From assembly GCA_007844125.1 (NCBI GenBank), contig CM017568.1:5042685-5106684 (forward strand): DNA of 64,000 nucleotides, given 5' to 3'. This DNA comes from Sinonovacula constricta (taxonomy: Eukaryota; Mollusca; Bivalvia; Cardiida; Solecurtidae). Within the stretch, counting starts at the first letter, position 1, and the number at the start of each line of letters is the position of its first letter. The position numbers and the translations under genes are program-made. Positions 1-64,000 of the stretch are shown here, piece after piece. The notes under the pieces are model-generated. The model ran no database searches, had not been told where the DNA came from, and worked only from the letters and a program-made list of their open reading frames with translations.

Positions 1-51
1 CGATTTACACATTCCCAACGTACGGGTCCGATTTCATTCTATACATAGCGT

Positions 52-59
52 GTGACGTC
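52..59. promoter_or_regulatory. CRE-like palindrome
   Basis: TGACGTCA, the full CREB/ATF-type palindrome, lies about 240 bases upstream of the ATG at 295. A second E-box-like CACGTG lies near 267. Either could belong to the promoter of the downstream relic. Single short motifs occur often by chance, so this is weak evidence. Confidence 0.2.
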
Positions 60-294
60 ACTACGTTAAAGACATTTTGACCGTGTGTTGACGCAACGGG
101 TCCGATTTCGGTAAATGACGTTCTTTTTATATAAAACTATAGCGAGTATGCAGAATTATTGCTATATGTAAAGTTTTGCATAAAAGATTACGGACTCTGA
201 AAATTCGTAATTTTCGTAGACCCCCGGAACACAAGGTTACCGACCATGTGACCATAGTAAAATACCACGTGATCGCGATATCCGGTTTGCAAAA

Positions 295-1183
295 ATGGAT
301 TCGAAAAGACGTGATCGCCGCGGTCGATTAAGCAAATCATGTCCCAAAAGCACTGCCAAAAAGGAAATTAATGAAAAACAAGATAATACTTATATTGTGA
401 GTGAACGTGTTTGTGATTATGTGGACATTGAAAGTTCGCCCAAGGAGAATGAAAGTTGGAAAATAGGACGCAGAATGGTCGAATTCTCCGTGTTGGTTGA
501 AGGACTTAAAATTTTGTACTTTATGTAGACTCAGGCCGATTCCAGAAATGGAAAGATGGTCAGATGAAGTTTTGCCTTGAACACAAAGCTTGGAACAGGT
601 AAGAATTGATTTGCATAACAGATGCATAGAGCATCTGCAATCCAATTGATTATGTTAGTTATTGATTTATGTTGTTACCTTGCCATTGAAATAAAACATC
701 AGTTTCGAACCCAAAACATTTCGTACCAATATGTGAGTAAGTTTTTTTTTTTCACTTTTTTTTTTGTTAAAACAATATAAACATGTTTGCATTGGCATAC
801 GATATTTTTTGACATGTATACATTGAATTCACGTGTACAACTGGGCTTCAGTGGTGAGTAGGTCCTCTTACTTTTTTCACAATCTTCTGGACCAGCCAAA
901 CACTATTGTGCCAATTAATTTAACAATAAATTATTGTTTTAGAGGTGTACAGCATCCACCACCCAGTCTTTTTACTGTTATGCTTACACAAATAAAACAG
1001 AATTGTTAGTCCCAGATACCAAGCTTATCAGTTCTTTTCTTTTACAGCTATGATTGACAGTCAGGGAGGTCCACAAAAAGTAAACCACATGTTAGCGGCA
1101 CTTAACATTCCAACTATTAGCAACACCAATCTGAAAAAGATGGAGAGACGGACAGGGAAGTCCATTGAGAAAATCAGATCTCA
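295..1183 (+). pseudogene. Mutator-like transposase-family relic (PF20700-type), two exons
   Basis: Exon 1 is 295-598 and exon 2 is 1048-1183. Exon 1 starts at ATG 295 with a basic stretch, then the family signature WKIGRRMVEFSVL followed by GLK. At about 510-515 the frame is lost: the family's Cys motif (CTLCRLRPIP) is present one frame over. The original frame resumes with FALNTKLGT before a GT donor at 599. Exon 2 joins in phase (G|CT = Ala) and gives AMIDSQGGPQKVNHM, then LNIP and LKKMERRTGKSIE, as in the 'Mutator-like transposase' proteins abundant in bivalves. Stops TAG at 526-528 and TGA at 562-564, the frameshift, and the missing stretch between the Cys motif and NTKLG show a broken copy. 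Family assignment is by remembered motif similarity. Confidence 0.6.
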
Positions 1184-1430
1184 GTGAGTATAATAGCATA
1201 TATTGAGTTTTTAAATCAAAGACATGGTTTATTGGCTTTGTTTACAACATTTTTGAACATCTCTTCAATATATATTGTAGGACTTAAATATGGTTCAGTA
1301 AAAAAAGAATTCATCTCATAATTTTCTACCAGCATCTGTAAATAAAGACAACTTGTGTGACTGAGATGACAATTATGATTTGTGTGTGTGTGTTATTTAT
1401 TTAAGATATGCATTTTATTTATGCTTTCAG

Positions 1431-2056
1431 TTCATAATGGAAGAAAGCCACATATAACACAGATGGCTGCCAGAGAGGAAGATAGTGGTAGTGAGTTTTC
1501 CACGTATGTGCTGCTAAAGGAACCTACTTTGCATGGAGTGCAACAGACAACTGGAATAAGTGTGGCAGATGGTGTTACGTATGTAAATGGGGCTACAGTA
1601 GAAACTGTTAGTAGACAATGTGCTGTTGACAAGTTTGTTAAGTGGCTGAAAAGGTTTTATCAAGTTGTGTTAGTGGCACACAATAGCAGGAAGTTTGACT
1701 TCTCTATCATTCTGTCAGCAGTGTCAAATATTAACAAGTTGTACGACTTTTTTGCCCGTGTTGCTGGTTGTGTGGACTCATTATCCGTGTTTCGTAAGAC
1801 ATACGCTAACAGAGGTACATGTAGCTACAAACAGGAAGGTCTGGCGCGTGGTAAGACATACGCTAACAGAGGTAGCTACAAACAGGAAGGTCTGGCGCGT
1901 GATAAGACATACGCTAACAGAGGTAGCTACAAACAGGAAGGTCTGGCGCGTGATATTTTTATGCGTGAGTACAATGCACATGATGCTGTGGAAGATGTGC
2001 ACACTTTGGTGAAACTCTTCCAGCATTCATGCACATTATTTCCACATGTTCTTTAA
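1431..2056 (+). CDS. DEDDh-type 3'-5' exonuclease-like exon with in-frame triplication
   Basis: The exon opens after the acceptor TTTCAG at 1425-1430 and runs to TAA 2054-2056. The protein reads HNGRKPHITQMAA, then AHNSRKFDF (the ExoII-type N..xFD block) and ends with YNAHDAVEDVHTL (the ExoIII-type HDAxxDV block). This matches the RNase T/DNA pol III epsilon-like domain of the PML-like exonuclease proteins of fish and molluscs. The ExoI DxE motif expected just before GRKPHITQ is not in this exon, so catalysis is doubtful unless an upstream exon supplies it. The upstream Mutator-like exon ends in phase 2, but this exon opens only in phase 1, so the two do not splice cleanly. Between ExoII and ExoIII a 16-residue unit (KTYANRG-SYKQEGLAR) is repeated three times. 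Probably a transposon-associated or degenerating gene. Confidence 0.5.
1795..1952 (+). repeat. Threefold in-frame 48-bp coding duplication
   Basis: Three head-to-tail copies start with GTAAGACATACGCTAAC or its GATAAGAC variant (at about 1795, 1851 and 1901) and end in CAGGAAGGTCTGGCGCGTG. Copy 1 carries 6 extra bases (adding Thr-Cys). All three stay in frame and open, and they are nearly identical to each other, so the duplication looks recent. Confidence 0.9.
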
Positions 2057-3640
2057 TTCTCTTGTTCTGTAAAAAGCATTGTACCATCATCTTCTGTCGT
2101 CTTAGGAAAAGGCAAAAAACTTCAATCATAGACATGTCTGGTAGCCAGTAGTGTCTGTAAACTGCCAACAGAAGAACATATAGCATCATCTGGACTCAAC
2201 CTGGAACATCACAGAATAATATACGCACAAGATGGATAAGATGGACTGCATTCTACCTTTACATCGAAAAATAGTGAAGGACAACCTCATGTTACAAACA
2301 CTAAAAGAACACTTGATACTTTAGTGCCTAACCTAGCTTATTTCTTTCATAAAAAGTACACAGTAATTTACTTCATGCAGTGCACAGGAACTCTTGATTT
2401 TATGACTTTTTTGAGTTATATCCAATTATCCTGCATCAAAGCTGCAACAGGGACCATTTGTCACATTCTCTGACAATACTCCTGTTATTGTTAGCATTTA
2501 AAATTTTAGAGGAAATAAGTTTCTAGCTTTTTTCAAATAATTTCATTGTTTAAGTTTTAAAAAAAAGGCGTAAGTTTATGTTTGTGAAGAAAGCTAAATA
2601 TTTTCTACATATTTGTGTTTGATTAACTCCCCTCAATCTTGACACCATAGTCATAAACCAGTACGTTGTGAAATAACTATGTGGTAAAAGTTATTCTTTT
2701 TTATATTTTGTCACTTATACAGTGTAGATAATTTATATATAGGTTTCTTTGGTTAATTGTTTATAGAATTTCTTAGCTGGAAAATCACACATTTGAAAAT
2801 AAAGAGAAAAAAATCACTTGTGTTTTAGGATGTTGTTCATAAAAAATCCATTTTACCTAATTTTCTTATAGAATAAATCCAAATAATTAATTATTTATTC
2901 ATTTGGCAAAATTATAGAGGATTTTGTGTCGTCAGTTGTCATTTTTCAGGTCATATCCGAAACGAGGGGTACAATCTTAAAATTTGCATATCTCATGTTT
3001 AAGCTGGTAAAGTTGTCTAAACTTTATTTTTATATGTCTTATAGAATGCTTAACAAGAAATAGTAAAGACGATTACCAATTTCTAACATGCATTTTAGAG
3101 TCCGTAATCCTAAATATGTTTATAAAACTTATGAAAACTATAGGTTATTTGTTTAAAATTTATTATTTTCTATATTTCTAAAAGATAGATCGATAGGGTC
3201 TGTAGTGACACGTTATGAAAAATATTAATTTTACTCACACAGATGACAATCGTGGAATAGTGCAGTGGTTACGGACTTGTCTTGATGTTAACGGTCTTTC
3301 TGTGACTTTTTTCTTCTTTAATTTTACATTAAATATAACAAACAAAACATTTAAACAGACAAAAAATATTGATCAATAACAAATGTTCACGCAGAGGTGG
3401 TATTTTTACTTTTTAAATTTCTAAACACTAATGTACATCTGACGGTTATACTTGTTAATGAAGACATGTTTGTCCCTTTTTTAGGATTGTAGTTGTACAT
3501 ATAAGTAGCATTATATACCAGAATTAAATTATTACAGTGATTTTAATGTTTAATTAATAATTTAAATCAGTCATATCTAAATTTCTAATAAATATTATTT
3601 TTCACTGTTGCGTCGCCCTTTGATGCTTCGCATCAATGCT
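2057..3640. other. No gene recognised
   Basis: AT-rich sequence with many stops in all frames. It contains AATAAA-type hexamers (for example around 2799-2805) that could end the upstream transcript. No coding similarity or ordered repeat was seen. Confidence 0.4.
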
Positions 3641-3654
3641 TTTCTTGTTTATAG

Positions 3655-3965
3655 ATATGTAAAAAAGTACGATGAGGATTTCAGCTATAAAAAATCGACG
3701 TCACAGCTAATTGCCCGGATGCTCATGTAAAGTGAACTCAAAAGTAAGTGGTCACGTTTTTTGTTGGTTTAAAAATAGTTAACTGTGCAGCGTGGCTCGG
3801 ATAGGAAAAGGGCCATTTGTAATGACAATTGCGGTGTTATCCTTTACCTTTTCAATGGATGAAGGGCCCCAATGAACAGCATTTTGAAGGACCTTTTCAT
3901 GTAAAATTGACTTATTTGATTATTTGAAAATAAAAACTGTCGGATACCACATTTAAGCCTTACAG
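3655..3965 (+). repeat. GTGGTATCC-family dispersed repeat, copy 1
   Basis: About 310 bp. It starts near 'gaggatttcagctataaaaa', contains the block GTGCAGCGTGGCTCGGATAGG, then 'ccaatgaacagcattttgaa' and 'ggaccttttca', and ends with CTGTCGGATACCAC. The same ordered blocks recur at about 4360, 14395, 14950 (reverse), 37640 and 40830 (reverse). It is non-coding and about 300 bp, suggesting a MITE or SINE-like element of unknown class. Confidence 0.7.
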
Positions 3966-4359
3966 AAATCACAGACCTTCGGATCCCAAACATACAGGTA
4001 GTTAGATGAAGGGTCAGCAATTTTGTGCATACATGTTGTTTTGTGTGTAATTTTTTTTTATTATACGCTCGAAATCGTGTAACGTGCGCGTGCCACTCGT
4101 GCATACATGGGTTGCACAAACATCGCTGCTCTTCTAATTACATTTATAATAAAAAACGTGTACATTTGTAAAAAGTGTATTGATAAAATACAAAATATGA
4201 CAAGTTATATCTACATTATGAAAAAACATTAAAAGCAAGCAAATCAGAAAATGAAAACTTAAAGCCTATTTATTGTAGCTATTTGTGATTTTTTTGTTAT
4301 ACTTTAGTTAAGCAAAGACGAGTTGAAATACTACCTTTGTATGACAGTACAAATGCGAA

Positions 4360-4675
4360 AGAAATCACTCAAATTTATAAAATAAGCACGTATAGTGATC
4401 TCGGCTTAAAGTAGATATCGATTCCAATGATGATGTAAAGTAAGTTGTCACGTGGTTATCTTCGTTTAAAAATAGCTGTCTCTGCAGTGAGGCTCAGATT
4501 GGAAATACCTGTTTGCAATCATGAATGGAGAAGAATGAGTTGCTGTACACACATATCTAGGGCACTAATAAACGGTATTTTGCAGGACTTTTTAAGAAAA
4601 CAATGAATTATTTGGCTATTTGAGAGAAAAAACAAACTTAAGTCCAAACTGCCGTATACCACCTGTAATACTAAT
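4360..4675 (+). repeat. GTGGTATCC-family dispersed repeat, copy 2
   Basis: Shares ordered blocks with copy 1: TCTCTGCAGTGAGGCTCAGA, 'cactaataaacggtattttg', 'caggactttttaagaaaaca', and the end block ACTGCCGTATACCACC. Same orientation as copy 1 and about 700 bp away. Confidence 0.65.
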
Positions 4676-6212
4676 AATTTTGCTACTTTTTGTTTGACCA
4701 ACGTTCGATCATTGGCGTCCGCGATGAAGCGAACTTTATGGAATGCGTCAGAAACTCCTCGGTGGTATCCGGACAATTCTGTTTCGTAGAAATGGCCGAG
4801 GTGTTGCGAGTGGTTATTAGATGTTTCAGATTTGTACCACTTCAATTTCTCACCACGTATATAACGTGCCCATTTCGGCAACTTCTAACAATGTGGGTTA
4901 AACACATTTTATTCTTACCTGTTAACAGTGTTGTACGAGGGTTTCATGATTGCTATTTTTTTCAGTATTTCAGTATGAGTTTATTGAACGTTTAGCTGCG
5001 TTAACAGACAATATTCAAAACAAATGGTGCAGCATATGTTATGTCCAAGTAAACGCCAAATGTTCGATCATATGTTTAGCCCACTTATATAAAGTACTCA
5101 TCGGATGTCTGGTGCTGTGATTGGTCAGATACCGTATTTTAACATATGTTGGACGCCCTTTGATGTTTTGCATCAATACTTTTTTGTTATATATTATTAG
5201 CCTCCTATTCCGTGTGATTAACCCTAGTAGTAAGTGGGTGCTGGGGGATCTGTTAGGTGTTAATGTCAACATATGTCCAGACGTATGGTTGAGCATTGGA
5301 AAACGGAAAGCATACGGCAGTGATCAAGTCTGGTAACTGTTGTTTTTTTTTTTTAAATACCTCAGTGTGTTTACAAAGTACCTTGATGTCTCGGTTTACC
5401 CTATATATTGGCGCTTCTATAGGTCTTCTAATACCACTTGCAGAAACATATCTCAGTTGAGATTTTGCTCTTGATTATATTTTGACTCTCAGAACACTTG
5501 TAACGGGACATTGTGACAAAATGCCAATTTGTTATACACCATTAACATGATAAGGTGAAACAATCGCTTCTCTTACGAAGTGTTTTTTGAGTAGACACTG
5601 AGCCGTCCCAATTGAAGCTTGCGCAATATCTCAGTTGAGAAGGATTCTGCGAGCGGGTCTTGATAGATTAATATCTTTTTACGCTTCATCGACATTAACA
5701 TTGACTAAAACATTTTACATGGGGACTCACTAAAAACAAGGTGTGCAAGAAATCTAATCCTTAAAAAGGTAACGACACTTCAAGCAAATATCTTTGTCGA
5801 TTTCCAACATGCAAAGTTCTTTTCTTAAAAAATCACAAATGACATTGCTAAATTTCTGCTATCTCATTATTATTATATTGCCTGCTTTAGTGTGGCTTTG
5901 TTACTTTCTTTTCATTTATATGTTTTGTTATTACTAACTGCATTAATAAAACCTTTGGAATATACGATTCTTCAAATATGGAAACCCCGATAGCGAGACT
6001 TTTACGAACTGTTGCGAATTGTTTCTGTCATTGCTTGCTATATATTATTTTTATTCACATGGTTATTTCATAGAAATGGGAGCATATGTAATTCTGTGTG
6101 TATCATAGCGTTCTTGCTCTGTGGTGTGTACATATACGACTATAGTTCTTATTGCCAAGTCATGCCATAGAACGTCGACGGGTTTTCGATTCTATGTCTC
6201 TCTCCCTTACAG
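4676..6212. other. Non-coding; presumed upstream intron or flank of the transporter
   Basis: No exon could be recognised here. In particular no GGWGW-type first MCT exon was seen. It contains a short poly-T, several copies of 'ctcagttgaga' (around 5452, 5631) and AT-rich sequence. The transporter's 5' exon is therefore either outside the window or diverged beyond recognition. Confidence 0.4.
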
Positions 6213-6356
6213 CTCCTATCGCCAGCGCCCTATGTGAGAGGTTCGGTTTTCGGTTGGTGGCGCTGTCAGGCGCTTGCATTACTTCCGCCGGATACATTAT
6301 TAGTTCACTAGTCACCAGCCTGCCCGCGCTCTATGTCACTACCGGGGCCATGGCAG
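6213..6356 (+). CDS. Transporter exon (TM2-TM3)
   Basis: Acceptor CTCTCCCTTACAG at 6200-6212; donor G|GTAAGG at 6357. It encodes APIASALCERFGFRLV-ALSG, two hydrophobic segments and ends in ATG GCA G, leaving phase 1. Confidence 0.85.
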
Positions 6357-6556
6357 GTAAGGCGGACGCTGAACGTTGATGGGATTACAGGAATGTAATC
6401 GCATGTAAGAACAGATTTTTTGTACTCGACTTTTCGAGCAGTGTTTCGAACGAGTACTCACTTAGTCGAATATTTGAACTACATACACGCTCGGTTTACT
6501 AGAGGTTTAAATGTGTTTTTCTTAAAAAAATACACACACACGCGCGGGCGCGCGCG

Positions 6557-6595
<39 letters not shown>

Positions 6596-9500
6596 TGCAT
6601 ATATATTGCACTTTATTGCATCGACATAACTGTATGCTTAATAACTAAAGAAATATGTCAAAATGCATTTCATGAACATCTGTGGTGTTCTTTGCTTGTT
6701 CATAAGATGGTGAATCTTTTTTTCATTGTTTGCTTTTCTGCTTGTGTTAAAATTTGACCAATCTATATTTTAGAGCTTTTAGGAATTGTGTAATCAATCA
6801 TTTTAGACGACAAAATGGCCAATGGTGTTCTTGAACATGTTTGAACGTCCCCAAAACGTAAAAAATGTCTGTATAATTTAACGTCAACTGAGAAAGGATC
6901 TTATAAGAGGGGATTGCTTGAAAGTTACTAGCAATCATGTCAAAGATTACTCGAATAATAATCTAAAGAAGATATTCTGGTAATAAAATCAATACTCGAA
7001 AATTCAAATATACACAATGTATTAAACGAATAAGTAAAACTACAGTTGGTCAAAGTTTGATGTTTGGGCCACTTATACGGTCAATGAAATACGGTGTATT
7101 AGTAATAGATACTTACTATTAGTCCTTGCCTGTGTTACCCGCAGGCTTCGGGTTCGGCTTGATGTTCCAGGCGGCCATCGTGGTGGTGACGGAGAGTTTC
7201 CGGGAGTACCGAGCGCTGGCCTGTGGGGTGGCCATCTCAGGATGTGGCATCGGGGCATTCATCTTCAAGTAAGCGAATTCTGCGTTGGTTGGTTCTTATT
7301 ACCAAAAGGGCTTACATAATATGACATCAGGTGAGCTCTGCTTGGGTTGGTTCTTTTTAAGGAACGGGCGGACCTTGCACCATCAAGTTAATTCTGGCAC
7401 TGTACTTTTATTGCGGTTGTTACTTGCTAAGGATTAGGGTGAGCCTCTATCATCAAATGTTTTAGCACGGTTTTGTTCGTGTTATGGATATGGCCTTCAC
7501 CATCAAGTGAGTTCTATGCGCCTTAATACTTGTTAAAAAGGGAACCTTAATCTTCATTTGAGTTCTTCGCACATTGGTGCTTTTTAAGGAAAATGCCTTT
7601 ATCTTTTAGTGAATTTATTCACAGGTTGGTACTTGGAAAAGATGGAGTAGGACTTCACAATAATGTGAGTACTGTGCAGTCTGAGCTGTGATAGTACTTG
7701 TTTAGAGAAGTGCATTTATCTTTAATCTTCATCCTTAAGTGAGTTCTGGTGGTTGGTACTAGCTAAAGAAATTGCCTTTATCTGTATATTTGCACGATTT
7801 GGTAATTGTTAAGAATGTGGCCTTTTATATTTAATTGAGTTGGTATGTTTTAAGGATGAGCGGGTCAGTACTTGTTAATACTTGTAAAAGATATGGCCTT
7901 TATAGTCAGTTGAGATTTTCTCACGATGGCACTATTAAAGGATAGCACCATTATTTTCAAGTGATTTTTGCAGAGTGGGTACTTGTAAAAGAATGGATGG
8001 GCTGGCTCCAGAATAGTGAGTTCTGCGCGGGTTGTATTTTTTAAGGAAATTGCTTTCATCTTTAAGTGAATCTTGCGGGGTTAAGAAGTTGTATAGAATA
8101 TGGCCTACTTCTTCAAATGAGCTCTGTCCTAGTTGATGCTTGATAAAGAATGGGACTTCATGCCCAAGTGAGTTCTGGGCTAGTTAATGCTTATACAATA
8201 AGGGGCATTTATCTTCCAATGAGCGTTGTAACACATAACACATATAAAGTTCGGAGAAATTATAAAAGTAATTATTTAATAATTACACATAATTATCAAC
8301 AAAAAGACCTATATCAGCATCCTGGTTAACCGTTTCTAACAATGTATGATTCTATTTCAGTCCGTTCATGAAGCGGCTTACTAGAAGCCTACGGCTGGTC
8401 AGGGTCGCTGTTAGTGCTGGCTGCCGTCAACTTGAACTGTATACCTTGTGCCCTGCTTTTGAAAAGCCAGAGGGACACCATCAACAAAGACAGTCAGGAC
8501 CATGGTCAAAAGTATGATCCCATTCCCATTGAGTCACACGCTAGCCAGGATGACACTAGATATAAACTTAAAGGTGCGGGAGCACACGATGGCCAAGATG
8601 ACACTAAGTATAACGTCGTTCCAATTTCTGACAATTTAAAAATTCAACAAAGCTGTATAGCAACTTGTACTATGGACAACCAGGAAAGTGTTCCTGAAGA
8701 GCAAACTCCACTTGCGGCTCGTGAGATGCATCAGCGGAATGTGTCAGAAGCATATACATGTACAACGAACGAAAACCCATTTACAGAAGATGGTTATCAA
8801 TTTTGTCTTCAGGAAACATCCAATGACAACTTCCCAAACTCAGAATACCAAAACGAGGCTGCAGATCAGATTGACAGTAACAGCGACAAAAATATTGTAG
8901 TGGAAATATCTTTGTACGATAAACATAAAAGTGCTGGTAAAGAGAATGGACCCTGGCGCTGGTGCAGCTCGTGTACTGGCAGGGTGATACTGCTCAAAGA
9001 TAGACTGTTTCTGTCTGTTGTGATAGCTTCATTCTTTATGCACAGCGCTGTCTATATTCCATTTATGTACATCCCAGACCGCTCGCGGGAACAGGGTAAG
9101 TGGCCGAGTCAAATGATAATTTTATTTTTTTTAAATACAATGTATATAAGAGATGCACAGCTCGTCAAGCTCTGAGCTGCAGAAACACTTTAGATATGTT
9201 AAAGAACGATCTTGACGTGACAAGATTGCACCGTACTGTGTAATACTTTATTAGTGTTACAATACTATATTGATATAATACATATTGTTGTTATTTGGAC
9301 TATTATGAGCATAGTGACAATGTTCTTTTACTGCTAGCAAATGCGACTTCTGTACTTTAGTTGCTTGAATCTTGACCTGGTTGTTTGATTAATTTTATTA
9401 TATCTGTAAAGGTAATAATATCCACCGTTTTAGATTGCGTGTCGTGACGAATGCTTATATATTCCCAATCGTAAACTATCGTACATATTCTACAGGCTTG

Positions 9501-12500
9501 GACGATGCCCAGACCGTGTGGGTAGTCTCTACTATAGGACTGACCAGCATCATCGGGCGGATCGGCATCGGCTATCTGGTAGACAGCTTCTCGGTCAACA
9601 GGTAAGGTGACGTATTTGGTCACATACATTGACTCTTGAATACCATATTTCAGACACAGTTGCAGTTATTTTGGAAACATATGACAAAACAAAGCAGATA
9701 AGATCGTTGTGTCAAACAGATGAGATTACTTGGCTAGATTTTGAAGAAAAGAGCACTGATATTTTTTGTAAGACATGCAGATAGTTTGAAGAGTGTGGAG
9801 GATTTGTTGTCGGTACGGACAATTTCAGAATAGATGATATAAATGGGCATTCTGAATCTGAGTCACATATATCTTACCAACGGAAATATGATCTTAGGTA
9901 CAGCTCACCGCTCACTACTTTTGTTACATCCTATACTGGGAAAATAAATACAGCAGGTTGACAATCAGTCATGTGAGTCTAGACTGTTCAGTTGTGTGAA
10001 AACATCTAGTCATGTAGTTATGGTCATACTTAACTTTCTAGTCATATAAGTACCAATGAATGATACCTATATCAGACTAAAAAATTAAGTATAATCATAC
10101 CTAAGTTGCATTAATAGAATATTAAGTTTCATACTAATTTTCTAGTCATAAATATCTCATACTTAGTTATATTGGTATGTTATTGCAACATAATGCTTGA
10201 ACTCTTATAACAATTTGATTTAAGTATGCTTGTATGTGTATTATGTGTTTACATTTTGGTCTAGTCCAGTTTAGGTCAGGTCTAGTAAGTTTTCTAAGCT
10301 GCTGGACCACTGGTCCAGCTCTCAAAACAGTTACTGTCGAACTCTTCCTTACAGAATTCGTTAAGGTAAGAGGGGCCTAATTAGCCAATGCTGTTTGAAA
10401 CGGCGATGTTTGGCGACATCGAGTTCGTAAATGCCCTCGGCAGTATCCGACACGTTCTCCGGAACAAATCGGATTTGATCGTAGCAAACATTTTTAATCA
10501 TTACTTTTTATGTGTCTTGCAAATGTTGATAATATTTTTTTCAAACAAGTAATAATTTCAACAAAAAATATCTTACATTTCTTTAAATAAAAAAATATTT
10601 ACAAAAAAAATGGGATCCCAAAGCGTGACGTTATATTTTCGGAAAATACCAAAATGGCGGACAGAGACAGCAGAGCAATCGTACCTGCTCGGCGATCTCC
10701 GGCAAGCTTCGGATACATTCGGATTATGTAGAGGACGGAATTACCCGAGGAGTTCCGAGTGACAGCAGAGGTCGATATGTGAAACGGAAAACATTAAAAT
10801 CAACAATTTAAGTTCTATTGTAAACAGATACACATTCAGAAGTCAGTTTTAATCAGATCTGTAAAATATCTTTGTGAAACATAAAGGTATTGTGCAAAAT
10901 GGTGACAGAAAATCTTTTTTTTTTTACAGGTTTGTTGTTGTTGTTGTTTTGTTAAGAGAAACATGGAATATGACAATTTTAAAGCTAATATTTCAAAAAC
11001 TAAACGGTGAAAGTCTGTAATTATTTGATATGTGATTGGTATATGTATATAGCAAATTTTGATATGCATTTTATAAATATACTGGTATAATTAAAATATT
11101 AAGAAACTCTGAAAGTTTGTGTATGTTTCTGAGTCAAGGAAATTTTCCGAGGGGGTATAGATGCCTTTTTCAGTGTAAAATCATCAAATGTTTGTACTTG
11201 AACAATATAAATGAGTTCTTTTTAATGTTTAGGGTTATGCTTATAAAGTTACACAACTGATGCTAAAATATATTATAGTTTTGAACCCCCAAAGTAGACT
11301 CTTTAGCAATAACCACTTGTAAAAAATGGTCCTGGGACAAGGCGAGGGGGTCACCCTATTCAAATGTGATTTTTTCCAAAACATGACGGTGAAATTCTTT
11401 AATATTTCATTTTTATATCTGATATATGATATTTATCACTATGGACATGCTTAGTTTAGGATTCTTAATAGCTTCTTTTAGGCCCCTCTTACCTTAAGGT
11501 ATCTTTAAATGTTGAATAAACATTGCATCTAAAGTCAGATTTTACCATTCATACTCAACAGAACGTTCAGAACAAACTTGTTCTGGCTATGGACTGTTTC
11601 GCTGACAATAGGTAATCTCAATTTGGTAACATGCACTCCGAACATCGAAGGACGTACCGAAGAGCATTCATATCTACTTTCGTTAGTAAGGGCGCAGAGA
11701 GTCTCCATTTTTCTCGTTTTTACCATGTTTGCATAAAATCAAGACATACCAAAATAAAATTTAAAAAAAAATAAATCAATCACAAATAGAAAGCCGTTTG
11801 CCGTATTATCAGTAAGTGTAAATGTACATCGGAAGTAGCACCCCTGACAGTTTGTTGTTACTGATAATTTAAGGTAGATTCTTTTGTTTTGTGACAGTAT
11901 TTGCTATAATAAAGATAATCTCGTGCCAATAATTAAAATCTACTCCTAGGCTGTGCCAATTTTAAAAAGTTTTAGCGTTGTGCGATGTTGTTGTTGTTTT
12001 CGAAAATATAACAAGAACAGCATCTCTCGTTTTCTGATATGTCTGCATAAAACTACAGACATGCACGAAAGAAATTTAAAATAATAATAATAAATAGAAC
12101 GCTGTTTATCGAATTTGGGCTCTTTTTTCATTTGGGTTATTGTAAACGGGTGGTAAGCATAATGTGCAGCGTGAGTAATACCCCTGACATAAAGCTGTTT
12201 TTATATATTATAAGATATGTAGATTATTTTGCTTTTGACTGTTTTGGCTATAATAAGACAATTTCATGCAATTCGGTGCAAAACAACGCTAAAACATTGT
12301 AGAATTATAAAAATTCAAAATAACTTTCCTCCTATTCTCAATAATGGACTGATCCATTTAGACCGGAACTGATCATTTCACTGAAAATGTGCGGGTACAC
12401 TATGCAAAATTATTGTGTATGTTTTCAGTGGCGGATAAACGTCTTTGCAACACATAACTTTTCTTCGCAGATTTCCTTTTAATTGTTCTTTTTCAGCATA

Positions 12501-14105
12501 TATAGTTTTGTGTCCCCAAAGAAACGATTCGCTGTTATTTGCTTCCAAAACTTTTGACATTTACTGTAGAGTTAAGAAAAAAATCATACGGTGTAGTGTA
12601 ACCTATTAAAGTCCGCAAAACAAACTTTCCCCATGTGCAAATTTCAGTGAGCATTCCATATATAGGCTTCGCGCTCCAGCGGGTCGTCAATAACAGAATG
12701 TTGTTGGTTGGTTCCGTTCATGACCACATTATATCATTTGAGTATTTTACAATTGCATTTGGGATGCGTATTTCGTCGTTATTTTTGTTTATTGTTACAA
12801 TATGAGGTACCGTACAAAATCACGACTCTTTTTCTCTGTTGTGTCCGTAGAATGACGGTGTTCAATGTTGCCCTGTTTGTGGCGGGGGCCTCCACGGCAT
12901 GCGGTCCCCTGTACCAGTCCGTCTGGTCCCTGGTCCTGTACGCCGTCATGTATGGCGTGTCCTTTGGTACGTTACATCAAGTTTATGTTTGTTTTAATCT
13001 AAACACCTAAACCAAACACTTAAAGTCAGGTTACAAATCCCAACTTTTTTGTTGACTTTTGTTTTTTTTTGTTTTTTTTCGTTTTGAAAACATTACTACA
13101 GTGGCCACAGTAACAACGCCTGGCGGAGAAAGACTCCAAGACAGTTTTCTGGATAGAACCGCCATCGCACTGCAATTTAACTTGAAAATCTTTTCTTGTT
13201 AGGTTTTTGCCATGTAGACCGGAACCATAACTTAACTCCATGAGGGCCGGACCAAGTGACTAACGGCCACAGTCACTTTTTAGCTGTTAATATGGCAGCG
13301 CCCATGAACGTTTATGTATGTAAAGAGAGCAAATGATTAACTCCTGAAAAAGGCAATTTGCTATGAGGATGAGGCTAAATGAGGTAAAGCAGATACGACT
13401 ATGTCAAATATATTTATATCTATCTCATTTCCTTCAGACACGTATCTTCATCCAATTTAGATTTTTGATGGTTTATATTATTTTTAATATCGCCAGGTGT
13501 TGTTATATCGTTCCTGTCAATCATCGTGACTGACATTTTGGGTCTACACCGACTAAATGAAGCGTACGGTCTGGTCGGATTTTTCAACGGCGTCGGGACC
13601 ATGGTGGGACCGCCCTGTGCTGGTATATATATATACAAAATTAATACTTTGAACAATACATTATTGTCATTTAAAAAGAAATCATTATTATTAATGATCT
13701 ATACGAACAGCATATCGTGCAGATAAAATATGCAATTAACAAAATATTGTCTGTGATCGTTAACGCTTTACTATATCTTGAGAATTTTTTATGGCGTTTT
13801 GACATACTTGATACAGAATTAGACTGCAAAATTATACCAGCTTAAAATTTATTGATATTTTTTTTCTTTTTGTACATGATTTTTTGTGTGTTTCTATCAG
13901 CCATAATCAGCTGCTTATTGCACTATCGTTCATGCTGCTTTCAAGATGTAACAGTTTTCATTTTTATGCATTCATTTATTGTTTTTCAGGATTCCTATTT
14001 GACTATACCGGAAGTTATGATATACCATTCGTGGTTCTCGGCTCCCTTCCGGTGATCGGCTGCTTGCTGGTAGTTGTATGCGCCGGACTAAGACGGAAGC
14101 CCTGA
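6213..14105 (+). CDS. SLC16-like monocarboxylate transporter (MFS), 5' incomplete
   Basis: Seven spliced exons: 6213-6356, 7145-7268, 8361-9095, 9496-9601, 12851-12967, 13497-13622 and 13990-14105 (TGA 14103-14105). All have GT-AG borders and compatible phases. The product is a plasma-membrane MFS carrier of the proton-linked monocarboxylate/SLC16 type; substrate unknown. Visible features: TM2-4 region (APIASALCERFG, GFGFGLMFQAAIVVV, then the MCT-typical ESFREYRALACGVAISG), LLEAYGW before TM6, a long hydrophilic loop of about 180 residues (exon 3), TM7, the second MFS-type motif GLTSIIGRIGIGYLVD, and final TMs ending in a short RRKP tail. The exon(s) encoding TM1 with the DGGWGW-type motif were not found. 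Exon 3 is one nucleotide too long for its flanking phases: NPFMK and LLEAYGW lie in different frames. The gene may be a pseudogene, carry a real indel, or contain a sequence error. Confidence 0.85.
6531..6592. repeat. (CA)n(CG)n(CA)n microsatellite
   Basis: An almost perfect alternating purine-pyrimidine run with a central CG block (one GGG interruption at 6546-6548), in the intron just after the first recognised transporter exon. It is the kind of sequence that readily adopts Z-DNA. The open frame across it is an artefact of the repeat. Confidence 0.95.
7145..7268 (+). CDS. Transporter exon (TM4-TM5)
   Basis: Acceptor CCCGCAG; donor TTCAA|GTAAGC at 7269. It encodes GFGFGLMFQAAIVVV and then the MCT-type FREYRALACGVAISGCGIG-AFIF. 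G+C-rich compared with its surroundings, as are the other exons of this gene. Confidence 0.88.
7255..8240 (+). repeat. Degenerate 50-70 bp tandem array anchored on a splice donor
   Basis: About 18 diverged units. Each starts with a version of CATCTTCAAGTGAGTTCTG, followed by 'ttggtacttgttaaggaa' and 'tggcctttat'. Unit starts are near 7258, 7326, 7381, 7451, 7501, 7552, 7602, 7656, 7727, 7781, 7828, 7904, 7955, 8009, 8060, 8110, 8163 and 8213. The first unit overlaps the end of the transporter exon and its authentic donor (ATCTTCAA|GTAAGCGAATTCTG), so the array repeats that donor context down the intron. Confidence 0.75.
8361..9095 (+). CDS. Transporter exon (TM6, cytoplasmic loop, TM7) with frame disruption
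   Basis: Acceptor TCTATTTCAG at 8351-8360; donor CAGG|GTAAGTG at 9096. The first codons (NPFMK) are in frame with the previous exon, but LLEAYGWSGSLLVLAAVN and everything to the 3' end lie one frame over. The 735-nt length leaves one base too many. The long loop holds a small internal repeat (QDDTRY / QDDTKY). TM7 is LFLSVVIASFFMHSAVYIPF. Confidence 0.8.
9496..9601 (+). CDS. Transporter exon (MFS motif)
   Basis: Acceptor ATTCTACAG; donor AACAG|GTAAGG. It encodes GLDDAQTVWVVSTIG then LTSIIGRIGIGYLVDSFSVN, the MFS-type loop motif after TM8. Phases fit both neighbours. Confidence 0.88.
10361..11497. mobile_element. TTAA-bounded MITE-like element in a transporter intron
   Basis: A perfect 20-bp inverted repeat, TTAAGGTAAGAGGGGCCTAA at 10361-10380 and its complement at 11478-11497, bounds 1137 bp. 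Both outer ends are TTAA, as expected for a piggyBac-type target duplication followed by a 16-bp terminal repeat. The interior is AT-rich with no transposase frame, so it would be non-autonomous. Confidence 0.65.
12851..12967 (+). CDS. Transporter exon (TM9-TM10 region)
   Basis: Acceptor GTCCGTAG; donor TTTG|GTACGT. It encodes MTVFNVALFVAGASTACGPL then YQSVWSLVLYAVMYGVSFG, two hydrophobic helices. The first codon (Arg) is split with the preceding exon. Confidence 0.85.
13497..13622 (+). CDS. Transporter exon (TM10-TM11 region)
   Basis: Acceptor ATCGCCAG; donor GCTG|GTATAT. It encodes VVISFLSIIVTDILGL, HRLNEAYGLVGFFNGVG and TMVGPPCAG. The EAYG-hydrophobic-GxGxxxGPPxAG pattern is typical of the C-terminal half of SLC16 carriers. 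Confidence 0.88.
13990..14105 (+). CDS. Transporter terminal exon (TM12)
   Basis: Acceptor GTTTTTCAG; stop TGA 14103-14105. It encodes GFLFDYTGSYDIPFVVLGSL, a Gly/Leu/Val-rich TM12 and the basic end GLRRKP. The DYTGSY-hydrophobic segment is the usual SLC16 end. Confidence 0.88.
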
Positions 14106-14394
14106 CTAGATGACAGTCGAGAAGAGAGTTTGTAGAATACGTAAATGTCATTGTGCAATAATTGCACTGCGAGCACTGTGGTATTTACAATTTTGGTAAA
14201 ACATGATTTAAATGTGGTACCCGACTTTTATCCTATACATGTAACAGTATCTCACCCTACTTATGGGGAATTTGTGCACAATTCCTGAGTCAACTTATAC
14301 TTTAGTGTAAGCCAGTGCTTTTAATAACATTAACAATATTGTTCAACAATGCAAATCTTGAAATATATCGCATTACATGTCCATTATTTCCTAA

Positions 14395-14695
14395 TCTGTA
14401 AATAAGTACCGATGGGATTTCAGCTGAAAAATAGTCATCGACGCCAGAGCTGATTACCCGGATGATCATGTAACTTGATCTAAAATAAAAACAAAACTTA
14501 AAAAAATACCTAACTGTGCTGCAAAGCTCAGAAAGGAAACAGCATTTTGGCGAGTGGGCTGTTATGCTCCATTTTTTCACATAGCTGTACCACTTCAATC
14601 AATAACATTTAGCGGGATCTTTTCAGGTAACAATAACATATTTGGTAGGTTGAAAATGGAGGACGTGATCTAAACTGTCGGATATTAAGACTTGG
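14395..14695 (+). repeat. GTGGTATCC-family dispersed repeat, copy 3
   Basis: Blocks in family order: GATGGGATTTCAGCTGAAAA, 'gacgccagagctgattaccc', GCTGCAAAGCTCAGAAAGG, 'tttcaggtaacaa' and the end block AACTGTCGGATATTAAG. It lies within 300 bp of the transporter stop and may be in its 3' UTR. AATAAA hexamers are at 14484 and 14803. Confidence 0.7.
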
Positions 14696-14949
14696 TCTAC
14701 CTCTTGGTCACATTTTACAAATTGCGGCATTAAGGTAAAGTTCCATACGTGTTGTCAAATAACTTCGCAACAGCGCAACTTTTATCATATATCAAGCAAT
14801 CTAATAAAACTACAATAGTATTGCAATAAATGTATAGTTGTTAGTGCGAGTTGTGTATTTATTTCTTTCTTTTTTCACATTTGATGACGTATTTAAATAA
14901 GAAGTCACTTACAAGTCAGCGTGCATTTTATTTCCTTCTAGCTATATCT

Positions 14950-15262
14950 TAAAGGTGGTATCCGAAAGTTTGAGCCAAAGATTTTTTCCCAAATAATAAA
15001 ATCAGTCATTGTTACCTGAAAATGTCCTGCACAATGCTGTTCATTTATGCCCTAGACATTTGTGAACAACTACATGTTAGCATAAATCCACAACTGTCAT
15101 TGCAAACAGGTATTTCTATCTGAGCTATGCTGCAGAGATAGCTATTTTTAAACTAAAGAAAACCACGTGACATCTTACTTTTGAGAACGAGTTACATCGT
15201 CATTCGTGTAGTCCGCTCTCACGTCGATGTCTATTTTTAGCAGAGATTACTATCGTGCTTCT
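14950..15262 (-). repeat. GTGGTATCC-family dispersed repeat, copy 4 (inverted)
   Basis: Opens with GGTGGTATCCGAAAGTTTGAG and then the family blocks in reverse complement ('cattgttacctgaaaatgtc', 'gagctatgctgcagagatag', 'gtctatttttagcagaga'). It faces copy 3 about 250 bp away, forming a long inverted pair. Confidence 0.72.
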
Positions 15263-16300
15263 TTATAGATTTGGACAGAATGAATATTTAGAGTGTTTTT
15301 TTTTTTTGTGTGCAATTTATAGTAGCTTACAATTTAGGCAGTGTTCAAAATCGTCTTTACTTAGGATAAATGTATGAGTTTATGTAAAAATTATCCATAA
15401 ATCCCAATTACAGTGGGGAAATATTGTAACGTGCATCTGTAGACAAACTGTTGGATACAACCTTTAAATCCGAACAAATAAAATCCACGTTGTCCTGTAT
15501 GCAGCATCTGTTGTTTTGTTTTTGATGAAGTTAAGGCCACGTATGTGGAATCTAGGGGGTTTGCTGAATATAAAGGCCATGGATGTGGCATCGAGGTTTT
15601 AAGTTAACCAGTTGGTTTGCTTTTCTAGAATTTGACCTTGTGACTGACTTTTTTCTCCACGTGAACAAGTTATGAACTCATACAATATTTCATGCAGACT
15701 GAAGATAAGGCCATGTATCTAGGGTTTTTACTGAATATAAAGCATTTTAGAGTTTTTCAAATTTGTTTTTCTAGTTTTTGACCTTGTGACTTACTTCTTG
15801 CTCCGACGTGAACAAGATATGAACTCTTACTAGATTCAGTGCTTACTAGATTCAGTGCAGATAAACATTCGGTGACGATTGGACCAAAACACTGTAGCAT
15901 CTAGAGTGTTCACATGCAAATTGTTGATGCCGAAGGACGGTCAAAGTTGTATCAGAAAAGCTAACATTGATCACGTTTAGCTCCGGTGAGCTATACAATT
16001 GCAACATATGCACCAGTTACCTGAAATGTGTGTCCATTATAACGACCAGCCATAATTAGTTATAGAATATATTACAATAAGAAACTATTAAAATAAAAAG
16101 AAATATGGCGCGGAACATTACAACCTTAATAACCATAAATTAAATAAACCCCATATTTTACGTTTTACTGATATGCAAGGAAAGTACAATTTTTGTGAGA
16201 ATATAAATAAACAAATGCGGAAAACGCAACTCTGCCCCGTAAGCCTTCTCCTAGAACAATGACTTACAGACGTCGCCTGCCATGCACGGTGAAAATACTC
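15263..16300. other. No gene recognised
   Basis: AT-rich spacer. There are two related stretches around 15530-15660 and 15705-15830 (repeated 'ctgaatataaag' and 'ttgaccttgtgact...gtgaacaag'), i.e. a short diverged direct duplication of about 170 bp. No coding similarity. Confidence 0.4.
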
Positions 16301-16308
16301 TACCTTCA

Positions 16309-16406
16309 ATGCAGAAGAGCAGAAAGGACGTGCTGGTCACATCGAACTTTCCCCGGGATTTGGATGGTTGTGTTCTTGCACCAAGCGGATCATTCATAAA
16401 CTATAG
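16309..16406 (+). CDS. Possible short exon (unrecognised)
   Basis: ATG at 16309 opens 32 codons (MQKSRKDVLVTSNFPRDLDG...) that end at a good donor (TATAG|GTAGGC). Its base composition is more balanced than the flanks. No partner exon could be identified downstream, where a minisatellite starts within 220 bp. It could equally be chance. Confidence 0.2.
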
Positions 16407-16620
16407 GTAGGCATTGTACAATACAATCTCTTGTTCAACTATATCTAAACAGCTAACCATAATGTTAATATCGTTGAATTTGTTCTGCTACTGAGTTTAT
16501 AATGTGTTACTATCGTTTCAAATTAATTTTTTAAAAGGAGAACTACATAGAACTACTTCTTGTCGTGTTGGAGACAGAAACTGTCGGGCGGGAGGCTTTT
16601 AAAGTGAAGACACAAATGTA

Positions 16621-17980
16621 GTAAATGATGCGTTACTTGCTGGCCATGTTTTAGTAAATGGTGCGTCACTTGCTGGTCATGTTTTTGTAAATGGTGCGTC
16701 ACGTGCTGGACATGTTTTTGTAAATGGTGCGTCACGTGCTGGTCGTGTTTTTGTAAATGGTGCATTACTTGCTGGTCGTGTTTCTGTAAATGGTGCGTCA
16801 CTTTCTGGTCATGTTTCTGTAAATGGTGCATTACTTGCTGGTCATGTTTCTGTAAATGGTGCGTCACTTGCTGGTCATGTTTTTGTAAATGATGCATTAC
16901 TTGCTGGTCGTGTTTCTGTAAATGGTGCGTCACTTGCTGGTCGCGTTTTTGTAAATGGTGCGTCACTTGCTGGTCATGTTTTTGTAAATGGTGCGTCACG
17001 TGCTGCACATGTTTTTGTAAATGGTGCGTCACGTGCTAGTCGTGTTTTTGTAAATGGTGCATTACTTGCTGGTCATGTTTCTGTAAATGGTGCGTCACTT
17101 GCTGGTCAGGTTTTTGTAAATGGTGCGTCACTTGCTGGTCATGTTTTTGTAAATGGTGCGTCACTTGCTGGTCGTTTTTGTAAATGGTGCATTACTTGCT
17201 GGTCATGTTTCTGTAAATGGTGCGTCTCTTGCTGGTCAAGTTTTTGTAAATGGTGCATTACTTGCTGGTCATGTTTTTGTAAATGGTGCGTCACTTGCTG
17301 GTCAGGTTTTTGTAAATGGTGCGTCACTTGCTGGTCAGGTTTTTGTAAATGGTGCGTCACTTGCTGGTCATGTTTCTGTAAATGGTGCGCGTCACTTGCT
17401 GGTCATGTTTCTGTAAATGGTGCGTCACTTGCTGGTCATGTTTCTGTAAATGGTGCGCGTCACTTGCTGATCATGTTCCTGTAAATGGTGCGTCACTTGC
17501 TGATCATGTTTCTGTAAATGGTGCGTCACTTGCTGATCATGTTCCTGTAAATGGTGCGTCACTTGCTGATCATGTTCCTGTAAATGGTGCGTCACTTGCT
17601 GATCATGTTCCTGTAAATAGTGCGTCACTTGTTGGTCATGTTTCTGTAAATGGTGCGCGTCACTTGCTGATCATGTTCCTGTAAATGGTGCGTCACTTGC
17701 TGATCATGTTCCTGTAAATGGTGCGTCACTTGCTGATCATGTTCCTGTAAATGGTGCGTCACTTGCTGATCATGTTCCTGTAAATGGCGCGTCACTTGCT
17801 GATCATGTTCCTGTAAATGGCGCGTCACTTGCTGATCATGTTCCTGTAAATGGTGCGTCACTTGCTGATCATGTTCCTGTAAATGGTGCGTCACTTGCTG
17901 ATCATGTTTCTGTAAATGGTGCGCGTCACTTGCTGATCATGTTCCTGTAAATGGCGCGTCACTTGCTGGTCATGTTTTTG
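16621..17980. repeat. 33-bp minisatellite, about 41 units
   Basis: Unit: GTAAATGGTGCGTCACTTGC followed by TGGTCATGTTTTT. Since 33 is a multiple of three, both strands stay open for long stretches (apparent MTHHLQKHDQQV repeats), but these frames break wherever a 2-base GC insertion makes a 35-bp unit (around 17389, 17456, 17656, 17921). Two blocks are visible: TGGTCATGTTT(T/C)TG units up to about 17465, and TGATCATGTTCCTG units (creating TGATCA) from there to about 17950. Some 5' units carry CACGTG. Confidence 0.97.
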
Positions 17981-20215
17981 TTGTATGTGTTGCATGTACA
18001 TTGGGACAGTTTTGTGCCACTTAGTGGTGCCAAACACCTTGAGACAATTGGTTCATATTAAATGACTACATTGGAAGGCTGTGCCTGTACTTTCCTTGTG
18101 TTTGAGGAAAGAGTGTTTTTCTTGTTGATGACAATAAAAGCGTCCACTAATTGTTAAGATTATTGATATGCTACATGATATTAATTGTATTATACACCAC
18201 TTATATTATCAGATAACAAATAAAAAACATTAATATGCTCAATAACTGCAGTTTTGTTGCTATGTATAGTAGTTCTGGATCAAATATTTAACTGACTTTG
18301 AATTTACTTAAGTGTATATTGTAAAATAGAAGACAAACCAATAGATTCCTAAAAAAACATCTTTACTATCAGATAACACACATATTTTAAGATTCAGCAT
18401 AGTAACCATTAACACCTGATGTGAAGATCATAGCATCCTATAACATCAATCTGCAGGTTAATCGAAGCAACCAATAACACCTGTTTGGAAATGTTTCATG
18501 GTAATCAATGTCACTTTGCAGAAATCTATGCCACCTAAAGTAGTCCTTATTTTCAAACAACTGAAAATAATGTACATAAAATGCAATAATTACATGTTTT
18601 AAGATTGAAATTTGTTCCAACAGCTACGTAAATAACAAATTTGTAAGAATATTTTTAAAAATAAAAAATATAAAAAATGACATCACGAACAACATAAAAT
18701 AAATTAAAATGAAAAACAGACCTCAGTCACATGCATAATGAGATTCAATTTTATCACAAAGCTATTGGTGTGAAAATCTACACATAAAGATACACAAAGT
18801 AACAACAGCTTTTATAACCATGCTTGGTCTAACATTACAAAGTGCATATCCATCCACATGTGTGCCTAATTATGTGATTTACAGGATTATCACACTTTTA
18901 ATAACATCTGAGAAATATGACATAGTCAAGGCGGGATATACAACATCTAATCAAAAGATTTTGATCTAACTAGATTTAATGTAGAAGCAATATTTGTTTA
19001 TACCAAATGACTGGTAATTTTTTGTGATAGATTATTCAATGCAGGAATGGTTGAGGAATAAAGCTGGACCTTTACCCAATAATATCAATTCCACCAAGTT
19101 TATGTGTATATAAACAATAAGGAGTATTTTATGATTTAATTATAATTAAAATTGCACAAAATAATTGACAGAATAAAAAAGTTTACCGAAACAAATCTAG
19201 TATACATAATACATATCTACAGCATTTCACTGGTTTAAAGTGATTCTACAATAAACGAATCACGAAGATGATAGATCAGCATGATCTAAAAAAAAATAAT
19301 AAAAAAAAGTTTCTAATGTTTCTCATATTGCAGTGAAATGAGGTTCAAACTAAAATAAAAATATAATCGGCTATAAACAGAACAATTAATATAAATATTG
19401 CTGAGCGAGTTCATAACAAAAAGTATTATAAATAATATCCTTACATTAATAAGTTAAATAGGAAGTTGCTAAGTACATATTGACACAGCTTACAAAAATA
19501 GCTTTGATAAAGCTCTGCCAGCTCCCTGCTTGGAGCAGTCTGTTCAGGATATACACAATACCAGCCGTGTCCCTTGCAATACGTCTAGCACAAGTTGGAA
19601 GTTGATGTAAGGAGAAAACAAAGACTTATAAACAAATGTAACAAGCTAAGGAACCATCATACATAGATCTAAACGGTAAAACATTCACAACAATGGCTGC
19701 ATGTCTATATCAAACAAGACTAATTAAAGCATACACAATTTCATAGTTTGAATCTAACTAAAACAAATGAATGTGAACAAGAAATACTGGGATCATATCT
19801 GAGCAGGGGATTGTGTTTAAATCTTTGTCTATAAAAGGGAAGTCAGATGACACACAATAATACTGCCAACATGGCATCAAACTCAGTTGTGAAATATCTA
19901 TTTATGGCAATAAACAGAAGAATTGTTTTACTTTGGTAATAACATAAAAACTGGATTTCAGCAAACATTTTATACAATAATTGTGTCTTTTTAAAACATT
20001 AAAGATTTATCAGTCAAACCAGACAACAAACAGTATAGTATATACCCTTACAACTTTGTTAATCTTCCAATCATATATACCAGTAAGTGAAACCAGTTGA
20101 CAGTTTCAAGTGCATGCAGTTAACAAGCAAACTGATGCATTATCATATCAAAACAAAATATTTATTTTGACATCAAGAAACAATAAAAAAATAAATGTGT
20201 CAATTCAAAGCTGCA
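17981..20215. other. AT-rich spacer, no gene recognised
   Basis: Contains CAATAAAAGCG near 18131, a possible polyadenylation hexamer, and otherwise AT-rich sequence without coding similarity on either strand. Confidence 0.4.
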
Positions 20216-21985
20216 AACAACATTAATAGAATGTGCTGACCCAAAACTAGAAACAAAAGACAATAGAATGTCCTGACCCAAAGCTAGAAACAACAGACAA
20301 TAGAATGTGCTGACCCAAAGCTAGAAACAACAGACAATAGAATGTGCTGACCCAAAGCTAGAAACAACAGACAACAGAATGTGCTGACCCAAAGCTAGAA
20401 ACAACAGACAATAGAATGTGCTGATCCAAATCTAGAAACAACAGACAATAGAATGTGCTGACCCAAAGCTAGAAACAACAGACAAAAGAATGTGCTGACC
20501 CAAAGCTAGAAACAACAGACAATAGAATGTGCTGACCCAAAGCTAGAAACAATAAACAAATGAATGTGCTGACCCAAAGCTAGAAACAACAGACAATAGA
20601 ATATGCTGACCCAAAGCTAGAAACAACAGACAAAAGAATGTGCTGACCCAAAGCTAGAAACAACAGACAATAGAATATGCTGACCCAAAGCTAGAAACAA
20701 CAGACAAAAGAATGTGCTGACCCAAAGCTAGAAACAACAGACAATAGAATGTGCTGATCCAAATCTAGAAACAACAGACAAAAGAATATGCTGACCCAAA
20801 GCTAGAAACAACAGACAAAAGAATGTGCTGACCCAAAGCTAGAAACAACAGACAATAGAATGTGCTGATCCAAATCTAGAAACAACAGACAAAAGAATAT
20901 GCTGACCCAAAGCTAGAAACAACAGACAATAGAATATGCTGACCCAAAGCTAGAAACAACAGACAATAGAATGTGCTGACCCAAAGCTAGAAACAATAGA
21001 CAATAGAATGTGCTAATCCAAATCTATAAACAACAGACAAAAGAATGTGCTGACCCAAAAGTAGAAACAACAGACAAAAGAATGTGCTGACCCAAAAGTA
21101 GAAACAACAGACAAATGAATGTGCTGACCCAAAAGTAGAAACAACAGACAAATGAATGTGCTGACCCAAATCTAGAAACAACAGACAATAGAATATGCTG
21201 ACCCAAATCTAGAAACAACAGACAATAGAATATGCTGACCCAAATCTAGAAACAACAGACAATAGAATATGCTGACCCAAAGCTAGAAACAATAGACAAA
21301 TGAATGTGCTGACCCAAAGCTAGAAACAACAGACAATAGAATGTGCTGACCCAAAGCTAGAAACAACAGACAATAGAATGTGCTGACCCAAAGCTAGAAA
21401 CAACAGACAATAGAATGTGCTGACCCAAAGCTAGAAACAACAGACAATAGAATGTGCTGATCCAAATCTAGAAACAACAGACAAAAGAATATGCTGACCC
21501 AAAGCTAGAAACAACAGACAAAAGAATGTGCTGACCCAAAGCTAGAAACAACAGACAATAGAATGTGCTGACCCAAAGCTAGAAACAACAGACAATAGAA
21601 TGTGCTGATCCAAATCTAGAAACAACAGACAAAAGAATATGCTGACCCAAAGCTAGAAACAACAGACAATAGAATATGCTGACCCAAAGCTAGAAACAAC
21701 AGACAAAAGAATGTGCTGACCCAAAGCTAGAAACAACAGACAATAGAATGTGCTGATCCAAATCTAGAAACAACAGACAAAAGAATGTGCTGACCCAAAA
21801 GTAGAAACAACAGACAAATGAATGTGCTGACCCAAAGCTAGAAACAAGACAATAGAATGTGCTGACCCAAAGCTAGAAACAAGACAATAGAATGTGCTGA
21901 CCCAAAGCTAGAAACAAGACAATAGAATGTGCTGACCCAAAGCTAGAAACAAGACAATAGAATGTGCTGACCCAAAGCTAGAAAT
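20216..21985. repeat. 37-bp minisatellite, about 48 units
   Basis: Unit: ACAACAGACAATAGAATGTG followed by CTGACCCAAAGCTAGAA. Variant classes recur: 'ctgatccaaatctag' units near 20420, 20755, 20867, 21452, 21607 and 21748; 'caaaagaat' units; and 'aaaagtagaaacaacagacaaatg' units around 21050-21160. Similar runs of variants recur in the same order, indicating higher-order duplication. The last four units (21840-21985) are a homogeneous 34-bp form lacking three bases. It lies downstream of RIC3 in a region with no recognised exons. Confidence 0.97.
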
Positions 21986-24900
21986 GAGAGAAGCTGTCTT
22001 TCAATATCTACAATCATTGTGAGATATGAACCTTTAGGCATCAGGTTTCCTAATGGTCAAAATAATATCATTCTTTCTTTGAAATAACATAAAATAAAAA
22101 TAACAGTAAGAGAAACTTAAGTAAATCTCAACATTATCTATAACATCACCTTTATTTATGCATCTGCATGACTACAACATTACTATTATGCATCCTGTAA
22201 AAAAGATCAACTATTACTGTAGACAGCAAGGATCTAGAATCTCCCACTATATCAAACACTATAAAAAAGCGAGTACCTTTGGTTTTAAAATCAGATAACA
22301 ACATCAAGAAATAAACAAACAACTTAAAAATTATTACATACATGACACAGTACTTTAATAATTGGTAATTACTGAATTTAAATTGTAAACAATGATCAAA
22401 AATCACTCATCTCTTTCAAACACTAACATTGGAAAATGTTGGTGATGAAGAACTCGGATAACAAGATTTCTTATAAAATATGGATTTCTGAAATAATGCA
22501 CATATATATATATATACTAAAAACAAAATAAGTCTTATTTAAGAATCTCTAAAGATAAATTCTCTCTCTCATAGATATGTGAATTTTTATATACGGGTTT
22601 AACCATGAAAAAATATGCAATTTATCTATTAAATTGTAACTTTTAAAATAGTACATAATTGTTTAATCCTTAGAGGTTTTAGTAAACAAAAACTTAATAT
22701 ATAAATTATTAATATTTAAAAACATGTCCACTTATCCATTTCAAATATGACTTTCTTATATTTATTAAGATTTTTATGGACCTTCAGTTCTCCAAATTAA
22801 CCACACAAAATGCATTTAAAAGAATACATATTCAGAATACCTATTAATGCACCTATAATGATAATATGTACATCTAATCCAAAGTGCACTGCAAACAGTA
22901 ATATGTTTATCATGTACTATTGTGCATCATGAGTGGGAAACAGGTACAAGTCTTAAATCAAGTGTTGTCAGTAGACAGCATGCTCCACATGTCTCAGTGC
23001 TGAACAGTATACTGTTAGCTGTTACTAACCTATAAGTGTTATCTGGTCTATTGAAATGGACTCCACTTCATAACAGGTACTCCATGTTCAGTGTGAATGT
23101 CAGTGGTTTTTGAGGAATTGCTTTTAACAGAAAAGTTTTCAATGCCAATGCACACACCAACAATTGTGTCATGACAATAACCCCACGTTTTTTTCTTCAA
23201 AATATACTTTTGTTTATAAACAGTTTCAGCTTGTTACACCCAAAACAGAGAATTACAATACACAACTTACTAATTACAGTTATTTCAGTAACGTCAAACA
23301 TTGTCAAAAGTTGTTCAATGGGTACAAAAGAGGCTGATTAGCCCTGTGTATCCCCCACCCGCAATGAATAACTAGAGGCACTAGTGTACATTGTCAGGGC
23401 TAGAAATTAAAGATTTTTGTAGCAGTTATCAGTGAAGATGATGTATATCTGTCTGCCACACCTAATCTATTGATGCTATAATTTTCATGCCTCAATCACA
23501 AAATATGCCAATACAGACACTAAACTGTAACTTCTACAGATCCCAGGTGTTGCAATTAACTTCTACTTGATTTTGGTTCAGAATTGTGAGATAGATTTTA
23601 CCAGACATACTGTCCTGTCTTGGAACTCTAAACCAATTAACACATTTCTCAATGAATGATTTATAATCACTATGAATTGTACTAGATGTAGAATATTAAT
23701 GAATGCATTTGACTGGCCTTAATGACTAGATCATATCTATGGTAAGAGCTTGGTAATGCCATGAAATGTGAGCATTTCTGAAATGCTCAGTGTTTATTAC
23801 TCAAGTATCCAATCTCTAATAATATTTTTTCCCATGGTCAAGCACTATTCTAATCAAATGTATAAACAGAGCATAAATTAGACTTTTTAAATATGTTAAA
23901 CTTGTTTGTTTTTTAAAATACATCACAGTGACTAATAAAGACCACAATAGTGACATCCAGCTATTTTAGCTATTTTAGTGGTGGAAGACCCCCAGTCAAA
24001 CCCAGTCAGCATAGGTAGAACCACCAGCACACTGCAGCTCAGCTGGAAAACCTTAATGCTACAACAGGACTCAAACCCAAGGGGTTAGACACTAAGCAGT
24101 CAGAGGAGTTACAAATCGGTAATTCTACACACTACAGGCGCCCCACTGTTGAAGCTGAAACTGACAACAAACCCCCAAAAAACAAGTCACACATGGATGA
24201 TTTTTTGTCTAAAAGTGAAGAAACATTTTAGACTGAATGTACAAAAAGTAATGGCCATTAAACTAGTTTTAATATACTAAAAGGATGGTAAATTAAAAAA
24301 TAGTATGAAATAATAGCTTTTTTACTAAAGACTTATCCATCTATATGGTGTACACACAGTATATATATATTAATAAATATATATCATGTACATAAAATGC
24401 AGTGAAATTAATAAGTTTTAAGATACACTCAACATTCTTTATCTTACAGCATGATGATTTATGAAACCAATAAAGTTACAAGAATTGTCAAACTTTGTCA
24501 ACATACTAGTTTTAAGGTGCAGAAACTAAGCTGAATTATATTTATGTTGCATAGTGTAATGAAAATCATATACTAGAATAAATGTGTATTTTGTTCTATT
24601 GTCTCAAATCAATCCATATGACTGTATTTGTACTTTATTCTCAAATGACTTATGAAACAATAAGAATTCTCAAACTTTGTCAAACACAGATATTATGTTA
24701 AAGGTACAGAAACTAAGCTGAATGTATTTTTGTTGCATAATAAAACTCATGAACTACTACTACAGTACTTTTTGTTACTTTTTCTTAGGACAGTCCACTA
24801 TCTATATCATTTTCTCAAATGACTTATGATACCAGTGAAGATTTAGAGTATCCATACTCAGTTAAACACTAATGTCCTCATAAGGCCCATATTTTATTTT

Positions 24901-25152
24901 AATTATTTTTTTACAATTTGATACAACTTCTTCATAGGTGGCATTGTTTTTTAGTCATCTGCAGTAAAAATAAGAAAAGACACTGGTTATTTGTACCTTA
25001 AAAAATCAAGGCAAGTTTTCCTTTGTTGCATTTTGAATATCAGCTTAGTTTGAAAATTTAAAAAAAAGAAGATTCTTGTATATCTCCTAAGAAATAAAAA
25101 AAAACACATGAAAGTGATGCTGGAACCCAAGACACACATGGTTGGGATCTGT
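21986..25152. other. RIC3 3' flank / possible long 3' UTR
   Basis: AT-rich, with no open coding region recognised. Two stretches near 24410-24560 and 24600-24750 share 'ttatgaaacaataa', 'caaactttgtcaa' and 'cagaaactaagctgaat', i.e. a diverged direct duplication of about 200 bp; part of it recurs near 24820. Polyadenylation hexamers for the minus strand are present. Confidence 0.4.
24893..24898 (-). terminator. Possible RIC3 polyadenylation signal
   Basis: AATAAA on the minus strand, about 255 nt past the RIC3 stop codon. It is one of several such hexamers in this AT-rich flank, so actual use is uncertain. Confidence 0.3.
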
Positions 25153-25247
25153 CTAGTCCTCCGTCCTTGGAACACGCTTCCGTACACTGGTCACCACATC
25201 CTCCTCATCCTCTTTTCTGTCCTTTAGTATCACTTCTTCCTCCTCCA
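25153..25247 (-). CDS. RIC3: RIC3 exon 7 (C-terminus)
   Basis: Acceptor TCTTACAG; encodes EEEEVILKDRKEDEEDVV then TSVRKRVPRTED and TAG. The acidic stretch followed by an R-K-R-x-P end resembles the C-terminus of vertebrate RIC3. Confidence 0.85.
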
Positions 25248-28200
25248 CTGTAAGACATCAAGAGTAAATAAGAATGGAAAGATAAAGAGAACATATCATA
25301 TTGTGAAACAAGACATTTGTCAAATGATGTGCTACAAAGTTTGTACAAGATGCTGCAGGTACATTTATAATGTAATAATAATTATGTACATTTTTTTTTT
25401 AAGTAATAGTGAACTTGACCATGACCTGGTAATTCCTAAAATCAATTCCAACCTGCCTCGTCATCAAAGACTTCTATTTAGTATTTGACAATAATATTTT
25501 TAAATCATAACACACCTTTTCAAATGCATAATAAACAATAACATTTTAAATACCAGGACCTTTAAAAAACCTTGTCAAAAAATTGACCACGCCATAGGTT
25601 AATACAAAGAAAATAATTAAACAGCAGTTAACACTATCTGTGAGAAAACAGTTGATCTTTTTCGCTATTCTGGTCTTTCTGACTTTTCAAATTAGGTATT
25701 TAATCACAAAATATTTGTCCTATGAAATCTTAGCATTGTGACACATATCTGAATAAAGCAGTCTCCAAACAGTTTTAAGATATTATATTATAGGGTACCA
25801 CCCTAAGCATGCACAACGTAATTAAGCTAGCCAAATATACTGGAAGACTGCATCTGAACAACAATAACAAAAAAAACACATCAATTTGCAACATTGATGT
25901 GACCTGGACAGAGTTAATCTATTTTTTGTTTAATCTTGTGCACAAAAGGAGAAGTTTGTTAAACACTGAATTTACAGATCAAAATTGATAACTTGATTTT
26001 AATGTGAATACTTATTCTTCATTTTTTCATTATCAAAACCAATTTCAAATTATTCTGTTCACTTTAGCTCTATCTACCTAGTCAATTATTAAATGGCTCA
26101 TTCACTAATTTATCTTATACATATATTAGAAAGAAACATTTGCCAAATATCATTGTGTAATGTAAACATGTCTGACAAATCACTTGAGTGTCAGAACAGA
26201 GACTACTCTGTGTCCTGGCTGCTTTAAAGCATTGATAAGATCACCCAAGCTGCTTGACATGCCGTTGTTTGTGAAAGGTGCAGTATACCTGGATTATCTC
26301 CCTTGTCCTGCTCTTCTGTCTGTGAGCTGAGAGTCTCGACCTCTACAGGGCTTGAGTCACGCTCTGAGGAAGTGATGATCTCATAACTCTCTGACTCATG
26401 GCTAGACCCTTCACTCACATTGCTTGGCTCCTAACAGTATGAAAACAGGGTAAATGAAATAAAAAGACATTTTCAGGGGAATAGGTTGCAAAATTATGTT
26501 CACCATGGCAAAATGTTGTTCATTATAAAGCTTTAATGATAAGATTAACTGACTACACATTGTATAGGTGGTTTCAGGGTGCCTGAGAATATTAATGCAA
26601 TGGGATGCAATGAGTGCTAAGATAGCAAAAAGTTGTTCCTATTCAATGGTGTCTATTATGTCTCCAAATAAAAGAGAACTGTCCTATGATTATTAACATA
26701 TATTAGGCAGGAAGAACTGTAGTTTTGGAACTGAAAAGAAATAATATAATATATCATTCACAACCAGTTTTAAATTCTCACTTAAAAACTTAAAATATTT
26801 ACTTTATTTCCACATTATTAACATTGAAGCCAAAATTTCTAGGGCTGGGAAACATGTCATGATGTATTTATGGCAACAACATCACAATTTTTTTTGTGTG
26901 TAAGCTTAAATATAGTTTGAGGTTGTCAGCAGTTTTACACCAAACATTAAAAAGGTCGAGGATAACACAATTATTAAACACAACTCATTGTTATCCTATA
27001 CCCTGAATAAATGATCCCTGACCCATTTCCTACACCATCACTTACTGGACTGCTATCCTCTTCTCCCTTCCCTTGAATGTTGCTACTGGTGTCCCCTCCA
27101 TTGTTGCTGGTATTATCTCCATGATTGTTGCTTGTATTATCTTGACTGGTTTCATCTTGACCCTCATTGCCACTTCTTGCTGCTTTCGTCTCTCCACCTA
27201 CTTCTTCTAAAGTTGTCTGCCCCTGCTGGCTACTTGGGCTACTACCACAGGTGGCTGCATGTGCCAGGGGTCTGTCCTGTGACCTTCTCAGCAGAGCCAA
27301 CCTTCATCTGTACAGCTTGCATGGCTGCTAGGATCTTGGACATCTGAGCTTCAGTCTCAGCCAGGCGCTGCTGCAGCTTCCGCATGTCCAAATCTGGGGA
27401 GATAGAGATTCATAATTATAGGCATCACTTAATCTTTTCTATGCATAGCTTCTCAGCAAATAAAGCAGAGCTTAAAAATTGTGGAGAGAATCAAATCAAA
27501 TAATTAAGTTGATACAGTATTGTGATTTATCGGTAGGCTCTAGATAAATTCCACAAATGCATTTTTAAGCTGTGCTTCGTCATGGCTATCAGAATTAAAA
27601 CATAGAAAATGAATGCACCTAAGAAACTGGTGTAAGGAATATTTGTTTATTTGGTTTATCGTCCCACCAACAGTATCACTTATCCATCAACAGTTTATCA
27701 GTTAACTGGAGACGGTGGCCACTTGAAGCAGATATAGTGTTACATTCATTGTGTATAACATGCCGTGACCACCTAGCATGATACTACATCCAGTCATATT
27801 ATCCTGAATAACCAACCAGTCATGGAACTAGCCTTATATTTGCTTGAGCATTAACAAGGGAGCTAGTAAGGAGTGCTTTTTGAACAAAAATAAAGACATA
27901 ATAGATGGTGTACTATAAATAGACAACTAAGGACAACATGTCAAGATGCAAGACACATAAAAAGCACTTATTTTTTACCTTTGATCTGTATGTCTGATCT
28001 TGACCTTTGAGAAGGCCATATGCCCAAATATACTTTTCATCAAAGTAAACACTTGAGCTAAGATATTTAAAAATCCCTCAATCTAAGTTTAAGTTACATC
28101 CCAGACAAACAAATACAGACACGCACTCGTGCACATACAGCCAATCACCTTTGTGACAGCTCAGTTAAGCTCAGGGCAAGCAGGATTGATACAAAATGAA

Positions 28201-31200
28201 AATATAAAAATATAGCCAAGTGCCCAATGAATGGAATACTGGATGTGCTGTAGGCAAAGCACAAGGTCCATGTATGAGAGACCAACTGTTACAGCTGCAA
28301 GACAATCTAATGTAGCGAGTGCATAAATGAATGTGCTACAAGATCCTTTGAGAAGAAGAAGGAAGCAGTTTATCCACTATAAATAAAGACCTTACCTAAA
28401 TTACTTAATTAAGTCATAATAATTTGTCAAAATGACATCAACTTGAAAAACTAGAGCAGCCACTTAATAAAAAGTGAAAGCCGCAACCACCATAAAATTG
28501 ATATTAAATAACAAAACATATTGATTTATCAATATGTAATAATTTTATTTTACCATGATTTAAAGTTACCAAAACAACTACAACTTACGAATAACTAGGT
28601 ATTTGAATAATTCTAGCCATTTTGTTGAAGAAAAACTTCATTATACACAAATAGAATCAGAAAATAAATGTTAACAAGTGGCAAACAATATATTTTGAAA
28701 GAATATATTGTCAAAAGTGAAAAACAAGAACTTTAAAGCAAGTGAAAAAAGCTGGTTTTGTGGGAATAAAAATAATCATAAACTTACAACTGTTTTTTAA
28801 CAGTATCACTAGAAATTAGTAAATAACTTTTTATGAAAACTGCAACTGACCAACATGAAATGTAAGGAACATAAATGAATATAAACCATGTCACAAATAA
28901 CAGCGGGACGGTCAAATGACAAGTTGCAGAAGCTTATGGAGGTAGAACAACCTTCACACAGAACCAAGAACAACCATCAGCATTCAGCAAACCAGAGGAA
29001 ATATCTTAAGGCTTACACGAGTATTTGTCTCTATGGACAGATGATAAATACTTTTCAGTTAGTGTTGGACACCATTCCAAGGCATTTGATTGGTCAGATT
29101 AAAATAGTAAGTGAACAATATAATGTCCAATCTCTGACTAGAACCCAGTGATTCATCTCAGACAGGATGATGTTTGAAGAAATTCAAACCAATGCATGAC
29201 AGACAGAGCTGTTCTTACAAAGCAGGGGTCATATTGAGAAAATGTATATGTAAATTCAACTTTACACAAATGTTCATGTTAATTCTATATGAAAGTGTGA
29301 TGATTTCGCCATTCATTTAACAGCCTTCCAACAAAGTACTGAAGCTTTAGGATCCATTTTTATTTTAGAACAAAATATTTTATCAAGAGTATCAGACAAA
29401 AATACTACCACATACAAGGGCTAATTACTGTCAAATTATTATTGTTGAAACTGTTAAACAAGAGGTCTCAGTTTGGTGAAAGCTTTACCACAGTTAAGCA
29501 AAAATTTTGATACATAGACCCATTGGATACGCACTTTATATTTTTATTTATAATGTTGCATCTCTTACAAGCTACGAGCATTGCTTATGACTGACATATC
29601 TTACAGATTGTGCTGTTCTGAGACGTACAAGACTTTATCTAACTTAATGACAACACATTATTCTTAAGACCAGCAAGTTTCATATAACCTTGGGATCAGA
29701 TAATGCTATTTTAGAACATTATTCATTGCGTTTCATCAAACATTACTTTTTTAACAAAAAGTTCAAAAAATGTCAACTTGACCTTCACTGTAAAAAAACA
29801 ACAGCAACAATTTGATGAAGCTACATTACTTTTTGCTGGGCTTTGATAACAAAATATCCCAGTATTGTCCATGTTTAATCAATTATATTATGTTGTGCAA
29901 AAAAGTTTGCTACCAGTGAAGCAAATATACAATACAATAAAATATTGATTTTTAGATTTTCTATTTACCTAACAAATGAAAAGCAAACAATTTGTAATGA
30001 AGTTGTGAGTACAACCCATTATTTGACTGACCTAATACATTTTACCATTGTTATTTCTTACCCTGCCCAGGTATGAAGATTTTTTGTTTGTAAATATACA
30101 TGCTGTACTCTTCACATTTGATTATGAAGTAAGGCACAATAAAAAGCAATGTGTTAGGTCAAATGAGTACAAGAAAATGAAGGAGAATGAAGATAGAGTA
30201 CATAAGTAATTGAACTATTGATTCATTCACAACCAAGATACAGCTATTTAGAATACAGAACATACACCTTCAACCCTGGCCTTTGCGACAGACAACCGGT
30301 TCTTATCCACAATACATAATGTCTTAATATAACAGATTTTCCTAAAAAAAAATTAAGCCAAAATAATTTTTGTGTAAAATACAGCTTAAATAAAAACAAA
30401 AAGCTTTAAATAATATAGCGTAAATGGATTCTGGTGACCTTGACTGTGAAGACAGGCTTCCAAGTCTAAGATTTGACATTGGCAATGGTTTTCAAAAAAT
30501 CTATGTATTCATGCTTTATAGAGGTTCAAATCCAACATAAAATATTCTCTTTAAGTTTTAGGCAGTTATAAAACTCTTGTGCATTTGCGACTATCATTAC
30601 CCTTGATTGATTACTTTAGATAGATGAATATTTGTCAAAAGAAAACTGCAAAAAAGTGCATAAAGATACAGTAGCTCAGGCATGAAACAAGAATACATTA
30701 GGCCAAAATAACTTGTATAAGCCACTTGCATATTTCTCTAATGAAACAACAGCAATGTAGTAAAAAGATACTGACTATAGGTGGACATTTTAGGCGCATT
30801 CAGAAACTGCCAATTTTTTGACTGATTGACAGAATATATCATTGAAGGCTGGCGATGAAAATCTTAGTATTGTTGTGTTCAAGCTCTAAGGCCCAAAAGT
30901 ATACAGCTGAGAGAAGCATAACCTACCTAAAACTGATTATATTGTATATATGACTATATGAAGGAAGGCTGACAATGGACATCTTACTATTGTCGTTCTC
31001 CTGGACCCTATCAGCCATCTCGTGCAGTTCATGCAGGTGTTTAGACAACTCATCCTGTGACAAAGGTTTATCAACACTCGCTCTAACTCTACCTTCATCA
31101 AATGAGTCTTCAGCTGTCAAATCAAGGGGTCTCCTCTCGGGGCTACGTGAAGGGCTCTGCCGAGATTTCTCTTCTTTCTTGTTGAACACCTGGAGTGGTA

Positions 31201-34200
31201 ATTATAAAATAGGATGAATAGTAGTTTTGAAAGGCAGACATAAATGAGCTAACATGATTTGGTTTATTGTCTTATTATTACAGTACTTTTTTTATCTAGT
31301 TCAAAGAGTCCTTCTTAGTGTTAAGTATTCATTGGTCAACACTGGCAAAAACTTTTACTTATTATTCCATTATGAAATGGCTTTATGCTACAAGTGTTTT
31401 TACTGTTGTTTTTTTACAAAATTATCCTTAAACCTAACCCTACTTAATTCTTAATTACCTATACTTATAGGTAGCTTCTTTTTTGAGTAAACTCAAGAAT
31501 AGAGACTGAAGCAAAACAGTTCAAAATAAGAAGTACATGGCAAAGAAGACTTGCCACAACCTTCAGCATCAACTACTTGTTGGGCCCAACATTAATCCAA
31601 ATAAACTGATAACTACTGGTTCAAACCTGTCAAAATTATAACATAGATTATGCCGAAATTTACAAGTAAAATTGTGCCAATCACAATGTATACTAAAACC
31701 ACCATTTAATCTACAGGTACCAAGACCCAGCGCACAGTCAGTTGAGCACTGAATTACCTACCATACAAAGGACCAATGTTTTCATTTTTACAGAAACTAA
31801 TCTTTTTTTAAAGTTTTTGTTTAGTAACATGTATGTCTTTTTCTTTCTTTTTTTCAAACTAGCAGATTCTGAGTTCCATTTATAAACTAGATTTTTAGTT
31901 TTAGGTTTAAACCACAGATCATTCACAATGGTTATAAAACAAAATGCCTGCCAGTGTTATTGTTGGTTAAAGCTCGAAAGGATACAATATACAAATCATC
32001 TAGACATACTGCCAGAGATGTGGCAGGAAAGAAAAGTACAGTTCCTGATCAGACAATACCCAGCAGAAACTGGCTGGTTAGAATCAGGATCTACACTATG
32101 TTGTATATCATTTTGTACAAAGTGTTTTCCAACCACCCTAACATAATACCCTACCATTAAGTGTTAACTCACCACCCCTACATAATACCCTACCATTAAG
32201 TGTTAACTAACCACCCCTATATAATACCCTTCCATTAAGTGTTAACCAATCACCCCTTTATAATACCCTACCATTAAGTGTTAACCAATCACCCCTTTAT
32301 AATACCCTACCGTTAAGTGTTAACCAATCACCCCTTTATAATACCCTACCATTAAGTGTTAACCAACCACCCCTACATAATACCCTACCATTAAGTGTTA
32401 ACCAACCACCCCTACATAATACCCTACCATTAAGTGTTAACCAATCACCCCTTTATAATACCCTACCATTAAGTGTTAACCAACCACCCCTACATAATAC
32501 CCTACCATTAAGTGTTAACCAACCACCCCTACATAATACCCTACCATTAAGTGTTAACCAACCACCCCTACATAATACCCTATCATTAAGCGTTAACCAA
32601 CCACCCCTACATAATACCCTACCATTAAGTGTTAACCAACCACCCCTACATAATACCCTACCATTAAGTGTTAACCAACCACACCTACATAATACCCTAT
32701 CATTAAGCGTTAACCAACCACCCCTACATAATACTCTACCATTAAGTATTAACCAATCACCCCTATCTAATACCCTATCATTACGTGTTAACCAATCACC
32801 CCTACCTTAAAAAGAGTATAAACCAGGTAGATGACAATGCCTATAGCGTACATCGGCAGGATAATACCCATCATCCCGCGGCCAGACCCCTTGCCTGACT
32901 GGCGACTCTGTTCAGCAGATGCAGCTCTCATCCCAGGATGAGGACCTTGCTGTAACACAACAAAAAGGACAAGTGTAAATATTTCTTGAGTTTTTACTGG
33001 CATTTAGATAACACTTGGTTTTTAAACCCTTAAGAGGTAGTCCAGTGGTGTGAGCATGTTAGGTGGGCTATATATTGCTATCAATGTCATCAACATAGTA
33101 GACATTGGACAGTTGGTTATGTTTGTCTATCCAATCAGCGTACAGCACAGAAGCACATGCTTTCCGTATGTGATACTGATTATGAAACTGGTATGAATAG
33201 AAACTGTCTAAATATCAATGGGAAGGAGTTTAACACAAATTGTACAGCCGAACATGGTTCACTTTAAACTGCCTTGAAAGTTTGTTTTGTAATTGGTTAA
33301 AATGTGTACAGGAAAGTATAGAATGACATTACAATAATATCACTTTGATAAGTATGTTAACAAATAATCAGTTGATGGCCCATTCCACCTTACTCTAGTT
33401 CATTGTAAGTGTTGAGCAAACACTTACACGAAAACTTTTAGCCTGTTCGTGCATTTCTTGGGCTTTCTGGCTCAGGTGTGGATGCCTATCTCTCAGTGGT
33501 GGTGGGACAAAATCTGAAAAATACCACAGTATATATATATAGCTATGTAGCTATCATATTTCCATACTTGTAAAGTATGTCAAACTAAAGCTCCTGCCAT
33601 TAGTTTGTCAACAATTTTAAACAGTTCTCAAACATATGTATTTTTGTAAAATAAATAGAATAAAAAAAAGAGTTATCCCAATCTATATTTATACTAACAA
33701 GTGGCCATTCATACAGCTACACTGATGCCAATCATACATCCTGTTCATTTCCATTTCATCAGCAAATCTCGACCTTATTTTTAATGAGTTACATTTTTTA
33801 ACATTACTGTGTTACTTATACCACAGATTATTGTAAAATAAATATAAAAACAATGTGAAAATTATTGTTCAGGCACTTAAAAAATCAAAAGAATTTGAAT
33901 TTAGATGTTATAGAAATAATTTATCGGAATTTTTTGGAAAAAATATATTTTTTCTCTTCTGTCAGCTTAGATTTTTCAAGACACAACGGCAAAAAAATTC
34001 AAAACTGTTTAAGTTATTTCAAATTTACATGAAATTTATGTGAATCAAATACTGATCTAAATATTTATAAGGTCACACAACATACAATTTATACATGCGT
34101 TACTTTTAAAAATATAATGAAGTTTTCAGAATACTGTTTTTAATATTAAAATAGCTTTTATCACTGCAAAATGTTTAACATCAAATGTACCAAAACTTTT

Positions 34201-37200
34201 AACCTGATAAAAAGTGACATTATGGATATTGTGCTGTTGTTTTTTTTCATCAATGTGCTCTTCTATATAAAAAAATGGATTGTTTTTGTAAGAAAATATT
34301 TATATAATTTTATGTGTTTGTAAAAATTCTATATTCTCAAGTTTCAAAACATAGGTTTTAGTACTTTATTTTATTGTTTATCTATTCTTACCAGTTCAGA
34401 AACAAAAAACAAACCAAGCCTGTTACAATGTACATCAATGTGTAGGGCAGTAAAAACTGATTAATTATCATAATAATTGGTTTAATGTTCTTTATTTCAG
34501 ATTAAAATTGTCAAACAAAAGTTTAATTGATGTGACTATATAATTGTAGACTTCAGTAGCAACAAACTATTGAATAGTTATGTGTATTGTCTCTCAAATG
34601 TGTACTCTCCATATATCGCAGTATGTATCAATACATATTGGGTATGTTTTATATTGGAAAACTTTACCTTGCTCACTATGTATCGTAAGAGGTTTTTTCT
34701 TTACAGAATGTTAACAAATTATTTTTATGATAAGACTTTTTATTAGTGTAAATAATAGAACTAACACAAGACAAAAACAATTCCCAACTTAAATTATCAA
34801 CTTCAGCAGATATTGATGCAGTGAACTGGTTAGATAGTAGATACAGTCTTGGAGACTGGTCTGACAGAATGTTCTGGACACTGTGTTTTGTAACTACTTA
34901 GTTTTTTGAAGTACACAAAATACTGAGTCAGTTCTTGACTAGAAACTAAAAAACTATTAACAGAACACTAATCACACTAACTGTACCTTATACATAATGG
35001 AGTTAATGTTTTATCCACAGTCTACTGAAAATGCACATTTCAAAACCTCCGTTGGAGGTGAGAATCTTTATACACATGTAGCTGTTAACAATGTCATGAT
35101 ACAGTCGAAGACACAGCATTCAATACACCACAATTTTTTTTGTCTAGATTGGCTGATGATGTGAGTGTAACAAAGCTGAGTGATGTAGGAAATCTGCTTC
35201 ATTTCAGCTTTTCCACATGGTGACGTATAGTGTTGTTTTTTTTCAATTTGTAGTTCCGCTGCTATTCTTGATTGTCTTATTACATAAAATGCATATAGCT
35301 TCTGATTTGTCAGAGAACTTAATAGCTTTTCTGCATTTACCTTGAAAGTAGCACCATATATCAACTTTGGCTGCTTTGTTTGGGATCAATTCATATTAAT
35401 GCTCTTTGTGGGCTGCCATTTTGTTATGGGACACTACTTATACCAGTTTCATACCCTTTTGTATCGTACTGTGCATTTTAAAACTGCGAGCAATGGTGAA
35501 TTGTTATACCACTACTGTTGAATAACGAGTATCCAGTTTAGTGAAGGTTTAAATTGTGCTAAAAGCTATGTATTCCATTTTTCCCTCGAATTTTAAGAAT
35601 CTATCTAAATGCTATTTTTCCTTTTTTCATTAGAAAGATGCAGAGAGTAAATAAAATAAAAAAATAAAAATAATACCAAAATAAAGTTTGACAAGTCTAC
35701 CACTTATTTATGCTGGAAAAGTTATGAAATATTCCCATTTCCTTGACATTATAACAGGAATCAGCATGCTTTTGTTAACATTGCTAATTTTTATTTAAAA
35801 GTGTGTCTCTCTTTTGAAGATTGGTGTTTTTTAATTCATATTGTTGAAATATCATGCTCCTAGCCTAAATTATGCCATTGTTTGTGAAACAACTATATGC
35901 GGCAACAAAAACAAAAAATAACAAAAAAGCATCAAAATATGACTCAGAGAAAATTAAGTGCAAAAACCATACATTTTTTTATGATTTTAACATAAGTGAT
36001 TTCAACATTCCATGATAAATAGTACAGGCATTACCAAATGTAATTAATGCATGTATTATACAGGAAAATACCTCTTGCAAGGTCAACAGTTACTCTTTAT
36101 TTATTGGTCATAGAACGGGACAAAAACCAGGAAATAAATAAAATTCAAAGTGAAAGACATTTGTATAATCATGTACTGAAATTTGCATTTTAGGGTCAAA
36201 TCAAGACTTATAAATGCTTTTGTCTGTATGTAGTTAATGCAGAGGTGTTTAAACATTATTAAATCAAATTATTTACCCTTGTGACTATGTAATTATTTTG
36301 AAGATAAAATAATAAAATAGTTTATGAACATTAGTTTGTTTTTGTGGGGTTTAAAAAAAACAAAAAAAACACACCAATTAACTTATAAATTAGAGCTACA
36401 CAAAGAACAGAACTTAGCAAGCACACATGCATGCAGGTACATAAGACCTAAGAAATATTTCCATAACATTTGTAATTTTGACCAAAAAGCATAATGTATA
36501 TATCTGTGCTGATTGCCAATGACAGGGCTTTATTTTCTTCTTTAATCGGAGCATTCCATCAGAAATTCTTTTTAAAATCATGCAGTTTTCCTCAGAAAGT
36601 AACTTTACATCATGCTTTTTCATTCCTATTTAAGGAAGAAATCAGGCTATTTTCCCCCAAATTATAAGGCATGGGCCCCCTTACCCTGGCGGTGAAAAAA
36701 AGCCGTGAATGGCAACAGAAAGTTTAAAAGTTATTTCAGTTCAGGTTCTTTATTAGGCTTGGAAATTCTGAAACAGGAAATGTCTAGTTTAGATGATGCA
36801 TCATGTAATGACAAACTGGAAAGTCAAAGATTAAGTGTTAGTAACTTGTGGTGGGAATCCAAGTTGTTTTAGTATACAAAATCTTTATTTCCACCAATAT
36901 ATGTGATATGCATTATGTTTTTTTGTTTGTTTGTTTCCACCAATATATGTGATATGCATTGTTTTTTTGTTTTTTTTTGTTTTTTACAAATGAACAGTAG
37001 AACAATTTCAAAGGTATGCAATGTACATAAATAAAATACACATACATGGAATAACACTCATAAAAGTCAATTCTTTGAATTTAAAGTTTGTACTATATTT
37101 CTACATAAGATCTACTACCTGTGCCATTACTTTAATTTTGATACATCGAATAAGAAAGCCAGTAAATCTGATGCAAAAACAGAAACCGTGAACAGGAACC

Positions 37201-40170
37201 CAACGGTGAAACTGGTAACTGTTAAAGTTGAACTGTTGCTAATATAAATATGTATTAATTTCTAAGAATAAAATGCATCTTTCTAAAAATATAACGATGC
37301 ATAAGATACAACAGTATCAGCTAGTGCTTACATTTACGACAAAACAACCCATATATTCATTAAAATTATGAAATGTCTTTAGAATTACTGTTTTCAAGTG
37401 AATCTTGAGAGTTTACTGTTGCTAATTATTGCATCCTTTCTTTAAAAGTGTGGTACCTGACAATTTCCCTACACCAATACATGTAACAATATTTCTCCAA
37501 GGTTTCTGGGAATTTATGAATAATTTCTGTATAAACTCATACTTTAGTCGGAGTCCAGATGATTGTGAACTCTTCCTGCATGTGAGACATTACAAAAACA
37601 ATAATCTACAATTCATTTCTTTCCAAATCCATATAAGCACAAAAGTGATCTCTGCTAAAAATAGATACCGATGTCAGCACGCACTACCTAGATAACAATA
37701 TAATGCAATCTCAAAAGTAAGTTGTCAAATATTTTTCTTACTGTTAAAATAGCTATTTCTGCAGTGTGGCTCAGAAAGGAAATATCTGTTTGTTATGATG
37801 ATTAGGATGTAATGCTTCACTTTTCACTCAGATCTAAGGCATCAATGAACAGTATTTTAAGGACCTTTTCAGGTAAAATTGATTTATTTATTGTTTTTTA
37901 GAACAAATATTTGGTCCAAACTGTCGGATATCACCTTTAAGATCTTTCATCCCGTTCCTTTGCGTAATCACATTTAATTATATAATCTATCCAATGAAAC
38001 ACGATCAACTCTGATCTTATAATCATGAGTGGGACCCCACAATCTATCTCAGAATGGTCTGAATTGCTCATCACTATTTGTCACTTATCTTCTCTTCAGT
38101 CTTCTTCCTAAAAATGCCTAACACAAAAATTCATGATTGGAAAAATCAAATGCAAAAATATAAAATACAAACTAGAACAAAAAAGCCAACCTATATATTG
38201 CAGGTGTCAGCTCAGGTCTTTTATATGACATAGCACAACAATCCTTGAATCAATATTAAAATTTAATTTAACAACTATTTATTATTTTAATAATTATATT
38301 AACAATAAGACACACAAGAATATTAATCAACATTTAAATAATCACATTTTTAAAAAAGATATGCAGAAAATTTAAATATTTAACAAATTATCATTACTCA
38401 ACTAACCACTGCTTAAAACTGATAGTAGTTCAGAATTAGCAGTATTTCTAGGAGGGCAGGACAAGGTGCAGTAACAACTTACATTTCATTAAGTAATTTA
38501 ATATTTATCTCACTTTAGAAATGAAACTGTTCATTTAAATACAAATTAGTTTAATTCAGAAAAAGCTGCCGAACAAAATGACAAGGTCTATAAACAACGT
38601 AGCAAGGTTTGTTTACACCACACAAAACGTCAAGTAATGAGGGTGGCCATTTTTAATAATTCTGTTTTCATTTGGATTAATATTATTTGGAGTTCTAAAG
38701 CCGCATAAGGTGAGGCTAAAATTATCTTAAAAACTGATCTTTTTACATTTAATTTCAATAGAAAATAAATTAATAATTATGATGATAGTGTAAGCATTGC
38801 ACTATTGATAACATGCGAACATACATGTGAAATTGGCTATAATCATTTTGTTATCGATTGAGCTAAAATTCACATCTTCTTTTTTCAAACGTTATGTTCC
38901 GGAAAACCCCTGAAAATGTTGGTTCCCATTAATTTATTCTGTGGTCATTTCTATAGTTAACTATGATCACAAATAGTTTCTACCAAAGTTACAAAGGAGA
39001 CCGAAATAAAATGGCCCTATTTCTGGGTCGTGTTTTCTGAAAAGTTAATTTTGTGGGATTTGGCATCGCTACTTGTGACATCGTTTATACACTTGTCAAC
39101 ATTGGCTTATCTAAAAGAAATACATTAAGGTTTATTTTATTTCCATTATCTTTATAACGCTTTATAACGCTTTCTCATATTTTCAGTTTTTTCATAAATT
39201 CGTGACGTCATAAAATATATGGAATGCGCGCTCGTACGATCTGTGAGATTGTCCAAAATACTACTCAACTTTGACAAGAACGCTAATACTATTTATTTGA
39301 CCAAAAACATGCGGTCTAAGCAGGTAAATATTGTCCAGTGTTCAATTTTATTATAAATAATCTTGACTATCATTAAAAAAAATCTTATTATGTTGAAAAT
39401 GTTCTTTTGATCCAGACAATAGTGCTAAATCCATAACTTGATTCACACCTAACGTTGTAAACAGTCATAGCTAATTTATTGCAGTATGGTAAAATAAGTC
39501 ACGTTGATTTCCAACGGCAACACCTGCCATCCAATCAAAAGTCATGAATTTATGAGAAAGCGTCTGCTCGATTTAGAAAACCGGTGTCTACTCAGAAAAG
39601 TAAGATAAGCAATGCATAAAACTTTCTTTTTCATGTTTTTTTTCTATTGTACATTTTTCAGCATGGTTTCTTGTGATGATAACTGTTAAGAAACAATAAA
39701 TAGAATAAATTTTCAGGTCGGTACGGTTAGATTTATGTGATAGACCTCCCCCCCCCCAAAAAAAAAAAAAATATGAACAAATAGCATAAATAACATCAAA
39801 AGTCTCAATCAAGCCTCAGTAATTATTCTTATTGCCAAATCTTTTGCATGTAAGAATAAGTGAACTATCGATTTGTCAATCCGGCATCTATAAACATATA
39901 TATTAAGACTGCGAATATTTACCCTGTATCAACACACAGATAAATGCAAGTATAAAATTTAAAATTTAACTCGAATCCTAATTTTGCTGACATCCGCGAA
40001 AACTCCTTACAGAACGCCTAATACTCACTATCTTCGACTTTCTTCTCTGGATTTCCTCCCATTCCTAAACCTGCCATTACAAGCGGGTGTAAAAGTTTCG
40101 GGTAGATAAAGCAGAAACATCCTAAAATAATGGCAATAGAGCCATATAAACGAATAGTTTGAAAATCCAT
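25153..40170 (-). CDS. RIC3: RIC-3 chaperone of acetylcholine receptors
   Basis: RIC-3 is an ER membrane chaperone that promotes folding and assembly of nicotinic acetylcholine and 5-HT3 receptors. Exons in transcript order: 40170-40029, 33513-33428, 32949-32806, 31189-30988, 27393-27046, 26430-26289, 25247-25153. The product is about 385 residues, near the usual metazoan length. Visible: N-terminal hydrophobic helix (SIAIILGCFCFIYPKLL), a Pro-rich linker, the hallmark GSGRGMMGIILPMYAIGIV then IYLVYTLFK membrane segment, an acidic region, a short coiled coil (LQQRLAETEAQMSKILAAM), a long acidic Ser/Glu-rich tail and a terminal basic motif VRKRVP. All splice sites are GT-AG and phases agree, except that exon 5 (348 nt) has one extra base. 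The introns total about 14 kb and hold a minisatellite. Confidence 0.93.
26289..26430 (-). CDS. RIC3: RIC3 exon 6
   Basis: Acceptor CTGTTAG, donor CCAG|GTATAC; 142 nt. Encodes an acidic, Ser-rich low-complexity stretch (EPSNVSEGSSHESESYEIIT...). Enters in phase 0 and leaves in phase 1, matching exon 7. Confidence 0.8.
27046..27393 (-). CDS. RIC3: RIC3 exon 5 (coiled coil) with one-base frame surplus
   Basis: Acceptor CTCCCCAG, donor CCA|GTAAGT. The 5' part reads NLDMRKLQQRLAETEAQM then SKILAAMQAVQMKVGSAEK, the RIC3 coiled coil. The 3' part, one frame over, reads AATCGSSPSSQQGQTTLEEV and an Asn/Ser/Gly-rich stretch ending at the donor in the phase that exon 6 needs. In the first frame a TAG follows soon (SHLW-stop). 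At 348 nt the exon is one base too long. A CCCC run at about 27271-27274 is a plausible site. Confidence 0.8.
27640..27800 (-). repeat. SINE fragment, reverse orientation
   Basis: The reverse complement contains 'cttcaagtggccaccgtctc', 'cagttaactgataaactgtt' and 'ggtgggacgataaacca', the SINE 3' half, preceded by 'tagtatcatgctaggtggtc' and 'acggcatgttatacaca'. Inside a RIC3 intron. Confidence 0.7.
30988..31189 (-). CDS. RIC3: RIC3 exon 4
   Basis: Acceptor CACTCCAG, donor AATA|GTAAGA; 202 nt. Encodes VFNKKEEKSRQSPSRSPERR, then LDLTAEDSFDEGRVRASVD and LSQDELSKHLHELHEMADRV, a charged helix-prone region just after the second membrane segment. Confidence 0.85.
32129..32805 (-). repeat. 39-bp minisatellite abutting the RIC3 exon 3 donor, about 17 units
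   Basis: Plus-strand unit: CCAACCACCCCTACATAATA followed by CCCTACCATTAAGTGTTAA. On the RIC3 strand each unit carries GTAGGGGTG. The last unit runs directly into the exon 3 donor (TTTAAG|GTAGGGGTGATTGG), so the authentic 5' splice site is the array's terminal motif. Variants include 'ccctttataata' units (32250-32340, 32450) and 'tcattaagcg' units. Confidence 0.95.
32806..32949 (-). CDS. RIC3: RIC3 exon 3 (membrane segment 2)
   Basis: Acceptor GTGTTACAG, donor AAG|GTAGGG; 144 nt, phase 0-0. Encodes QGPHPGMRAASAEQSRQSGK, then the family hallmark GSGRGMMGIILPMYAIGIV and IYLVYTLFK. Confidence 0.93.
33428..33513 (-). CDS. RIC3: RIC3 exon 2
   Basis: Acceptor TTTTCAG, donor TTTCGT|GTAAGTG; 86 nt. 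Encodes FVPPPLRDRHPHLSQKAQEM then HEQAKSFR, the Pro-rich linker between the two membrane helices. Phases 1 to 0 fit exons 1 and 3; the alternative donor 2 bases earlier would not. Confidence 0.88.
37640..37945 (+). repeat. GTGGTATCC-family dispersed repeat, copy 5
   Basis: Blocks in family order: 'tctctgctaaaaatagatac', 'ctcaaaagtaagttgtca', TTCTGCAGTGTGGCTCAG, 'atcaatgaacagtattttaa', GGACCTTTTCAGGTAA and the end AACTGTCGGATATCACC. Antisense to RIC3, in its first intron. Confidence 0.75.
39166..39560. mobile_element. Possible small inverted-repeat element
   Basis: ACGCTTTCTCAT near 39168 is mirrored by ATGAGAAAGCGT near 39553, and inside them 'cataaattcgtgac' by 'gtcatgaatttatg'. About 390 bp, no coding capacity. 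Imperfect arms and undefined target duplication make it tentative. Confidence 0.35.
40029..40170 (-). CDS. RIC3: RIC3 exon 1 (start, membrane helix 1)
   Basis: ATG at 40168-40170; donor GATA|GTGAGT. Encodes MDFQTIRLYGSIAIILGCFC, then FIYPKLLHPLVMAGLGMGGN and PEKKVED. The single hydrophobic helix right after the start is where RIC-3 proteins have their first membrane segment or uncleaved signal. No other in-frame ATG lies close upstream. Confidence 0.9.
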
Positions 40171-40212
40171 GATTTGTTTACACTTGGAAGGTTCGATAGA
40201 AGTCGTCGTTTC

Positions 40213-40222
40213 ATCACGTGAC
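40213..40222 (-). promoter_or_regulatory. E-box / CLEAR-like site upstream of RIC3
   Basis: TCACGTGAC, a CACGTG E-box with the TC/GA flanks bound by USF and TFE-type factors, about 45 bases upstream of the RIC3 ATG. Its position in the presumed proximal promoter or 5' UTR is suggestive only. Confidence 0.35.
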
Positions 40223-40541
40223 CAAATATCGCAAGTACGACTTTACTTCGGCTATTGTCGGTGTTTGTCGAGAAACCTCGGCACGCATAATTTCTGAGTT
40301 CCGTTTATTAGAATCGATCTTTTTCAAAAGCAACAATGCAGGGGCGGATCCAGAGTCTAAATTTGACAGTTACAGTGGGGAATCATGTAGCCAGTCCCAG
40401 GTCCCATTCAAGTACATAAAAATGTCTTATTGTAAAAAGAACACAACTACTGTTCAAATAACATACTTTGTTTCCAAATGTAGCAAAATACACGAGAAAC
40501 ATATGCACACACAACCACATTCGATGAAACAACACTATAAA

Positions 40542-40676
<135 letters not shown>

Positions 40677-40827
40677 CGTGCGTGCGTGTGCCTGCCTAGC
40701 TAATATGCTTAGCAGTGGTTGTGGTCAGGGCGTGAAACCAAATATTTGTTGAGGCCTTTGAAAAATTAACTTCAGGAATTTTGACCGTTTCACATGAAAT
40801 GAATCCGCGGCTGCATTCAGGTAGAGT

Positions 40828-41046
40828 ATTAGGTGGTATCCGACAGTTTGCGTATATCTAATATATACCGGTGAGGTATTTGTTCGTGATTTCTGCAGAA
40901 CAATCATATTTTTGTCTAAGCATTGATGATTTTCAACAGAATCTTAATTGTAGGGCAGTAAAACTAGTTAATCAGCACTTAAATGGTTCATTCTTTTCAC
41001 ATTCTAAATAAGAACGTTTGGGATTCCTGCTAAAATAGACATATAC
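40828..41046 (-). repeat. GTGGTATCC-family dispersed repeat, copy 6 (partial, inverted)
   Basis: Begins TAGGTGGTATCCGACAGTTT, the terminal block in reverse orientation, and ends near 'gattcctgctaaaatagaca'. The middle is diverged or deleted relative to other copies. Confidence 0.5.
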
Positions 41047-44000
41047 ATGTACACCGATCACGTTCTGTCTACTCAAAAATTGAAGGAAATATGTTATTAA
41101 GCAGGCCCTGTGTCACGGTCTGGTGTTCTTCGGTGCTTATATTTCTCTGTCTTCTCAAGTGTATCTGGACAAAATGTTTACATTTTAATGGTTTTATTAA
41201 ACTGATAATGGAGGTCTTATAATGCGAAGACATAAACCTTTAGCAACCTACTCTGTTATTGAAAATTAGTTCAAATTCTTCAAAAATATGCCCAAACTGG
41301 CAAACACATAATTTCCTTGAGTTGGATCATAAAATGCAACTAGATTACATTTGTAGCTCCGTTTTTCCACCGGTCGTCGTTTGTATATATTGGGGGAGGG
41401 GGTGTTGCTGTCCTAGCGCAATTTTTCAGCAGACAACCATTGCAGTATCGTCTGATATTATTCTTTATACATATATATAAATATATATTAATGATGTCTG
41501 TTGGGTGTTCGAGAGTGTGTTTCGCAAAAATTCGATGTAGAGTATTTATTGAAGTCACAACTAAAATTCGTCTTTTAAAAAAGTACCAAAATTTCCAGTC
41601 CGTGGAGCCTTCAATAAATAGTGTAGCAAACAAAACAGTACTGATTTGCCACTAAGACTTTATTATGTGTTAGACCAGACAAAATAGGCTACAACTGCCA
41701 GTAAATAATGTAGATTGATAGACAGATTTATTTCGCTATGGAATGCATGTACATGGACATTTAAAACAACATGTACGGTACAAATATAACATCCATGAGA
41801 ATAAATAAGCCATGACATGCACACCAACATTAGGGATAACACAAAAATAGAGAGGCTCTTATTTCCATTGTGGTCCCCTGTAAAACAAACAAAGTATAAC
41901 CAAGCCTGTTCAAATTATGATTTTTTTTTCTCTCTTAACTATACATTAGAATTACGGCACATCAAACAAGTTAAGCGTTTATTAAAACTTGGACCGAAAT
42001 ATAACAGATTGTGCACACGTTATCAAAGTATCGTCGTGTTCCAGTACACTGTTCATTTGGATTTAAGAATAAAATCATTACCACAATCGCTAAAGCATAT
42101 TATTGATGAGTGTAACAGTTAAGTCTCATAAAAACACTGATAATAATATCAGATTTTCTTTTCTGATCATATGCCGACTTCAAGAGAGTGATTTTGTCTG
42201 CTTTTGTTTTAAATGAGATTCTGTCCACCTATGCTAAAATGAACGGAGGGGGTTTTGTCCGGGAGATATTTCGTAATACAAATGCTAGAACAATTGCCAC
42301 TGTTTATGTTTTTATTTTGCTCGGATATAACTTGAAATTGCATTTTGCTCTATTCTATTTTGGAATCAATCTCAAAGCTTGACCTCAATATATTTTCGTA
42401 ACTCACAATAAATCTCCTTATTATAAAACAACAAAATTCCTGTTCGCATCTTCCAACCATTTTGTCATGGCCTGAACAAAAAACTTTAAGTACACAGTAA
42501 AACTACTGTTTCCCTTCATTGGGATGTAAGGTCACAATCAAAACACATCGGCTAATAACATCTGCATCGTCGCCAAGGAGTGCAGATAAAGCTCGTTAGT
42601 GGGGCAGTTGACATCGAATGTTATGCTCACAGTGGATGTTGTACACGAGTCAGATGGCCTCATGGGTCTGGCTAGCAATATGGGAGCCCGAGTGGCTGCT
42701 TGGGCATTCTACAAAATTTGTGTGATCAGACCATTTCTCAAAAAATATAGTCGAGAAAAAATGTATGACCGGGCCATCTGGGGGTGGGAGGGCCTCCCTT
42801 GGACACTGTGTTTAGCTTGAGAAGTGGTGTGCTAGTGATCTGCTGTGCGGTGTCGTCACACGTACTGTTTGAACAGTTTTACTCAAGAATTGTCTGTTAC
42901 AGTTATGTTATGTTAAAATGTGATAATTTTCGTAGAATGTATGAATATAAAATGTTTTATTGGTATTTTACGATACTACCGAATAACTGCTTTGAAATGT
43001 GATATTATCACTTATAGTATTTACTAATTATAATTTAAAAATGATTTGCCTTCTAGCATACATGCAAATAAGTTTCAAAATCGTGTTAAGTCTTAACATC
43101 AACAGGTGTATAAAAATAAAGGGCGGGTTTATGTTCGCCTTTAAAATTTTAGGTCGGAGTTTTTTATCCGCACTGTAGCTTTGGTGGGAAGCTTTTTGTA
43201 CGCGTGTACAAAAGTCAGAGGAGGGTTGTTGTCCTGGGTGGTTTTTGTTCCTGCTCGAGTTGTTGCAACAATGTTCGAAGCACATGCACAGTAAAAAAGG
43301 CGAAGAACACTTAAAAATCAAGGATAGCGGATACAGTATTTATCATTGTTAAGCATTACGTGTACAAATCCATCTCGTTATCAGATTTTCTTCCCTTGTC
43401 TACACTTCTTGAAACTTTTATAACAAAAGAGATGTTTATACAACGATTCACATTTAAAAACTTAACCAATCCTTAGGTCATTCCTTCTGGATAAAAAGGT
43501 GAAAAAGGTGAAGGTGAAATAATATGTATCTATGCTCTTTAGCAACTTTTACAACTATAGCTCCTGATCAATTTTTCCCCGTTACCAAATGTACAGTGTG
43601 CCACGTTGTCTATTCCCAAAGACCTAAGTAACAAAGACCTGTTCCATACAAACTGGTGTATATGTCTCTTTTGGGGAACCCCTTTTTGGCAGATGAAAAT
43701 GTTGGGATTTTAAAAGACAGTGTAATTAACAGTGGACTGTAACAAAAATCATTTCAGTTTTGATGTAGCGTATCCCTAAAATTGAGTTCGGTTTGGGCGA
43801 GTCAATTGAGATTAAATTGTATTAAACTTTTAAACGTAACTTTCCTTATCTCAGGTCGGCATTAATGTACGAGGTCATTTTTTACTGATATAAATACTTA
43901 TTTTTGTACCATAAGCTTGATTAATCTTCCTCTGACCTATCGCCCTATGCACATAGGGGTACATTGGTGAAATGGAAATTGTCTCCCTTGTTAGTTAATA

Positions 44001-44081
44001 TCCGATTATTATATATATTCAAAACAGTAGGTAGGTCCTTTCAGTTGAAATTCTTGGACTTTATCGCCTGCTCTTTTGTAA
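41047..44081. other. RIC3-to-Naiad spacer, no gene recognised
   Basis: AT-rich, with short random open frames (up to about 100 codons) that show no domain, no splice-supported structure and no biased composition. Confidence 0.4.
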
Positions 44082-44105
44082 GATATTGCAATTACAAACA
44101 GTGAA

Positions 44106-44791
44106 ATGTCTTACTTTTGCATAAATATAAGCTTAAAACCATTTAAATATTTAAAGAGACTTAACGTTCCTAGTAGTAATGTAAAGAATTCCCCCGCACA
44201 AATGCAAAGTGGACATAATGTGTTCTTTAATATCTACAAGTGTAATTATAAAAGATGTAGTACATGTAGATTCCTTAACTGTAACTCCACTGTCAAGTCT
44301 ACTGTAAATGGCCGTACATTTAACATTTCCTTACCTTGTGGTGTTGATTGACAAAGTAACAACGAAACCATACTAACTGTAAACTGCAGTACGTTGGACA
44401 AACGGAGCGGGCGCTTAAAATTAGATTTCGAGAGCATTCATATAAAATCCGTAACGCTCGTCGTTTTAAGAACTACCTTTATAATAATTTTCTAACTACA
44501 GGACATTCTTTAAAATATGTGAACATACAACCTTTGCAAAAAATTGTTTTCGATGACGATGTTTCTAAAGGATTTAAATTACAGGCCAGATACAGTGCCG
44601 AACTTGATTGGATTAAAAAACTTCAGACTCCATTTCCACTCGGTCTAAATGACAATATTTATCAGGCGGGCAATATTTCTAAAAATTCGAACATTGACAT
44701 CTTTAGTATTCTATCTTTACGCAAGTGCAAACGAGGATCTCATGGAATCATAATCTTTCTTAAACGCAGATTTAGGAAAACAGTTTCTATT
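44106..44791 (+). pseudogene. Naiad GIY-YIG endonuclease segment
   Basis: The first part is 44106-44348 (ATG SYFCINIS...NISLPCGVD), a UGA at 44349-44351, then SNN. A small deletion follows, and the frame resumes at about 44378 with CKLQYVGQTERALKIRFREH and ends ELDWIKKLQTPFPLGLNDN...RGSHG. The Y-V-G and R-x-x-x-H motifs of the nuclease are present. The IYLITC-type strand before QYVG is damaged. The frame is closed by a TAA (44792-44794) at the start of a 19-A tract. Confidence 0.75.
44349..44351 (+). other. In-frame UGA, candidate selenocysteine 1
   Basis: GVD-UGA-QSNN in the nuclease domain. Related Penelope-family nucleases commonly have a Cys before (K/Q)SNN or (K/Q)SSN. The local frame is open on both sides for a short distance before a deletion. 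Confidence 0.45.
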
Positions 44792-44792
44792 T

Positions 44793-44811
44793 AAAAAAAA
44801 AAAAAAAAAAA
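44793..44811. repeat. A19 homopolymer inside the element
   Basis: Nineteen A residues interrupt the nuclease-to-linker coding region. The protein similarity continues on the far side in another frame. Confidence 0.95.
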
Positions 44812-45666
44812 GAATATATGACAAAGTGAACACACTTTATATTCGATCTGGTATTCACGCCTTACTTTGTACAGTTACCAATCTACCCTTGAAATCACTA
44901 GTTATTTTGGACAATGAGGCAGATAAAATATATTTACGTACTCATCCTTTAAATGAGGTGGCTTCCATCATTCAAAAGTATACTACCCATGCTTTAAGAC
45001 TTCATATAGATAAACAGACTCAACATAAACGACATTTCATGACATTCAAATACATTAATAAAGGGATTGATTTTATCGACGTACCAAGTATCTTTTGGGA
45101 CAAAAATATCATCAATAAAATCCCCAGTTACTTCGAAAACAAAGAAAACACAATGATTTGTTATAAGTACCAAAAACCCATTAGAGGTCTTATTTTTAAT
45201 TACAACCAAACAGTAGGCAGACCTTAACCTAAATGACCCTTCTCAAGATTCTTGTAACTGTTCAACTTCACCTTTCTGTTATTTACCTTCTGGCCATATC
45301 ATTACTGGGGATTTAAACATCATCGATGACTATAAATTGAGAAAAATACTCTTTAAGGGTCCGAAATATCACCTGCCAGATGAAATAGATTTTGACCTTT
45401 GTTGCAAAGAAATTGCTGATGCAATTAATCTGTTTGCCGATCGCTGGTGTAAGAGAGAAAACACGGATACAATAGCACTTAATACTTGGAAGAAAGCCAT
45501 TTTTAAGATAATAAAAAATCGCGTTAAATTCTACCGCTCACATCCTTCTAGTTTACCTAAGAAACCTTTTTATCACTTAAAACATCTAAAACAGTCCTTT
45601 CAGAATATTCACGAGAAATTTGTACTTGTACCTGCAGACAAAGCTTCAAACAACATAATTTTTGTC

Positions 45667-45669
45667 TGA
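45667..45669 (+). other. In-frame UGA, candidate selenocysteine 2
   Basis: NNIIFV-UGA-RLYYINVL. In related Penelope RTs this spot, right after the PADKAxNN-hydrophobic block and before (K/R)xxYI, is a conserved Cys. The frame is clean for more than 85 codons on both sides, so this is the best of the three internal UGAs. Confidence 0.6.
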
Positions 45670-46560
45670 CGACTATATTACATAAATGTACTGAGTGCTG
45701 AGTTATCCACCACCAGTTCTTACTCTTGCACCAACCTTGACTTTCAGACAGACATTGACAAACATAAACAGATATTGCATAATTTCAATATCAAAACAGA
45801 ATCAAAGCAAGAAAAACTTCCTTCCTTGTACTGGATTCCTAAGCTTCACAAAACACCATACAAGTCACGATTCATAGCTAATGCCAGCTCTAGCACCACC
45901 ACTCACATATCTAAACTACTTACGTCTTGCATTAACAGCCGTTCGCAATCACGTTGTTAAATATTGTGAAAAAGTGTATGAAATTTCAGGAATTAACATT
46001 TTTTTTGGTCTATTAAAAATTCTTCAGAAGTCTTAGACGAGTTTCCTACTTTAAACTTTCATTGCTCTGCAGTTAATACTTACGATTTCTCTACGCTGTA
46101 CACTTCTTTACCTCATTATTTAATTGAGACCAAATTGATTGCTCTTACTGAGAAAACATTTGCTCGCAAGCAACGTCTATATATTGCATGTCATGATAGT
46201 AATGATTTTTTACCAACACTTTCTTAGAAAAGTTTACTATGTGGACTTGCACGAATGTTTGTGAAGCTTTACGTTTTCTATTAGACAATATTTACATAAA
46301 ATGCGGTGACACTTTATTTAGACGAGTAATTGGTATCCCTATGGGAACCAACTGTGCACCATTATTTGCAGATTTGTTTTATACTGCTTTGAACGTGATT
46401 TCATGTTAATTTTATCCCCTTCAAACCAAAGCCACATTATGAGGCTTTCAATTTAACGTCACGCTATCTTGACGATATTCTAACTATAGATAATCCTTTC
46501 TTTTCTCAAATGATCCATCTGATTTACCCTCCAGAACTTACCCTTAATAAAACAAATAAC

Positions 46561-46563
46561 TGA
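46561..46563 (+). other. In-frame UGA, candidate selenocysteine 3
   Basis: LNKTNN-UGA-HLNAAFLDIEI, between RT motifs C and the FLD block, in a frame open for over 170 codons downstream. The aligned residue in relatives is variable rather than clearly Cys, so this UGA could also be a decay mutation. Confidence 0.4.
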
Positions 46564-47141
46564 CATTTAAATGCAGCATTTCTAGATATTGAGATTAATA
46601 TTTCCAATGACGGCGTCTCTACTAAAATCTATGACAAGAGAGATGAATTCAACTTTAGTATTGTGAATTATCCATACCTTGATGGTGATTCACCTCATGC
46701 TACCTCCTATGGTATTTACATATCACAACTTACAAGGTTTGCACGAGTTTGTACTAGAGTAGAAGATTTCAATGCTAGAAACCTGTTTATTTCTTCTAAA
46801 CTGTTACAGCAAGGCTTTCGTTTTCATAAATTAAGAAAGGCGTTTTCAAAATTCTTTCACCGCAATGGTTTTATTGCTTCTAAGTATAATAGCAGTATGA
46901 AAACACTTATGCAGAAAGGCATAAGCCATCCTGCATTTTATGGAAATGTTTTATACAAGTTAAAGAAGATCAAGGGTCTCAATAACTTTTCTGACCACTT
47001 TACAAAACTTATCAGAAAATGTATTGCAGACGGTTACAACCCGGGAATCCTTCGATGTACTGCATTGCTTGCATGAATTGACCCTTTTACAGTCAAGAAC
47101 TTGCATTGCTTTTAAATTACACGATGACCGGACAGGTCGTT

Positions 47142-47205
47142 GAGACTATATGAAAACAGTGGCTTAAAGCCATAATTGTACAGTCACTGTTGGATTTCTT
47201 GTCTC
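47142..47205 (+). ncRNA. SECIS-like hairpin downstream of the Naiad ORF
   Basis: It fits eukaryotic SECIS architecture at every step. Helix I is GAGAC (47142-47146) with GTCTC (47201-47205), then an internal loop of 3 and 5 nt. The non-Watson-Crick quartet is ATGA (47150-47153) opposite GGAT (47192-47195), giving U-U, G-A, A-G and A-G. Helix II is 10 bp (47155-47164 with 47182-47191). The 17-nt apical loop starts T-AAA, so conserved A's lie 12 nt past ATGA. It begins 27 nt after the TAA at 47113-47115. The spacing (ATGA-N12-AA-N24-GGAT) is inside the usual range. Confidence 0.7.
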
Positions 47206-50200
47206 TTATTCTCTCCAGTCGTGCCCTATATAGGTGGCACAACTTGAGCAGTCTCCATACCCTTTACGTGAGATTGCACAGTAGGTATAACATCGGGATT
47301 TTTTTGTACCTTTATCATATATAATATGTCAACTGCGGATAAATCCTCGGCGTTTATGATATGTTTTTTTTTAAACGTATTAACTCTAAACAATACTACG
47401 TTTTATTTTGTTGATTTTCTAAAATTCTATTATTTCTTCCGTTTTATTTACATTTCACTTTTGACACTTTTGGCATATGACGTCATGGCATTTATGACGT
47501 CATTATATGGTTCTTATAATATATCAGCGCTTGTACTGCTTTATTTTATTTGAGACTACTCTCTCATTTGGAATTTTTTGGTTGCCGAGGCTTTTATCTA
47601 CTGTACATACTGTACATATGTTGTTTTATTACTAGTTATTATATATGTACATAAGTTCATTATATCTGTTTTAACTCCCGATGCAGGTGCTTACTGTTAG
47701 TTGTGTTACTTTGACGGGATATTTTTATTTACACTGTTTGTTTGATAGAAAAACCTTCAGGAAGTGCGAGGTTGGAGCGCTCCACAAACCAGGTTTAAGC
47801 ACCCCAGTTGGCCCTTTTGCCGACTGACCGTTCCAAGGCGTTAACTGATAGTTTTTCTTTTTGTGTGTTATGTCGCGTTTCTGTGTGTTTTTTTTGTCAC
47901 ATTTACATTTACCTTGTTTGCCTTTGTCTACAGGTAGATAAAATTTAAATATCTGTGAAAATTTTGATAGGACCTTTTCTTATTTACCTATTGTTATTTC
48001 AAAAAGAAAAAGGAAGTGTCTGTTGATGATGGTTAACCTGGGTATCACAAGAAAAGCAGAAAAGTCAACATACACTCCAAAGAGCACAAGCATAAAAACC
48101 GAGTAAAACAAATGAAAGGGCCTACTTTAGGGAATATTCAGGGGAGACTATTCATTAACGTCGTCTCTTATTGAACGTGTTAAAAGAACCGGACGAGACA
48201 CTTGCGGTGACTGAAAATAAACGTTCAACCGGAAGCAGGAATATCAAAATGGCGCATTTTTCAACGTTCGATTAAAATACGGTTTAGTCCTAGGAAGGAG
48301 GTATGCTAACACAATTAACCACGTGATTTCTGTTTTGTAAAAATAACTTGACATTTAATAAGACAAGTTGGAATGCTTGGGAGTGAGGTGCTAAATTTGC
48401 AGGAACCAACCCAAATATCTGTGGAAATAAGAGTTTTAGACTGTATAAAAGTATTAAAACATTAGAACTTTGAGTTAACCTGTTAAGAGGGATAAAAGTA
48501 TTCGACTGAGTCAGAACATCAGCTCTTTGAGTCTCAATACTCAAAAAATAAAGTTGTCTCGATCCCTCTGTCAGCAGGCCCATATCTAGTTCCGACCGTC
48601 AATGGCGTCATAACCCTGTTAGAGTTATGAGGTTAGCATATTGAGTTTCCCAACCAGAATTTATTTAAATTAAGAATTGACAAAAACTGATAACAAGTGG
48701 AGTGGAATACTAGGAAAACATAATTTGGTATCAATTCTGAGACTAGCTTTGATCCAGAAATTTTCAACTGAGGGACACAAGACGATGGTCAGAAGCCGAG
48801 AAGGGTTTCTGGAGCATGCTCTGCCTGACTTTTTTATTTGTTTCTAGAATGCCAGACAGACTTTTTTGAGATTTTTTTAAACAAAATTTGGATATTTTTA
48901 AGGGAATTATTAAATTGACTCTGAACCAGACAGATAAAACTTAGAAAACTTAGAAAAAACATAAAATTTTCATGTAACCAAGGTTACATAGTTTTGTCAA
49001 ATGTGCCCAGTTTTATCTGTCCTTCCCCAGTTGTTCTATGTAGCAAAACCAAAATTTAGTTCAGTCCCCCCAGCTGACACTATACATACTATTATGTTAT
49101 TATGCTAATCAACTGATAAATTATTATTCGTAACTATCCTTCAAATGCTAAATGCATATAAAAAAAGGTATTTGCAGACATGTGATCTTTCCCGATTTCC
49201 ACGGAAGACTCCCAATATCAAGTGTCTGTCTCACGCTGAGCACATCAATTTCCCTGCTTTGATGTTGCCGACAGACTTAATCTCACTCCTCCTAAAGAGC
49301 TAGCTACCAGCCTATCCTTTGATTGTGCAATATAACCTACTGCAAGTGACCAGCACCTGCATGTGTATTTGTGCAGCTAATTAGAACAGATCACTGCTTA
49401 TCATCGAGTGTTCATTGGTCAAGAAAATAATTTCGTGCCCCGCCTACAGGTGTAAGAAAGCAACCATCGCAAACTGTAATCCCTTGATTGAATGGCAGAT
49501 ATCATGCCCAATCAGTGTCACATGTTCCATTTTCTAACACAACACTGTTGAAAAAAAAGCAATGCTTAACGTATGGGCGGACACAGGTATTGGACTGAGC
49601 TTCGAAATTTTAAATGTTCTATGACCCGTTAATAGAGTGCTATGAGAACTATTTTGTATTTACCTAAATGCAAGCTCAGGATATTTAGACTGAATGTCAG
49701 AATTCAGAAACGTTTACCTACCGACCCGCATACATGCCTTACAAAAAAAACACAACTAGTGCTAATTATATGTGTGAAGTCATTGAATCATAGTGCCAAT
49801 TAGTCAGCCAACGACAGCATTTGTTGAAACTGATGCGCTCTTGTGTACTCATAAAACTTACTCTTGTATTGATTTTCTTTTTCTTAAACCATGACTGCTG
49901 TATAATTTTTACTACCGGTATGTTAAGGTTAGTGTCTAAATTAGTGACTCATCCTGGAATTAGAAACCAAAGGGAGCGAACAAAGTAAGCATGGTTTCTT
50001 TTCCATGAATATATGACAAAGGCACAGGACAAAGGTATTCGTGTGCATGCCAAATGTAAAAGTAAATATGTGATGAGTCATTTAACAAAATGAGCAAACC
50101 CAACAGTGACCGCCTTGGAATGGTCAGTCTGCAAAAGGGACCGACTGGAAGAATCACCAGTTTAGACTCAAAACTTATACTAAGAACATGTTGCTTGTAA

Positions 50201-53200
50201 TTAACATGGTTGGAAATAAACATTATGCAAAAGTAATAATGTGTATATGAAATTAACACCAAAACAAGTTTGCATGGAAGAGATGAATGTATGAAACAAT
50301 AACACTGCTGAATATACAGAGCTTGCAATATGTATTTTTGTGCATTGTGCTACTAAAACAATCATTGATTTTAATCTGATACTTTGTAAGGCCTTTTGCT
50401 AACTGCATATTATTTAGGACATTATCAGCACTCGCAAAACAACACATTGTGTAATACATGTAGGCAAGCTTCTAGCCCTGAAATATCATGTCGGGGGAAT
50501 TAGGAGACAAATCTGCAAGGGTCACAGAAACCTTGGAACAAATCAAAGCTAAGAAATGGAGAACCTGGCAGTTTCCCAACATTATGTTAAGCTTTAGCTT
50601 TTTTGAGAGGAGTAATTGTTTCTTTACTTGACAATAGTTTTATTTCTATTTGAAAACTAAGTCTCCCTATTTGGGACCAAGGAAAGATCACATATCTGTG
50701 TTTGTAGTATCAGATTGTAGGGACTATCATTCGCCCTCTTGAAGCACGATATGAAACAATATTTTAGAATGCTTAGACTCATATCTGTGACCGTCTCAGA
50801 AATCTCTCAAACTACTTTGATGATGCCATGTGTGTAATCTGTCTCATCCCTTGCTGGTCAGTCCTACAATGTCTTGGTGCTTTAAGCTGTTCTCATCCTG
50901 TTCTACTGCTTGTGTAATGTGACTGAGGAGAAGAAGAGAGGGTAGCAGTCATAGAAATCAGGACTGAAATTTACAAGCATGTCGGGCTAGTAAGTAAGCA
51001 GTTTTCACTAGCCCGAAAATAAATTCACTAGTCTGAATTAAATTCTGTTTTAATTTACAAATAAATTTTAAAAAAAACTAAGATTAATATAGAAAAAAAA
51101 CACCATTTAAGTATCATTCGCCAGAACACTTCAGGCTATTTTTTCCTGTGTTTTGCACCATAAACATTTCAGTTTCATTTTTTCTGCCATTTTGTTCTGT
51201 GGCCCAGCTGATTTTAATTTGGTAAAGAACATAATGTACCATGCAGGAACCACAATACTGCATGGTTCCTGTGCAGTAAACATATTATCAGTTTAGGCAT
51301 AACAGGTTTATGATACAAGCGACAGCTTGCCGAATGAAATAAGCAGCTCAAAAGTTTGTTTACAAATTGTAAATGAAATTATAATGATTGTTCAACGATC
51401 TGGATCTTAAAAGCCGTTGGGCTAGTAAAATGGGAATTTTTACTAGCCCACGAGAAAATCTACAAGTTTTTTGCTGTCGGGCAAGCTCTAATTTCGACCA
51501 CTGGGGTAGGGAGCAGGGATGGCTGGGGTAGCATGCAAAACTTTGTTTCAGAAAATCCTCAGAGTATGAATGAATGGAGCTTGCAAGCCTAGCCTCAATG
51601 ACACTTGTGAGCCTGGCTTCAGTACACCTTGGACAGACAACTAGTTCACCCAAGCTTTACTTTAGTTAGTCTCAGTCACTCCCGGCACACACACTTCCTT
51701 GTCACACACATTCCTCTGGTTCACACATGCCCTAACTTTGTTACTCGCTTCTAGTTACACATGTTGCCTTGATGCACAGACAATACAAAGAGCATACTTG
51801 CCTAATCACTGACTCCCTTATGCAGCTTGACTATATTTTCCCAGTCAGTCTCGAACGTGCCTCATAATGTAGAGGCCTATTCACTGAAATGATGTACTCT
51901 GCAGGGACATGCCTCCACTGACTTGCCTGAGCCAGTCACGTTTATTTCTCTAAGCACCACTGATGACTATCGTATTATGCACGGTCTCCCTTCTGACAAG
52001 CCTGCTCGAACATGACCTTCGGGAAGTATAAAATATAAACAGATCTTAGGGAATCTAATGAAACCCCTTGTTTGCACCTGCAGCATTAGAGCGCCTAGAT
52101 CTAACACAATGACTAGGCAGCATGAAGAACACTGTATTGTGCTTAGCATATAGCATGCACTTAGTTTCTTCTTAATACCCAATTAATAAAGTGAAGGGTA
52201 GTTTGACTGCCTTTTGCACAAATCAAGCCATGGTAAGTAGGCAAAATAAAAAAATCAAGACTTTAAGAATCTCCTGAGATGTCATGTCTTGTAAAGCTTA
52301 GATCTTATATCCCAGAATTATCTGATGTTCCAACAGAATTTAACTACCGGTAATTGTATGCTCTGATGGGAATTTCAGAAAAATGTATAAATTGCTACAA
52401 ATGGGAAAGTAGCTGAAAATACATCTTATAGCATGTTTAAGTTGCAACAAGAATTTGATGTGTGTCACTAAAGAAAGTATATATTTTAGCCTAATGGAAG
52501 TTATTTTCTCTAAACGGGAGTGATTCTTTTCTTTTTTTCCAAGAATTGCCATTCAATTTTCATTAAACTTGCACGGCAGACCACTCCCTGCCAACTCAGA
52601 CATCAATACATTCTCTGCTGGTTTTAGGGTCTCTGTGTGTAAGTAGGATAATGAAAACAATTATAATGCAGTCTTAACATTGTAAACTTTCTCAAAGCCT
52701 TAAACATAAACAGCAGTTTTAAAATTTATTAAAAAATATAAGACCATCATAGTTCAAGCCAGGCATAAGCACTGGAACGATGCTTTAATGACAAATGAAA
52801 TTAAGAAATGTCTGAGAAACCAGTGGCATCATGTACAAACACGGCTATATAAACAGCTTTGATCACACCATGGGGATCCTCTTATGAATGCCCCACAGGG
52901 CTAGAGGCCTTTCTGGGGTTATTATTACATGGCAAGTCACGGATATTGCTGCGGTCACGGACATTTCTGCAGTAGAGTGGCTTTCTGATCAATGTTACTG
53001 AGCACTGTCATGAATATGAGCGTCCAGGTACACAGATACTGCAGCAAAGTGTCCCATCATAAAGACAGCACACAGGAATTGGGCTTTCCGATAACTCGGC
53101 TACTTCCCTTGATTTCAAATGGAGGCTACTCGCTGCTGACCCTCTGGGGACTAATTAAAAAAAAAAGATGGCAGAAAAGGATAAACGAAGCGGGTGTTAA

Positions 53201-53417
53201 CGATTAAGAATTGGACCATTTCAAGCTAACAGATTTGAAAAAGTACATGGCAATCATAGATTGAATGTGAGCTAATTGAGTGAATTATCGATGCTCATAG
53301 GTTACCTATTACTGACAAGTATGAATTGAAAAGGAGAGACCAACTTGAGAAGACAAAGAGGGACTCTGAACAGTTTATTCTTCCTTCACATCCTTGAACA
53401 TTAATTAGTAACACTTA
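47206..53417. other. Element 3' flank and long gene-free region
   Basis: About 47460-47510 has two TGACGTCA CRE palindromes 22 bp apart. About 47760-47850 has a G+C-rich tract with the palindrome GGAGCGCTCC and 'gttggcccttttgccgact', which could be the tail of the Naiad or of another element. From 48 to 53 kb there are only short random frames. Two stretches (about 50960-51060 and 51415-51500) share the block 'actagcccg' with 'tcgggctagtaa', i.e. a small dispersed repeat. No splice-supported coding region was found. Confidence 0.4.
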
Positions 53418-54220
53418 GCCCTTTTCACACTTCGCCTTCCCTTGATTGGTCACAGTTCGACCTAATGAAAGGAGACGAGACTCGCGGTTCACCCTTGTTT
53501 GGCAAAAGATGTTCACACTTCGCCCTTTTTCTTAACGTTATTCATGAATGAGAACATGTTGTGCAATTATGAAATAACTACATACTCCAAATTGTCATAA
53601 GTGTGAAAACCTTACTAAATTATGGTCAACAAAATACATATGCTAATAAGTAGTAACAGAATCAACCTGGTAACAGCAGAGCTTCATTAAAATATAACAA
53701 TAATATTTATAACGTATGCTTTCTTTTCTTTTTTATAAATAATAAAAGGAAAATCACACACATTTTAGTTATTTAATATAACATTCCAGTATTTGTATAG
53801 ATTTTATTTGATTAATTTTGACTAAATTATCACTTGTTTATTTTAACAAATTTTTATACATTGACACATTGCATTTAAACCAAGGAATAGTTACCATTCG
53901 AATATTTTATTCAGGTGAAGATTTTTTCCCTGGTTACGACAAGTTTAAAATATGAGAACATTGATTTTGCTAATAAGGATCAACAATGCTCATAATATAA
54001 TTTCCAGTATTTGAAGATACCTAAATACAATGTGAATGCCATAGAAATTATAAGATATAAATTAACTAATATTCATTTTTTACTTTTGATACATTTAAAA
54101 TTTAAGGGGAAAGTGTAACTCATTAACTTCTGTCAGACATGTTATTGAGCAAGGGCGAAGTGTGATTCACTTCTAGGTGAAGCATGGTTATTCACGGAGA
54201 GAGCGAAGTGTGAAAAGGGC
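53418..54220. mobile_element. Terminal-inverted-repeat element, about 800 bp, non-autonomous
   Basis: A perfect 18-bp inverted repeat: GCCCTTTTCACACTTCGC at 53418-53435 and its complement at 54203-54220. A second, inner pair (TTCACACTTCGCCCTT near 53512, and AAGGGCGAAGTGTGA near 54150) reuses the same CACACTTCGC core. The interior is AT-rich with no transposase frame. No clear target duplication was seen. Confidence 0.65.
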
Positions 54221-54615
54221 AAAGATAAGATTAGTCTGAAAACATTGAAATGTTCCCAGTTGTTTGTGAAAAGGTTATATATAACTACAGCGTCTTAACA
54301 TGAACTCAAAGCGGCAACTAAATTCTAGAGTTTTTATGAAAGTACAAATATATATATAAAATCTGCTTAAAACTTCTCATTACTCTCCGACCATGTTGAA
54401 TCCAAATGTGTCGTAGTTGTTTGTTTTTAGGAAATCGATGCAAGGAAACTGTTCTGTTTTTGACCACCCTCCCACAAAAAACACCTTAACATATGCAGCA
54501 ATACTTCGGCGATTTCGGTTTTGTTTCTTTAATAAACTTTCCATGTCACTCGATGTTTGTGTTATACACACTGATAAAATGTCTGCGTATGCCTCGGACG
54601 TTAAATCAGTGCGAG

Positions 54616-54627
54616 TGCGCATGCGCA
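54616..54627. promoter_or_regulatory. NRF-1 palindrome, probable promoter of the coiled-coil gene
   Basis: TGCGCATGCGCA is a perfect match to the NRF-1 palindrome (YGCGCAYGCGCR), a hallmark of animal housekeeping promoters. It lies about 330 bases upstream of the first coding exon at 54940, which begins with an acceptor, so a non-coding first exon near 54.65 kb is likely. Confidence 0.5.
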
Positions 54628-54699
54628 TTTGGAGAGTACTCAAAGGCAGACAACTTAGTTATCGGAAAGGCCAATTGTAACACTTGGTTACCTTGGAAA

Positions 54700-54870
54700 A
54701 AAATATAAGGGTAGTTCCACGACTGGTTGGCCCCGTGTCAAGGTTTTGTGACTGGGTGTTCACTGCATGCTATACACAGTGAAGGCCGCACCTGCTTCAA
54801 GTGGACACCGTCTCCAGATAAATACTTTTGGCAGGACAATTAACCCAACAAACAAACAATAAATAATAAA
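54700..54870 (+). repeat. 5'-truncated SINE copy
   Basis: Shares with the full SINE at 57.3 kb: 'aagggtagttccacgactgg', 'ttggccccgtgtcaaggttt', 'ggtgttcactgcatgctata', GCTTCAAGTGGACACCGTCT and the end 'acccaacaaacaaaca'. The tRNA-like head is absent. Confidence 0.8.
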
Positions 54871-54939
54871 TTGATACTGTTTTGGTATGTAAACAGCTTT
54901 ATTCCATTTGTTGTTGAAGGCTCTACATGTATTTTACAG

Positions 54940-55025
54940 CACCATGACACCAGATAACCAGTATACCCAGGAACTATCAGGATTGTTGAAGAAAGTGTAT
55001 GAAGCTCATAGAAATGCACTGAAAG
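54940..55025 (+). CDS. Coiled-coil gene, first coding exon
   Basis: Acceptor GTATTTTACAG, then CACC-ATG (strong start context), 27 codons, donor AAAG|GTGAGC. Leaves in phase 1. Confidence 0.7.
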
Positions 55026-58000
55026 GTGAGCAGTTAAACTACTTGTGTCAACTTTTTTAATATTTGCTTTATAGTGGAATAAACTGGCTTAAGATTAAAC
55101 ATAAAGTTTGCTGTTGCCTGTGTGCCCCACAGTTAAGGTATTGAAGTCTTTAAGTTGAACTTTGTCACTTAGTCTTTGTCAGATTCACTTCATAGGGGAC
55201 AAGGACTTTAACTCTTACATGCCCAGTTTTTGAAAGAGCCCTTTTGTTAATTTGCTTGTCTGGAGCTTAAAATGGCAAATATCGGTATATTTCAGATTTG
55301 CTTTAGTCTTACCAGTAGAATATAGGTAGCTTAAGTGGGCTTCTATGTTTCATATCCGTTGCAAATTTACATTAGAATAATAGGAACTGTATGATGAGAC
55401 AGAGTGCAAAGAACAATAATTATTATCTGTGCATTTGTTAATTATCTTCAAATAAAATTTTGAAATAACATGATTTGACTTGCTAATTCAGTTTTTGCAT
55501 GTACCCTTTGTAGTTTCCAAAAAAAAAGTTTTACAGTAAATTACAGATAGGACCCAGACACATCATATGCCAGCAGGAAGATCTCACACCAAAAAATGTT
55601 GTTTCAACCAGGATTGAAAAATTGTTGACTAATTTGGTGTTAAAGTGTCAAATATAAAGATGTTTTTATGGCATTGAAGGGTTGCATTTTACATCCTACA
55701 GTCCACTGTCTTCCCCATTTCCTTGTCACAGCCACAACTTCCATTATTTACAGTTCTTTAATCAAACTTTACCATCTTACTGACATATACTTGCAGATTG
55801 TCATGCAACCAGTTAGATAAAGGTTAGTTTAAATTATAAATTATAAATGTCTACTATTTGTAATGAGAGATGATCCACAATTGTCCATTATTACACTATA
55901 AATTCATCATCAAGGGCAATGTGTATGTGCTGCACTTGTACTGCTGGAATGTAAATATAACAACAAATACCCAAAATAGGAGAAATGACAAGCGCATGAC
56001 TTGATGAACACAGCGCAAGTCTTGCATCATAGGATAATATCCTAATTTGTTTCTAATTTCAGAATCCAATACCAATTGTTTAAAGTACAAAGCACAGTGT
56101 CAAAGGTAATACATCAATTGTGAAATATATTTTTTAATAGCTTATATTGTAATTTTTATAAAAATGTTCTTTTTAGCTCACCTAAGTACAATGTGCTCAA
56201 GGTGAGCTTTTCTGATACTTCTTTGTCATCCTACAGGCAACAGTTTTTATCCAATCTTCATGGATCTTGGTCAGAATGTTTGTCTGCAAGAAATCTTGGA
56301 CTTGTTCTTAGTATTTTACAGCATTTAACAGGACTGAAATGAGCTCCCGGCTTTTGACGCTCGAAAAAACAAAAATACCCTTTAATGTTTTAATTTTGCA
56401 CAGCAATAAAGCAACAGGGGTCATTTTGACACGTGTCAATACAATAGATGGAGTCTGCATATTAATAAAAACCAGGTGCTCTGGCGTGCTAATTTCAATA
56501 TGGTGTTTTTACAGAGGTGTAGAAAGGTAATAAACAATAATTGATCAGCATCTCTTTACTAGTAAAGAAAGTAGCACCCTGTTGCATCAGAAGCAATTAA
56601 ATGACCGTAGGCATTGCTTAATTCCTTGACTGTGACACCTGAATGTGCGATTACTAAAAAGGTGCAAAGCTTTTTTTAATAATTCGTAATAATAGTCATT
56701 GTTGACAGTGAATTACAACTGTGCACATTATATGGCAAATCCATATTACTTTTTACGAAAGTTGATAGGTCTTCGAGAGATATTTACTGATGTGCTAGTA
56801 ACTTAAATGGTTGAAATTACAGCTCAGAAAAGCTTGTTTGATGTAGGATTTGGAGAGGATCTTAAACATAGAAATAATAGGGAAAGTTTGTGCAGCACAC
56901 CAACTAAACAGGGAAAGCCAGAAGCTGAAGATGGAACCTCAGTATCAAGTAAAACGAGAATTTAGGACTTACTGGTTAATAGTTTACTAGTTGCTAGAAA
57001 CCAGTGAACAAGATTTACAAGTGTTATTGTTCTGTTCTTGCTGTCACTGTTCCAAAAAGGATAATCCATTTGCCAACATCAGCCACTTTCAAAAAAGTGC
57101 TCCAGACAGACAAGCCAACAAGAATCCCGATTACCTTGAGTTAGCCAATGCCCTTATCCTTGTACAGTGTAAAAAAAACAACTGGATATATTTCATGTTC
57201 ATTCAAACATGTGAAAATTCAAAGTCAAGGTGAGTAGAAGATTTATAGTTATTCAGTACACCATTTGTAAGTACATAATATATACCAGTATTAAAGCCAA
57301 TGCAATTGACACTGGACCGGACCTGGTAGCGCAATTAGTAGAGCGTCGGCTCCAGGTACGGGAGGCCTCGGGTTCGATCCTGGGCCGCAACACACCAAAG
57401 TCGTTAAAAATGGTAGTGGCATAGCTCCCTTGCTAACGCTCAAGCAAATATAAGGGTAGTTCCACGAGTGGTTGGCCCAGTGTCAGGATAATGTGACTGG
57501 GTGTGGTATCATGCCAGGTGTTCACGGCATGTAGTTCCACGAGTGGTTGGCCCAGTGTCAGGATAATGTGACTGAGTGTAGTATCATGCCAGGTGTTCAC
57601 GGCATGCTATACACTTTGAAGGCAGCACTATATCTGCTTCAAGTGGACACCATCTCCAGATAACTGAAATACTGTTGGTGGGCCGATAAACCCAATAAAC
57701 AAACAATTGACATAGTGAATTTAATAATTGTCACAGTGTATCCAACAATTGTCACACAACAGTTGTCACAGTGTATTCAACAAGTGTCACAGTGTATCCA
57801 ACAAGTGTCACAGTGTAACCAATAATTGTCACAGTGTATCCAACAATTGTCACAGTTTGTCCAACAGTTGTCACAGTGTATCCAACAATTGTCACAGTGT
57901 GTCTAACAATTGTCACAGTGTATCCAATAAGTGTCACAGTGTATCCAACAATTGTCACAGTTTGACCAACAATTGTCACAGTGTATCCAACAATTGTCAC

Positions 58001-61000
58001 AGTGTATCCAACAATTGTCACAGTGTATCCAACAATTGTCACAGTGTATCCAACAATTGTCACAGTGTATCCAACAATTGTCACAGTTTGTCCAACAATT
58101 GTCACAGTGTATCCAACAATTGTCACAGTGTATCCAATAAGTGTCACAGTTATCCAACAATTGTCACAGTTATCCAACAATTGTCACAGTGTATCCAACA
58201 ATTGTCACAGTGTATCCAACAATTGTCACAGTTATCCAACAATTGTCACAGTGTACCCAACAATTGTCACAGTGTATCCAACAATTGTCACAGTGTACCC
58301 AACAATTGTCACAGTGTATCCAATAAGTGTCACAGTGTATCCAATAAGTGTCACAGTTATCCAACAATTGTCACAGTGTACCCAACAATTGTCACAGTGT
58401 ATCCAATAAGTGTCACAGTGTATCCAATAAGTGTCACAGTTATCCAACAATTGTCACAGTGTATCCAACAATTGTCACAGTGTGTCCAACAATTGTGTAT
58501 CCAACAATTGTCACAGTGTGTCCAACAATTGTCACAGTGTATCCAATAAGTGTCACAGTTATCCAACAATTGTCACAGTGTATCCAACAATTGTCACAGT
58601 GTATCCAACAATTGTCACAGTGTATCCAACAATTGTCACAGTGTATCCAACAATTGTCACAGTGTATCCAATAAGTGTCACAGTTATCCAACAATTGTCA
58701 CACTTATCCAACAATTGTCACAGTTATCCAACAATTGTCACAGTGTACCCAACAATTGTCACAGTGTGTCCAACAATTGTGTATCCAACAATTGTCACAG
58801 TGTATCCAACAATTATCACAATTTGTCCAACAATTGTCACAGTGTATCCAACAATTGTCACACAATTGTCACAGTACCCAACAATTGTCACAATGTATTC
58901 AACAATTGTCACATATCATAAATCATTAAAACAAACGTGAATAGATGTATGAATTATGAACAATAATTTTCTTTTAATTTGCAACACCATTTCAGATTAG
59001 TGGTCATGCTTTAAGTCAATGTTGTTGCTATATTGATTTGGGACTCAAATCAGTACTTATATCTACATTATATAATACACAAGGTCGTAAATACTTATAT
59101 AAGAATACGACGCAAGCAGGTATTGCAAAAACAATAAAATGCAGCTTCATAAAAGTTACAAAGAAACAAATTTTATAACATTATTTCTAATAGATGTTTT
59201 TGATTTTGCATTTAAAATTTATGTTTTGAGTTATTTATTTACTACATTTTTATGATGTTACACTATGTAAAAGGTCATATAATTATAACTACTGTTATAA
59301 CACACTAAATATGTGCAATATAATAAAAATGAAGTCTATACTAGCATAGATCACTCAACAGTTTGTGAATCACATAAAACATTCAAATGTGTAATAGTTC
59401 AAATATTTTTTTTAGTTTTTCTTATTTAAAATTGTAAACCTCAGAGCTCAATTTGTAACCATAATATAACAATTACTGTGGTTCGTTAACATTAGTTTGC
59501 TATCAGAGTAAGCAATTATATGTTGTCCATTTATTTTAAATTCACAGTTTCAAATGTTCCGTTTTTAACATTGGTACATAAAAGTATTTAATGTCTATTA
59601 ATTCAGGAATTGTAAATATGCTAGGGATTGAACAAGGGAAAAAATACAAACATGTAATTAAGTTAAAAAATAAACTTAGCCTTTTTATGAAATGAAGCAG
59701 GAACCTCTTGCAAGGCAGTCCAATGTTCTACTATTGATAAAATTCTTATTTTGTGTTTCAGGAAGCTCAGTTGAGAATAGCTGACTTTGTTGTTTAGAAC
59801 AACCTTCCTCTCAGAAACCACAACAAACTTACCACTTTGCAGCAAGATGGGTGCCTTATTCTTCAGAACTAGTCATATTGTCATTCACAAGAAACTGAAC
59901 ATCTATTTCAAATGCTTTAAAATTTATTCAACAGAGACTGTAGTACACTTTGTAGATTGTGTCAGTGTAGTCAATGGCAAGGCAGAGACATTAGTCGCAG
60001 CCATTAAAGATGCTTGTGCAATGTTAGGTCTGGACATGATGAGGGTGATTTAAATGGCAAGTGATGGGGCAGCAGTCATGACTGGCCATAAGGGTGGCGT
60101 CGGTGCCCTCTTCAGAAAAGAAAACTCTCACTTAGTACAGGTGCACTGTGTTACCCACTGCCCTGCATTGTGTGCAGGTCAGGCCTGAAAGGAAACTCCA
60201 TCATTTACAGACCACCATACGGCTGTGAAGAATGTGTTCCACTACTTTCACAATTCAGCAGTGCGTTACAACACACTACAAGCGATGGAAAGTGATGACA
60301 AAGGTGACGCGTACATGACACTGAAAGAGCTTTCTTTAGAAGTAGCAGTCAAGGTCATTCACTAGGTCTACCCAGCACTGGTAATGGCATTGGATTCAGA
60401 AGCTGCAAACAGAAATGCTGAAGCAAAAGGAATCTTGAAATCTGTTAGGAGTGCTGGATTTATTCTCTGGACTGCCTTCCGTGTTCACTGGTGTCAATAA
60501 ACCTTGCAAGCTATTTCAACAGGATGAATTAAACATTGACACTGTGAACGTTGATGTTAGTGCCACTGTTGATACCATTAACAGTTTCAAGGTGAAAGGT
60601 GGGGGTTGTCTGGGAGATGTTTATGAGTTCCAGAGTGAAGGAAAATATAGAGATGTTAAGGTAGTGGATACAGCCTAGGCAAGGATGAATGTCCACTTCA
60701 GTGCTGACATTTACATAGATAGTCAGATGGAAAATATAAATGATCAGTTTGAAGAGGAATCTAAGGACAAGCTAGCAATTGTGAACAGCATACTGAACCC
60801 TGACAAAGTTGCCTACAACAACTTCTGCCATTGTTGAATACAGAAAGAAGAACCTGGAGGATGTCATAAAATGGCTTGGGCCATTTGAGGGGCATTGTAG
60901 ATTGGCTAAGCCAGACAGGATGAGAGGGGACCACCTTCAGTTCAAGGTGACCCTGAAGAATATGCATGGAAGATCATTGTCCGGTATCTGTGCTACCATT

Positions 61001-64000
61001 ATCAGCGATTTATTGCGTGCTTTCCTGACTTCAAAAATACTTGCCAAGTACATGCTGACAGCACCCCTTTCCAGTGTAGCCTGAACTCAAAACAGACTAA
61101 AAACAAAATCAAGGTCTGGGTTGAAGGTGGTAAAGCTCTGCAAGCTTATTAGAATTGTTGAGAAAGAAGAAAAAGTGTTTACTGAATTTCCAGCTAAAGA
61201 CATCATTGCTCGTTTCAACATGTTGGCCAATAGAAAAATAAATATATGTTCAGTTAAATATAACAGGGCCTTATTGGTTTTATTATACTTTTATAGCAGG
61301 AAGTTGCTACAGTTTTACTCAGTACATCTTGTGTCCTAGTTTGAAATTGTTTGAAATCCAGGTTCTTCATGTTGTCTTGTGTTGCCTTCCAATTTATTTA
61401 ATTAGAATATGTGCATTGTATATGCATTATTATTTATGTTTCAGATTTTTTATGGGTGGGATGAGATTCTGCATGACGAGTATTAAAAATAGCTAACTTT
61501 CATATATTATATTTGTTGTGTATTATTATTGCATGTGCTTTGAAATGTTTTCAAATTCTAATTTGCTTTGCTTTTCATATCAATGCTGCTGTCTTAAGCA
61601 GGTATGCTTATTTAAAACACAGGAACAAAGGTTGGAGAGGAAAGCAGTTCATTGCAGCTAAGTGCTTTTTAAGTGTTTTAGATTGTTTTAAAATTCAAAA
61701 GACAAGATGTCTGGGAGGTATGTGATAATGTTAATTGTTATGTATTTTTTTTTTCCATTATATTGTTATAATTGAGATGTAGAAAAGTTAATAAACTATT
61801 AAGCAACATTTTGTTTATTTACTTGTCCCAAATATAAGCTTATCAACAATCGATAATTCTAATCAAGGCTAATTTATACAAAATATGGTCATCAATGACA
61901 TAATAATATACAACAGAAAACATGAATGAAATGTTTAAAAGAGAAAGATGTGAAGGAAAAAATAATATAATGAATAATAATAAATAGCAGAATGATAAAC
62001 TGTAAATAATAAAACACAAGCAACATGTTGCTATAACAATGCAGATGTGGTAAAATATGAGAAAAATCTTACTTACCTACGGACTACCATACCTAAAATT
62101 CTACTTGTCCGTGCACAAACTTCACTTGTCCATATAATTTTTACATAAATGCACCGCTGGAATATTCTGGTTATCCATGGACAGGTGAAAGTGAAAATCC
62201 TAGTTGTCCGGTTCACCAAATGGATGGCTAGGATGGTTGATATTCGCATAAAATTATGGTTGAGTTAGAAACTGGTTCATGTGGGATCAGAAAGTGTGTC
62301 TATAGGTTCAAGTTCTATGGAAAAAATGCTTTAGAACATCCTAGACGTCTTATCTAAATATTAAAAAAGAAAATGTCAGTATGTGTGTCTACATGGAATT
62401 TTTAATTAGTTTAAAACTGATTAGTGGTGTCATAAAGTATGTCACTAGGTCAAATCTTCGAAAAACCTTGTGATTTTGTGAACACCCTAAGTGAGTAACA
62501 TTGGTTTTAATCAGCACTCTATCTGGTTCAAGTGGACACCGTCTCCAAAAAAATGAATTAATGTTACTTGGATGATAAACCCATATGTACAGATTAGCAC
62601 ATTTACCCCTATTATTACTATGAACACAGACTGACAGATTTACTTCTGTTGTATTTCATACTTGTATGCATACCTGATATATTGACCTCTTGTTATAATT
62701 GATATACAGACTGACAGACAAGAACAGCCAGCTGTGTGTGGAAAATGAGCTTCTGAAGACAGAGAACTATCGGCTCCAGTCCACAGTCAGTCTTAAAACT
62801 CCAGGGTAAACAATCCTCTTCATAAGTATAGTTTTATGGGTTTTTTTTACACATAACATTGACACAACCTTTGATGTTAAAGCAACATCAGTAAGTTTGT
62901 TTGGTGTAGAAAGATCTCAAACTAATGTCTGGGTAGAACAACTTTCACAATTGAAAGATTTTGACAAGATCAGGTTTCAAAACCGACGAGGAGCAGAGGA
63001 GTTACAATTCAATGACCATCCACTCGGCCATGGGCGCCCAGTTTTTTTAAGCAAATGATGAAAAGAAACTCTAACCCTTGTTGCTGGGATGAAAAACTCA
63101 AACACTTCTACTTATATCTTTAATTTTTTAAGTAATCAGGCTGAAACAGAATTTTCTCGATGTGAAAATTTTTCTGAGTACCACATTTTAGGGTTTGGTT
63201 GATAATATGTATAGTTTGATTATTGCTTGTAACAAGAAAAAAACAATAAGGTTAAAGAGTTTTATTATGGCCAAGAAATCAAAATATTAAATGTTACAGT
63301 TCAGGAACATGCTGTGAAGTTATACGACAGTCGTTGGACACTGTCATCTCATCTTATAGACAGTTGCTACAGGAGAAGGAATGCCGGATCAAACAGCTTG
63401 GTAAAGTCTTGGGCTTGTTGCCACTTACCACTTTTTTTTAAAGTTTTTATATTTTATAGTTTTATAGTCATGGGTTGAACCTAATGCCATTGGTACATTT
63501 GTGGCGAACAGTCAGTTCTTCAACAGTCAAATTTGTTTACAGAAACCAGTGTGTTGTGTCAGTGCAAGTCAAAAACATTTGGCAAACGGTTGACCAACTT
63601 TACACAGAAAAACACATGCTTTTTGTTTGTGAATCTATTAGTGAGTACTTGACCAAGGTATGAAAAGAAACTGTCAACGATGCCAAAATTGTGGAACCGT
63701 TCTTAGCAATTGCAGGGCAAGCACAGCATGACCTTTAAAATGATGTGCATGGCCAAGACTGTAGAATATTAAAGCTGTTGATCAGTTTTAGCTATAATGT
63801 CTGGTAATTGTAATTTCATACAAAACAATTCACAACCAAGAAGCATATGTCTCAAAAGACTGACGAAAACAGTGATTGACCCTTCATTGGGCTCAACTTT
63901 AATTCATATGAACTGAAAGCTGTCAAAATCAAAATCATAACACAGATTATGTTAAAATTTAAATGTAAACATGTAACAACATTTTACTAGTTGCAATATA
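54940..64000 (+). CDS. Unrecognised coiled-coil protein, 5' part (continues past the window)
   Basis: Four exons with GT-AG borders and matching phases: 54940-55025 (ATG 54944 after CACC), 56063-56105, 62710-62805 and 63300-63400. The protein starts MTPDNQYTQELSGLLKKVYE, then AHRNALK, ESNTNCLKYKAQCQR, LTDKNSQLCVENELLKTENY and CCEVIRQSLDTVISSYRQLL, ending ECRIKQLG at the last visible donor. Heptad-like Leu/Glu/Lys content predicts a coiled coil. The order 'KxxxExH...L...QRL..KN.QL..E' faintly resembles the N-terminal dimerisation region of CtIP/RBBP8, but this is not enough for a name. Intron 2 (6.6 kb) holds the SINE, minisatellite and hAT relic. Confidence 0.65.
56063..56105 (+). CDS. Coiled-coil gene, exon 2
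   Basis: Acceptor CTAATTTCAG, donor CAAAG|GTAATA; 43 nt. Encodes ESNTNCLKYKAQCQR with both split codons. It is required to connect phase 1 to phase 2 between its neighbours. Confidence 0.55.
57309..57710 (+). repeat. tRNA-derived SINE, full length with internal duplication
   Basis: The head has pol III boxes: A-box-like GGTAGCGCAATTAGTAGAGC (57326-57345) and B-box GGTTCGATCC (57370-57379). The body has 'gtagttccacgagtggttgg', 'ggtgttcacggcatg' and GCTTCAAGTGGACACCATCT, and the tail is 'aacccaataaacaaacaatt'. A stretch of about 77 bp of the body (about 57453-57530) is repeated immediately (57531-57606). Other pieces of the family are at 54700, 27640 (reverse) and 62460. Confidence 0.85.
57722..58915. 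repeat. 21-bp minisatellite, about 56 units
   Basis: Unit: ACAATTGTCACAGTGTATCC plus A, with 20-bp variants (CAGTTATCC) and 'ccaataagtgtcac' variants. Because 21 is a multiple of three, both strands are open (apparent SNNCHSV and TVTIVGY repeats); the 20-bp units break these frames. The array starts directly in the SINE tail, whose 'aacaattgacatagtga' already resembles one unit. Confidence 0.97.
58916..59930. other. AT-rich intron sequence, nothing recognised
   Basis: Part of intron 2 of the coiled-coil gene, between the minisatellite and the hAT relic. There are no coding or repeat signatures beyond AT-richness. Confidence 0.4.
59930..61240 (+). pseudogene. hAT-type (ZNF862-like) transposase relic
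   Basis: Recognisable blocks in order: HFVDCVSVVNGKAETLVAAI, then LGLDMMRVI with a TAA (60051-60053), MASDGAAVMTGHKGGVGALF, VQVHCVTHCPALCAGQ, AVKNVFHYFHNSAVRYNTL, PSVFTGVNKPCKLFQQDELN and GGGCLGDVYEFQSEGKYRDV. These match the DNA-transposon-derived ZNF862/KIAA1586-like family (hAT superfamily). It has several stop codons and frameshifts and no C-terminal dimerisation motif. It lies on the sense strand of the host intron and is a dead insertion. Confidence 0.75.
62460..62590 (+). repeat. SINE 3' fragment
   Basis: Carries GGTTCAAGTGGACACCGTCT followed by 'gatgataaaccc', matching the 3' part of the SINE at 57.3 kb. No tRNA head. Confidence 0.6.
62710..62805 (+). CDS. Coiled-coil gene, exon 3
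   Basis: Acceptor ATATACAG, donor CCAGG|GTAAAC; 96 nt. Encodes LTDKNSQLCVENELLKTENY then RLQSTVSLKTP, a clear heptad pattern. Confidence 0.75.
63300..63400 (+). CDS. Coiled-coil gene, exon 4
   Basis: Acceptor AATGTTACAG at 63290-63299, donor CTTG|GTAAAG; 101 nt. Encodes SGTCCEVIRQSLDTVISSYR then QLLQEKECRIKQL. The alternative acceptor five bases on would hit a stop, so this start is favoured. Confidence 0.7.
63401..64000. other. Intron to window end, nothing recognised
   Basis: A 62-codon open frame (63475-63663) has no recognisable domain and no splice support. Otherwise AT-rich. Confidence 0.35.

Follow-up and report, generated by a model that had tools for sequence, protein, structure and literature searches.

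A dead copy of a permuted Penelope-like retroelement in Sinonovacula constricta, whose intact copies very probably encode a selenoprotein

The copy in the window and its genomic copies

The window, a stretch of 64,000 nucleotides of Sinonovacula constricta, contained one copy of a multi-copy retroelement, truncated at its 5′ end and broken in frame (Table 1). Over the aligned ORF, this copy was 97.3% identical to one intact copy. Within its ORF part, 2921 bases could be aligned, with 79 mismatches and 11 indels; nine of the indels break the frame, as expected from a preliminary description that had called the copy decayed. Compared by blastn with the tandem intact copies at another locus (L010), positions 44159-44791 matched at 93.8%, 44827-47622 at 96.9% and 47640-47992 at 94.1%. 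The copy in the window is dead. The same description had proposed the order GIY-YIG endonuclease, CxC linker and reverse transcriptase (RT), which was confirmed by tblastn and by the folds of the intact protein. It had also reported in-frame UGAs, and these were found at codons 140, 578 and 876 of the intact frame.

Table 1. Features of the element copy, in positions of the window
Feature	Position	Strand	Basis or remark
Naiad-like element copy, 5′-truncated, frame-broken	44159..47992 (approximate)	+	blastn to L010
GIY-YIG endonuclease domain, approximate limits	44250..44660	+	tblastn
In-frame UGA codon 140 (intact-frame numbering)	44349..44351	+	Cys in Cys-type relatives
Deletion junction damaging UGA codon 151 in this copy	44363..44364	.	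alignment to other copies
YVG, the YIG part of GIY-YIG	44390..44398	+	
CxC motif Cys-Asn-Cys, codons 440-442	45253..45261	+	
Reverse transcriptase domain, approximate, indel-broken	45550..46730	+	tblastn; telomerase-like fold of intact protein
In-frame UGA codon 578	45667..45669	+	invariant Cys column in Cys-type relatives
YLDD motif of RT	46465..46476	+	
In-frame UGA codon 876	46561..46563	+	mostly Ser in relatives
TAA termination codon	47113..47115	+	matches TAA of intact copies
SECIS element, Rfam RF00031	47142..47205	+	40.6 bits, gathering 35
3′ region, pseudo-LTR-like; lies between consecutive ORFs in tandem copies	47206..47992	+	L010 tandem period; head-to-tail junctions

The genome searched comprised 1.22 Gb in 177 contigs. 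Positions 44082-47205 of the window matched at least 39 other genomic places at 95-97% identity, which is a lower bound, 40 of the 5652 first-look candidates having been scored (43 rows, including the copy itself and three short pieces of places already counted). Matches lay on contigs C1-C19, which measure 35-97 Mb. Eight fetched copies were open end to end, up to a TAA, if TGA is read as a residue; seven of the frames had 1058 codons and one had 1062. Among these eight, seven carried TGA only at codons 5, 140, 151, 578 and 876. As the first ATG is codon 10 of the intact frame, the UGA at codon 5 probably belongs to the 5′ UTR, which leaves four UGAs within the protein. Copy L008 (contig C9, about 6.80 Mb) had an otherwise open frame with two extra private UGAs, at codons 690 and 728. 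A protein search of the same genome gave 46 rows, all filled by one family, that of the window element; 14 rows covered 1-1058, and 11 of these had neither TAA nor TAG.

Two perfect TGACGTCA palindromes, 17 bp apart, lay at 47478-47502, within the element's 3′ region. We take them to be CRE/ATF-like. At least one TGACGTCA was present in 19 of the 20 fetched loci (none in L009), mostly at the matching place as judged by eye. Since the 3′ region precedes the next ORF in tandem copies, the TGACGTCA region could be promoter sequence.

Elsewhere, the window held long minisatellite arrays at 16621-17981 (33 bp x 41), 20206-21984 (37 bp x 48), 32120-32805 (39 bp x 18) and 57702-58862 (21 bp x 57), three of which yield long repetitive open frames, and a (TC)n dinucleotide run, perfect over 127 bp, at 40545-40671. 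The open frame at 1379-2056, which holds a 51-bp tandem repeat, weakly matched the RNase_T exonuclease family (23.7 bits against a cut-off of 24, E 8e-5); a second match was Exuperantia-like. Another open frame of 267 codons (8372-9175) resembles a membrane transporter exon and had no Pfam match at 0.01.

Conservation of the UGA codons, selection and the SECIS element

The preliminary description anticipated UGAs at the same columns among the copies. This was the case in an alignment of 22 rows (two reference copies and 20 others): codon 140 was TGA in all 22 rows, codons 151 and 578 were TGA in 21 rows each, and codon 876 again in all 22. The exception at codon 151 was the copy in the window, where the codon is damaged by a deletion. 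Single UGAs were lost in decayed copies (AGA at 578 in L018, TGG at 876 in L035). Across the 20 copy rows, one of 79 UGA cells was changed, compared with 423 of 20842 codons. The copies are young, so UGA conservation within the family is weak on its own, and the UGA columns showed no clear advantage over other codons. We therefore rejected it as sole evidence. Both the intact copies and a sister subfamily (dS about 0.16) carried UGA at these positions, and not TGT or TGC.

Two copies of the sister subfamily, L033 and L034, were likewise open, with 1058 and 1049 codons in the stretches fetched, and had the same five TGAs. Relative to copy L003, dS was 0.157 for L033 and 0.167 for L034, and dN was 0.018 and 0.020, respectively. 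Between L033 and L003, dN/dS was 0.29 in codons 10-139, 0.09 in codons 152-577 (binomial P = 5e-16), 0.07 in codons 579-875 (P = 4e-14) and 0.18 in codons 877-1058 (P = 1e-3), and 98 of the 137 differences were at third positions. There was no change in codons 141-150, a segment of ten codons that is uninformative. For the decayed copies L035 and L036, the comparison with L003 gave dN/dS values of 0.59 and 0.32. The low dN/dS after the UGAs implied that the protein downstream of them is translated and kept.

A SECIS-like hairpin had been noticed after the ORF, and it proved to be a match to Rfam SECIS_1 above the gathering threshold. It lies on the coding strand, 26 nt past the TAA, and its E-value was 8e-6 in the 5.5 kb searched and 1.3e-4 in 90 kb. 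Scores were 45.7 bits in L003, L006, L015, L025 and L036, and 37.8 bits in L033 and L034. L035 gave no match, but the stretch fetched for it stops 37 bases past the ORF, too early for a complete SECIS. By eye, the elements of L003 and L033 differed at five positions, two of them in the 10-bp stem, where both are still paired as G-U. The core motif GGAU (3′ core) was GGAA in L033 and L034, with the lower score.

Relatives of the element and its class

Cys-type Naiad-like elements (L029 and L030 in MAG contigs; P0005-P0007) shared the architecture of the window family, aligned with it over nearly the full length at 27-32% identity, and had Cys at columns 140, 151 and 578, where the window family has UGA. 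L029 and L030, at 30-32% identity, could be aligned in a single stop-free frame, beginning at residue 94/103 and ending at 973/979, and their codons were TGT or TGC at 140, 151, 440, 442 and 578. L031 and L032 also had TGT at column 578. No SECIS was found at gathering in the four contigs L029, L030, L031 and L032. The only columns with Cys in all five Cys-type proteins were 140, 151, 156, 440, 442 and 578, so that three of the four UGAs are on invariant Cys columns. The hypergeometric P for this, computed after the fact, was 4e-7 over 1049 columns; it was 1e-6 if columns with Cys in four of five were counted, and about doubled with the 805 columns lettered in all five.

The expectation that relatives have Cys at the UGA columns thus held at 140, 151 and 578 and failed at 876, which is mostly Ser. 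Column 876 was Ser or Asn in L029, L030 and L031, those with DNA there. Among the best 120 of 3845 relatives, it was Ser in 99, Thr in nine and Cys in two, and the only one of these 120 that stopped at the column was P0114, which is 97% identical. Judged from these sequences, UGA-876 does not replace a Cys, and a gain of Sec from Ser is apparent. The route might have been one C-to-G change, which turns the Ser codon TCA into TGA.

The Naiad-like RT genes L029-L032 come from contigs recorded as MAGs of bacteria or archaea, and L032, from a Bathymodiolus symbiont record, may be host DNA. Most likely, all four contigs represent eukaryotic contamination.

A stop at column 578 seemed to be widespread. 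A profile search found 71 related gene-called proteins, and 54 of them ended exactly at residue 577. Such an end means that a stop codon, be it TGA, TAA or TAG, follows at the Sec-578 column. P0004 had Trp at 140, 151, 440 and 578, and also at 339; Trp was present in P0067 at 140 and 151, in P0003 at 578, and in P0020, P0060 and P0063 at 440. These Trp letters at Cys/Sec columns are most likely UGAs that a gene caller read under code 4, the alternative being TGG. In a tree of 66 rows, 55 rows with a stop at 578 (the intact copy included) fell inside a 61-row clade with support of 95/86, and the six other rows of this clade had Cys (P0002, P0060), Trp (two) or lacked column 578 (two). The root of this tree is unsure since the Cys outgroups have long branches. 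Among relatives of the C-terminal half, 13 of the best 120 of 3845 extended to column 578; nine of these had Cys there and four had Trp. This sample is biased to Cys because gene callers cut Sec proteins at 578. Cys and stop have clearly been swapped at this column more than once, so that its history is not a simple one.

Pfam gave no GIY-YIG or RT match for the separate pieces of the window, nor for the intact protein at E 0.1, so relatives and folds were needed to identify the domains. A search of the PDB by sequence gave nothing credible, and no relatives were found in viral contigs or plasmids. In the window family, the GIY-YIG endonuclease is N-terminal to the RT. Folded alone, that domain of an intact copy matched I-TevI, UvrC and R.Eco29kI in predicted structure, and the RT of the intact protein had a telomerase-like (TERT-like) predicted fold. 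Within the endonuclease, columns 151 (Sec in the window family) and 156 were those of invariant Cys in the Cys-type relatives, and His 175, 192 and 198 were invariant or nearly so in a 22-row alignment; these are presumably the published CCHH residues of Naiads. Columns 440 and 442, of the CxC motif, were likewise Cys in all five. Locus L010 contained two identical ORFs head to tail with a period of 4145 bp, and the same head-to-tail junction recurred at 11 more of the 20 loci fetched. No hammerhead ribozyme was found at gathering in the window, L003, L006, L015 or L025, nor any weaker match in 43000-48500 of the window. Only one of 17 outer 3′ flanks inspected by eye (that of L014) entered a trinucleotide repeat within 45 bases, so microsatellite targeting was not evident in these flanks.

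The RT grouped with proteins that have an N-terminal endonuclease, apart from two outgroup RTs, P0071 and P0072 (98/97, with long branches); P0072, which shows no GIY-YIG, is not proven canonical. P0071, a canonical Penelope-like element by its Pfam order, also joins RT and GIY-YIG in one protein. However, its nuclease follows the RT, unlike in the window family, and its RT lies across the 98/97 branch. Naiads are permuted Penelope-like elements (N-terminal EN+ PLEs) with a CxC linker, a CCHH motif, a telomerase-related RT and pseudo-LTR or tandem insertions. They are not known to carry a hammerhead ribozyme and show an insertion bias for microsatellites. Selenoprotein Naiads in clams and spiders were reportedly described by Craig, Yushenova, Rodriguez and Arkhipova in Mol Biol Evol in 2021. 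In general outline, the window family shares with these the permuted order of GIY-YIG, CxC and RT, the telomerase-related RT, the pseudo-LTR or tandem arrangement and several in-frame UGAs; it differs in that the window copy is dead and in that microsatellite targeting is not evident in the 3′ flanks inspected. One weak relative, P0070, carries the name Ruditapes, which fits a clam-like host. The probable membership in the published Naiad clade is supported by architecture and by these features, leaving a slender chance that the family is a permuted Penelope-like element outside the clade, either Chlamys-like or of a new clade. However, the N-terminal GIY-YIG, the invariant CxC, the Cys/His columns of the endonuclease and a host that is probably an animal all fit Naiads. 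Chlamys elements, whose hosts are algae, spike mosses and slime moulds, are not known to have the CCHH motif.

In the literature searched, to which the 2021 paper did not belong, no paper joined Penelope-like, Naiad and selenoprotein, and the matches listed included no title on selenoprotein retrotransposons. The title of the 2021 paper appears among the references of PMC11167929.

Readings of the UGA codons and their meaning

We conclude that the dead copy in the window very probably derives from a permuted Penelope-like retrotransposon with recent activity, whose intact copies have their four UGAs read as Sec via one SECIS. The UGA columns, the SECIS, selection, the Cys columns and the RT grouping all support the earlier proposal of a decayed copy of a selenoprotein Naiad lineage. 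Intact copies would produce a single protein, about 1049 residues long when counted from the first ATG. Its four UGAs would be decoded as selenocysteine by the host Sec machinery, directed by the single SECIS just past the TAA. Three of the predicted Sec residues, 140 just before the GIY-YIG core, 151 inside it and 578 in the RT part, would occupy positions of the invariant Cys of Cys-type relatives, and the fourth, 876 in the RT, a position that is mostly Ser in relatives. Once made at full length, the protein might then nick DNA and reverse-transcribe its own RNA, leaving head-to-tail and 5′-truncated copies.

Could the UGAs be ordinary nonsense mutations in an element that is dying out? Decay is evident in the window copy, with its nine frame-breaking indels, and copies do gather nonsense mutations (11 private stops in the 20 copy rows: eight TAA, one TAG and two TGA). 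However, these private stops are mostly TAA, whereas the common ones are all TGA, and the same four UGAs recur in copies whose frames are otherwise open, and also in a sister subfamily whose sequence downstream of them is under purifying selection. The open UGA-bearing frames elsewhere and the low dN/dS downstream refute this reading, and we give it virtually no weight. Hardly more credible is that the UGAs are true stops and that endonuclease, linker and RT are made as separate proteins by reinitiation. GIY-YIG and RT functions are separable, and relatives are indeed annotated as separate proteins by gene callers, as seen in the 54 of 71 that end before column 578. Against this, L029 and L030 align as one stop-free frame with Cys codons at the UGA columns, and a stop at UGA-151, inside the GIY-YIG core, or at UGA-140, just before it, leaves no nuclease.

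Selection indicates that the UGAs are passed, not which residue is inserted. Readthrough with another residue and without selenium, either near-cognate Trp, Arg or Cys or through UGA reassignment, is the alternative that deserves most attention, although we consider it improbable. UGA-876 is off any Cys column, and some relatives have Trp letters at UGA columns. However, a SECIS is in the right place in both subfamilies, none reached the gathering threshold in the tested Cys-type contigs, three UGAs are on invariant Cys columns, and the Trp of P0004 at four Cys/Sec columns looks like UGA under code 4. The residue inserted at the UGAs is therefore probably Sec.

Selenoprotein P, which has two SECIS elements, is a host protein, whereas the window family encodes a retrotransposon polyprotein with one SECIS found. 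Like this family, it has several Sec residues in one protein, for which the abstract of PMC8230778 calls it unique among characterized selenoproteins.

The selenoprotein kind of Naiad is reportedly already known from clams and spiders. What the present analysis adds is the fourth UGA, the segment-wise selection across the UGAs, the pairing-preserving changes in the SECIS stem, a probable Sec column that is not a Cys column, and signs of a stop at 578 common to many related families. For annotation, there is a warning that gene callers cut such proteins at UGAs or, probably, translate UGA as Trp.

Retrotransposons that need the 21st amino acid allow one to ask directly why the replication of a selfish element should depend on selenium. 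If selenium is lacking, most ribosomes would be expected to terminate at codon 140, and the activity of the element would be predicted to follow selenium supply. We tentatively suggest, at slightly less than an even chance, that Sec is old and self-sustaining in a large radiation of elements, and not sporadic. On this suggestion, the stop at 578 would be characteristic of most related families found by the search with the N-terminal half, and Cys would probably have returned several times; UGA would have reached the CxC Cys 440 in some families, and 876 would have gained Sec from Ser without an ancestral Cys. Once present, the SECIS would make new UGAs tolerable as sense codons, and selenium supply might act as a switch of transposition. 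Column 876 provides a test case of Sec gain without a Cys ancestor. With open young copies and a sister subfamily in one genome, UGA decoding, SECIS function and selenium dependence are measurable.
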